Below are positions 1-32,020 of a stretch of 32,020 bases of DNA, one piece after another (position 1 is the first letter of the stretch; the number at the start of each line of letters is the position of its first letter). Under the pieces are notes generated by a model that saw only the letters and a program-made list of their open reading frames with translations, had not been told where the DNA came from and made no database searches. Both the position numbers and the translations under genes were made by a program. The stretch spans positions 1-32,020 of the IMG/VR virus record IMGVR_UViG_3300002835_000687. One strand, given 5' to 3'. This DNA is from a virus.

Positions 1-668
1 TCGTTGATACAGAACTCTTCTGGAGTCTTACGCAGCCACTCGGCCAGCTTCTTAGTATTTATGACTTTCTGGCGTTCTCCAAGGGCAAAGGTATTGTCAG
101 CAGACAGAAAGTTTGGAATGCCGTCGCCGCGGTCGCCACGAATAATATGTTCCTTCACGTACAGGTGAGGATCCTGAGCCTCGACATACCGCTTGAGAAT
201 GGGAGAATACTGGATTACGTTGCTGTACTTCTGGAGTTGGACGAAATCTTTGTCAGAGGACAGAATAAGTACCTCTTCGTTCGGTGAGGTTCTGGCCGAC
301 AGGACAGCAATAATGTCGTCCGCTTCTGCACCCTCAACTTCCAGTACGCGATACGGAAAGTTTTCTTTCAGTTCGTTTCTAATCTTGCCGAGAGTATCAA
401 AGATGAGATTCCAATCGAACTCAGACTTTTCACGATCCTTCTTTCGATTGGACTTGTAGAACGGAAACACATCACGGCGCCAATACTTCTTGCTATCGCA
501 GCAGATAACGATATCGCCATACTTCTGCTTGAACTGACGAGCATATGACCGAAGAGAGTTTAGTACCATATGACGAATCAAATCTTCTTCCAATTTGACT
601 TTGGGATTTGAACCGATTTGTTGCATCAAATTAGAAATCAGGACCTGATTCAGGTCAATCAAAATCAC
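1..668 (-). CDS. rnh: RNase H / 5'-3' exonuclease (T4 Rnh type), 3' end cut off
   Basis: The minus-strand frame is open from a GTG at 668 to the window edge, giving 222 residues without a stop. The product matches the T4 RNase H/FEN family, which removes RNA primers and 5' flaps from lagging-strand fragments. Visible acidic motifs are ILIDLNQ at the N-terminus (first catalytic Asp), CCDSKKYWR around residue 60, GAEADDIIAVL near 115, and SSDKDFVQL near 140, in the order expected for the PIN/FEN fold, followed by RGDRGDGIPN, the helix-hairpin-helix entry. The GTG is chosen because the only nearby ATG in another frame meets an immediate stop and an AGG lies six bases upstream. It starts 10 bases after the stop of the 120-residue gene, so the two are probably co-transcribed. 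The C-terminus lies outside the window. Confidence 0.9.
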   Translation of the reverse strand, partial: MILIDLNQVLISNLMQQIGSNPKVKLEEDLIRHMVLNSLRSYARQFKQKYGDIVICCDSKKYWRRDVFPFYKSNRKKDREKSEFDWNLIFDTLGKIRNELKENFPYRVLEVEGAEADDIIAVLSARTSPNEEVLILSSDKDFVQLQKYSNVIQYSPILKRYVEAQDPHLYVKEHIIRGDRGDGIPNFLSADNTFALGERQKVINTKKLAEWLRKTPEEFCIN

Positions 669-678
669 ATTACACCTA

Positions 679-1041
679 TTAGTTGTCGTTAGTTTCTACT
701 TCTGCTTTTTCTAGGTATTCTTTATATTCTTTTTCGTTGGTAAAGATTTCCACATTGTCATCGACAAAGTTGTGGAGTGAATGCTTTAGACCCATGTTAC
801 GATATATAACACTTTTCAGAACGTCTGTCAAGAAAATAAAGTCTTTGCTCACACTTCCATCATCATCTTCAATTTCCACTCCATAGTTTTCCAGTTCAGC
901 AATAAGTCCAGTTGCAACCTCGCCAACAATTCCGTCAGCATACTTTTGCTTGCCCTTTTCCTTTTGCTTCTCTACCTCTTCCAGATTGACTGGAACTTCT
1001 CTGACGATCTTGTGTTCGGGAAACTTGAATACGTTTGTCAT
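679..1041 (-). CDS. Conserved T4-like phage hypothetical protein (120 aa)
   Basis: I do not know a function for this protein. It starts with MTNVFKFPEHK and is acidic, with a Lys/Glu-rich helix at about residues 20-35, then a compact region with GLIAELENYGVEIE, KDFIFLTDVLKSVIYR and GLKHSLHNF. This pattern looks familiar from small hypothetical proteins of T4-like phages, always uncharacterised. The ATG is preceded by AAGGATTATCAA, and the start overlaps the stop of the 376-residue gene by four bases (ATGA), so translation is probably coupled. An ATAAATA box lies 29 bases upstream. It sits between that gene and rnh. In T4 the rnh neighbours are dsbA and gene 33, but I see no similarity to either product. 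Confidence 0.8.
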   Translation of the reverse strand: MTNVFKFPEHKIVREVPVNLEEVEKQKEKGKQKYADGIVGEVATGLIAELENYGVEIEDDDGSVSKDFIFLTDVLKSVIYRNMGLKHSLHNFVDDNVEIFTNEKEYKEYLEKAEVETNDN

Positions 1042-2168
1042 TTGATAATCCTTAGAAGCACGACATCACTATTTATGCGACCGTTCGCTTCCTTCGACTT
1101 GCACTTGATTTCATCCATGAACTTGCGAAGAACGACCTTTCCACCATCAAGCAACTTGTTCACTTGTTCAGTCGGCTTTCGCAGTTTCTTCACAATGGAT
1201 GTTTTCTCATCATAGCCAGTTACGGTGCAACCCTTGATGCCCAACCCAGCAGGGCCCATAGCATTGTAAACAGCCATAGTTCGATATTTGGTATTGAACA
1301 CCCAAAGTTGATTGCATCCAATGATCTGCTTTGGATCGACTGAAACGACATTGTAGGTTTCATCCTTCTCTTTGTACTTGAGTTTGGCCACAAGAACAGA
1401 AGCAGGCTTTTCCTTCTTCTTGCGTGGCTTACGAATAGCCTTTGCGATGACTGAACGAGTTTCAGCCGCTGAGATGATAGACTTGATGAACTCAATATAA
1501 GCCTTGAGTTTCGGCTTAGTCCAGTGTGAATATCCTTCTTTCAGTTGTGCATCTTTGCCTTGCAGGGCATCGAATGCTTCTGAGTAAAGCGGCTTGTAAT
1601 AGTCCGCAATTCGTTGTGCAATCTGCGGCTTTACATCATTTTGAGAGAGCCAATCAGAGGCTTTGAATTGAGTGCCGTTACGATAGTAGTTGTCCAGATG
1701 GACTTCGATATCGGCAATCAATTCACTAGCCCGATTGGCCACTCGCTCCTGAATGGAGATTACTTGCTTGACTTCTTCTTTGGCGCTGCCTTCTTTGGCT
1801 TCCCCGTCTTCGAATTCGGCACGGGCGCTGGAGGAGGCAAGGGTTCGAATTTTGGCAATGTTTCGTTCTTCGATTCCTTCTGGGAGATTCCCGCCCAGTA
1901 GTAATATACGAGAACTCCAGCCACAAGTGCGGCAAGAATGAGGATTAATTCTGTTGGCATTTTTTATTAACTCCTTGTCTGATTTATAAAACTCTTTTAG
2001 ATATTCGATGACCCAAGCCTTAGCCTGGTCTGAGTCATAGAAATAGTTGTACCAATTGTATGCTTGAGCAAGTTGTGCGTTTGTGACTTCGCCACGCAAG
2101 TCTGGTTCTGATCCAAGATACTTTTCATCTGCAAACTTACCGCGAATCGCTTTCTGCTTCTTTGCCAT
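1038..2168 (-). CDS. Conserved T4-like phage protein of unknown function (376 aa)
   Basis: The reading frame is long and starts with ATG behind AGAGGA. The N-terminal part contains KGKFADEKYLG-type residues (actual start MAKKQKAIRGKF), then AYNWYNYFYDSDQAKAWV and a TCGWSSRILLLGG stretch, features I associate with a conserved but uncharacterised protein of T4-like phages. The C-terminal half (about residues 230-376) has a basic linker (KPRKKKEK) and a beta-rich region with VDPKQIIGCNQLWVFNTKYR. A nucleic-acid-related role would fit the position beside rnh, but that is only inference. Its first 31 bases overlap the end of the upstream gene. A second gene with its own strong ribosome binding site lies nested within codons 70-136 in another frame (see 1760-1960). 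Confidence 0.82.
   Translation of the reverse strand: MAKKQKAIRGKFADEKYLGSEPDLRGEVTNAQLAQAYNWYNYFYDSDQAKAWVIEYLKEFYKSDKELIKNANRINPHSCRTCGWSSRILLLGGNLPEGIEERNIAKIRTLASSSARAEFEDGEAKEGSAKEEVKQVISIQERVANRASELIADIEVHLDNYYRNGTQFKASDWLSQNDVKPQIAQRIADYYKPLYSEAFDALQGKDAQLKEGYSHWTKPKLKAYIEFIKSIISAAETRSVIAKAIRKPRKKKEKPASVLVAKLKYKEKDETYNVVSVDPKQIIGCNQLWVFNTKYRTMAVYNAMGPAGLGIKGCTVTGYDEKTSIVKKLRKPTEQVNKLLDGGKVVLRKFMDEIKCKSKEANGRINSDVVLLRIIK
1070..1076 (-). promoter_or_regulatory. Late-promoter-like box (ATAAATA)
   Basis: Minus strand GCATAAATAGTG, 29 bases before the ATG of the 120-residue gene and inside the gene before it. The same spacing is seen at 20621 and is close to that at 29522 and 27532. Confidence 0.4.
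1760..1960 (-). CDS. Nested small membrane protein, Pro/Lys-rich tail (66 aa)
   Basis: This gene is overprinted inside the 376-residue gene in a different frame on the same strand. An AAGGAG Shine-Dalgarno at 1971-1976 lies 10 bases before the ATG. The product has a short polar N-terminus (MPTE), one strongly hydrophobic segment at residues 5-24, a polar spacer, a proline stretch (PLPPPAPVP) and a lysine-rich end (KKAAPKKKSSK). By the positive-inside rule the basic tail should be cytoplasmic. There is no lipobox cysteine, so it is not an Rz1-type outer spanin, although nested membrane-protein genes are best known from spanins. A chance open frame is unlikely to combine a good ribosome site, a clean membrane segment and a low-complexity basic tail, but no homolog can be checked here. 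Confidence 0.6.
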   Translation of the reverse strand: MPTELILILAALVAGVLVYYYWAGISQKESKNETLPKFEPLPPPAPVPNSKTGKPKKAAPKKKSSK

Positions 2169-2460
2169 ACTTTTCCTCTAGCACTTTGAAATCGATATCC
2201 TTAAAGTCGGAAATCACACAAATTCCATACTCAAGATATTCATAATTGTAGCTGATCATCTCGGCATAGTCAAGTGCTAATTCAATATTGGTAAACATCT
2301 TGTTGGCATGGAAATAATCCCAAATCATTTCAGGATCGCCTTGCCATCGGAACGTTTCATCGGAAAAGCTTCCGTAGATATTATCAATTCCTTGATGATG
2401 TCCTACACGAAATTCTGGACCTCTTGTGTGTAGAATATAGATTCCATTATCAGATGACAC
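2137..2460 (-). CDS. Conserved phage hypothetical protein (107 aa)
   Basis: The function is unknown. The product starts with a compact beta motif (SSDNGIYILHT, GPEFRVGHHQGIDNIYG) and ends with EYLEYGICVISDF and an acidic/basic helix. Short proteins with a similar GIYIL...EYRV...AIDNIY layout are common in large phages. The start is a GTG at 2460, because GGAG lies seven bases upstream and no in-frame ATG is available early; it overlaps the end of the epimerase gene by 11 bases. The end overlaps the 376-residue gene by 31 bases, so the three genes form a tightly coupled run. Confidence 0.75.
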   Translation of the reverse strand: MSSDNGIYILHTRGPEFRVGHHQGIDNIYGSFSDETFRWQGDPEMIWDYFHANKMFTNIELALDYAEMISYNYEYLEYGICVISDFKDIDFKVLEEKYGKEAESDSR

Positions 2461-3313
2461 GAATCTTCTCCAACTTATACTGATCTAAACACATATCTTC
2501 CAATGTTTTTTCCAATGTTATTCTATCACTCAATTTATCAACGATACATGACACAGCATCACCTTCGCGTCTTGGCATCTTTGTAATCGGTATTGGATGT
2601 TGTGTCACATCTCTCATAGTATGTATAACATCCCACACTGAATATCCTTTCATGCTACCAAGACACTCATATGGTGTATTTGCTGGGCCCATATCGATGG
2701 CTCTAGCGATAGACTTGGCCACATCCACAACATGAACATAATCACGAATACACGTGCCATCGCGTGTGGGATAATCTGTGCCGTAGATGGGCAGAAATTC
2801 GCGCTTACCTGCTGCAACTTCGGCGGCAACACGAATAAGATGCGTAGCTTTACCCAACTGACGATAAAGACCATTCGTGCCACTCACATTGAAGAAGCGG
2901 AAGATTGTGTAGCCTTTGGCCTTTTCTTTGATGATATCTTCTGCACCGACTTTGCTTCGTGCATATGGACTTGCCATTTCCCACGACGAACTAGTGCCTG
3001 CAAATATAAAATGAGGAGTTTCTGTGCGCGTCAGAAGATTAAGAGTGCCTAAAGTATTGACGCGATAATACTCGGAGGGTTCTACTAGACTTTGAGAAAC
3101 AACAGAACGGCCTGCAAGATGAACAATGGCATCAAATTCGCCGCTGATTCCTCTCTTTGTTACATCCCAAGATAGGTATTCATCACAAACGATATTGTTC
3201 CATTCTCCACCAAAGCAATTGTCCCACGCAGAAACGTGATGTCCTCGCTCTTTCAATTCAAGACACACATGACTACCGATGTAGCCAGTTGCGCCAGTAA
3301 CCAATACCTTCAT
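2450..3313 (-). CDS. NAD-dependent sugar epimerase, UDP-glucose 4-epimerase (GalE) type
   Basis: This is a short-chain dehydrogenase/reductase of the extended type. The Rossmann motif GATGYIG is at residues 7-13, HLAGRS near 65, a serine cluster (SSS, 108-110) and the catalytic YxxxK as Y117 and K121. The region YGTDYPTRDGTCIRDYVHV is the GalE-family signature. GalE interconverts UDP-glucose and UDP-galactose (or the GlcNAc forms) in the cytoplasm, supplying sugars for surface glycans. At 287 residues it is about 50 shorter than typical GalE (about 330-340), mostly through shorter loops in the middle and C-terminal part, so exact substrate is uncertain. The start ATG overlaps the stop of the upstream 30-residue gene (TAATG). 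Sugar genes at the far right of the window may use the same nucleotide-sugar pool. Confidence 0.88.
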   Translation of the reverse strand: MKVLVTGATGYIGSHVCLELKERGHHVSAWDNCFGGEWNNIVCDEYLSWDVTKRGISGEFDAIVHLAGRSVVSQSLVEPSEYYRVNTLGTLNLLTRTETPHFIFAGTSSSWEMASPYARSKVGAEDIIKEKAKGYTIFRFFNVSGTNGLYRQLGKATHLIRVAAEVAAGKREFLPIYGTDYPTRDGTCIRDYVHVVDVAKSIARAIDMGPANTPYECLGSMKGYSVWDVIHTMRDVTQHPIPITKMPRREGDAVSCIVDKLSDRITLEKTLEDMCLDQYKLEKIRVI

Positions 3314-3405
3314 TACTTCTTCCTGTTCTTAGCAGCCTTCTTACGCTTACTAGAACCAATCTTACGACGACCCTTGCGTGGTCTATTCTTATGTGGATGT
3401 GGCAT
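3313..3405 (-). CDS. Very small, highly basic protein (30 aa)
   Basis: The 30-residue product begins MPHPHKNRPRKG and ends KKAAKNRKK; more than half the residues are Lys, Arg or His, with RRKIGSSKRKK in the centre. It is linked by TAATG to both neighbours, which supports it being a real gene even at this size. Small Arg/Lys-rich proteins of this kind occur in T4-like phages. Binding to nucleic acid is likely from charge alone, but the role is unknown. Confidence 0.65.
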   Translation of the reverse strand: MPHPHKNRPRKGRRKIGSSKRKKAAKNRKK

Positions 3406-3671
3406 TATACTCTATTCACTCCTATATATTCAATTGTATTGATTGAGTCGAGACGGAATGACCGCCAACCCGAATTATCTAGATCCCATACAGCCAGAAC
3501 TTCATCGTTTTCCGCGCGAGGCAAATGTCGTACAGCTGGCTCACTTTGCTTTGGAACAAAATCTTCCATCAGAGTGCAGTTCATTTCCCGTGTAGAACCG
3601 TCTGTCTTTGTAAAGATAACACGGGCCATACACTTTGTCAAGTTTTCTCTGAGTGTATTCTTGTCAATCAT
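3405..3671 (-). CDS. WYL_2 / DUF2693-like small protein (88 aa)
   Basis: The product matches the phage family once called DUF2693 (Pfam WYL_2): RVIFTKTDGSTREMNCTL, a variable loop, then VWDLDNSGWRSFRLDSI. The fold is expected to be a small SH3-like barrel related to ligand-sensing WYL domains; its role in phages is not established. I choose ATG at 3671 rather than the GTG two codons earlier because it forms an ATGA overlap with the stop of the secreted-protein gene. The stop forms TAATG with the following 30-residue gene. Confidence 0.8.
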   Translation of the reverse strand: MIDKNTLRENLTKCMARVIFTKTDGSTREMNCTLMEDFVPKQSEPAVRHLPRAENDEVLAVWDLDNSGWRSFRLDSINTIEYIGVNRV

Positions 3672-4063
3672 GGACACACCGTTGTTTGATAGGGAATGTA
3701 TCCCTTACCAGGAATATAGACCTGAGTCCACATCATTTGACACTCTGCACCTTCCATGTATGCGCCAGGCGGTGGAGCATATGCAGGAGGAACAGCATAT
3801 TCTGGACCAGATTCCAAAAGCAATCCGCCAACTACACCTGCGACTGAACCCCAAAGATAAGGATTCTCATACCAGTCGCCGTTGTCGTACTTGTAATTAT
3901 AGTTATAGTTCCAAGTGCCGCCGTGATGACGCTTGTGTGGTCGATGTGGCTTTACTGGTCTATGATGCTTGAATTGCTTCTGCTTTTCTCCTGAAAAGAC
4001 AGGAGTAGAAAGTAAAGTTGATGCAGCAAATGCTGCTGCTATAACTGTGATAAATGTTTTCAT
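3668..4063 (-). CDS. Secreted His/Tyr-rich protein with signal peptide (131 aa)
   Basis: The N-terminus MKTFITVIAAAFAASTLLS is a clear Sec signal peptide; cleavage is likely around residues 24-26 (VFSGE). The mature part begins with a His/Lys/Arg/Pro stretch (about residues 30-47), then an Asn/Tyr repeat (NYNYNYKYDNGDWY), a glycine-rich hydrophobic segment (WGSVAGVVGGLLL, residues 71-83), a Pro/Ala-rich linker and a C-terminal MMWTQVYIPGKGYIPYQTTVCP-like end with two cysteines. The layout resembles small periplasmic/surface proteins common in alphaproteobacterial chromosomes, so host origin is possible. It overlaps glutaredoxin and the WYL_2-like gene by ATGA junctions. A role in the envelope or in superinfection exclusion is only a guess. 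Confidence 0.75.
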   Translation of the reverse strand: MKTFITVIAAAFAASTLLSTPVFSGEKQKQFKHHRPVKPHRPHKRHHGGTWNYNYNYKYDNGDWYENPYLWGSVAGVVGGLLLESGPEYAVPPAYAPPPGAYMEGAECQMMWTQVYIPGKGYIPYQTTVCP

Positions 4064-4314
4064 CCTTGTAACCCCATTATTCCTGTGCTTTCGCAGTAAT
4101 CGGCAAAGTCTTCATATCCACCGATACGCTTACCACGAACAAAGATTTGCGGCAAAGTCAATGGCAGATTTTCAGGAACAAGTTCACGCAATTCTTCGCG
4201 GGTAAAATCTGTTCCAAGTTTATACTCTATATATTTCAGATGCAGCTTGTTCATTAGTTCTTTAGATTTGACACACCATGAACAATCATCTTTGGTATAA
4301 ATTTTAATTTCCAT
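4060..4314 (-). CDS. grx: Glutaredoxin
   Basis: This 84-residue glutaredoxin has the redox motif CSWC (C11, C14) after a beta strand MEIKIYTKDD, the cis-proline loop TLPQIFV near residue 53 and the glutathione-side GGYEDF motif near 64. The length is normal for the family. Glutaredoxins give reducing power to ribonucleotide reductase and other enzymes in the cytoplasm. T4-like phages often carry one beside nucleotide-metabolism genes; here the reductase NrdJ lies about 4 kb upstream. It is linked by TAATG to the upstream gene and by ATGA to the downstream one. Confidence 0.93.
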   Translation of the reverse strand: MEIKIYTKDDCSWCVKSKELMNKLHLKYIEYKLGTDFTREELRELVPENLPLTLPQIFVRGKRIGGYEDFADYCESTGIMGLQG

Positions 4315-4487
4315 TACTCAGACTCCCAGGAACGATAGTGAAAATATTTTCCACAACTATCTATCTCACTTTGTGGATAGCCATTTTGTACGAGCCAAGA
4401 GTTGACATCCTTGATATCATTAGGAAGAATCTTTGGAAATCCATATCGCCAACCGCCTGGCGGATCAATATAAGTTTTCTTTTTCAT
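4314..4487 (-). CDS. Small hypothetical protein (57 aa)
   Basis: The frame runs from an ATG that overlaps the previous stop (TAATG) to a stop that overlaps the glutaredoxin start (TAATG). The product begins MKKKTYIDPPGGWRYGF and ends HYRSWESE. It has several Trp/Tyr/Pro residues and no membrane segment. I recognise no family. The double TAATG coupling is the main support. Confidence 0.65.
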   Translation of the reverse strand: MKKKTYIDPPGGWRYGFPKILPNDIKDVNSWLVQNGYPQSEIDSCGKYFHYRSWESE

Positions 4488-4630
4488 TATACTTCTTCTT
4501 CTTTCATTACGATAGCATTATGTCCACCGATATTTTTGACCCAAAGTATAGCAGCACTTGAACTAGATGTAAAGACCTCAGATTCATACCAATAAGCACC
4601 AATGCTATAACGTACAGTAAACTTTTTCAT
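4487..4630 (-). CDS. Small hypothetical protein (47 aa)
   Basis: The product begins MKKFTVRYSIGAYWYES and ends HNAIVMKEEEV. A short beta pattern followed by a SSSSAAILWVKN helix suggests a small alpha/beta domain of the kind often seen in phage proteins that hold 'YEVEA..AEAAI'-like sequence. AGAGGAA lies six bases before the ATG. The stop overlaps the next start by TAATG. The function is unknown. Confidence 0.65.
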   Translation of the reverse strand: MKKFTVRYSIGAYWYESEVFTSSSSAAILWVKNIGGHNAIVMKEEEV

Positions 4631-4648
4631 TTCTATTCCTCTTTATGT

Positions 4649-5008
4649 TTACGCATGACCTGCAAATTGGCCATTGCCAGGATAAGCCAATACAGCATCC
4701 ATTATGTATTCTTGCACATCGCGGCCGCGATCATCCAAACGCCAGTGGTTACCACGGCGAAGCACCTCGACCAAAGAACGAGCATCATACTCTTCCGGAT
4801 CCCACTGACCTTCAAGCCCGTAGCAAGAGCAGTGAGAACCATACGCCCAGTAATAGCGATCACCCTGACGATAGATCACGTTGGCGTAACCTTCGTAAGA
4901 CGGAGTATTATACTCAGCATATATTACATCATCAGGCTCAGGCTCATTCATCTCAAACTCACGTTGAACGTCAGCCCAAGATCCAAACTGTTCACGATAA
5001 ACTTCCAT
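4649..5008 (-). CDS. Conserved phage hypothetical protein (119 aa)
   Basis: The product is acidic in the first half (MNEPEPDDVIYAEYN) and has a central aromatic/cysteine motif, YYWAYGSHCSCYGLEGQW, followed by DPEEYDARSLVEVLRRGNHW. The CSCYG...W pattern recurs in small phage proteins of unknown role; the two cysteines could bind a metal, but the spacing (C-S-C) is unusual for zinc. GGAG precedes the ATG by nine bases, and the start is directly adjacent to the stop of the 60-residue gene before it. Confidence 0.72.
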   Translation of the reverse strand: MEVYREQFGSWADVQREFEMNEPEPDDVIYAEYNTPSYEGYANVIYRQGDRYYWAYGSHCSCYGLEGQWDPEEYDARSLVEVLRRGNHWRLDDRGRDVQEYIMDAVLAYPGNGQFAGHA

Positions 5009-5191
5009 CTACTTCAACTCCATTTCCTGCAAGATATATTCACAAGTTATGACGCCTTCATCACAACCTAGAACTTCATTCATCTCAATAACTTGCAGTT
5101 TAGCTTCCTTTTCATCTTTGAAAGCACCAACAACATCAGACCAAGTTTCAATACCATCACGATAAAGTCGGTATATCAAATAAATATTCAT
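5009..5191 (-). CDS. Small hypothetical protein (60 aa)
   Basis: The product begins MNIYLIYRLYRDGIETWSD and has an acidic helix (AFKDEKEAKLQVIEMNEVLG). The layout beta strand, W, then 'DEKEAK' helix resembles the next gene (5188-5370), and both may belong to the same class of small phage alpha/beta proteins. It overlaps that gene by four bases (ATGA). No function is recognised. Confidence 0.65.
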   Translation of the reverse strand: MNIYLIYRLYRDGIETWSDVVGAFKDEKEAKLQVIEMNEVLGCDEGVITCEYILQEMELK

Positions 5192-5370
5192 TCTACAACC
5201 TCAATTCTATCTTCGGCCACCATGTACCAGTCAGGAGCGCGAAGGGCAGTATTCTCAGCATTGACCGCACGAATACGTTCCTTGGCAGCATTGTATGTAT
5301 CGTAGTCCTCATGCCAACGCTCTTGACCCCAGCCGCGTTCAGATTCCAAAAGAAAGATACGATACTTCAT
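5188..5370 (-). CDS. Small hypothetical protein (60 aa)
   Basis: The product begins MKYRIFLLESERGWGQERW, then DYDTYNAAKERIRAVNAEN, and ends WYMVAEDRIEVVE. It looks like a small alpha/beta domain with a single strand-helix-strand core. AGGA lies seven bases before the ATG. It has the same length and general layout as the downstream neighbour, so a local duplication is possible, but sequence identity is low by eye. Confidence 0.65.
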   Translation of the reverse strand: MKYRIFLLESERGWGQERWHEDYDTYNAAKERIRAVNAENTALRAPDWYMVAEDRIEVVE

Positions 5371-5382
5371 TTCCTGTCCTTT

Positions 5383-5745
5383 CTATATCTTACGTCCAAT
5401 TGTAGCAGGATCAGTACCTTCTGTCAAGTATTGAACCGCGCCCTTGTTATATGCTGGCGCAACTCGCGTCTTCTTACGCTCAATTTCCTTGATAGTAGCA
5501 GCAGATTCCTCACGGTCGCGCTTCCACTTGTAGTCATCAACAGACCGCTTGAAGCCATTGCCAACACTGTTTGAGAGGGGCGGCAATTTCTTGCGCGGCA
5601 ACGGCTCAGGCAGATTGATCGGCCGTTCTTTGCGTGAACCCTTTAGCACAGACGCGAAATAAGCCTTGCGGTCTTCGCGCAACCGCAGCGTCTTCTTGGA
5701 CGGTTTCTTACGACCAGATGAAGTCTTGGTATATACGAGTGCCAT
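5383..5745 (-). CDS. Basic conserved phage hypothetical protein (120 aa)
   Basis: The protein is rich in Lys/Arg from start to end (MALVYTKTSSGRKKPSKKTLR, RKERPINLPEPLPRKKLPPL) and ends with AYNKGAVQYLTEGTDPATIGRKI. The TDP.TIGRK end is a pattern I have seen at the C-terminus of uncharacterised phage proteins. No enzymatic motif is visible and nucleic-acid binding is likely from charge. The start overlaps the preceding stop by TAATG. Confidence 0.72.
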   Translation of the reverse strand: MALVYTKTSSGRKKPSKKTLRLREDRKAYFASVLKGSRKERPINLPEPLPRKKLPPLSNSVGNGFKRSVDDYKWKRDREESAATIKEIERKKTRVAPAYNKGAVQYLTEGTDPATIGRKI

Positions 5746-5894
5746 TAGTCATAGTCCTTCAACATTTCCTGATATGAACCAGGCACAAACATTATACACT
5801 CGGACGGTTCATAAAACAAGATGTAACCGCCAATCCAAGTAGTATTGATGTTCCAGTTTTTTTCGTGCCGATCATAGCGATACATGACCGCCAT
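5745..5894 (-). CDS. Small hypothetical protein (49 aa)
   Basis: This short gene fills the space between its neighbours exactly: its ATG at 5894 overlaps the stop of the upstream gene and its stop at 5745 overlaps the next start, both as TAATG. The product begins MAVMYRYDRHEKNWN, has a hydrophobic strand (TTWIGGYILFYEP) and ends SYQEMLKDYD. I recognise no family; the coupling is the main support. Confidence 0.65.
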   Translation of the reverse strand: MAVMYRYDRHEKNWNINTTWIGGYILFYEPSECIMFVPGSYQEMLKDYD

Positions 5895-6073
5895 TACACC
5901 CAACCTTCTGAATACTCTTCCTGCTTAGTCTTGTAATGCTCATGAAGACCCGCCAGAAAGGAATTGATATCTTCAAGCGGTATGTCCATAATACGCTTTT
6001 CGGCCGCGACTGTCAAGACATATTCTGCCACCAGAACAGGAATCTCGGCATAGGACTCATACGGCTTACGCAT
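5894..6073 (-). CDS. Small hypothetical protein (59 aa)
   Basis: The preferred start is ATG at 6073 (MRKPYESYAEIPVLVAEYV), which overlaps the end of the upstream gene by eight bases; the frame is open further upstream but those starts lie deeper within that gene. The product seems fully helical, with DIPLEDINSFLAGLHEHYK near the end. The function is unknown. Confidence 0.65.
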   Translation of the reverse strand: MRKPYESYAEIPVLVAEYVLTVAAEKRIMDIPLEDINSFLAGLHEHYKTKQEEYSEGWV

Positions 6074-6341
6074 CGGCTTCCTCTTCCTCATCTTCGTCAA
6101 CAAAATCGGAATCTTCGTTATAGTGATCGGCCAGTTCGATCCAGTTAACGCGATGCAAGAACATATTCATAACATCGGCCGCAAAACTGGAATCAGGAAT
6201 CTTGTCCATTTCCATCTCGACCACAAATGACTCAAGATCATCGCCGCGAAGTTTCTGTTCCGAAGCCATGTCGGAGAAAACATCGCCGTACCACATAACG
6301 ACATTCCAGGTTTCGTAGTTAGACCAACCATTGTAAGACAT
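6066..6341 (-). CDS. Conserved phage protein with YNGWxNYETW N-terminus (91 aa)
   Basis: The start SYNGWSNYETWNVVMWYGD is a distinctive signature found in many small phage and plasmid proteins of unknown function (DUF7249-like). The rest is acidic and helical and ends in a run of Glu/Asp (DEDEEEEADA). The start is set at 6341, where it overlaps the preceding stop (TAATG). Despite wide conservation no activity is known to me. Confidence 0.8.
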   Translation of the reverse strand: MSYNGWSNYETWNVVMWYGDVFSDMASEQKLRGDDLESFVVEMEMDKIPDSSFAADVMNMFLHRVNWIELADHYNEDSDFVDEDEEEEADA

Positions 6342-6496
6342 TATCGCTTTCCCCATGAGATAGACACGACAGAAAAAAGAAGCATTTCGTGCTTCATGGC
6401 CTTAGCGATAGCTTCGACCATGGACTTGGTTTGATATTCGCGGCGAATAACTCGGCCGTCATCAAACTCGATTTGGTAATAGTAGTTAGGACGCAT
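6341..6496 (-). CDS. Small hypothetical protein (51 aa)
   Basis: The product begins MRPNYYYQIEFDDGRVIRR and ends VVSISWGKR, with a helix KSMVEAIAKAMKHEM between the two strands. The strand-helix-strand plan is similar to other small proteins of this operon. The ATG at 6496 is chosen because it overlaps the stop before it (TAATG). The function is unknown. Confidence 0.65.
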   Translation of the reverse strand: MRPNYYYQIEFDDGRVIRREYQTKSMVEAIAKAMKHEMLLFSVVSISWGKR

Positions 6497-6846
6497 TAGT
6501 GAGTTCCCGTCCAGACAACACGACCAGCCCAAGTCTCGGGCTTGTCAATGTAAGCGCGAAGGAAGTTGGTCGCAGGAGCCTTGAAAGTTGCAGCCTTGAG
6601 AACAGCGCCCTTAGGGAACTTACCGTCCTTGTTGCAGATGAAGGAGTGAACAGATTCCGCAACTCCGTTCTTGGTCTTTACAACCTTAATATACTTCGAA
6701 CCAGGCTGGAAGTCAATATCAAACTCAGCAATCATTTGCTGCACATGCGGATCTGAGGCGCGAGAACCCCACCATTTGCGATAGTCGGCCTTGATATGCT
6801 CGGCATACTTGTTCAGAAGGGACACGGGGACGTTGAAACTAGCCAT
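6496..6846 (-). CDS. Hypothetical protein, first gene of the small-gene operon (116 aa)
   Basis: The product starts MASFNVPVSLLNKYAEHIK and contains DYRKWWGSRASDPHVQQM, a beta region with GSKYIKVVKTKNGVAESVHSF and CNKDGKFPKGAVLKAATF, and ends RVVWTGTH. I recognise no family; the beta-rich middle could be a small barrel. AGAGAGAGG lies just upstream of the ATG, and a sigma70-like promoter lies 27-55 bases upstream, so this is probably the first gene of the run of small genes that ends near 2 kb. Confidence 0.72.
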   Translation of the reverse strand: MASFNVPVSLLNKYAEHIKADYRKWWGSRASDPHVQQMIAEFDIDFQPGSKYIKVVKTKNGVAESVHSFICNKDGKFPKGAVLKAATFKAPATNFLRAYIDKPETWAGRVVWTGTH

Positions 6847-6872
6847 TGGAACCTCTCTCTTGTTACTCTTAT

Positions 6873-6901
6873 AATATAGTGATGGTACCCGAGAAATACA
6901 A
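6873..6901 (-). promoter_or_regulatory. Sigma70-like (early-type) promoter
   Basis: On the minus strand, TTGTAT (6896-6901) and TATATT (6873-6878) are separated by exactly 17 bases, close to the bacterial TTGACA/TATAAT consensus. The box lies 27 bases before the start of the 116-residue gene. A similar element lies upstream of the gene at 6994-7173. Confidence 0.5.
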
Positions 6902-6905
6902 CACA

Positions 6906-6945
6906 AAAAAGAGAATACCTGCTATGCGGTGGATGCATAGCAGGT
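6906..6945 (-). terminator. Rho-independent terminator
   Basis: An 11-base perfect inverted repeat (6917-6927 with 6935-6945, seven-base loop) is followed on the minus strand by ATTCTC and then a run of six T. It would end transcripts of the 59-residue gene just upstream of the promoter for the next operon. Confidence 0.7.
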
Positions 6946-6947
6946 TG

Positions 6948-7003
6948 GCTAAGTTATTGATTTTAATGAGGTTTTGCTAAGTTGTTGATTTTATTAGGTT
7001 TTT
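6948..7003. repeat. Tandem imperfect 28-base direct repeat
   Basis: Two copies (6948-6975 and 6976-7003) read GCTAAGTT(A/G)TTGATTTTA on the plus strand and share a GAGG/TAGG-TTTT end; they differ at a few positions. The second copy contains the stop codon of the gene at 6994-7173. AT-rich, placed between a gene end and a terminator. Confidence 0.7.
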
Positions 7004-7173
7004 ATTGTCTTGAGATACTGACGAACAAATGCATCGTCCAGTTGCACCCCCAGTTTTTTCAACTGGCGGTATTCTTTTGAATACTCTACGCGAAACATGC
7101 GAACCAATCCAGTTTCGCTTTCATTCCGAAATCCATTCATGGCGTTCAGAAACATTCTTCCCCATGCGGTCAT
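6994..7173 (-). CDS. Small hypothetical protein (59 aa)
   Basis: The ATG at 7173 has an AAGGAG site eleven bases upstream and its own promoter-like element further up, so I prefer it to the longer in-frame alternatives. The product begins MTAWGRMFLNAMNGFRNE and ends FVRQYLKTIKT; it is mostly helical and basic, with EYSKEYRQLKKLGVQLDD. No family is recognised. It is a single-gene unit with promoter and terminator of its own, which is unlike the surrounding coupled operons. Confidence 0.7.
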   Translation of the reverse strand: MTAWGRMFLNAMNGFRNESETGLVRMFRVEYSKEYRQLKKLGVQLDDAFVRQYLKTIKT

Positions 7174-7208
7174 GGTAGGACTCTCCTTGTTATGTTGTGA
7201 TACACTAA

Positions 7209-7236
7209 TATATAGTATCTCGCAGTTGCGAAACAA
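7209..7236 (-). promoter_or_regulatory. Sigma70-like (early-type) promoter
   Basis: Minus strand: TTGTTT (7231-7236), 16 bases, then TATATA (7209-7214); TATATT is available with an 18-base spacer. It lies 36-63 bases before the ATG at 7173 and shares the ACTATAT..TTA core with the element at 6873-6901. Confidence 0.45.
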
Positions 7237-7251
7237 GATGACAGAATGTCG

Positions 7252-7656
7252 CTACTCTTTGATATGAGAACGATGGACTTTACACATTATCCATTCATTA
7301 TAAAATTCATTGGGTCTTTCCAGAACTTCATGCTGCATCTGGAGTTTTGCTTCCCAATAACTGGCCGTTCCTCTTGTCTTGCAGAGTTTTACGATTTCAC
7401 GACTAAACTTATCTTCGCCCAATCTATCAACGTCTGCGATGAGTGCCAGATTCGAACCGAAATAAGATTTCCAGTTACTTTCTTTTTGGACTTTCTTTCT
7501 TCTCTTTTTGCCTTTGACTTTTTGTCTTCTGACAGATGTGAAGATTTTTTTACCAATATATCTCTTGTTATTTTCTAGATTGGTGATGATGTAAACAAAT
7601 GCTGCATAGCCGACAACTTCATCATCACCAATCTCTTTACCTTTGTAAGTCCACAT
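7252..7656 (-). CDS. GIY-YIG-like nuclease-family protein (134 aa)
   Basis: The N-terminal region has the two-strand core of the GIY-YIG fold: FVYIITNLENNKRYIGKK (about residues 20-37), followed by a very basic segment (RRQKVKGKKRRKKVQK) and a helix-rich end with YWEAKLQMQHEVL, where the Glu is a candidate metal ligand. GIY-YIG proteins cut or nick DNA; T4 examples are DenA and the Seg homing enzymes, but this protein is not closely similar to those. There is no DNA-binding tail typical of homing enzymes. The start codon lies just downstream of a hairpin that covers its Shine-Dalgarno (7660-7675). Confidence 0.6.
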   Translation of the reverse strand: MWTYKGKEIGDDEVVGYAAFVYIITNLENNKRYIGKKIFTSVRRQKVKGKKRRKKVQKESNWKSYFGSNLALIADVDRLGEDKFSREIVKLCKTRGTASYWEAKLQMQHEVLERPNEFYNEWIMCKVHRSHIKE

Positions 7657-7659
7657 AAC

Positions 7660-7675
7660 ACTCTCCTATGAGAGT
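7660..7675 (-). promoter_or_regulatory. Hairpin covering the ribosome binding site of the GIY-YIG gene
   Basis: A perfect 6-base stem (7660-7665 with 7670-7675, loop of four) reads ACTCTC-ATAG-GAGAGT on the minus strand. The GGAGAG Shine-Dalgarno, three to nine bases before the ATG, makes up the 3' arm, so the site should be closed in the folded messenger. Confidence 0.5.
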
Positions 7676-7682
7676 ATGTATG

Positions 7683-7973
7683 CTACTTGTCAGATTGTGC
7701 GATGGTAGGATTTCCTGCCCAATCAGGATATGATGATGACATGTTATCGTATGTTGCACCAACTGCACCATCACTGTATGCTACGGCCGTGTAAGGACAT
7801 CCTGAAGTGTAACATACTTGTGCAGACATAAAGACTTTGCCACACTTTGGACAGCCATAATTATTACCAAAAACATAATCATCTAATCTGGTAGTTTTAG
7901 GAGCAAGTCTCTTACCTTCTTCTAGACCAGCAGCGAAACCATCCTTGAATCCCTTTGCATAATCATCACTCAT
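7683..7973 (-). CDS. Zinc-ribbon-like small protein (96 aa)
   Basis: The N-terminus MSDDYAKGFKDGFAAGLEEGK has the repeated 'GF.DG...G' pattern seen in small phage proteins. The centre holds CPKCGKVF and, after 12-18 residues, C...CP, which can form a zinc site. The C-terminus is Ser/Tyr/Gly-rich. Of three in-frame ATGs I choose 7973, because GAGG lies nine bases upstream of it and almost touches the other two. It overlaps the upstream zinc-ribbon gene by eight bases. Confidence 0.68.
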   Translation of the reverse strand: MSDDYAKGFKDGFAAGLEEGKRLAPKTTRLDDYVFGNNYGCPKCGKVFMSAQVCYTSGCPYTAVAYSDGAVGATYDNMSSSYPDWAGNPTIAQSDK

Positions 7974-8130
7974 TTTCATCATCCTCTAAATCAAGTTCGT
8001 CTTCATTAAAGCATTCTTCACCACAGAAGGAACAGAAACGAGGCTGCCCCTGTGTTTCTTCATAGTCGTAAAGCACTTTGTATGATGACTCACAGAAGTT
8101 ACATTTAATCTTTTCTACTTCTTTTGTCAT
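7966..8130 (-). CDS. Small zinc-ribbon protein (54 aa)
   Basis: The product MTKEVEKIKCNFCESSYKV ... FCSFCGEECFNE has two CxxC pairs about 20 residues apart, a classic zinc ribbon, and a very acidic tail (EDELDLEDDENE). AAGGATTCACAT precedes the ATG at 8130, 10 bases after the nrdJ stop. It may be co-transcribed with nrdJ, but a direct link to reductase function is not shown. Confidence 0.72.
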   Translation of the reverse strand: MTKEVEKIKCNFCESSYKVLYDYEETQGQPRFCSFCGEECFNEDELDLEDDENE

Positions 8131-8140
8131 ATGTGAATCC

Positions 8141-10075
8141 TTAGATTTCACAGCCACCAGCGACACAAGCCAATTCTTGTGAGCCAGTTGTGCTGTCTCT
8201 CTTTTCGTATTTAGCGAGGTCTGCCCAGTTCACATTCTTAGGCATCTTTGCAAGGAGTGCTTCGTATTCTTCCTTCGTGCAGTCCTGATATGGTGCTTGA
8301 CGATATACGTGATCGGAGAAAGGCAAGAATGATACGCCAGACATTTCGTCAAAGTGATCGTAGACCCATGCACCAACTGCTGGCCATTCTTCTTCTTTCA
8401 CAGAGATAGTAACAGAAGGCTTATGCTCACACCAATGACGCTGATATGTCAGCCACAGTTCAAGTTGTTCAATAGCAGACATGTCCTTACGGAACACGGC
8501 ATGTTCAGGCGACTTCTGCGGGAATGAGAACACATATGTATGTTCAGGCTTCGTCACATCATCTTCAACAGGGAAGCCCATGTCCTTCATCATTACCGCG
8601 AGAGGATCTTTTTTATCTGCTCGTACAGTACGAATATAATAAGGACTATGACGGGCGTGGATACCAGAAGCGGAATCAACGAGTTGAGATACAGTGCCAG
8701 AAGGCTTGACACAAGTAATAGCAGCACTGACAGGAATATTGAGCTTTGCAGCCCAGAGTTTATTAGTCTTAACAGCTTCTTCACGTAGTCCCTCCAACAT
8801 ATCAGCAACATTAAATAATCCAGTAACCTTTGCTGCATGGCCATTTGTGTATTCATTGTCCATGATGCCAGTCAATGACACGCCAAGCAAACGCTCTTCA
8901 CCACAGTTTTCTTGCCACTTCTTACTTAGGTATTTGAAGTTGATGAGTGTTGACTGGAATGTACCAAGTATAGTTGCGAGTTTGACTTTACGCTTGAGAC
9001 TTTCTGGAGTGTCATCTCCTCTAACGACAACCTCTGTGAGATTACAGAACTCTCTGGAACGTAGAATGATTTCACTACATGGATTGGTGCCGAAATCGTG
9101 ATCCGAGTCTCGTCTTCCAAACTTCTCTGCCTGCTTCTTAGATGCCTGACGGGAGAAGATACCACGCTCACCACTGCGCGACTCATAGAGCGAAAGCCAC
9201 TCGCGCATGAAGATACCAACGTCTGGCTTTTCCTTTGCGACGAATGAGTTATTTGCGAGTGCGCGTTGGACGTTTTCTTTCCACCAGTCACCAGACTTCG
9301 CAACGCGCATACGGTCGTCTGAAAGGTCAGATAGAGAGATAAGAGCGGAACGACGAACACCACCAACAACCACGATCTCGGCAATTTTACATACAATGTC
9401 ATGGCACTCCAATGTTGATAGACGGCGACCAGCAGCCCTCTTAAATGTTGCAACAGTAAACTTAAACAAATCTTCAAGTGGTGCTGGACCAGATGCGCGA
9501 CCACCAAATGTCTTGAGTGGTGCACCAGCAGGACGAACCTTTGAAACATCCCAACGCGGCACTTGACCTGCATAAAGAAGATGAATAAGTTCCTTTAATG
9601 CTTTTGCCCAACCAAGCTTTGAGTCGGCCACAAGAATAGTAGTATCTGTATCATGAAAGTCATCTGCAATCACAGGCAGTTGATCTACAAACTTGCTTTC
9701 TACAGAAAATCCAACACCAGTTCCATTCATGAGAATGTAAAGGATTTCATCAAACGAACGAGGAGAATCTACAGCAACATAAGAGCAGTTATAACCAGCC
9801 ACGTTCTCGCGCTTGAGTGCTTCACCGGCAGTCATCAAGCAACGCATAGATGGCATGATTTCAAGATTAAGAACAGCATCTTCCAGTTCCTTACGTTCTT
9901 CTTTGGTTACAGTATAACCTGTAACTTCCTTGACATGCTCATCAAAGAAATTGAAATACCGAGCAACTGTTTCATCCCAGTTCTCTCTACGATTTTCATC
10001 CCACAGCCAACGGGCATAACGAGACTTGTGAATGAACTCTTGATAGAGTGTCGGTAACATATTACTGCCTGACAT
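8141..10075 (-). CDS. nrdJ: Class II (adenosylcobalamin-dependent) ribonucleotide reductase
   Basis: The 644-residue protein matches the monomeric class II family of Lactobacillus-type ribonucleoside-triphosphate reductase, which makes dNTPs from NTPs with vitamin B12 coenzyme, independent of oxygen. Visible active-site elements are C97 (GYNCSY), the radical-site motif NPCSE at 331-335 (thiyl Cys C333 and E335), C344 (FCNLTE), the phosphate-binding PSGT motif, and a C-terminal Cys pair C637/C642 (ACVAGGCEI) that takes reducing power from thioredoxin or glutaredoxin. No intein is present. At 644 residues it is shorter than the L. leichmannii enzyme, which has extra allosteric sequence. The ATG is preceded by AGGAGTTATTCGT. 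It lies 20 bases downstream of thyX, so dNTP and dTMP supply are co-expressed. Confidence 0.95.
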   Translation of the reverse strand: MSGSNMLPTLYQEFIHKSRYARWLWDENRRENWDETVARYFNFFDEHVKEVTGYTVTKEERKELEDAVLNLEIMPSMRCLMTAGEALKRENVAGYNCSYVAVDSPRSFDEILYILMNGTGVGFSVESKFVDQLPVIADDFHDTDTTILVADSKLGWAKALKELIHLLYAGQVPRWDVSKVRPAGAPLKTFGGRASGPAPLEDLFKFTVATFKRAAGRRLSTLECHDIVCKIAEIVVVGGVRRSALISLSDLSDDRMRVAKSGDWWKENVQRALANNSFVAKEKPDVGIFMREWLSLYESRSGERGIFSRQASKKQAEKFGRRDSDHDFGTNPCSEIILRSREFCNLTEVVVRGDDTPESLKRKVKLATILGTFQSTLINFKYLSKKWQENCGEERLLGVSLTGIMDNEYTNGHAAKVTGLFNVADMLEGLREEAVKTNKLWAAKLNIPVSAAITCVKPSGTVSQLVDSASGIHARHSPYYIRTVRADKKDPLAVMMKDMGFPVEDDVTKPEHTYVFSFPQKSPEHAVFRKDMSAIEQLELWLTYQRHWCEHKPSVTISVKEEEWPAVGAWVYDHFDEMSGVSFLPFSDHVYRQAPYQDCTKEEYEALLAKMPKNVNWADLAKYEKRDSTTGSQELACVAGGCEI

Positions 10076-10095
10076 ACGAATAACTCCTAAATTTT

Positions 10096-10794
10096 TTATT
10101 GATTATTTTCTAAGACGTTTTTGAGTGATGGAAATTGTTCAACGATTACATTCCAACATTGTTCTGCGATTAATCTATGTTCCTTCTGCGTTCCGTTCCC
10201 CATACGTAGTTCGCAGTAGTGGATCCATGAACGAAGTGATCCAGACATATACATGCGTGACATAGTGAGACCTTCAGGAAGAACAGACCGAGCAACTTCC
10301 TTTGCGATACCATTTTCTATGGCCCATTCATATACACGCTGAACGTCTTTCTTGATCTGTTTTTGCATATCATACCAAACATCTGTGATGCCCTGTTCAT
10401 CATTAGTAATCTCAATGCTGTTCTGTCGATTCTTCTGATCTTGTAAACGGGCTTCGCGCGGCTCACTCATAACAGTGACGTTAGCATAACGCTGGCTGAA
10501 CTCTTGAAACGAGAATGAGCGATGACGAAGGATCTGCCGTGCAATGTCGCGTGTCGTTTCAATTTCCATAACGATATGCACCATCTCAAACGGCGACCAA
10601 TGCTTATGCTTCACAAGATACTTGAGAAGACGTTCGCTGTCTGGATTATCCTGATTAGCAGGATTAGACACACGCGCACAGTATGCAATCAACTCTTCGG
10701 CAGTCATAGCCCGTCTCTCTTCTACAATATCGTTTACCGTACGTATTGTAAACATAGTCGGCTGTGTAACGCCGATCAAAGTCACATCATTCAT
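10096..10794 (-). CDS. thyX: Flavin-dependent thymidylate synthase
   Basis: The signature RHRx7S is complete (R90-H91-R92 ... S100 in RHRSFSFQEFS), with QRYA following. ThyX makes dTMP from dUMP with methylenetetrahydrofolate and FAD/NADPH. The 232-residue length is normal. Helices with HWSPFEM (folate/dUMP side) and ARSVLPEGL and SWIHYCELR near the C-terminus are typical of the family. The ATG at 10794 is preferred to a TTG four codons earlier. It starts three bases downstream of the 88-residue gene and lies just before nrdJ. Confidence 0.95.
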   Translation of the reverse strand: MNDVTLIGVTQPTMFTIRTVNDIVEERRAMTAEELIAYCARVSNPANQDNPDSERLLKYLVKHKHWSPFEMVHIVMEIETTRDIARQILRHRSFSFQEFSQRYANVTVMSEPREARLQDQKNRQNSIEITNDEQGITDVWYDMQKQIKKDVQRVYEWAIENGIAKEVARSVLPEGLTMSRMYMSGSLRSWIHYCELRMGNGTQKEHRLIAEQCWNVIVEQFPSLKNVLENNQ

Positions 10795-10796
10795 AA

Positions 10797-11063
10797 TTAA
10801 ATCCAATTCTCATAGGGGTTAGCAACATAGTTAGAAGGTAACTTAGACACATCAAGTTTGCGGCCGTTCTGCTCAAACATTTCTTCAACAAACTCTAGTG
10901 TTACAGGAAAACTGCCGCCGACTGGAATCTCCGAGTAGATTGAATAATCTTCTGATACCCAAAGAAACACACCGTTCTCTGCAATCTCAATCCATTCAAA
11001 AGACTTTTCGTCCATAAACTTACGATTAGTAATAAGTCGTGGATTCTTTTTCACTTTTCTCAT
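10797..11063 (-). CDS. Hypothetical protein (88 aa)
   Basis: The product begins MRKVKKNPRLITNRKF and has a beta-rich centre (EWIEIAENGVFLWVSEDYSIY, IPVGGSFPVTLEF) and ends PSNYVANPYENWI. I recognise no family. The start overlaps the stop of the 307-residue gene by four bases and the stop lies two bases before thyX, so it is part of the primase-thyX-nrdJ transcription unit. Confidence 0.68.
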   Translation of the reverse strand: MRKVKKNPRLITNRKFMDEKSFEWIEIAENGVFLWVSEDYSIYSEIPVGGSFPVTLEFVEEMFEQNGRKLDVSKLPSNYVANPYENWI

Positions 11064-11983
11064 AAATTGACTCCACTAAGTTTATTCACATAATCATTCA
11101 TAACTTTTTCTCCTAAATCCACAAAAGAACAGTGAGCACAATTTTTGCCTGTGATTAGATAATTCTTGAGAATATGATTATATAGACGCACATCACCACC
11201 ATCAATATATAACTCACTAATATCAACATCATTATCACGCAGAAAACGAACAGAATTAAAAATGTAATCCATGTCCGTATTATGCTCATATTTCAAAACA
11301 GATAGTAAATCATCATACATCATTCTATTTGTTTTGGACAAAGAGTATAAGATAGAATACACAGTTCCTATCTTATGATTCAATGAAGATGATCTAAAGA
11401 TGTCTGCCACATCTGTAACTAGTCCATCATATGAAACATCGGTAATGCTTCTTTTGTCCCATATAAAATTCCAGTTGTTTTGAATCATATACGACAAAAG
11501 ATTTTTCAGTGCGACTGGATTGCCGCCGCTCAAATACTTTCTTCTGCCACACAAGTAGTCCACAACAAAATAGTATTGACTATTCGTCTTGTCCCAGTTG
11601 ACAACCTTTTTGAGTTGCAAAGAAGATAGTTTGAAGTCTTCAACATTTTCAAGAATACTCAACTCTTTATTGCCACAAGAACCAATAAAGTCTGTAAACT
11701 GCGGCTGATACTTCTCTTCAAATATTCCTTTGAGATTTACAAATTGCTTCTTGACAACTTCAAAACCGAGATAGTTTACATCTGTGTGTCTTATCGTTGT
11801 ATATTCGTTTGTTGGTTCCAACATAAAATGAGACACATACGGAATACCTAGACCTTTATAGTATGACTGAGTATTCAGTCCTCTTGAAATTCTTCCGCCA
11901 ATATATTGTAAAGGTTCTTCAACTATAAGTTCATTTACTTTGTTGCCGCTAGAGTCCCACACGGATACTAAATTTTCTTCCAT
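11060..11983 (-). CDS. Protein of unknown function coupled to primase (307 aa)
   Basis: I see no known motif. The protein begins MEENLVSVWDSSGNKVNELIV, has a middle part with SCGNKELSILENVEDFKLSSLQ, a CGRRKYLSGGNPVALKNLL stretch and a helical C-terminal half, ending with a NCAHCSF pair of cysteines and VMNDYVNKLSG. The pattern 'RRKYLSGG' might bind phosphate, but this is weak. It overlaps the 3' end of the primase gene by 16 bases, which suggests coupled synthesis and perhaps a shared replication role, as helicase-loader or accessory factor. Confidence 0.7.
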   Translation of the reverse strand: MEENLVSVWDSSGNKVNELIVEEPLQYIGGRISRGLNTQSYYKGLGIPYVSHFMLEPTNEYTTIRHTDVNYLGFEVVKKQFVNLKGIFEEKYQPQFTDFIGSCGNKELSILENVEDFKLSSLQLKKVVNWDKTNSQYYFVVDYLCGRRKYLSGGNPVALKNLLSYMIQNNWNFIWDKRSITDVSYDGLVTDVADIFRSSSLNHKIGTVYSILYSLSKTNRMMYDDLLSVLKYEHNTDMDYIFNSVRFLRDNDVDISELYIDGGDVRLYNHILKNYLITGKNCAHCSFVDLGEKVMNDYVNKLSGVNL

Positions 11984-12972
11984 CTTTCGAACTCTAACTT
12001 TGCTCTCAAACCTTCAAACGTATTTCTATCTATAATACTCTGTATCTCACTGGATGTCGCTCCAGTCAAAATATAGTCGTTTATGTCTTTGGCCTCTATT
12101 CCTTGAGGCCAAATAAAAATATTTTTACCGTGACTAATTGTCTTCTCCATGTGCTTCACAATAGCAGCATTGCGCGGTTCATTATCATGAATGAACACAT
12201 AGTCATGATTGCCAAGCAAAAGAGATACATTATACAATGAAGCATCCATAGTTGCAACTGAATTTTGCAAGAACATACTATCAATCGGACCTTCTACCAC
12301 ATAGATACGCTTATTTGGATCAACTTTATTTGCTCCAAATATCTTTGCGTTTTCTTCATCTAGCTTGATTGTAATATACTTGATCTTGCTATCGCCGATT
12401 GCACGACCTTGAAATCCTAGCAATTCATCGTCAACATCATAGAATGGGAAAATGATGCGCTGTTCTTTATAAACAGACTTATCATAATCAGGATGAATTT
12501 CTTGCACAAAGTCTGCAAAGTTTTCAGCATAGTATATATCATTCAACCTATCAGCAGGAATCTTTCTGTTTGTCAGATATACTCTAGCAGGATGATTGTC
12601 AGACAAGGAAGATATTGCTGGCAGATTTATCTTAGTTGAGAATGTTGGCTTCTCACGGGCCATAGAAAAGTCAGGCTTTGCAACGTTACCAGACGATTCG
12701 TTCTTGTATCTTTCCAATTGATACTCACGATACAAAGATGGATCAATAATCTTGATGAAGTTGCCTAGAGACAGACTTGTTCCGCAATTATGGCAAATAT
12801 AGAATATGTCCGACTTGCGGCGATAGAAATAGCCGCGAGCCTTGATTTTGTTCTTGCTGGAATCGCCACAGATTTTGCAGCGACAATTCCACAAGTATTC
12901 TGATTTTTGCTTGAAACGTTCCAGTTTTGGAGAAACTAAGGAAACGAACTTCTTGTCGATGAATAAAGACAT
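11968..12972 (-). CDS. DNA primase, T4 gp61 / DnaG type
   Basis: The 334-residue protein has an N-terminal zinc finger (C32xxC35 ... C60xxC63) and a TOPRIM catalytic domain with E227 and D231 in YVVEGPIDSMF, then HDNE (D263-E265) and KDINDYIL near 295-302. These are the metal-binding acidic clusters of DnaG-like primases; the length fits T4 gp61 (342 residues). It makes short RNA primers for lagging-strand synthesis, acting with a replicative helicase not present here. The ATG and its AGGTGG ribosome site are inside a long hairpin (12971-13004), so translation is probably regulated. Confidence 0.92.
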   Translation of the reverse strand: MSLFIDKKFVSLVSPKLERFKQKSEYLWNCRCKICGDSSKNKIKARGYFYRRKSDIFYICHNCGTSLSLGNFIKIIDPSLYREYQLERYKNESSGNVAKPDFSMAREKPTFSTKINLPAISSLSDNHPARVYLTNRKIPADRLNDIYYAENFADFVQEIHPDYDKSVYKEQRIIFPFYDVDDELLGFQGRAIGDSKIKYITIKLDEENAKIFGANKVDPNKRIYVVEGPIDSMFLQNSVATMDASLYNVSLLLGNHDYVFIHDNEPRNAAIVKHMEKTISHGKNIFIWPQGIEAKDINDYILTGATSSEIQSIIDRNTFEGLRAKLEFERWKKI

Positions 12973-13004
12973 AATGCCACCTAATGATACTTAGATGGCA
13001 TTAT
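12971..13004 (-). promoter_or_regulatory. Long hairpin over primase ribosome site and start codon
   Basis: A 9-base arm (12971-12979) pairs perfectly with 12996-13004; after one mismatch a 4-base extension (12981-12984 with 12991-12994) closes a six-base loop. On the minus strand the 3' arm contains AGGTGG and the first two bases of the ATG. There is no T-run, so this is not a terminator. Confidence 0.65.
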
Positions 13005-13030
13005 AACAGATAGATTTAGAAAGTCAACGA

Positions 13031-13240
13031 TTACTTCTTAGTCTTCTTAGATGGTTCTTCCATGCCGGTTACGGCTTTATTTTGAAGTCTCTTAGCCTTC
13101 TTATTCCATTTCTTCTGGCCGAGACGACTGATAATTCCGTCAGCAACTTTTTTAGCATTTCTAGCCATTTTAGCATCATTCGGATCATAATCTTCACGAA
13201 CTTGCTGTAGTTTGCTGTAGAAGTTTTCTCTGATATCCAT
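13031..13240 (-). CDS. Small basic hypothetical protein (69 aa)
   Basis: The product begins MDIRENFYSKLQQVREDYD and becomes strongly basic from about residue 40 (GQKKWNKKAKRLQNK) to the end (EEPSKKTKK). It is all-helical by appearance. GAGGACAACTACA precedes the ATG. It lies 11 bases after the coiled-coil lysis-region gene. The function is unknown; it resembles small basic proteins found near head or lysis genes of large phages. Confidence 0.68.
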   Translation of the reverse strand: MDIRENFYSKLQQVREDYDPNDAKMARNAKKVADGIISRLGQKKWNKKAKRLQNKAVTGMEEPSKKTKK

Positions 13241-13251
13241 TGTAGTTGTCC

Positions 13252-13728
13252 TCAGTCAAACAGTTTGGTAATGTTGATTGCGTTGTTGGCTATCAAGAAA
13301 AGAAGGAATGTGATGATAGCAGCGATTCCGTATTTCCATGTTTCAATTTGACCAAGACGAGTTCCAAATCCTTCGTCTTTCTTAGTCAAGTCTTCTCTAA
13401 TCTTCTTTAGTTCTTCAAGGATTTTATTTTCGGTATCTTCAATCTTGTCTGTCAATTCTTTGTTGACTGTATTGATTCTATTGTAAACGTCTTTTATGTT
13501 ATTCTGCTGTTCCTGTCTACGCATTTCCAGTATACCCTGCACTTCATGAGTGATTCGTTCTTGTGTTTCAATCCTCTGCTCTTGCAAAGATACCATACGT
13601 GAAAGACTTGATGCAATCTCCTGCATCTTGTCAATCGTCGTGTCAAATTTATTCAACAATGCTGCCATTGTTGTAACGTCTTTTTTGAGTAGTTCTATCT
13701 CAATTCGGTTTTCTTGTTCTGTATCCAC
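13252..13728 (-). CDS. Coiled-coil protein with C-terminal membrane anchor (158 aa)
   Basis: The start is a GTG at 13728, with ACAAGG upstream and an ATAAATA box 21 bases before it. Residues 1-125 form a long, almost uninterrupted heptad coiled coil rich in Glu/Lys/Gln/Ile (LKKDVTTMAALLNKF, QEQRIETQERITHEV). Residues 134-150 (IAAIITFLLFLIANNAI) form one membrane segment at the C-terminus. It sits next to two holin-like genes and the endolysin, so a role in lysis or its regulation is likely; an inner-membrane spanin-like part or anti-holin are candidates, but topology with C-terminal anchoring is unlike classical i-spanins. Confidence 0.72.
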   Translation of the reverse strand: MDTEQENRIEIELLKKDVTTMAALLNKFDTTIDKMQEIASSLSRMVSLQEQRIETQERITHEVQGILEMRRQEQQNNIKDVYNRINTVNKELTDKIEDTENKILEELKKIREDLTKKDEGFGTRLGQIETWKYGIAAIITFLLFLIANNAINITKLFD

Positions 13729-13748
13729 GACGATTGACCTTGTTCGTA

Positions 13749-13755
13749 TATTTAT
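13749..13755 (-). promoter_or_regulatory. Late-promoter-like box (ATAAATA)
   Basis: Minus strand AAATAAATATACG, 21 bases before the GTG of the coiled-coil lysis-region gene. The box overlaps the end of the 3-TM holin-like gene by four bases. Confidence 0.4.
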
Positions 13756-14261
13756 TTCTTCTTGTTTGTTGGTGAAACTGTTGTCGCGGTAACCATAACC
13801 TGTGGCACTTGACCTTGCTTTTCCATCACACGACTACCAAACCAGAATGCGATGATTGTTGAAAACAGAGCCATAGTCTCTGCATCCCAAACGGCCTTCA
13901 ACATTTCTGGTACAGATTGTCCTGTTGTCAACATGACATATGCTGCTGCCATTTTTACTGCTATGAATACAGTAAAGAATGTGTAAGTTATAACAGGGCG
14001 TACAGAAGCGCGGAGTGCGTTAATAAACTTTCCACCATCAATAGACTTATCATGATCAAGAGCAGATTGTCGAAGCTGACTGTCAGCCCTAACCATCTCA
14101 ATATTGAAGTCGAGATTGGCCTGGCGTTCGGCTGCGTCCAGCTTAACCTTAGTGAGTTCAAGTTCATACTTTATCTCCTGCTTACGCTCAAATATTCTCA
14201 CAATGGAAGGTAACAGACTTCCAATGATACCAAAGAGAGGTGATAACAATGCTAAAAACAT
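13752..14261 (-). CDS. Holin-like protein, GTA-type 3-TM family (169 aa)
   Basis: An N-terminal hydrophobic segment (MFLALLSPLFGIIGSLLPSI) is followed by a charged helix (RIFERKQEIKYELELTKVKL) and then the conserved ALRASVRPVITYTFFTVF with two further membrane segments (residues about 92-112 and 128-148). This is the layout of Pfam GTA_holin_3TM, first found in gene transfer agents of alphaproteobacteria. Such proteins are proposed to permeabilise the inner membrane for lysis. It is four bases from the second holin candidate and close to the endolysin. Confidence 0.78.
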   Translation of the reverse strand: MFLALLSPLFGIIGSLLPSIVRIFERKQEIKYELELTKVKLDAAERQANLDFNIEMVRADSQLRQSALDHDKSIDGGKFINALRASVRPVITYTFFTVFIAVKMAAAYVMLTTGQSVPEMLKAVWDAETMALFSTIIAFWFGSRVMEKQGQVPQVMVTATTVSPTNKKK

Positions 14262-14264
14262 ATT

Positions 14265-14549
14265 TTACTTTCCTTCTTCCTTAGTTGTTGTGTTATTCTC
14301 TACAACTAACTTTTCAATTTTCTCTTGACCGCGCGTCCATGCGCTCACACCGATAATTGCGGCCATTGCAAGATGATAGAAGCCGCCATCTTTTAGAGTG
14401 ATAGGATCCCAGTTATTGTCAAGTTTCAAATAATAACTCAGACCGAAATCAAAGAATGGAAAAATAATGAAATCAAACATACAGACAGCAAAATATTGCC
14501 AAGCAATTGCTGGTCGCCAGTATTGTTTGATCCACGATTCTTCTTTCAT
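14265..14549 (-). CDS. Holin candidate (94 aa)
   Basis: I choose ATG at 14549 (MKEESWIKQYWRPAIAWQY), which overlaps the endolysin stop as ATGA, over an earlier start inside that gene. The product has two hydrophobic segments: residues about 15-35 (IAWQYFAVCMFDFIIFPFF) and about 58-74 (FYHLAMAAIIGVSAW), followed by a charged tail. The YWRPA.AWQY...FDF..FP pattern is typical of short phage holins in T4-like marine and alphaproteobacterial phages. It would form the membrane lesion that lets the endolysin reach the peptidoglycan. Confidence 0.75.
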   Translation of the reverse strand: MKEESWIKQYWRPAIAWQYFAVCMFDFIIFPFFDFGLSYYLKLDNNWDPITLKDGGFYHLAMAAIIGVSAWTRGQEKIEKLVVENNTTTKEEGK

Positions 14550-15067
14550 CCAAGTCTCGCAAACTGCCAGTGCATACCGTCGCAACGGCGCTCGTCTAGT
14601 GTATTATTGTTTCCGTTCCAATCACCGCCCCACACTGCACCAGTTCTCTTCCATGCATCTAGCACTTCTGGAAACTGAGCGAAGCGAGGTGTCTGGTCAC
14701 CGAGTCCGTTGTTTGCTGGATCCAAGTCGATAGCACAGCCCCATGAGTGCATCGATAGACTTGTGCCGCCTCTCATCAAACGATAGTTATACACACCGCC
14801 AAAGATAGAGACGCCCCAATGGTCTAGTGTAGCCTGCTTACCGCCGGCGGCTTTGTGTAGATTGTTGAATGCTTCCTGAAAGCCAACAAGACAGTTCTTG
14901 TTTACCTTGAAGCGAGATACTGGCTTGCCAGCATATGTGATGCGAAATGGTGGAGTAAAATATACAAGATATTCTGATTCCCACTTCACAGATGGTTGAG
15001 TTACATTCTTACCGCGTGGATTTCCATAGAATGAATCACATTCGCGTTGTAATGGCCAAGTTGTCAT
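14546..15067 (-). CDS. Endolysin, M15-type peptidase (VanY / L-alanyl-D-Glu peptidase fold)
   Basis: The zinc ligands of the M15 family are visible: H107 and D114 in SLSMHSWGCAIDLD (SxHxxGxAxD) and H166 in RCDGMHWQF, with the general base D163 just before. Such enzymes cut peptide cross-links of peptidoglycan; phage T5 and many alphaproteobacterial phages use them as endolysin. The 173-residue length is normal. I choose ATG at 15067, which overlaps the preceding stop (ATGA), rather than a GTG nine codons earlier. No signal peptide is present, so export should depend on the holin genes that follow directly. Confidence 0.9.
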   Translation of the reverse strand: MTTWPLQRECDSFYGNPRGKNVTQPSVKWESEYLVYFTPPFRITYAGKPVSRFKVNKNCLVGFQEAFNNLHKAAGGKQATLDHWGVSIFGGVYNYRLMRGGTSLSMHSWGCAIDLDPANNGLGDQTPRFAQFPEVLDAWKRTGAVWGGDWNGNNNTLDERRCDGMHWQFARLG

Positions 15068-15558
15068 ACGTTTTTCCCATATCTTGCGAAACACAGTGCG
15101 CCTGTGTTTTCGTCTTCTATAATAATAGCACCCTTTTTATTCTTCTTTGCTTCCATACGGATGTGATGATATGTGTCATCTTCATCCAAGTATTTGCGCC
15201 AGTGTTTGCCCTTGCGCTTTGCTTCTCTGATTTGATTGAAAACTCTGGAAGGAACTATGTAAGTTTCAATACCCATGAACTTCTTGCCGCGTCGAGCCAT
15301 TGGCATGAGTTGTGCTGGACGACCTGGTTCGCCTTGTGGACCGACACCGATTCCAGCAATATTGCCACCACCAGCAGCATTCACAGGAGCATCTTCATCT
15401 ACATAAGAACCCATAGTCTTGCCTAGAGGAATAGGTTTCTCGTTTCTCTTTGCATCAATCTCTTGACCCATAGCAGAAAAAGGTGCTGACATTCCACCAT
15501 CGCCAGATGTCCCTGCTCCGCCTAAATTCTCTTTAATCTTTTTTCTAACTAACTTCAT
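15064..15558 (-). CDS. Conserved T4-like phage hypothetical protein (164 aa)
   Basis: The start is uncertain: ATG at 15558 (MKLVRKKIKENLGG) or an ATG ten codons earlier at 15588, which has poorer upstream sequence. The centre has a collagen-like/Gly-rich motif, AAGGGNIAGIGVGPQGEPG, which recurs in structural or prohead-type proteins of marine and alphaproteobacterial T4-like phages. The C-terminal part (FMGIETYIVPSRVFNQIREAK, RKYLDEDDTYHHIR, GAIIIEDENTGALCFARYG) looks like a compact globular domain. Its position next to the structural-type genes suggests a virion or assembly role; the activity is unknown. Confidence 0.72.
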   Translation of the reverse strand: MKLVRKKIKENLGGAGTSGDGGMSAPFSAMGQEIDAKRNEKPIPLGKTMGSYVDEDAPVNAAGGGNIAGIGVGPQGEPGRPAQLMPMARRGKKFMGIETYIVPSRVFNQIREAKRKGKHWRKYLDEDDTYHHIRMEAKKNKKGAIIIEDENTGALCFARYGKNV

Positions 15559-15620
15559 TATTCTCTTGACAACCTCTTGACAAAGCATTATATTGGCTAT
15601 GTCCGCTATGATATGAATAC

Positions 15621-16007
15621 CTATATATCTCTTAGTCTCTTTCCAACAAACAAGTCAACTGAGATGTTTCTTGACCAAATGTCTTTACCTCTGACGCCTG
15701 TAATATAGTCTGGCATATAATCAAGAAACATCAAGAATGTTTTTAGTATCTGATAGTCTTGTTCATCTAGTTTAAAGAACAACATTCTAACAGCATTTCT
15801 AGTTCCAAAAACATTAGAGAGGATGATAATGTGATTTAGTATCAACCTCTCTTTTAGTTCTCCAGTTGTTTTATACCTCTTGATAAGTCTCTTTATATAC
15901 TTAATACGCTTTAAGTCTTCCTCAAATTCACTCATTATACAGTTAGGAGAATCATAGCACTTCATGGCATATATCATGAAGTTCTCATCATTTAAGTCTT
16001 CAATCAT
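15621..16007 (-). CDS. Conserved T4-like phage protein (DUF7207-like, 128 aa)
   Basis: The product starts IEDLNDENFMIYAMKCYDSP and continues EFEEDLKRIKYIKRLIKRYK, TGELKERLILNHIIILSNVFG and RMLFFKLDEQDY. This combination is a strongly conserved small all-helical protein in T4-like phages, recently catalogued as DUF7207 as far as I recall. No enzyme motif is visible. Its start overlaps the stop of the 264-residue gene (TAATG) and it lies in the virion-gene block, so an assembly role is plausible. Confidence 0.78.
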   Translation of the reverse strand: MIEDLNDENFMIYAMKCYDSPNCIMSEFEEDLKRIKYIKRLIKRYKTTGELKERLILNHIIILSNVFGTRNAVRMLFFKLDEQDYQILKTFLMFLDYMPDYITGVRGKDIWSRNISVDLFVGKRLRDI

Positions 16008-16801
16008 TATTTCTTTTTACGAATCATTTTCTTAGTTTTTTTCTTTGCCTTAGCTGAAATTGTTGAAGCGCGGCGGTCAGGATTAACTTTTTCTTTTCCT
16101 TTCTGAACAAAAGGAGGAACAAATGGTTCATTTTCTTCCTTCTTCATCATATTAGAAAGTGTGACTTTCTTTGCACCCATCTTCTTCTTGAGATTAGGCA
16201 TAGGCTCTTCATTCATCTGTGTAAATGTTTTGCCCCGCTTTTCATGCTCAATATAATCGTCAACATCATTTGATTGCTTTTCAGATTTCATCTTATTGAC
16301 TAACTTGTAGAGCATCTTGGATACACCACCCATAGAACGCTCTTCCGTAAGGTCTGTTTCATCATCTTCCACTTCTGCATCAAAATCGGCCATGATTTCG
16401 TTCAGTTCGTCTTCATTTACTACACTAGCGAAAACGTCAAACATACCTTCGTCATTTAGTGACCATTCGAAATATACGAACAGTGGAGAGTCGCTGGCGG
16501 TTACGACTTCTCCCTGGTCGTTCATTCCCATCTTTTTACCAAACTGAGAGATTTCAAAAACATCATTACCGTGATTTTGATCTAGAAAGATTGCCTTAGG
16601 GAGAAAGATTTTGTAGTATTCAAGAACCTTTCTAACATCCTCCAATGCGTTGTATGGAGTGCGAAATACATTAGCAGTTGTTACTTCCAAGTTTGAATTG
16701 ATAGCATCAACTACTGTTGGATCATCAATGGAAATACCACCATCATGATTGTATATCGCAGGGTCAAAATCTTCTGCTAGATATTCATTAAATCTCTTCA
16801 T
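16007..16801 (-). CDS. Putative internal/prohead protein with capsid-targeting-like N-terminus (264 aa)
   Basis: The first residues, MKRFNEYLAED, closely resemble the capsid targeting sequence of T4 internal proteins (MKTYQEFIAEA), which directs proteins into the prohead and is cut after Glu by the prohead protease. Residues 15-155 form an acidic globular part (DVRKVLEYYKIFLPKAIFLD; LFVYFEWSLNDEGMFDVFASVV). The acidic stretch near 140-155 is followed by two L-x-E sites (ELNE, DLTE) and a basic C-terminal tail from 160 (KKTKKMIRKKK at the end). Acidic core plus basic tail fits a DNA-contacting capsid-internal protein. No enzyme motif is visible. Confidence 0.7.
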   Translation of the reverse strand: MKRFNEYLAEDFDPAIYNHDGGISIDDPTVVDAINSNLEVTTANVFRTPYNALEDVRKVLEYYKIFLPKAIFLDQNHGNDVFEISQFGKKMGMNDQGEVVTASDSPLFVYFEWSLNDEGMFDVFASVVNEDELNEIMADFDAEVEDDETDLTEERSMGGVSKMLYKLVNKMKSEKQSNDVDDYIEHEKRGKTFTQMNEEPMPNLKKKMGAKKVTLSNMMKKEENEPFVPPFVQKGKEKVNPDRRASTISAKAKKKTKKMIRKKK

Positions 16802-16823
16802 TGGTTACCGCCATTTCTTTCTA

Positions 16824-17417
16824 TTAGGTGCCTGGGAAATACTTATCGTCGCCTGTATCATCACCAGTCATAGAACCCATGGCAACTAGAGTTTCATAAT
16901 TTACTCTACCTGCACGACCACCAAGTGTTACTGAGAATGTAGCAAAGTTGGCGCTGTTTGGTCCGTTTGGTGTGAGTGTTGGAGCAACGTTGAATCCAGC
17001 ACCTGGGCTGTGAATTACTACAGTAGCAATTGTGTTCCAATATGAGTTGGAAGAATATGTCTGTAGAGTATTGCGTGAGTTAGCAATGGTATATGCAAGA
17101 TTTACTGTGCCATCACCACCGCCTGAAACAACGATATAGCCAGCAGAATTGTAGTTCTGACCGCCATTTACGATTGTTACAGAAGCGATTGGACCTGTGC
17201 CAATCTTCTGTGATACCCAACCAGCGTGAGCAACTTTCTTACCGTCTACTAGCGTGTTTGCTGCTTCTGTTGCAGACACACCGTACACAGCACCGTAATA
17301 CTTTGCAGTATTAGCTTTGCTTCCGTTGATTGTAGAGTTTGAAACTCTATATGTTGTGTTGGCATACAAAGGCTTTCCATTGCCTGTGATGCCGTCTAGA
17401 TTTGTCCAAAGTGACAT
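16824..17417 (-). CDS. Virion structural protein, beta-rich (197 aa)
   Basis: The product begins MSLWTNLDGITGNGKPLYAN and contains YGAVYGVSATEAANT, KVAHAGWVSQKIGTGPIASV and a conserved end, GGRAGRVNYETLVAMGSM. This arrangement is familiar from abundant structural proteins of T4-like marine phages. The sequence is Gly/Asn/Ser/Thr-rich with repeated beta strands, as in head-decoration or fibre-like proteins. A strong AAGGAG site precedes the ATG, and an ATAAATA box is 53 bases upstream, consistent with high late expression. Confidence 0.8.
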   Translation of the reverse strand: MSLWTNLDGITGNGKPLYANTTYRVSNSTINGSKANTAKYYGAVYGVSATEAANTLVDGKKVAHAGWVSQKIGTGPIASVTIVNGGQNYNSAGYIVVSGGGDGTVNLAYTIANSRNTLQTYSSNSYWNTIATVVIHSPGAGFNVAPTLTPNGPNSANFATFSVTLGGRAGRVNYETLVAMGSMTGDDTGDDKYFPGT

Positions 17418-17428
17418 TTACTTTCTCC

Positions 17429-17827
17429 TTATTGAGTGCCTATCATAGCCGAATCTTGTTCTGGTGTAGTATTTATTATTGTAGACTTGGTATTGGAAGA
17501 TTTCTTATCTTCTCCAAGTCTGTATCTATCTGGTTTATTTCTTTGTAAACCTAAATCAGATTGCATTTTTTGTCTAGGTCCAGTCAACTTTTTAGCAATT
17601 CTTGGATGAGTCCTAATCGCGCCGCGCTTAAATTCATTCAGTTCGTCTTCTTTTACTACACCATGATGAATTTCTTTTGTTGCAGATCCTGGCTTTCTGT
17701 TTGGACTAGCAGGATCCTGTATGTCAGCTCCAGCGCCCCCGTATGGGCCACCAGAGCCAACTAACTTTTGTTCCATTTTCATTTTGCGAAGTGATTTAAT
17801 CATCTCCGCTAATTGTTTGTTGTTCAT
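17429..17827 (-). CDS. Hypothetical protein of the virion-gene block (132 aa)
   Basis: The product starts with a helical basic segment (MNNKQLAEMIKSLRKMKMEQK), then a Gly/Pro-rich low-complexity linker (GSGGPYGGAGADIQDP), then VKEDELNEFKRGAIRTHPRIAKK and a polar end. The ELNE site followed by a basic stretch is similar to elements in the two neighbouring large proteins. It is probably disordered in large part. It overlaps the 922-residue gene by four bases (ATGA). Confidence 0.65.
   Translation of the reverse strand: MNNKQLAEMIKSLRKMKMEQKLVGSGGPYGGAGADIQDPASPNRKPGSATKEIHHGVVKEDELNEFKRGAIRTHPRIAKKLTGPRQKMQSDLGLQRNKPDRYRLGEDKKSSNTKSTIINTTPEQDSAMIGTQ
17470..17476 (-). promoter_or_regulatory. 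Late-promoter-like box (ATAAATA)
   Basis: Minus strand AATAATAAATACTA, 53 bases before the start of the 197-residue structural gene. It matches the core of the T4 late promoter TATAAATA and lies inside the preceding gene. Confidence 0.4.
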
Positions 17828-20592
17828 TTTCTCACACCTGGTTTACCTGGTTGCGGTCTTGTCATGCTGTGTACGTTTAGACCTTGAGCGTCTTTACGTG
17901 GACCAGCAGGTTCATCTCTACCTGATTTACTTCTTGCCATTTGCTGTTGTAAAGCGTTTGATTTTTTAGTAACTTGTGGCTGTGCTTGTGTTTGTACTGG
18001 CTTTGGTTTAGGAACTGGAACAGATTGAGTTGTTGCCGTTACAGGTTGAATACGCTTAACTCCAACTTTATCTCGTTCTGCTCCTGCTGACATTGCTTGA
18101 GGACTCGCAGCATTAGCTGGTGCTACTGGAGTTGTAGATGCTTGTGCTGCAGGAGGTTGATTTCCACTCAAACTTCTATTTAAAGCATATCCACCAATTG
18201 CAGCACCAGCAGCACCAGCCGCTAGTCCTGCTTTTGCTTTATCACTGAGTCCAACAATTCTTGTTGCTCCACCTGCCGCGAGATTTGGAGAACCAGGTCT
18301 TGCAGGAAGATTTGGACCACTTGTAGGTCTTACAGCAGGAACACCAGGTCTAACATAGTTAGTTGGTTCTGTTGTTCTGCGTAAAGCTGGAAGTTGTCTA
18401 GCCTTTAAATCTGAACCAGCATTTTGTCTTGCTCTAGCTAATTTGTCTTGAAAAGTACCTCTGATACCAGCATTTCCTGATGGAATATCTGGCTTTTTTG
18501 CAGGCATAATAATTTCATCTGGTTCTCTTGCCGCTTGAGAGACAGGTTTAGCTGGCTTAGATGCAACTTTTGCTGTCGCAGATGAAACAGGTCTAGGTAG
18601 TAGTTTTTGGCCTACAGAACCTGCAGTTCTACCACCTTTTATAAAATTATATGCTGCTTTACTCGCTTTAACAGCGCCACCTACTAAAGCACCTCCAGCA
18701 AGATTCATGCCAACATCAGCGGCTGTTTGGCCGAGACCTTGTTGACCTCTAGCATACTTATCGATTGCCCTTGCTGCACCTACTCCAGGAACAAAAGGTG
18801 CAACAGTATCAATGCCTTTTTCCATTCTAGCGTCTAATTCTGCTCTACGTTGAGCAGCATTTTTTTGTGCGGGAATAGAACCAAGACCATAATCTGATCG
18901 CGCTCTTTGTACTGTTTTTTTCAATTCTGAAGGTTTTACACTAGAATTAACTGAGCTTGATTTTATATTTGATGATTTAAATCCTGATGATCTGTCTGTG
19001 TTAAATGGCACATGACCATGTCCGCCTCGTGCCGTAACAATGTCTGACACTTCCGCCACAACCTGCTTTTCAGCAGAAGCAGTTACGCTCAAGCCGTGGC
19101 GGTTATTAAAACCCTCGTTTTCCTCAGCAACTCTCTTGGCTGTTTCAGTTGCAATTCTCATTTTTTTGGCCATTGGCATGCCTGGATTTTCTCTTTCCAT
19201 AGCAGTAGCAACTTTTTCGCGCTTAGACTTTTCTGCTGATGTTAGCTTCTTTTCTTCAAGTCTCTTTGCAACTTTATCCATACGTTGCATTGTATCAACG
19301 TCTTTTCTAAAATCTGGACCAGGTCCCCAGCCTCGATCATCCCAAGCCCTTTTTTCTGCGGCTCTTGATTTCATAGTAGCCTTTAGTTTTAATAATTTCT
19401 TAGCAATTATGCCTTTTGGCATCATGCCGGCTTCTTCAAGATTTTCTTCCTTCATTGTGCCTGGTGGAAGAGAAGTCTTTGCAGCACGATTGACTGTCTG
19501 TTCCTTTGACTTTGCATAGTCAGGAGTTGTTCCTGCTGGAGCATAGTCTGGCTTCTTGATGCCCATCGAAGAAGGAGATGTCACATCGCTTTCTTTCATG
19601 GAACGTAGCTTCTTAAAATCTGCTGAAGTTAGATCACCAAAAGGTTCAGCAACATCCAACTTTCTTTTATTTGGATGATCAATATCGTTTTCTTCACTCT
19701 GCATTTTTTCAATTTGCGCTCTTGTTACATTTCCAGCAGCTTTAACATTGCCTTTTTCAAGTTCTTTCATTCTCCAGAAAAGATTATTAGTAACATCTAT
19801 TGCATTTTTATCTTTACGTCCTAAACGTCCTCTTTTAGGCTTTACCTTATTTGGTATACCATACATCTTTATCTTTTCTTCATCAAGTGCTTCTTCTTCT
19901 AATCTTTTTTTAGGTCTATTAGCAGGAACAACATCTTTCTTAGGTCTTTTAGCAGGAACAACACCTTTCTTACCTTCAATCTTATCGCCTGCCAACTTTA
20001 TCATCTTTGCATGTTTAGCTGCTTTTTCTGCCGAATTTATAATGAAGTCTGATGCGCCTTGAGGTGTTTTTTTTAGTTGCCAGTCCTTCATATTTCTAAT
20101 TATTGCGTGAACTTGCGTTTTACGCTTATTTTTATAGTTTTCTAAAGTTTCTGGAGACAATTCATTAAGTATTTCTACACCTTCTCTCATACCAGGAACA
20201 AAACCTTTAATTTCTTTTACTTTACCGTCTTTTACTATGAATCCTCTAATTTTTCTTATAGAATCGCTTAGATTATCATGTATATGTACACCATCATTAG
20301 GATCGTATTGAACTTTACCTGGACCAGCAATTTTTCTAATTTTCATAGACTCTGGTGTATTTAATCCAGGATGAAGTTTTGATTTTTTCTTTGCCTCATC
20401 AAGTGCTTCCACACCTTCTGTCAATACTGTCTTATAAGCAGCATCCCATTCGCCCTGACGTTCATGTGGAAGAGCCTTACGGTCTGTTACACCAAACTTT
20501 TCATTTACCAGTCTGACAGCATCACGCTCAGCCTGATTCTTTTTCATCACTTCTTGGACTGCGCCAATTAATGGATCGTTTTTGTTAAGCAT
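17824..20592 (-). CDS. Large mosaic, basic, mostly disordered virion-type protein (922 aa)
   Basis: This protein joins several short modules that occur separately in large phages. Residues 1-60 include VRLVNEKFGVTDRKALPHER; 140-155 have NELSPETLENYKNKR; two near-identical basic repeats follow at about 208-230 (VVPAKRPKKD, VVPANRPKKR); residues 447-492 have KKLTSAEKSKREKVATAMER and NPGMPMAKKM. The C-terminal third holds two Gly/Ala zipper segments (about 618-653 and 779-803), each long enough to cross a membrane, in a Pro/Ala-rich disordered context. No enzyme motif is visible. A late-promoter-like box lies 29 bases upstream. It is probably a virion or ejected protein; the glycine zippers fit membrane contact during DNA entry, which is inference. 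Confidence 0.7.
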   Translation of the reverse strand: MLNKNDPLIGAVQEVMKKNQAERDAVRLVNEKFGVTDRKALPHERQGEWDAAYKTVLTEGVEALDEAKKKSKLHPGLNTPESMKIRKIAGPGKVQYDPNDGVHIHDNLSDSIRKIRGFIVKDGKVKEIKGFVPGMREGVEILNELSPETLENYKNKRKTQVHAIIRNMKDWQLKKTPQGASDFIINSAEKAAKHAKMIKLAGDKIEGKKGVVPAKRPKKDVVPANRPKKRLEEEALDEEKIKMYGIPNKVKPKRGRLGRKDKNAIDVTNNLFWRMKELEKGNVKAAGNVTRAQIEKMQSEENDIDHPNKRKLDVAEPFGDLTSADFKKLRSMKESDVTSPSSMGIKKPDYAPAGTTPDYAKSKEQTVNRAAKTSLPPGTMKEENLEEAGMMPKGIIAKKLLKLKATMKSRAAEKRAWDDRGWGPGPDFRKDVDTMQRMDKVAKRLEEKKLTSAEKSKREKVATAMERENPGMPMAKKMRIATETAKRVAEENEGFNNRHGLSVTASAEKQVVAEVSDIVTARGGHGHVPFNTDRSSGFKSSNIKSSSVNSSVKPSELKKTVQRARSDYGLGSIPAQKNAAQRRAELDARMEKGIDTVAPFVPGVGAARAIDKYARGQQGLGQTAADVGMNLAGGALVGGAVKASKAAYNFIKGGRTAGSVGQKLLPRPVSSATAKVASKPAKPVSQAAREPDEIIMPAKKPDIPSGNAGIRGTFQDKLARARQNAGSDLKARQLPALRRTTEPTNYVRPGVPAVRPTSGPNLPARPGSPNLAAGGATRIVGLSDKAKAGLAAGAAGAAIGGYALNRSLSGNQPPAAQASTTPVAPANAASPQAMSAGAERDKVGVKRIQPVTATTQSVPVPKPKPVQTQAQPQVTKKSNALQQQMARSKSGRDEPAGPRKDAQGLNVHSMTRPQPGKPGVRK

Positions 20593-20620
20593 TTTAGTTG
20601 TCCTCTATGGAGTTTATCTA

Positions 20621-20627
20621 TATTTAT
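20621..20627 (-). promoter_or_regulatory. Late-promoter-like box (ATAAATA)
   Basis: Minus strand AGATAAATATAG, 29 bases before the ATG of the 922-residue gene, in the 42-base gap after the 1159-residue gene. Spacing fits a T4-type late promoter. Confidence 0.5.
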
Positions 20628-20634
20628 CTAAATC

Positions 20635-23600
20635 TTATTCTTCGCAATTCCAACGTCTAAGCGACATAGCCTTACGAGTTGGTCTGCCCTTTTCGTCTTT
20701 CATTGGGCCTTTCATGCCGCCCATTCTAGCACAGAATGACTTACGGCGTTTCCAAGCTTTACCGCCTTTTTTAAGTTTTGATGGAGGTGTAGTAACCGCT
20801 GTCTTGATACCAAAGTGCTTTGCGCCTTTTCTTGTTAGTCCAGCACCACTCTCGGTTGATCTGTATAGACCTTTTGAGTCTGCGCCGCGCTCATTTAACT
20901 GTTCTTCACTCTTACGCTGTGTTGGAATAGGACTCATATTATTGACTCCGCCTTCCATTCCTTCACGAAGTTTCTTCACTGATTTCTTTTCTTCGCTGTG
21001 TTCACATCCGCAACCTGCATTCTCTAGTTTTAATGCCGTCTCTACCAACTTTTCTTCCCACAAATCGCCATATTTTTCCATATACTTTTGCTGAGTTGAT
21101 TCCTTTGACATCCAGTTCTGAATGCTCTCGGATAGACCCATTGAATATGCTGAACCGTAACCGAATCCGTATGGTGTGCCTGCACGAGGAACACCGATGG
21201 TTGGGCCGATACCATCAGCGCCGAAGGCATATCCACCCTGCACAGATGCTTCCATGGCCTCTTGCTTCAACTTGTCTGCACTACGCATTAGTTCTTCTTT
21301 TGCTTTCTTAGCTTCTTCGGCATTCTTTTCAAGATGTGGTAAAGCCTTTACCATTTTCTGCCAAGGAGTTTTCTTCTTTGATTCGGCCACGAAACTTTCA
21401 AATGCTTCGTTGACAGGTACACAGTTAGGTACCATGCGATTACCTTTCTTCTTCATGCCCTTTTGCTCATAACCATCCCAGCATGTATCCTTTTCTTCGT
21501 TGACAGATGTCCAACCACCACCCTTAGACTTATACCACTTTGCTGCCCAACCATTAGCATATGCAGATGGATATACATCAAACTTTTTTCTGGCCATAGA
21601 CTTAGCTCTTGACCATAGTTCTGGATTTGTTGGCTTGTTCTTTTCCATCAAAACTTGTTCTGACATTCTGTCACGGTTAATCTTGTCAATTGCTTTTTGA
21701 ACTGACTCTGTTTTGACCATAATAGGTTTATTGCCTTTACCTGATCTATCTGCCACGGGATCCTCTCTTCTTTTTCTTCTTGCTGATGCAGCGCGTTCTT
21801 TTTTACTCATCGAATATGCTCTAGATGCCGGCATACATTTTGGTTTACCTTCACCTGGCTCTCTAGCACAATCGCCTTTAATGTTACCTTTTGTATCAAC
21901 TCTTTTCCAGTTGCCCTCTGGATGTGTTTTACTAAACCAATTTCTTAAATCTTCACTCAACTGAACCTTTACTAGTTTACCGCCTTGACTGTGGAATAAT
22001 ACTTTGTTTATACCATTAACTTTACGACCAAATCTACCAAAACCATAATATGACAAACCAAGTCTTCTGGCCTGATTCATCAAATCATTATCTGGCTTGT
22101 GAATAACACTTGGCATTTCGACATTCTGTCTAATCTGAGTAAGTGTCTTATATCTCTTTGGCTCTTGATATCCTGTGATACCACGATTTCTTGCTTCGCG
22201 TTCAATCCATTTTGCTGCTGCTGGATTTTGATTTTCAGAGCGAACAAACTGTTGAGCCATACGACGAATACGATTGAAGTTGGCCTGAATCTTTTCTTTT
22301 TCTTCTGGTCCAACTTTGCGAACATCTGCTGTGTTATCGATGACAGCAAATTTTTCATTACCAAAAATCTTTTGCAGTTCGCCAATATTCTTTTGTGCTA
22401 AGTCCCATTTCTGCTGACGAATGTTTGGAGAATTATCTGGCACGCCTTGCTTATCTGTACCATCTGGAACTTTACGCTTGCCCATCTTACCGCGTTCAAC
22501 GTTACGCTCACGCGATACTTCATTAGAAGTGTTTACGAATACCATCATGGTTTCGTAGCCGTCTGCTTCCAAGTTTTGTTTGATTGTCTTGATTTTTTCT
22601 AAGTCATCTGCTGTGCCGTTGATGATGAGTCCAAGACGACCTGCAAGGGCTAGACGCTCTTGTTCTTTTGTAATGTTCTTCGCGCGGCCGCGCACGATGT
22701 CGCGCTCAACTCTTTCTTCATCCGGCATCTCAAGGTCTAGACCGTTCTTCTGCATTAGATACTCAAATGCAACGTCAGAATTGATTTCTTTCAATCCTTC
22801 ACCAGCAAGAGTGGAATTCATTACGTAGTCTTTACCAGAACCTGGACCACCAGCCAGAAAGATAGCCTTGAGTTTGCCTGGATCGTTTATACCCTCGCTA
22901 AGTTGACCACGAACAGCCTTGAATCCCTTGACTGCTTTCTTTTGATATTCACTTGATCCTTTTTTGTCTAGCCAATATCTGTCAATACCATCGTCATACC
23001 AAAGACCAGATGTTTGATTTGTTATAACGTATTGTGACACACCAGTCGGTGATACTTCACCTGTCACATTACCTAGTCCGCGAATACCACCGCCAATTGC
23101 TGCTGTGTTTGTTTCGACAACATAAGACTTGCCGAACATATCTGGATTGGCCTTAGCAAACCAACGCATAATCTTACCTGCTTCTGAGTTTGCTTCGTTC
23201 TCAATATCAGAACCAGTTGCGCCTTCTTTCTCTATATCTTTACCTAACCGACCATCTTCGTTCTGTTTGTGATGCACAAGTTCATGAGCAACAGAACGGA
23301 ATATGTCCATCGGATGTCTGTTCATAGTAGATATAGACAGTTCATTAGACGATGGATTATATGCTGCGAATGAATTGTATGAATCATCATCTGTCTTGTA
23401 TCTAACAGTCGGCATAGATTTTAGACCAAGCTTATCGGATGCAAATGACACAAATGAATCCAGCATAGGTGCTAGTTCTTTGCGTGTAATTTCTTCTTTT
23501 AATTGCTTTAATGTTTTTGGTTTTGGAAGTTTAGCGGATAATAGTTTATGCACAGATGCATCATATTTGCCAAACAAATCTTTGACAAACTCTTTCTGCT

Positions 23601-24114
23601 TTGCGTTGTCTAATGATACAAACTGCTTACGAAGTTCAGAAGCAGATGTGGCTGGCTTACCTAGAACATCGAATGTAAATGTAGGAGTGACGATAACATA
23701 ACCCTTAGGCATAGATGCATCACCAAAAGGCTGCAACTTCTTTTCATTGCCTGCATATGGTTGGAGATAACTTGGATTACCAGATTTGGTTGGTTTGAAT
23801 GAAAAACGAGGATCTTCTTCCATGTCTTTTTGCGACACAGCAAAGACTAAAACCGTCGTCTTAGGATCGTAGTCTTTTAGTATTTCTCTGGCGATGTAGG
23901 GATTGGTAACTTGCTTGATACTGTTAGATGGGACACCAGCCAGTGTCATCATCTTGACTTTTTCTTTGAAATTGAATGGACTCTTAGGTAGTTCTACTTT
24001 ATCAGATGTGGCAATGACTGCATCGCCGAACTTTGACTTGAGCCATTTATAGACCTGTGCATGGCCTTTATGGAAGGGTTGAAAACGCCCTGGATATACT
24101 ACTAAAACTTTCAT
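20635..24114 (-). CDS. Multidomain polyvalent protein: nucleotidyltransferase, zincin, P-loop kinase, Cys/basic modules (1159 aa)
   Basis: At least five modules are visible. (1) Residues 1-190 are a cytidylyl/NMN-adenylyltransferase fold: PGRFQPFHKGH with the HxGH motif (H15, H18) and TSASELRK near 156-163. (2) About 215-320: zinc peptidase-like, HExxH at 277-281 (HELVHH) with ENEAN acids near 305. (3) About 408-600: P-loop kinase, Walker A GGPGSGKD (422-429), INSDV and a basic lid, like zeta-toxin/polynucleotide kinases. (4) About 722-905: small Cys/basic modules including YPSAYANGWAAKWYK (DUF5872-like). (5) About 1076-1157: RRKSFCARMGGM and SLRRWNC (DUF6321-like). L-x-E sites sit at several boundaries. 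The plan fits 'polyvalent' phage proteins delivered with DNA. AGAGGGA precedes the ATG. Confidence 0.8.
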   Translation of the reverse strand: MKVLVVYPGRFQPFHKGHAQVYKWLKSKFGDAVIATSDKVELPKSPFNFKEKVKMMTLAGVPSNSIKQVTNPYIAREILKDYDPKTTVLVFAVSQKDMEEDPRFSFKPTKSGNPSYLQPYAGNEKKLQPFGDASMPKGYVIVTPTFTFDVLGKPATSASELRKQFVSLDNAKQKEFVKDLFGKYDASVHKLLSAKLPKPKTLKQLKEEITRKELAPMLDSFVSFASDKLGLKSMPTVRYKTDDDSYNSFAAYNPSSNELSISTMNRHPMDIFRSVAHELVHHKQNEDGRLGKDIEKEGATGSDIENEANSEAGKIMRWFAKANPDMFGKSYVVETNTAAIGGGIRGLGNVTGEVSPTGVSQYVITNQTSGLWYDDGIDRYWLDKKGSSEYQKKAVKGFKAVRGQLSEGINDPGKLKAIFLAGGPGSGKDYVMNSTLAGEGLKEINSDVAFEYLMQKNGLDLEMPDEERVERDIVRGRAKNITKEQERLALAGRLGLIINGTADDLEKIKTIKQNLEADGYETMMVFVNTSNEVSRERNVERGKMGKRKVPDGTDKQGVPDNSPNIRQQKWDLAQKNIGELQKIFGNEKFAVIDNTADVRKVGPEEKEKIQANFNRIRRMAQQFVRSENQNPAAAKWIEREARNRGITGYQEPKRYKTLTQIRQNVEMPSVIHKPDNDLMNQARRLGLSYYGFGRFGRKVNGINKVLFHSQGGKLVKVQLSEDLRNWFSKTHPEGNWKRVDTKGNIKGDCAREPGEGKPKCMPASRAYSMSKKERAASARRKRREDPVADRSGKGNKPIMVKTESVQKAIDKINRDRMSEQVLMEKNKPTNPELWSRAKSMARKKFDVYPSAYANGWAAKWYKSKGGGWTSVNEEKDTCWDGYEQKGMKKKGNRMVPNCVPVNEAFESFVAESKKKTPWQKMVKALPHLEKNAEEAKKAKEELMRSADKLKQEAMEASVQGGYAFGADGIGPTIGVPRAGTPYGFGYGSAYSMGLSESIQNWMSKESTQQKYMEKYGDLWEEKLVETALKLENAGCGCEHSEEKKSVKKLREGMEGGVNNMSPIPTQRKSEEQLNERGADSKGLYRSTESGAGLTRKGAKHFGIKTAVTTPPSKLKKGGKAWKRRKSFCARMGGMKGPMKDEKGRPTRKAMSLRRWNCEE

Positions 24115-24147
24115 TATTCCCTCTATAGGAACATTAACTTACAGAGG

Positions 24148-24154
24148 TATTTAG
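24148..24154 (-). promoter_or_regulatory. Late-promoter-like box (CTAAATA)
   Basis: Minus strand CACTAAATACC lies 34 bases before the ATG of the 1159-residue gene. It differs by one base from the ATAAATA core of the other boxes, so support is weaker. Confidence 0.3.
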
Positions 24155-24158
24155 TGTT

Positions 24159-24296
24159 TTATTGTTCTGACTCCATGGCCTTGTGCCAATACTTTTTCAG
24201 TATGTCCTGACATTCCTTTTCAGAATATGATTCAGGAACAGGTTTGCCTTTCAATTTTTGCCATATAGCGTTGGCTATCTCTCTTTCCCATGTCAT
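24159..24296 (-). CDS. Small hypothetical protein (45 aa)
   Basis: The ATG at 24296 overlaps the stop of the HAD phosphatase gene as ATGA. The product begins MTWEREIANAIWQKLKG and continues VPESYSEKECQDILKKYW, then ends MESEQ. It looks fully helical, with two amphipathic helices. There is no known family. The overlap with the phosphatase gene is the main support. Confidence 0.6.
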   Translation of the reverse strand: MTWEREIANAIWQKLKGKPVPESYSEKECQDILKKYWHKAMESEQ

Positions 24297-24952
24297 ATCT
24301 CATATTTCTTTCTTTTGAGTGTTTCACGCACAACTGAAGTGATTTCTTCAGCGATGGTCTTGACTTTAGCATTTGGAGTATATTTGGACACTCTACCATC
24401 TTTTACCAGATAACCCACTGCTTCCACGTTCGGATAAAGAGTTGCAACTTTGAATAGTATATCTAAGTTCTTTTCGTGGTCATCCCACATGCGAACACGG
24501 TCAAACTTACCAGTCTTTAGATATCTCTTGAGAATGACACCTTTGTTGATGTGGGCGGGTCCAGACTTTGAGACATTACCTGCACGTTCTACATAGACTT
24601 TATCAATCGGAAATCCATGGTCACGAAACGTCTGTAGAAACTCCTTATGGTCATCAAAGTCTGACCGAGCAGTAAGAATAATCGAATGTGAGTTTTCGGT
24701 CTGTCTTGCGACGATGTTTTTTGCATTATTCAGAACCGAACGGATAGGCTTGAATGTATCACGAAAGATTTTGCCTGATCTGAACTGAGCAAAGTCAAAC
24801 TTTTCATCTGGTGCTAGTTTGTAAGAATTAAACTCACCGGGTTCCAATATCTTTACTGTTTTGCCGTCCTTGACAACACCAACTCTGGCCGATGTTCGAC
24901 CAAGAGTGTCATCGATATCCCACACATTCAATGTACGGATTTCTTTATTCAT
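24293..24952 (-). CDS. HAD-superfamily phosphatase, RNA-repair-like type (219 aa)
   Basis: All HAD motifs are present: motif I DIDDT (D12 nucleophile, D14 acid/base), motif II ILTARS (T94), a lysine at K137 or K142 for motif III, and motif IV WDDHEKN (D157, D158). The order and the RMWDDHEKN end are like the phosphatase half of polynucleotide kinase/phosphatase and the 'Swiss army knife' RNA-repair HAD domain, which remove 3'-phosphates. The insert between motif I and II (residues about 20-85) is a small cap. It overlaps the ligase-like gene upstream and a 45-residue gene downstream by ATGA, so the end-processing genes are translated together. Confidence 0.85.
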   Translation of the reverse strand: MNKEIRTLNVWDIDDTLGRTSARVGVVKDGKTVKILEPGEFNSYKLAPDEKFDFAQFRSGKIFRDTFKPIRSVLNNAKNIVARQTENSHSIILTARSDFDDHKEFLQTFRDHGFPIDKVYVERAGNVSKSGPAHINKGVILKRYLKTGKFDRVRMWDDHEKNLDILFKVATLYPNVEAVGYLVKDGRVSKYTPNAKVKTIAEEITSVVRETLKRKKYEI

Positions 24953-26184
24953 TTTGACCAGTTCTTAGTAGCATTGAAGTTAGCTTGTGAAAATTCTAAT
25001 CTATCGATTAACTTGACGGCTTTACCTATTCGGTCAATAGCAACAAAACCTTCTGGCGATGTAACTTTTAATCCAGTCGAATCAATTCGAAGATAAGTGC
25101 CTAGAGAATCGCGGACTGTCTGGAGTTTCTTGACAATCATGTTCTTTGCTTTTGTTAGCAAGTTTTGCAAATCAAATATCTTCTTCAATTCATTCTTGTT
25201 GCTTGTATAGAAACGCATCACGATATTTTTTTCTTGCTGTCTCTTGGTCTTTGTATCAGCCTTTTTTGCATCGGTAATGTTCTTGTTTAACTTTCTTTCG
25301 ACCTCAAGAATGAGTCCTTGAACGTGAGCAGCAGTATTAGTAATCTCTTGACCTTCACGAACTTTGGAATTATTCCATGCTTTGATTTGAGTTTTATATC
25401 CTTCGTTCGTAGCAATCTCATTTAGTGTCCTTGCTGAGATTGTTCTGAACAGTGTGCCTGCTTGTGATAGAAGGCCATTTAGTTCAGCCGTTTCTGATGC
25501 AGTAAACGTGGCTGTACCAGATGCATCAACAAAAGATGCATCGCGGAACCAGACATTCTTTGACTGTCTAAGATTTCCAATGTCAGCACCAAACGATGCC
25601 TTCATATTTTCCATACTATCTCCAGAATAAGTCGTATGCCATACTATGCCTATTTTAGCAGATTTTATCTGTTTTGCAAGTGAAGAATCTGCTGGTACAG
25701 TATATACGATTGTGTTCGGCTGAAAAGTGATATAATCTTTTCCATCAATCTTTTCTGACTTCAAGTCTTCTTTGGTAAACATCATATCGCCTTGCAATAT
25801 ACCATCAATGCCGAGTTCAGGAAGATATTGTAAAGCGATCTTTAGTTTCCTGTTTAGGCCTTCGCCAGGATGATTATTGTCAATGTCATTGTTCGTATAG
25901 TTCAACTTTGCATTCTTTGCGAACACGCCTTTGGTGCCCACAAAGAATTTTCCATTCTCTGGATTAATACCAGCAAATATGGCTGGTGCACCATCCCACT
26001 TAGTTGTGAGATTTAGAGTTTTACCAGTAGCATGACCAGAAAGCATATCACGAAGAGACTGTAAAAAGGATATTGCACCTCTTGTGCCAGAAACTCCTCC
26101 ATTGAGTACCTCGTCCTCTAGGTGTTCTAAGTGAAGGTTCTTACCTTCTTTTGCTTCTGTTAAGTAATTTTGATAGTTTAACAT
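24949..26184 (-). CDS. DUF6267-type protein with nucleotidyltransferase/ligase motifs and capsid-targeting-like start (411 aa)
   Basis: I recognise this as the DUF6267 family of T4-like phages. It carries the motif order of covalent nucleotidyltransferases (DNA/RNA ligases, capping enzymes): motif I TKWDGAP (K62 as candidate AMP-linked Lys, then D64-G65), a motif III-like ILQGDMMF (129-136), motif IV PEGFVAI (377-383) and motif V AVKLIDRLEF (389-398). The spacing between III and IV is long and filled with helices. Its first residues, MLNYQNYLTEAKEG, resemble the T4 capsid targeting sequence MKTYQEFIAEA, with an L-T-E|A cleavage-like site. AAGGATTAAAA precedes the ATG. The HAD phosphatase follows with ATGA overlap. 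Ligase activity is inferred from motifs only. Confidence 0.75.
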   Translation of the reverse strand: MLNYQNYLTEAKEGKNLHLEHLEDEVLNGGVSGTRGAISFLQSLRDMLSGHATGKTLNLTTKWDGAPAIFAGINPENGKFFVGTKGVFAKNAKLNYTNNDIDNNHPGEGLNRKLKIALQYLPELGIDGILQGDMMFTKEDLKSEKIDGKDYITFQPNTIVYTVPADSSLAKQIKSAKIGIVWHTTYSGDSMENMKASFGADIGNLRQSKNVWFRDASFVDASGTATFTASETAELNGLLSQAGTLFRTISARTLNEIATNEGYKTQIKAWNNSKVREGQEITNTAAHVQGLILEVERKLNKNITDAKKADTKTKRQQEKNIVMRFYTSNKNELKKIFDLQNLLTKAKNMIVKKLQTVRDSLGTYLRIDSTGLKVTSPEGFVAIDRIGKAVKLIDRLEFSQANFNATKNWSK

Positions 26185-26193
26185 TTTTAATCC

Positions 26194-27501
26194 TTAAGGC
26201 AATCTAAGTTCGTAGTTAACCATGCCTTGCTTGGCATCAATATCATCTATGGCAGATTTTGATCCTATGATCTGAATGGTCGCTGAAGCTGAAGGTACCA
26301 TTCTATATTTTACTTTACCTTTTTTCCATTCTGCAATATCTAAGTTTGCCTGCCAAAAGTTTTTACCTGCTAATATTTCAACCATAGCAGCAACAGATTT
26401 GGGATCTGAGTTTAATCTATCTGCCATCGATCTTGAGAAGAATGCTGTCATTGAATATGGAAGTTTATCAACAATCTTTTTATCTGCTGATTTTTTAATT
26501 ATATCTAAAACTTGTTTTGCTTCAGGTGTTAACTTTTTAGGATTCTTACCATAAGTTTTTACATTTGTATATATTGCATATGGATCTTTAACCGTTGCTC
26601 TTGAAAGTCTCAATACTTTTCTGATACCATATTCATATACGACTTCTTTTGATCCTTGTTTCGATGTAAGAGCGGCAGAAGAGACGCCTGCTTTTCTGGC
26701 CGAATCAATAACATCATTTATGACGCTTCCAGAAGGCACGTTAGAATCCATTGCCTTGTTCAGAAGATTCGAAAAGAATGAAGCTTTAGCACCAACACCA
26801 TACTTTGAGCTAATTGGAACAACAGTGCCGTTGCTCATAACAAGAAAACTATCTACACCAGAGAACGAAGGATCAGTAGGAACACAGAACATATCAACTG
26901 TACCTTTGTAGAACTTTGTAGAAAAAGGTTGTGTGTTATTCTTAAGTGCAAGTAGTCCTATGATTACTTCACCAACATATTTACCCAACTCATTAATATC
27001 TGAGTCTGGTATTTGTTTTTGCCAAATGAGTGTTTCATAGTTGCTCTTTGCAAAGCTCTCAAAAACTTCTATAATACTTTCAGATACTTTAGAATTTGAT
27101 TTAAGACCTTTAAGTATAGAGTTCATCAAAGATGTATGATTACTGAACGTCATACAATCAACTTTTTTACCACCAAACGCAACTTGCTTCTTTGTTCCAT
27201 ATTTTGTCAAAGTCTCGGCTCTTACACCTAGATTTTCTGTAGCACCTTTCTTAAGAATTGGTTTGCCGATATATTTCTCTGAAACGAAACCTTCTACTTC
27301 TTTTCCTTTTTTCACATATTTAATTTGATACTTGGGAGAGAAGGCTGGCATCTTGACAACTGTGATAGGTGAACCATCTTCTAAAGTGTCAATGAATGCG
27401 TTTTCACCGTCAGTAACTTTAGCTGGTCCTTTAACTATTGCAGTTTGAACATCTTCTTTAGAGAAGTATTTTTGCCATTTTTGTGCGCCAGTGCTAGCCA
27501 T
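26194..27501 (-). CDS. Conserved phage protein of unknown function, SH3-like N-terminus (435 aa)
   Basis: The N-terminal part has an SH3-like strand pattern (TVVKMPAFSPKYQIKYVKKG, VEGFVSEKYIGKP, residues 45-80). The central part has KYVGEVIIGLLAL (E178), GVDSFLVMS (D217) and VPISSKYG (S231, K233). The order helix-Glu, Asp, then S-x-K is similar to degenerate PD-(D/E)XK nuclease cores, but with Ser instead of the second acid, so catalysis is doubtful. The C-terminal region (KYRMVPSASATIQIIG) is beta-rich. It lies directly upstream of the ligase-like gene with a nine-base gap and behind a late-promoter-like box, so it belongs to the same late unit. The function is not known. Confidence 0.68.
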   Translation of the reverse strand: MASTGAQKWQKYFSKEDVQTAIVKGPAKVTDGENAFIDTLEDGSPITVVKMPAFSPKYQIKYVKKGKEVEGFVSEKYIGKPILKKGATENLGVRAETLTKYGTKKQVAFGGKKVDCMTFSNHTSLMNSILKGLKSNSKVSESIIEVFESFAKSNYETLIWQKQIPDSDINELGKYVGEVIIGLLALKNNTQPFSTKFYKGTVDMFCVPTDPSFSGVDSFLVMSNGTVVPISSKYGVGAKASFFSNLLNKAMDSNVPSGSVINDVIDSARKAGVSSAALTSKQGSKEVVYEYGIRKVLRLSRATVKDPYAIYTNVKTYGKNPKKLTPEAKQVLDIIKKSADKKIVDKLPYSMTAFFSRSMADRLNSDPKSVAAMVEILAGKNFWQANLDIAEWKKGKVKYRMVPSASATIQIIGSKSAIDDIDAKQGMVNYELRLP

Positions 27502-27530
27502 TTTTTAGTTCCAAAATTTGGTTTTATTCT

Positions 27531-27725
27531 TTATTTATCTTCTTTTTCCTCAAACTCTTTCCACTTGTCCAATGGGCAGGAAACGAAGGGTAGCAAAGTC
27601 TTGTAGTCCATAAAGCATCCACATTCAGCACATTGAGAATTTCTAGGATTGAATCTATCACATCCTCTACAAACAGACAGTCTTTCTTCTGAGATTTTAA
27701 ATCTGTTCTTAAAAAAGTTCTTCAT
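27531..27725 (-). CDS. Small zinc-ribbon protein (64 aa)
   Basis: The product has CRGCDRFNPRNSQCAECGC with two CxxC pairs and ends SCPLDKWKEFEEKEDK. Proteins with this C..C ... C..CGC.M..K ... CP..KW pattern are common in phages of Gram-negative bacteria and often sit next to glycosyltransferase or structural genes; no activity is known to me. GGAGACTTGTT precedes the ATG. The gene is divergent from the plus-strand glycosyltransferase, so the 56 bases between them must hold both start signals. Confidence 0.78.
   Translation of the reverse strand: MKNFFKNRFKISEERLSVCRGCDRFNPRNSQCAECGCFMDYKTLLPFVSCPLDKWKEFEEKEDK
27532..27538 (-). promoter_or_regulatory. Late-promoter-like box (ATAAATA)
   Basis: Minus strand AAGATAAATAAAG, 31 bases before the ATG of the 435-residue gene and overlapping the end of the zinc-ribbon gene. 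It would start the ligase-like/HAD late unit. Confidence 0.5.
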
Positions 27726-27781
27726 AACAAGTCTCCAAAAATTGATTATATATAACTATGTATATCATCATGGAGTACATA

Positions 27782-29056
27782 ATGTCTGATAAAATCTTTG
27801 TGCAAATTGCTGCCTATCGTGATCCAGAACTTCTTCCAACAATCCGAGATTGTATTAAACGGGCTGATAATCCAGAAGACCTTGTGTTTGCCATTGCTTG
27901 GCAACGGGCTAAGGAAGATACCTGGGACACTTTGGAAGAATATAAAAACGATTCACGATTTAAGATCATCGAAATTGATTATAAAGAAGCACAAGGTACC
28001 TGTTGGGCTAGACATCTTTTAAATGAAGCGTATGACGGCGAAAAATATACGTTGCAGTTAGACAGTCATCATAGATTTGTTCGTGGATGGGATACCAAGT
28101 GTAAGAAGATGATGTTAGATTTGATAGAAGAAGGATACTCAAAGCCTCTTCTCACAGCATATGTTCCTTCGTATGATCCAGACAATGATCCTGCCTCGAG
28201 AGCAAAGGAAGTTTGGAAACTTACTTTTGATAGATTTACACCAGAAGGTGTGGTGTTTATGCTTCCTACTGGAGTAGATGACATTGACATTTACAAGTTA
28301 CCTATTCCTACTAGATTCTTTTCTGCTCATTTTATGTTCACTTTTGGACAATTTATCAAAGATGTGCCTTACGATCCAAATTTATACTTTCACGGTGAAG
28401 AGATTACGATGGCAGTTCGTGCTTATACGCACGGATACGATCTGTTTATTCCCAATGAGATTATTTGTTGGCACGAATATACTAGAAAAAAGCGTGTTCG
28501 CCACTGGGATGAAAAAGATAATGGATGGGAAAAAAGAAATGATGCTTCTCTAAAGAGATCAAAACAACTTCTACAAGTTGATGGCGATAAAGCAAACTAT
28601 GATTTTGGTATATATGGTTTTGGCACAGAAAGAACGAAACAAGATTATGAAGAATATGCTGGAATAAGATTTGAAGATAGAGCAGTGCAGCAATATACTC
28701 TAGAACATTATGATCCACCAAATCCTATCTACAGAAACGAGATTGCTCGTCAAAAGTCTTATAAAAACATTTTCAAACATTGTCTAGATGTATGGAAAGA
28801 ATCAATTACAGAAACAGACTGTGATTTTTGGGTTGTTGCATTTAAAGACGAAAAAGATAACGACATGTATAGAGAAGACGCTAACAAATACGAAATTGAA
28901 AATATTGTTAATAATCCAGAAACTCTTGATGGCGACTTCTACAATATTTGGAGACAGTTTGACACAAAAAAGAGACCGCACAAATGGATTGTATGGCCTC
29001 ATAGTGCGAGTAAAGGATGGTTAGATCCTATAGAAAATACTATTCCTGATATTTAA
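27782..29056 (+). CDS. GlcNAc-type glycosyltransferase (Pfam GlcNAc family, 424 aa)
   Basis: This is the only plus-strand gene. The product begins SDKIFVQIAAYRDPELLPTI, then GTCWARHLLNEAYDGEKY and TLQLDSHHRFVRGWD, where the D-x-H is the expected metal/UDP site. Further motifs are FSAHFMFTFG, YFHGEEITMAVRAYT and WHEYTRKKRVRHW. This matches the family of the eukaryotic Skp1-hydroxyproline GlcNAc transferase, also found in bacteria and phages, which moves GlcNAc from UDP-GlcNAc. I choose the ATG at 27782, with GGAG six bases upstream, over earlier in-frame ATGs. Residues from about 330 on are less typical. The 3' end overlaps the dps stop by convergence. Confidence 0.88.
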   Translation: MSDKIFVQIAAYRDPELLPTIRDCIKRADNPEDLVFAIAWQRAKEDTWDTLEEYKNDSRFKIIEIDYKEAQGTCWARHLLNEAYDGEKYTLQLDSHHRFVRGWDTKCKKMMLDLIEEGYSKPLLTAYVPSYDPDNDPASRAKEVWKLTFDRFTPEGVVFMLPTGVDDIDIYKLPIPTRFFSAHFMFTFGQFIKDVPYDPNLYFHGEEITMAVRAYTHGYDLFIPNEIICWHEYTRKKRVRHWDEKDNGWEKRNDASLKRSKQLLQVDGDKANYDFGIYGFGTERTKQDYEEYAGIRFEDRAVQQYTLEHYDPPNPIYRNEIARQKSYKNIFKHCLDVWKESITETDCDFWVVAFKDEKDNDMYREDANKYEIENIVNNPETLDGDFYNIWRQFDTKKRPHKWIVWPHSASKGWLDPIENTIPDI

Positions 29057-29496
29057 GACTTCATACCAGCAGTAGCACGAAGCATCCAACCGTGCTTCTT
29101 GTGAATGTCCATACGGTCTTGCAGAAAGTTGGCCAAACCTAGTTCGCCTTCTTTATCTGCAAGATCGTATGCTTGTTTGAGTGCATCAAGGATGATATTA
29201 TTATCATTGATTAGAATCTGAAACATTCTTTCTGCTGTCGGAATGGTATCAGATTCCTCAATTCTTGTAAGTTCCTTGATTCTGTCTAATGAACTGGGAG
29301 CGAAAGAGTTCACAGCGCGGATCTGTTCTGCAATCGTGTCCACTGCACCATGCAATTCTTCGTATAGATTGCCAAAGAAAGCATGATACTCAGAAAAATT
29401 TGGACCAATTACGTTCCAGTGAAAAGAGTGCGTCTTTAGATACATAGTGAATGTATCGGCCAAAACAATCTTTAATACGTTATGAAGTTCTTCCAT
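29053..29496 (-). CDS. dps: Dps-like ferritin-fold protein (147 aa)
   Basis: The four-helix ferritin fold of Dps is clear: THSFHWNVIGPNFSEYHAFF followed by ELHGAVDTIAEQIRA. H26, H38, D53 and E57 align with E. coli Dps H51, H63, D78 and E82 at the ferroxidase site. The place of D67 is taken by G42, so iron oxidation may be altered or lost; phage members seem to share this. Dps oligomers store iron and protect DNA from oxidative damage. Its stop overlaps that of the plus-strand glycosyltransferase. GGGAG precedes the ATG and a late-promoter-like box lies 26 bases upstream. Confidence 0.85.
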   Translation of the reverse strand: MEELHNVLKIVLADTFTMYLKTHSFHWNVIGPNFSEYHAFFGNLYEELHGAVDTIAEQIRAVNSFAPSSLDRIKELTRIEESDTIPTAERMFQILINDNNIILDALKQAYDLADKEGELGLANFLQDRMDIHKKHGWMLRATAGMKS

Positions 29497-29521
29497 TTTA
29501 TTCTCCCATAAGTGATACGAT

Positions 29522-29528
29522 TATTTAT
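29522..29528 (-). promoter_or_regulatory. Late-promoter-like box (ATAAATA)
   Basis: Minus strand TTAATAAATAATCG, 26 bases before the dps ATG, in the gap after the RlpA-like gene. It is one of the best matches of the set to the T4 late consensus. Confidence 0.5.
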
Positions 29529-29869
29529 TAACCTACCACCTTAATCTCCACTTTACAAACGCCATGACAACCTATTGCGCGGGCTGCGGCTCTTGATAGA
29601 TCAATCGTACGGCCCTTAATAAACGGACCGCGGTCATTGATTCTAACGATAACAGATTTACCTTTATATGTGACACGAACTTTTGTGCCGAACGGTAATG
29701 TTCTATGTGCTGCTGTCAGTGCATTAGGATTAAACTTCTCGCCATTGGCGGTTCTTTTACTCTTACTGCACTGTCCAGGTGTTGCACAGTCATACCATGA
29801 AGCAATTGTTGCTTCGGCCGGGCTGATGAATAACATCAATCCAACCAATAAAGTTACTAATGATTTCAT
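29528..29869 (-). CDS. RlpA-like double-psi beta-barrel protein, secreted (113 aa)
   Basis: Residues 1-20 form a signal peptide ([20 protein letters not shown]), with cleavage expected after A20. The mature part is one RlpA domain: [45 protein letters not shown] and AAARAIG. In bacteria RlpA is a septal lytic transglycosylase for peptidoglycan without stem peptides; the conserved Asp in the IDLS part is present. No lipobox and no SPOR domain are present, unlike chromosomal RlpA. Similar single-domain versions occur in T4-like phages. It may loosen the wall during infection or release. Four cysteines, C28, C34, C99 and C103, may form disulfides. Confidence 0.88.
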
Positions 29870-29879
29870 ATATGGTTCC

Positions 29880-30548
29880 TTATCCTATTTTGAACGTGAT
29901 CTTGGAATTATCCTTAATCACGAAAGGCTTGAGTGCCTCCTTTTCTAAGACAACCATACTGTTATAGAACGAAACGGAGTACAGATTGTGAAATGTCTTT
30001 AGCACAGTTTCATCAATCTTGTTTTGAAAATGCTGTTGATTCACAACGTCAGTTATAGTCTGTGAGTAAGAAAGAAAAGACGAATCTTTTCTAAACTCTC
30101 CACCCCATTTTGGCCAGTAACTCGTATGTGTGTCTTCGCAAATATAAACTCCGCCCTCCCGTAAATGCGGAAATGTTTGTTGAAGTGTAATGATTTGATG
30201 GTGCATGACATGGCTACCATCATCAATGATGATATCAAAGTCGTTGTGTTCTGACATTAAACTTTCCCAGAACTCAATCGAACCTTGATCTCCCATAACA
30301 ACTGTCGCATCACCATCATATTTGTATTGTAGACATCTTGGATCAATGTCTACGCCTATGACTTTAGTTCCTTCTCCGAAGTATTTAAGCCATAATTCTA
30401 TTGAACCGCCGCCAAGAACACCAATCTCCAAAATCTTTGGTGCTTTGCCTACAAACTTGCCAAGATGCTTTTCATATACATCAAAGTATCCAGACCATTT
30501 TGTAGATGGCTTTTCGGTTTCATCAAAAAGTTTTTCAATCGTATTCAT
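29880..30548 (-). CDS. Class I SAM-dependent methyltransferase, MycE/TylF-like (222 aa)
   Basis: Motif [16 protein letters not shown] (about 39-53), [10 protein letters not shown] and [13 protein letters not shown] (about 106-119) are the SAM and metal-binding parts seen in the macrolide sugar O-methyltransferase family (MycE, TylF) and related phage enzymes. The DDGSH motif is typical. The likely substrate is a hydroxyl of a sugar, as neighbours include a sugar C-methyltransferase and a dTDP-sugar dehydratase-like gene. It overlaps the C-methyltransferase gene by 14 bases, so both are made together. Confidence 0.85.
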
Positions 30549-31743
30549 TATTTAGTCCCTCGCAATATACAAATGGGAAATATCTTAGAAACATGTCCTT
30601 GTTATCAGGTCTGAGTGTTTTAATCTTCTTGTGTATTTCATCATAAAAATTCCATGCAAGAGGAACAAATGCAACGTCTTGCTTTTCATTCTGTAAGACT
30701 TCTGAACCATATACAGGAACATGCATACCTGGTGTGTAGAGTCCCTGCTTCATAGGATTATCATCAACGATATAGTCAAGTTCAATCTTGGAAGCATTTA
30801 GCAGAGTATTACCTTTTGCTGGTGCACCATAGCCGATAACCTTCATTGTCTTACGAAGGGCCTCGACATGAGAAGCAAACTCATTAATGACTTCCTTGCT
30901 GTTCTCGACATACTCTTTGTAGACATGTTCATCATACAGACCTTTAAGTTTTTCTTCTTCCATAAGAAGTTGAATGTAAGAAGGTCTTGCTTTAGTTTTT
31001 GAGATGATAAAGATATAACTTGTGCCATGAATTGGATGTCTTACAACATCAATCAAGTTCAACTTTGCCCTCTTACACAGTTCATTCATTGAGCGAATGT
31101 TATAGAAAGAAAGATGTTCGTGATATATTGTGTCAAACTCCATATTCACAATCATATCGGCCTGAGAAACTGTGATGTAGATATAACCATCGTCAGACAC
31201 AACATTACTCATATTCTCTAGGAACTCTAGTTGATTATAGTTATGAGCAAAAGCATTCTGACAGATTACAGCACCAAAACCAGTTTTTGAATAATTCTTA
31301 TCGAAATAACCACAATGAACATGATGATTGCGCGAACTAATTACATGAAGATTGGTTGCAGGATCAACGCCGAAAGTCAGTGCACCATATCTTTTGAATG
31401 CATCAAGTTGTGAACCATCATTACAGCCAATATCTAATACTCGTTCAGCTTTATGATTTTCCATAACAAACTTTGCAAACCAATCAAAGTAATCCAACTG
31501 TGTCTTTGCGGTACCAGACACATACAGATAGTTCTTGAACAGCAAGTCAGGATTGACCTTGTGTGTCAACTGTACATGATAACAATCCTTACAATAGTTT
31601 GTTGCAAGAGGAAACTTGTCTTCTGAATCTTTCGGACTCTTTAGAAAAGAATTAGCAAGTGGTTGAACACCTAAGTCGAGTAAAGGTTTTAGATGTGTGC
31701 CACCACAAGCAATACACTCTTTGATTTCTACACAGTTTTCCAT
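30535..31743 (-). CDS. Sugar C-methyltransferase (TylC3/NovU type, 402 aa)
   Basis: The three-part plan of the dTDP-sugar C-methyltransferase family is seen. There is an N-terminal zinc part with C10xxC13 and C51xxC54 around GVQPLANSFL, then SAM-binding VLDIGCNDGSQLDAF (about residues 102-116) with YHEHLSFYN, whose His is the proposed base. Last is a C-terminal part with KVIGYGAPAKGNTLLN and YIVDDNPMKQG. Such enzymes put a methyl on C3 of a 4-keto-6-deoxy sugar nucleotide. The gene upstream is a dTDP-glucose 4,6-dehydratase-like gene, which would make the 4-keto-6-deoxy substrate. Length is normal. Confidence 0.9.
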   Translation of the reverse strand: MENCVEIKECIACGGTHLKPLLDLGVQPLANSFLKSPKDSEDKFPLATNYCKDCYHVQLTHKVNPDLLFKNYLYVSGTAKTQLDYFDWFAKFVMENHKAERVLDIGCNDGSQLDAFKRYGALTFGVDPATNLHVISSRNHHVHCGYFDKNYSKTGFGAVICQNAFAHNYNQLEFLENMSNVVSDDGYIYITVSQADMIVNMEFDTIYHEHLSFYNIRSMNELCKRAKLNLIDVVRHPIHGTSYIFIISKTKARPSYIQLLMEEEKLKGLYDEHVYKEYVENSKEVINEFASHVEALRKTMKVIGYGAPAKGNTLLNASKIELDYIVDDNPMKQGLYTPGMHVPVYGSEVLQNEKQDVAFVPLAWNFYDEIHKKIKTLRPDNKDMFLRYFPFVYCEGLNNEYD

Positions 31744-31744
31744 C

Positions 31745-32020
31745 TTACATTCCTAACCATTTGGTGTTATTTACATACCAATCAGATACCTCTTTAATTC
31801 TATCACTAAGAGCCACGCGAGGTTCCCAGCCGAGAGAACGCATAAGATCACCGGATAAAGCATAACGTAAGTCATGCCCTGGTCTGGATGTATGGAAGTC
31901 AACCATTTCATATTTTAGTTCCTTACCTTGAGCAGACGCAATCATCTTAGCTAGAGACAGATTGTCCACTTCTTCTTTGCCAACGATATTAAACTTGCGA
32001 CACTTTGCCATGCCATAATC
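31745..32020 (-). CDS. dTDP-glucose 4,6-dehydratase-like protein, C-terminal part only
   Basis: The frame is open to the window edge; only the last 91 residues are seen. The region FNIVGKEEVDNLSLAKMI and YEMVDFHTSRPGHDLRYALS is the C-terminal signature of RfbB/RmlB-type sugar nucleotide dehydratases, ending WEPRVALSDRIKEVSDWYVNN. The enzyme makes the 4-keto-6-deoxy sugar used by the next gene. The Rossmann part and the active site lie outside. The gap to the C-methyltransferase start is one base. Confidence 0.82.
   Translation of the reverse strand, partial: DYGMAKCRKFNIVGKEEVDNLSLAKMIASAQGKELKYEMVDFHTSRPGHDLRYALSGDLMRSLGWEPRVALSDRIKEVSDWYVNNTKWLGM

Follow-up and report, generated by a model that had tools for sequence, protein, structure and literature searches.

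A DUF6267 protein with a predicted ligase-type fold and a capsid-targeting-like leader in a candidate virion-cargo block of a T4-like phage

Phage T4 makes its Pnkp and RnlA pair inside the cell. In the accessible part of PMC9026906, capsid targeting in T4 depends chiefly on leader residues 4 and 7, and processing on residues 8 and 10. Cyanophage virions hold cytidylyltransferases that their discoverers call NMNAT-like (accessible parts of PMC9602691 and PMC10665884), and cytidylyltransferases that bear a leader are reported from the virions of S-SM1, S-SZBM1 and S-CREM2.

The stretch of viral DNA analysed here (the window) is 32,020 nt long. Four minus-strand genes fill positions 20635-27501, and we somewhat favour the view that a T4-like phage uses them as an operon for virion cargo, with DUF6267 as a new ligase family delivered by a leader. 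The first-pass annotation had taken three of the genes for an end-repair set carried in the virion, and all three lie where it placed them: a DUF6267 protein of 411 aa (24949..26184), a HAD-superfamily phosphatase of 219 aa (24293..24952) and a multi-enzyme protein of 1159 aa (20635..24114). The first gene of the block encodes a 435-aa protein (26194..27501) and takes up the remainder of the interval; it comes from the ORF list and has no Pfam or PHROG match better than E 0.01. The Melnitz-3 protein at the corresponding place, matched by position alone, starts with a strict leader. A ligase-type enzyme with a capsid-signal-like start thus has a phosphatase and a multi-enzyme protein as neighbours, so enzymes for nucleic-acid repair may enter the cell along with the viral DNA.

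The 411-aa protein belongs to DUF6267 (Pfam, E 5.1e-114), which is present in 465 of 50,697 phage records. Pfam and PHROGs give the family no function, and its name was not found in the literature searched. The motif series read by the first-pass annotation is present in ligase order: KxDG (motif I, residues 62-65, 25990..26001, minus strand, with K62 the presumed adenylylated lysine), a GD-type motif, and EGFV leading to the motif V lysine (residues 378-391, 25012..25053, minus strand). The motif names are those of the ligase and capping-enzyme superfamily. K62, D64, G65, Q131, D133, E378, G379, V381 and K391 are invariant in all 25 sequences of one alignment (the window protein and 24 relatives with 25-91% identity to it), and K62, D64, G65, E378, G379 and V381 are also invariant in all 85 of a larger one (the window protein and 84 of 94 non-redundant complete sequences). 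Motif V has a single lysine that is invariant in both alignments, K391, and a nearly invariant R395, as against the two lysines (KxK) of the superfamily scheme. In addition, HxxHxED precedes motif I, and a helical region spans roughly residues 229-356. In one family member (L061), an intein-like insert directly follows KWDG.

Structure prediction of the 411-aa protein, named beforehand as a check that could refute the ligase reading, gave a nucleotidyltransferase fold with a pLDDT of 84. Compared by VIA, the model pairs with RNA or DNA ligases in all 50 rows listed, with Z scores of 5.7-8.7 on a scale where a best Z of 7-8 can be background; the order is Naegleria RNA ligase (best, Z 8.7), TbREL1, T4 Rnl2, T4 Rnl1 and fungal Trl1. 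Foldseek alone found nothing significant in the PDB (E 0.17). In a viral fold library it returned 13 rows at E up to 0.001 (16-40% identity), which we read as the same family and which are named uncharacterised, cytidyltransferase-like or NrdB, or are nameless; there was no significant match beyond these, and viral ligases rank after them as non-significant. The family profile retrieved four rows and no ligase from the sequences of solved structures, aligned with T4 RnlA over 19 columns (probability 0.6%), and the protein was not matched by PF09414 at E up to 1. The predicted model nonetheless supports a ligase-type nucleotidyltransferase fold for DUF6267.

A ligase of this kind might serve the infected cell as a stand-in DNA ligase for replication, recombination and nick repair; the leader would then add a supply for the entering genome, and the healing of tRNA or other ends would not be its job. 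This is a strong rival, since 10 of the 12 phages with DUF6267 that were tested give no match to PF01068 or PF09414 (T4 being the positive control), and we find it quite plausible, if short of probable. PF01653 is absent from the 10 of those 12 phages tested for it, and PF01068 and PF09414 from all five relative contigs, each possibly incomplete. Most of the 12 isolate regions viewed also place the block or its DUF6267 gene among replication genes, close to the gp41 helicase, the gp61 primase or nrd; S-SSM7, ACG-2014f and S-CREM2 carry DUF6267 elsewhere. Against a stand-in role, DLP6 and S-CRM01 carry a PF01068 ligase besides DUF6267, and S-CREM2, which has no Pfam match, has a gene annotated as DNA ligase. 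The nearest VIA folds listed are RNA rather than DNA ligases, by small differences, and a leader would be superfluous for such a role. The assignment of DUF6267 as a ligase would, if true, close a gap in phages that have no recognised ligase family.

Codons 1-10 of the DUF6267 gene (26155..26184, minus strand) encode a start that ends in L-x-E and fits the T4 capsid-targeting sequence at its four important positions (Y4, Y7, L8 and E10; positions from PMC9026906); the first-pass annotation had called this start capsid-targeting-like. Among 93 distinct leaders, one of them an artefact from the broken L061, position 4 is F or Y in 75 and position 7 is Y or F in 77; the search itself fixed positions 8 and 10, which leaves positions 4 and 7 as the free evidence. 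Comparison of N-termini presents the leader as a conserved add-on. It is missing from 13 of the 17 isolate N-termini counted, under a loose pattern that is permissive, and from at least two contig proteins (L062 and L107). Phages that do bear the leader include Melnitz, which has a Methylophilales host, and HTVC008M, which infects Pelagibacter. The count left out sequences that have no recognisable HLEH core (the leaderless L062 and L107, the truncated L027 and L104, and isolate L084), and ortholog starts were chosen as those nearest to the query's, which favours similar lengths.

The prohead protease family Peptidase_S77 (gp21) occurs in four of five relative contigs, including one (G001) with an identical DUF6267 protein; the window itself is a fragment. 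In the relative G003, the strict leader pattern fits 6 of 195 ORF starts versus 1 of 892 internal Met positions (Fisher p 2e-4), and the six proteins include an Alt-like ADP-ribosyltransferase (2.2e-21) and a SAM lyase (2.3e-9). The same count in S-CREM2 (2 of 156 versus 1 of 772, with the GTG-started ORF14 uncounted) is a weak control. In S-CREM2 the pattern also gives false matches within genes, a strict one in nrdA and loose ones in others; in the window, a 60-aa ORF (5188-5370) also fits the strict pattern and was classed as a false match. A 264-aa protein (16007..16801, minus strand) has the same leader type and is the second predicted capsid cargo of the window.

In S-CREM2, all three annotated starts with a strict leader (ORF6, ORF14 and ORF154) are in the virion list, versus 52 of 219 proteins overall (p 0.013 for a rule drawn from S-CREM2 alone). 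A Fisher value of 2e-6 for this link was set aside, as its groups were picked after the data had been seen. The DUF6267 proteins of S-SM1, S-SZBM1 and S-CREM2 all lack the leader, and two of them (S-SZBM1_141 and S-CREM2 gp87) are missing from their published virion tables, an absence that, leaderless as they are, still counts against virion delivery. For S-SM1, the accessible text names only T4-GC 15 and 190 as cyanophage-core virion proteins; this is relevant to DUF6267 only on the condition that T4-GC 71 belongs to the core. Several cyanophage cytidylyltransferases (e.g., L073, L074, L075, L076 and L081) are also leaderless. As far as the accessible parts of the three proteome papers go, the presence or absence of the predicted leader fits virion detection.

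The leader-like start could instead be a chance amphipathic N-terminus on proteins that are cytoplasmic only, their detection in the virions of relatives being carry-over, for which both author groups allow in the accessible parts of PMC10665884 and PMC9602691. We consider this quite improbable: the leader appears to be an add-on, is enriched at ORF starts in G003, is common to Alt-like and SAM-lyase proteins and tracks virion detection in what is accessible of three proteome papers. A true capsid signal would provide a simple sequence rule for virion enzymes in Kyanoviridae and, since the rule fits the accessible parts of those proteomes, cargo could be predicted from genomes.

The phosphatase gene overlaps the DUF6267 gene by 4 nt. 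Its product has all four HAD motifs, as had been claimed; D12, D14, T16, T94, K137, D157 and D158 are invariant in all 13 aligned sequences, including that of the window. The protein matches phrog_415, 'polynucleotide kinase' (1.7e-8), but just 14 columns align with T4 Pnkp, and its profile finds no convincing relative in the PDB. It has no leader. A HAD gene lies downstream of DUF6267 at 64 of 64, 5 of 30 and 1 of 38 loci in order of falling identity, the first count being biased by the way loci were fetched, and this arrangement is local to the window's clade.

Pfam, PHROG and alignments place several enzyme domains in the 1159-aa protein, which has no N-terminal leader and looks, from its domain make-up with a zincin-like domain, to be of the polyvalent type. 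Residues 1-200 (23515..24114, minus strand) form an NMNAT-like nucleotidyltransferase domain with GRFQPFHKGH (Pfam CTP_transf_like, 1.3e-11); its best PDB sequence match is the M. jannaschii protein 1f9a (1.8e-4), followed by NMN adenylyltransferases. Residues 205-334 (23113..23502, minus strand) resemble a zincin-type metallopeptidase, with HELVHH at 277 kept in all 12 relatives examined and a profile match to phrog_87 metallo-protease at E 0.084. Both domains were missing from the earlier description of the protein. DUF6321 occupies residues 1090-1155 (20650..20847, minus strand; Pfam 2.6e-14).

Residues 408-640 (22195..22893, minus strand) are assigned to a P-loop kinase of PNK/zeta type by Pfam (Zeta_toxin, PF06414, 1.6e-9, 37.9 bits versus a curated cut-off of 22.3; AAA_33, 1.2e-6), profile comparisons and a structural model. 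The Walker A motif that had been reported is found at G422-K428, with D429 replacing the usual S/T; some distant relatives have S, G or N after the lysine. An alignment of 161 columns (93% probability, E 2.8e-7) relates the kinase to T4 Pnkp; it keeps Walker A, an Asp (NSD/NRD) and RN..R, with F replacing the T4 Arg three residues on. The T4 Pnkp kinase has, besides Walker A, a general-base Asp, a substrate Arg and a pair of lid Arg residues. The kinase is about equally near zeta toxins, tRNA(Sec) kinase and adenylate kinases. Its profile finds adenylate kinases, zeta and PNK in the PDB and singles out none of them, and its single sequence finds no convincing PDB relative.

At the start of the kinase domain stands LSE (residues 405-407, 22894..22902, minus strand), followed by G, a putative prohead-protease-type site. 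Among distinct homologs, fused or stand-alone, [LIVM]xE is found here in 67 of 67, [LI]xE in 64 and a following G in 66; one of 128 kinase loci, with no Walker A match, was left out. Of the 25 stand-alone kinases, just 2 begin with a strict leader. The whole protein contains 11 LxE motifs versus 8.7 expected, which leaves the site ahead of the kinase as the main basis of the argument, and some conserved LxE motifs sit within domains (residue 441). The LxE residues are of low confidence in the kinase model, which we do not count because the model begins at residue 405 and a loose end is expected there.

NadR is a fusion of a kinase with an NMNAT-like domain, and the pairing in the 1159-aa protein resembles it. 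The block could accordingly be read as NAD+ or nucleotide counter-defence cargo, in which the NMNAT-like domain and the kinase rebuild NAD+ or small molecules and DUF6267 transfers nucleotides to a target other than nucleic-acid ends. The GRFQPFHKGH domain and the virion proteins of cyanophages mentioned above speak for this, but the kinase matches Zeta_toxin, AAA_33 and T4 Pnkp, no nicotinamide riboside kinase model is among the Pfam and NCBIfam matches, and the NMNAT-like domain scores 28.7 bits where the NCBIfam NMNAT equivalog cut-off is 181.2. We regard it as unlikely.

The block had also been described as lying among structural genes. This was not confirmed: the genes recognised around it are lysis genes and those for primase, thymidylate synthase, ribonucleotide reductase and a Dps-like protein, and the sole structural hints nearby are weak ones from a 197-aa ORF (16824-17417; PHROG head closure 6.6e-5, baseplate hub 2.9e-4). 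The late-promoter-like boxes give a mixed picture. The exact T4 late promoter TATAAATA has no copy in the window, and ATAAATA occurs 8 times versus 7.7 expected, but five of its seven minus-strand copies stand 21-31 nt ahead of a gene start, a placement shared by 13 of 99 copies of other words made up of these letters; one of the five (27532..27538, minus strand), found by word count and placement, precedes the 435-aa gene by 31 nt. No tRNA gene was found in the window, nor any Rfam match at the gathering score; PADLOC does not match the block's four proteins, and a search for direct repeats in the block gave just weak two-copy matches. Of the repair set as first proposed, the ligase-type fold, the leader and the alignment of the kinase with T4 Pnkp stand; the phosphatase and the 1159-aa protein lack an N-terminal leader, and the genes lie near replication and lysis genes.

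From the computed families, predicted fold, invariant active-site residues and the leader with its match to published virion lists, we infer how the block might work, from catalysis and substrate to packaging, cleavage and a joint role in end repair. DUF6267 would represent a new family of nucleic-acid ligases that use ATP, being adenylylated at K62 and passing AMP to a 5'-phosphate end. In the window's clade the leader would draw it into the prohead core, where a gp21-type protease would trim it after E10; packaged with the DNA, it would be ejected into the cell and seal breaks ahead of phage gene expression. Its polyvalent partner, with NMNAT-like, zincin-like and PNK/zeta-like kinase domains and C-terminal repeats, would probably be cut at LxE sites by the gp21-type protease, its own zincin or both. 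The HAD phosphatase would be made alongside and may work in the infected cell rather than the virion. A packaged ligase would mean that counter-defence by repair can begin at entry. The broadest form of this proposal is tentative, and we hold it to be rather doubtful: that DUF6267 is an unrecognised ligase of T4-like marine phages, a widespread branch of which gained the leader and injects the sealing enzyme with a protease-processed polyprotein that contains an end-healing kinase, as a repair kit in action before any phage gene is expressed.

A similar pair is that of the cyanophage T4-GC71 and T4-GC190, where an orthologous DUF6267 adjoins a cytidylyltransferase and, in the accessible sources, GC190 is a known virion protein; in an S-PM2 entry the two seem fused in one 591-aa chain. 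In S-SM1, S-SZBM1, S-CREM2 and some others the leader is on the cytidylyltransferase and not on DUF6267, and elsewhere it is on neither. Like Naegleria RNA ligase, T4 Rnl2, REL1 and Trl1, DUF6267 has the predicted ligase fold and the order KxDG, QGD (in the place of motif III), EGxV and K; it differs in showing no sequence-level match and in having HxxHxED, the helical region at about 229-356 and one motif V lysine. The block resembles T4 Pnkp (PseT) with RnlA, and bacterial Pnkp/Rnl/Hen1, in bringing together a kinase, a HAD phosphatase and a ligase-type protein, whereas, compared with T4, kinase and phosphatase are separate, the kinase is fused to NMNAT-like and zincin-like domains, and the ligase family is another. 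With T4 IPI-IPIII and Alt it shares a leader of ten residues, aromatic at positions 4 and 7 and closing in L/I-x-E (8-10), a gp21-type protease in relatives and enzyme cargo, but here the cargo is a ligase-type enzyme whose packaging is predicted. Finally, the 1159-aa protein is like the phage polyvalent proteins described in the accessible part of Iyer et al. 2017 (PMC5512222) in its multiple enzyme domains per chain, zincin, zeta-like kinase and predicted delivery with the DNA; it differs from what is described there in the LxE at its domain joints and in being accompanied by a ligase-type protein that bears a leader itself.

The window, a virus record of 32,020 bases, is by gene content a fragment of a T4-like phage. 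The block comprises four minus-strand genes, encoding proteins of 435 residues (26194–27501, first in the block), 411 residues (24949–26184), 219 residues (24293–24952, overlapping the 411-residue gene by 4 nt) and 1159 residues (20635–24114). An ATAAATA box lies 31 nt ahead of the first gene, and five of the seven copies on the minus strand of the window fall 21–31 nt before a gene start, compared with 13 of 99 for other words of the same letters, the total copy number in the window being not above chance. Upstream lie a Dps-like gene (Dps/ferritin-like DNA-binding protein, 29053–29496) and a transglycosylase-like gene; the downstream neighbours encode a peptidase of endolysin type, a holin-like protein, DNA primase, ThyX and ribonucleotide reductase, and a 197-residue ORF in between weakly resembles head-closure and baseplate families. 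Box positions and neighbours make the block a probable late operon, though outside any clear structural module; of the late-type block among structural genes proposed in the first-pass annotation, the boxes are upheld in part and the structural surroundings are not confirmed. The gene that follows the block (17824–20592) has its own ATAAATA box at 20621–20627 and encodes a 922-residue protein without a match in the Pfam and PHROGs family searches.

The 411-residue protein belongs to DUF6267 (Pfam, 5.1e-114), called T4-GC 71 in cyanophage annotation. The family occurs in 465 of 50,697 phage records, each at less than 60% identity, and in 451 of these records the name is Synechococcus, Prochlorococcus or cyanophage. 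Twenty-one columns are invariant in an alignment of 25 sequences (the window and 24 relatives, 25–91% identity), including K62-x-D64-G65, Q131, D133, E378-G379-x-V381 and K391, which we take to be ATP-dependent ligase motifs I, III, IV and V, in the same order; of the features picked out in the first-pass annotation, KxDG, EGFV (as EGxV) and one lysine of motif V are retained in every aligned sequence. In one relative (L061, 2356–4692), an intein-like insert whose own frame is broken inside begins right after KWDG; inteins prefer active sites.

A structure model built from 85 sequences (pLDDT 84.1, pTM 0.81) gave nothing significant in a Foldseek search of the PDB, the top match being a DNA ligase (E 0.17). 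When 998 of Foldseek's best 1000 chains were structurally re-aligned, 50 of the 50 rows listed were ligases, headed by a Naegleria RNA ligase (Z 8.7 over 185 residues at rmsd 3.8), T. brucei REL1 (Z 8.0), T4 Rnl2 (7.8), T4 Rnl1 (7.6) and fungal Trl1 (7.5), with further RNA ligases and DNA ligases below, although a best Z of 7–8 may be background. By sequence, the EGxV-K stretch alone aligns with T4 RnlA. Taken together, the uniformity of this list and the invariance of the motifs are strong grounds for reading DUF6267 as a ligase, and it is very probably a ligase-type enzyme. It may simply be the ligase of the phages that encode it, since classical ligases are mostly absent from them: PF01068/PF09414 is missing from 10 of 12 phages tested (T4 as positive control) and from 5/5 relative contigs, and PF01653 from all 10 of the 12 tested for it. 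Against this, DLP6 and S-CRM01 carry a classical ligase alongside DUF6267, and S-CREM2 has an annotated ligase gene without Pfam match.

DUF6267 of the window's clade starts with about 10 residues that many orthologs lack. This leader is missing from 13 of 17 distinct isolate N-termini, chosen by hand from the match list; among contigs, chosen by similarity to the window, 94 of 95 distinct N-termini fit the loose and 71 the strict pattern, the count leaving out sequences without the HLEH core (including leaderless contigs L062 and L107 and isolate L084). The capsid-targeting-like character noted earlier holds: F/Y occupies position 4 in 75 of 93 distinct leaders and Y/F position 7 in 77, and in T4 internal protein III residues 4 and 7 serve chiefly targeting, and 8 and 10 processing (PMC9026906). 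T4 Alt is reported to have gp21 sites ITE and LTE (PMC5694885), and four of five relative contigs carry a gp21-type protease gene. The strict leader occurs on 6/195 ORF starts versus 1/892 internal methionines in contig G003, and on 2/156 versus 1/772 in S-CREM2, where the first figure is this low because ORF14 starts with GTG. The six G003 proteins are DUF6267, an Alt-like ADP-ribosyltransferase (PF03496, 2.2e-21; L180, 56993–57919), a SAM lyase (PF23780, 2.3e-9; L186, 166344–167177), a GNAT protein (1.4e-5) and a further two that match no Pfam family; the ADP-ribosyltransferase and SAM lyase are predicted to be injected counter-defence proteins. In the near-identical contig G001, the strict leader marks DUF6267, a 264-residue protein and a 60-residue ORF. 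The window's own 264-residue protein (16007–16801) also bears it, with leadered counterparts in G001, G002 and G003.

Published virion proteomes, as far as available to us, allow a comparison. In S-CREM2, 52 of 219 ORFs were detected, among them every product whose annotated start shows the strict pattern, three in all: the SAM hydrolase ORF6, the APH-like kinase ORF14 and the cytidylyltransferase ORF154; of the loose matches, ORF13 was detected and gp175 was not, and ORF136, leader-like by eye, was detected (PMC10665884). The leadered cytidylyltransferases S-SZBM1_140 (PMC9146016, Table 1) and S-SM1 T4-GC 190 (PMC3037559) are likewise virion proteins. DUF6267 has no leader in these three phages and is missing from the available virion tables of S-CREM2 and S-SZBM1 (PMC10665884, PMC9146016); in the main text on S-SM1, GC 15 and 190 are the sole core virion proteins mentioned, which bears on GC 71 only if it is a core gene (PMC3037559). 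As far as seen, the leader tracks packaging in these phages, and DUF6267 is probably packaged in the window's clade, where it bears the leader. Cytidylyltransferases do not all carry one; the strict form occurs in three (L072, L082, L084) of 13 listed DUF6267 neighbours. An S-CREM2 virion protein annotated as Cas9-like (OR473000, 7704–10313; L270) has a leader-like FASFMAE near residue 20, perhaps stemming from a downstream start. A leadered protein kinase of S-CREM2 (L270, 10579–12846) is detected in its virions (PMC10665884); S-CRM01 encodes another (L077, 7700–10165), and its virions contain a putative kinase according to the same paper.

The 219-residue protein has the four HAD motifs previously described, all invariant, and lacks the leader at its start. 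It matches phrog_415, named polynucleotide kinase, but compares weakly with T4 Pnkp directly. Having a HAD relative 0–1240 nt downstream of DUF6267 is confined to near relatives: among loci that offered 450 nt or more of space, it is seen in 64/64, 5/30 and 1/38 cases by falling identity, the 64/64 being biased because the HAD protein was itself used to retrieve many of them.

The 1159-residue protein joins an NMNAT-like nucleotidyltransferase (residues 1–200), a zincin-like domain (205–334, HELVHH) followed by a linker, a P-loop kinase (408–640), further repeats and DUF6321; homologs are split and re-fused near residues 205, 334 and 405. Directly ahead of the kinase, [LIVM]xE is present in 67/67 distinct sequences (42 fused or long, 25 stand-alone), in the narrower form [LI]xE in 64, with G as the next residue in 66, and what precedes it shows no relationship from one context to another. 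Among the 25 stand-alone relatives, a strict leader is present in two (L132, L263), and others have short starts ending in the same xE. We read this LxE as a putative prohead-protease site; the alternative is a conserved domain edge.

An alignment of the kinase with T4 Pnkp spans 161 columns (E 2.8e-7); what we presume to be the general base and lid arginines are conserved in it, and the presumed substrate-arginine column differs. The kinase is about equally close to zeta toxins, polynucleotide kinases, tRNA(Sec) kinase and adenylate kinases. The NMNAT-like domain may instead serve an NAD+-centred role, as already proposed for NMNAT-like cargo of cyanophages (PMC9602691, PMC10665884).

That kinase, phosphatase and ligase jointly repair ends at entry, as the first-pass annotation suggested for a virion-packaged set, is a tentative and rather doubtful proposal. 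In the literature available to us, we found no report of a packaged ligase or packaged RNA repair set. The whole 1159-residue protein fits phage polyvalent proteins, a class in which zincins, the suggested agents of their processing, are frequent (PMC5512222). A survey of jumbo phages describes sets for RNA repair that combine a ligase, a kinase and a HAD phosphatase; in the available part of that survey they are not presented as head cargo (PMC7824862).
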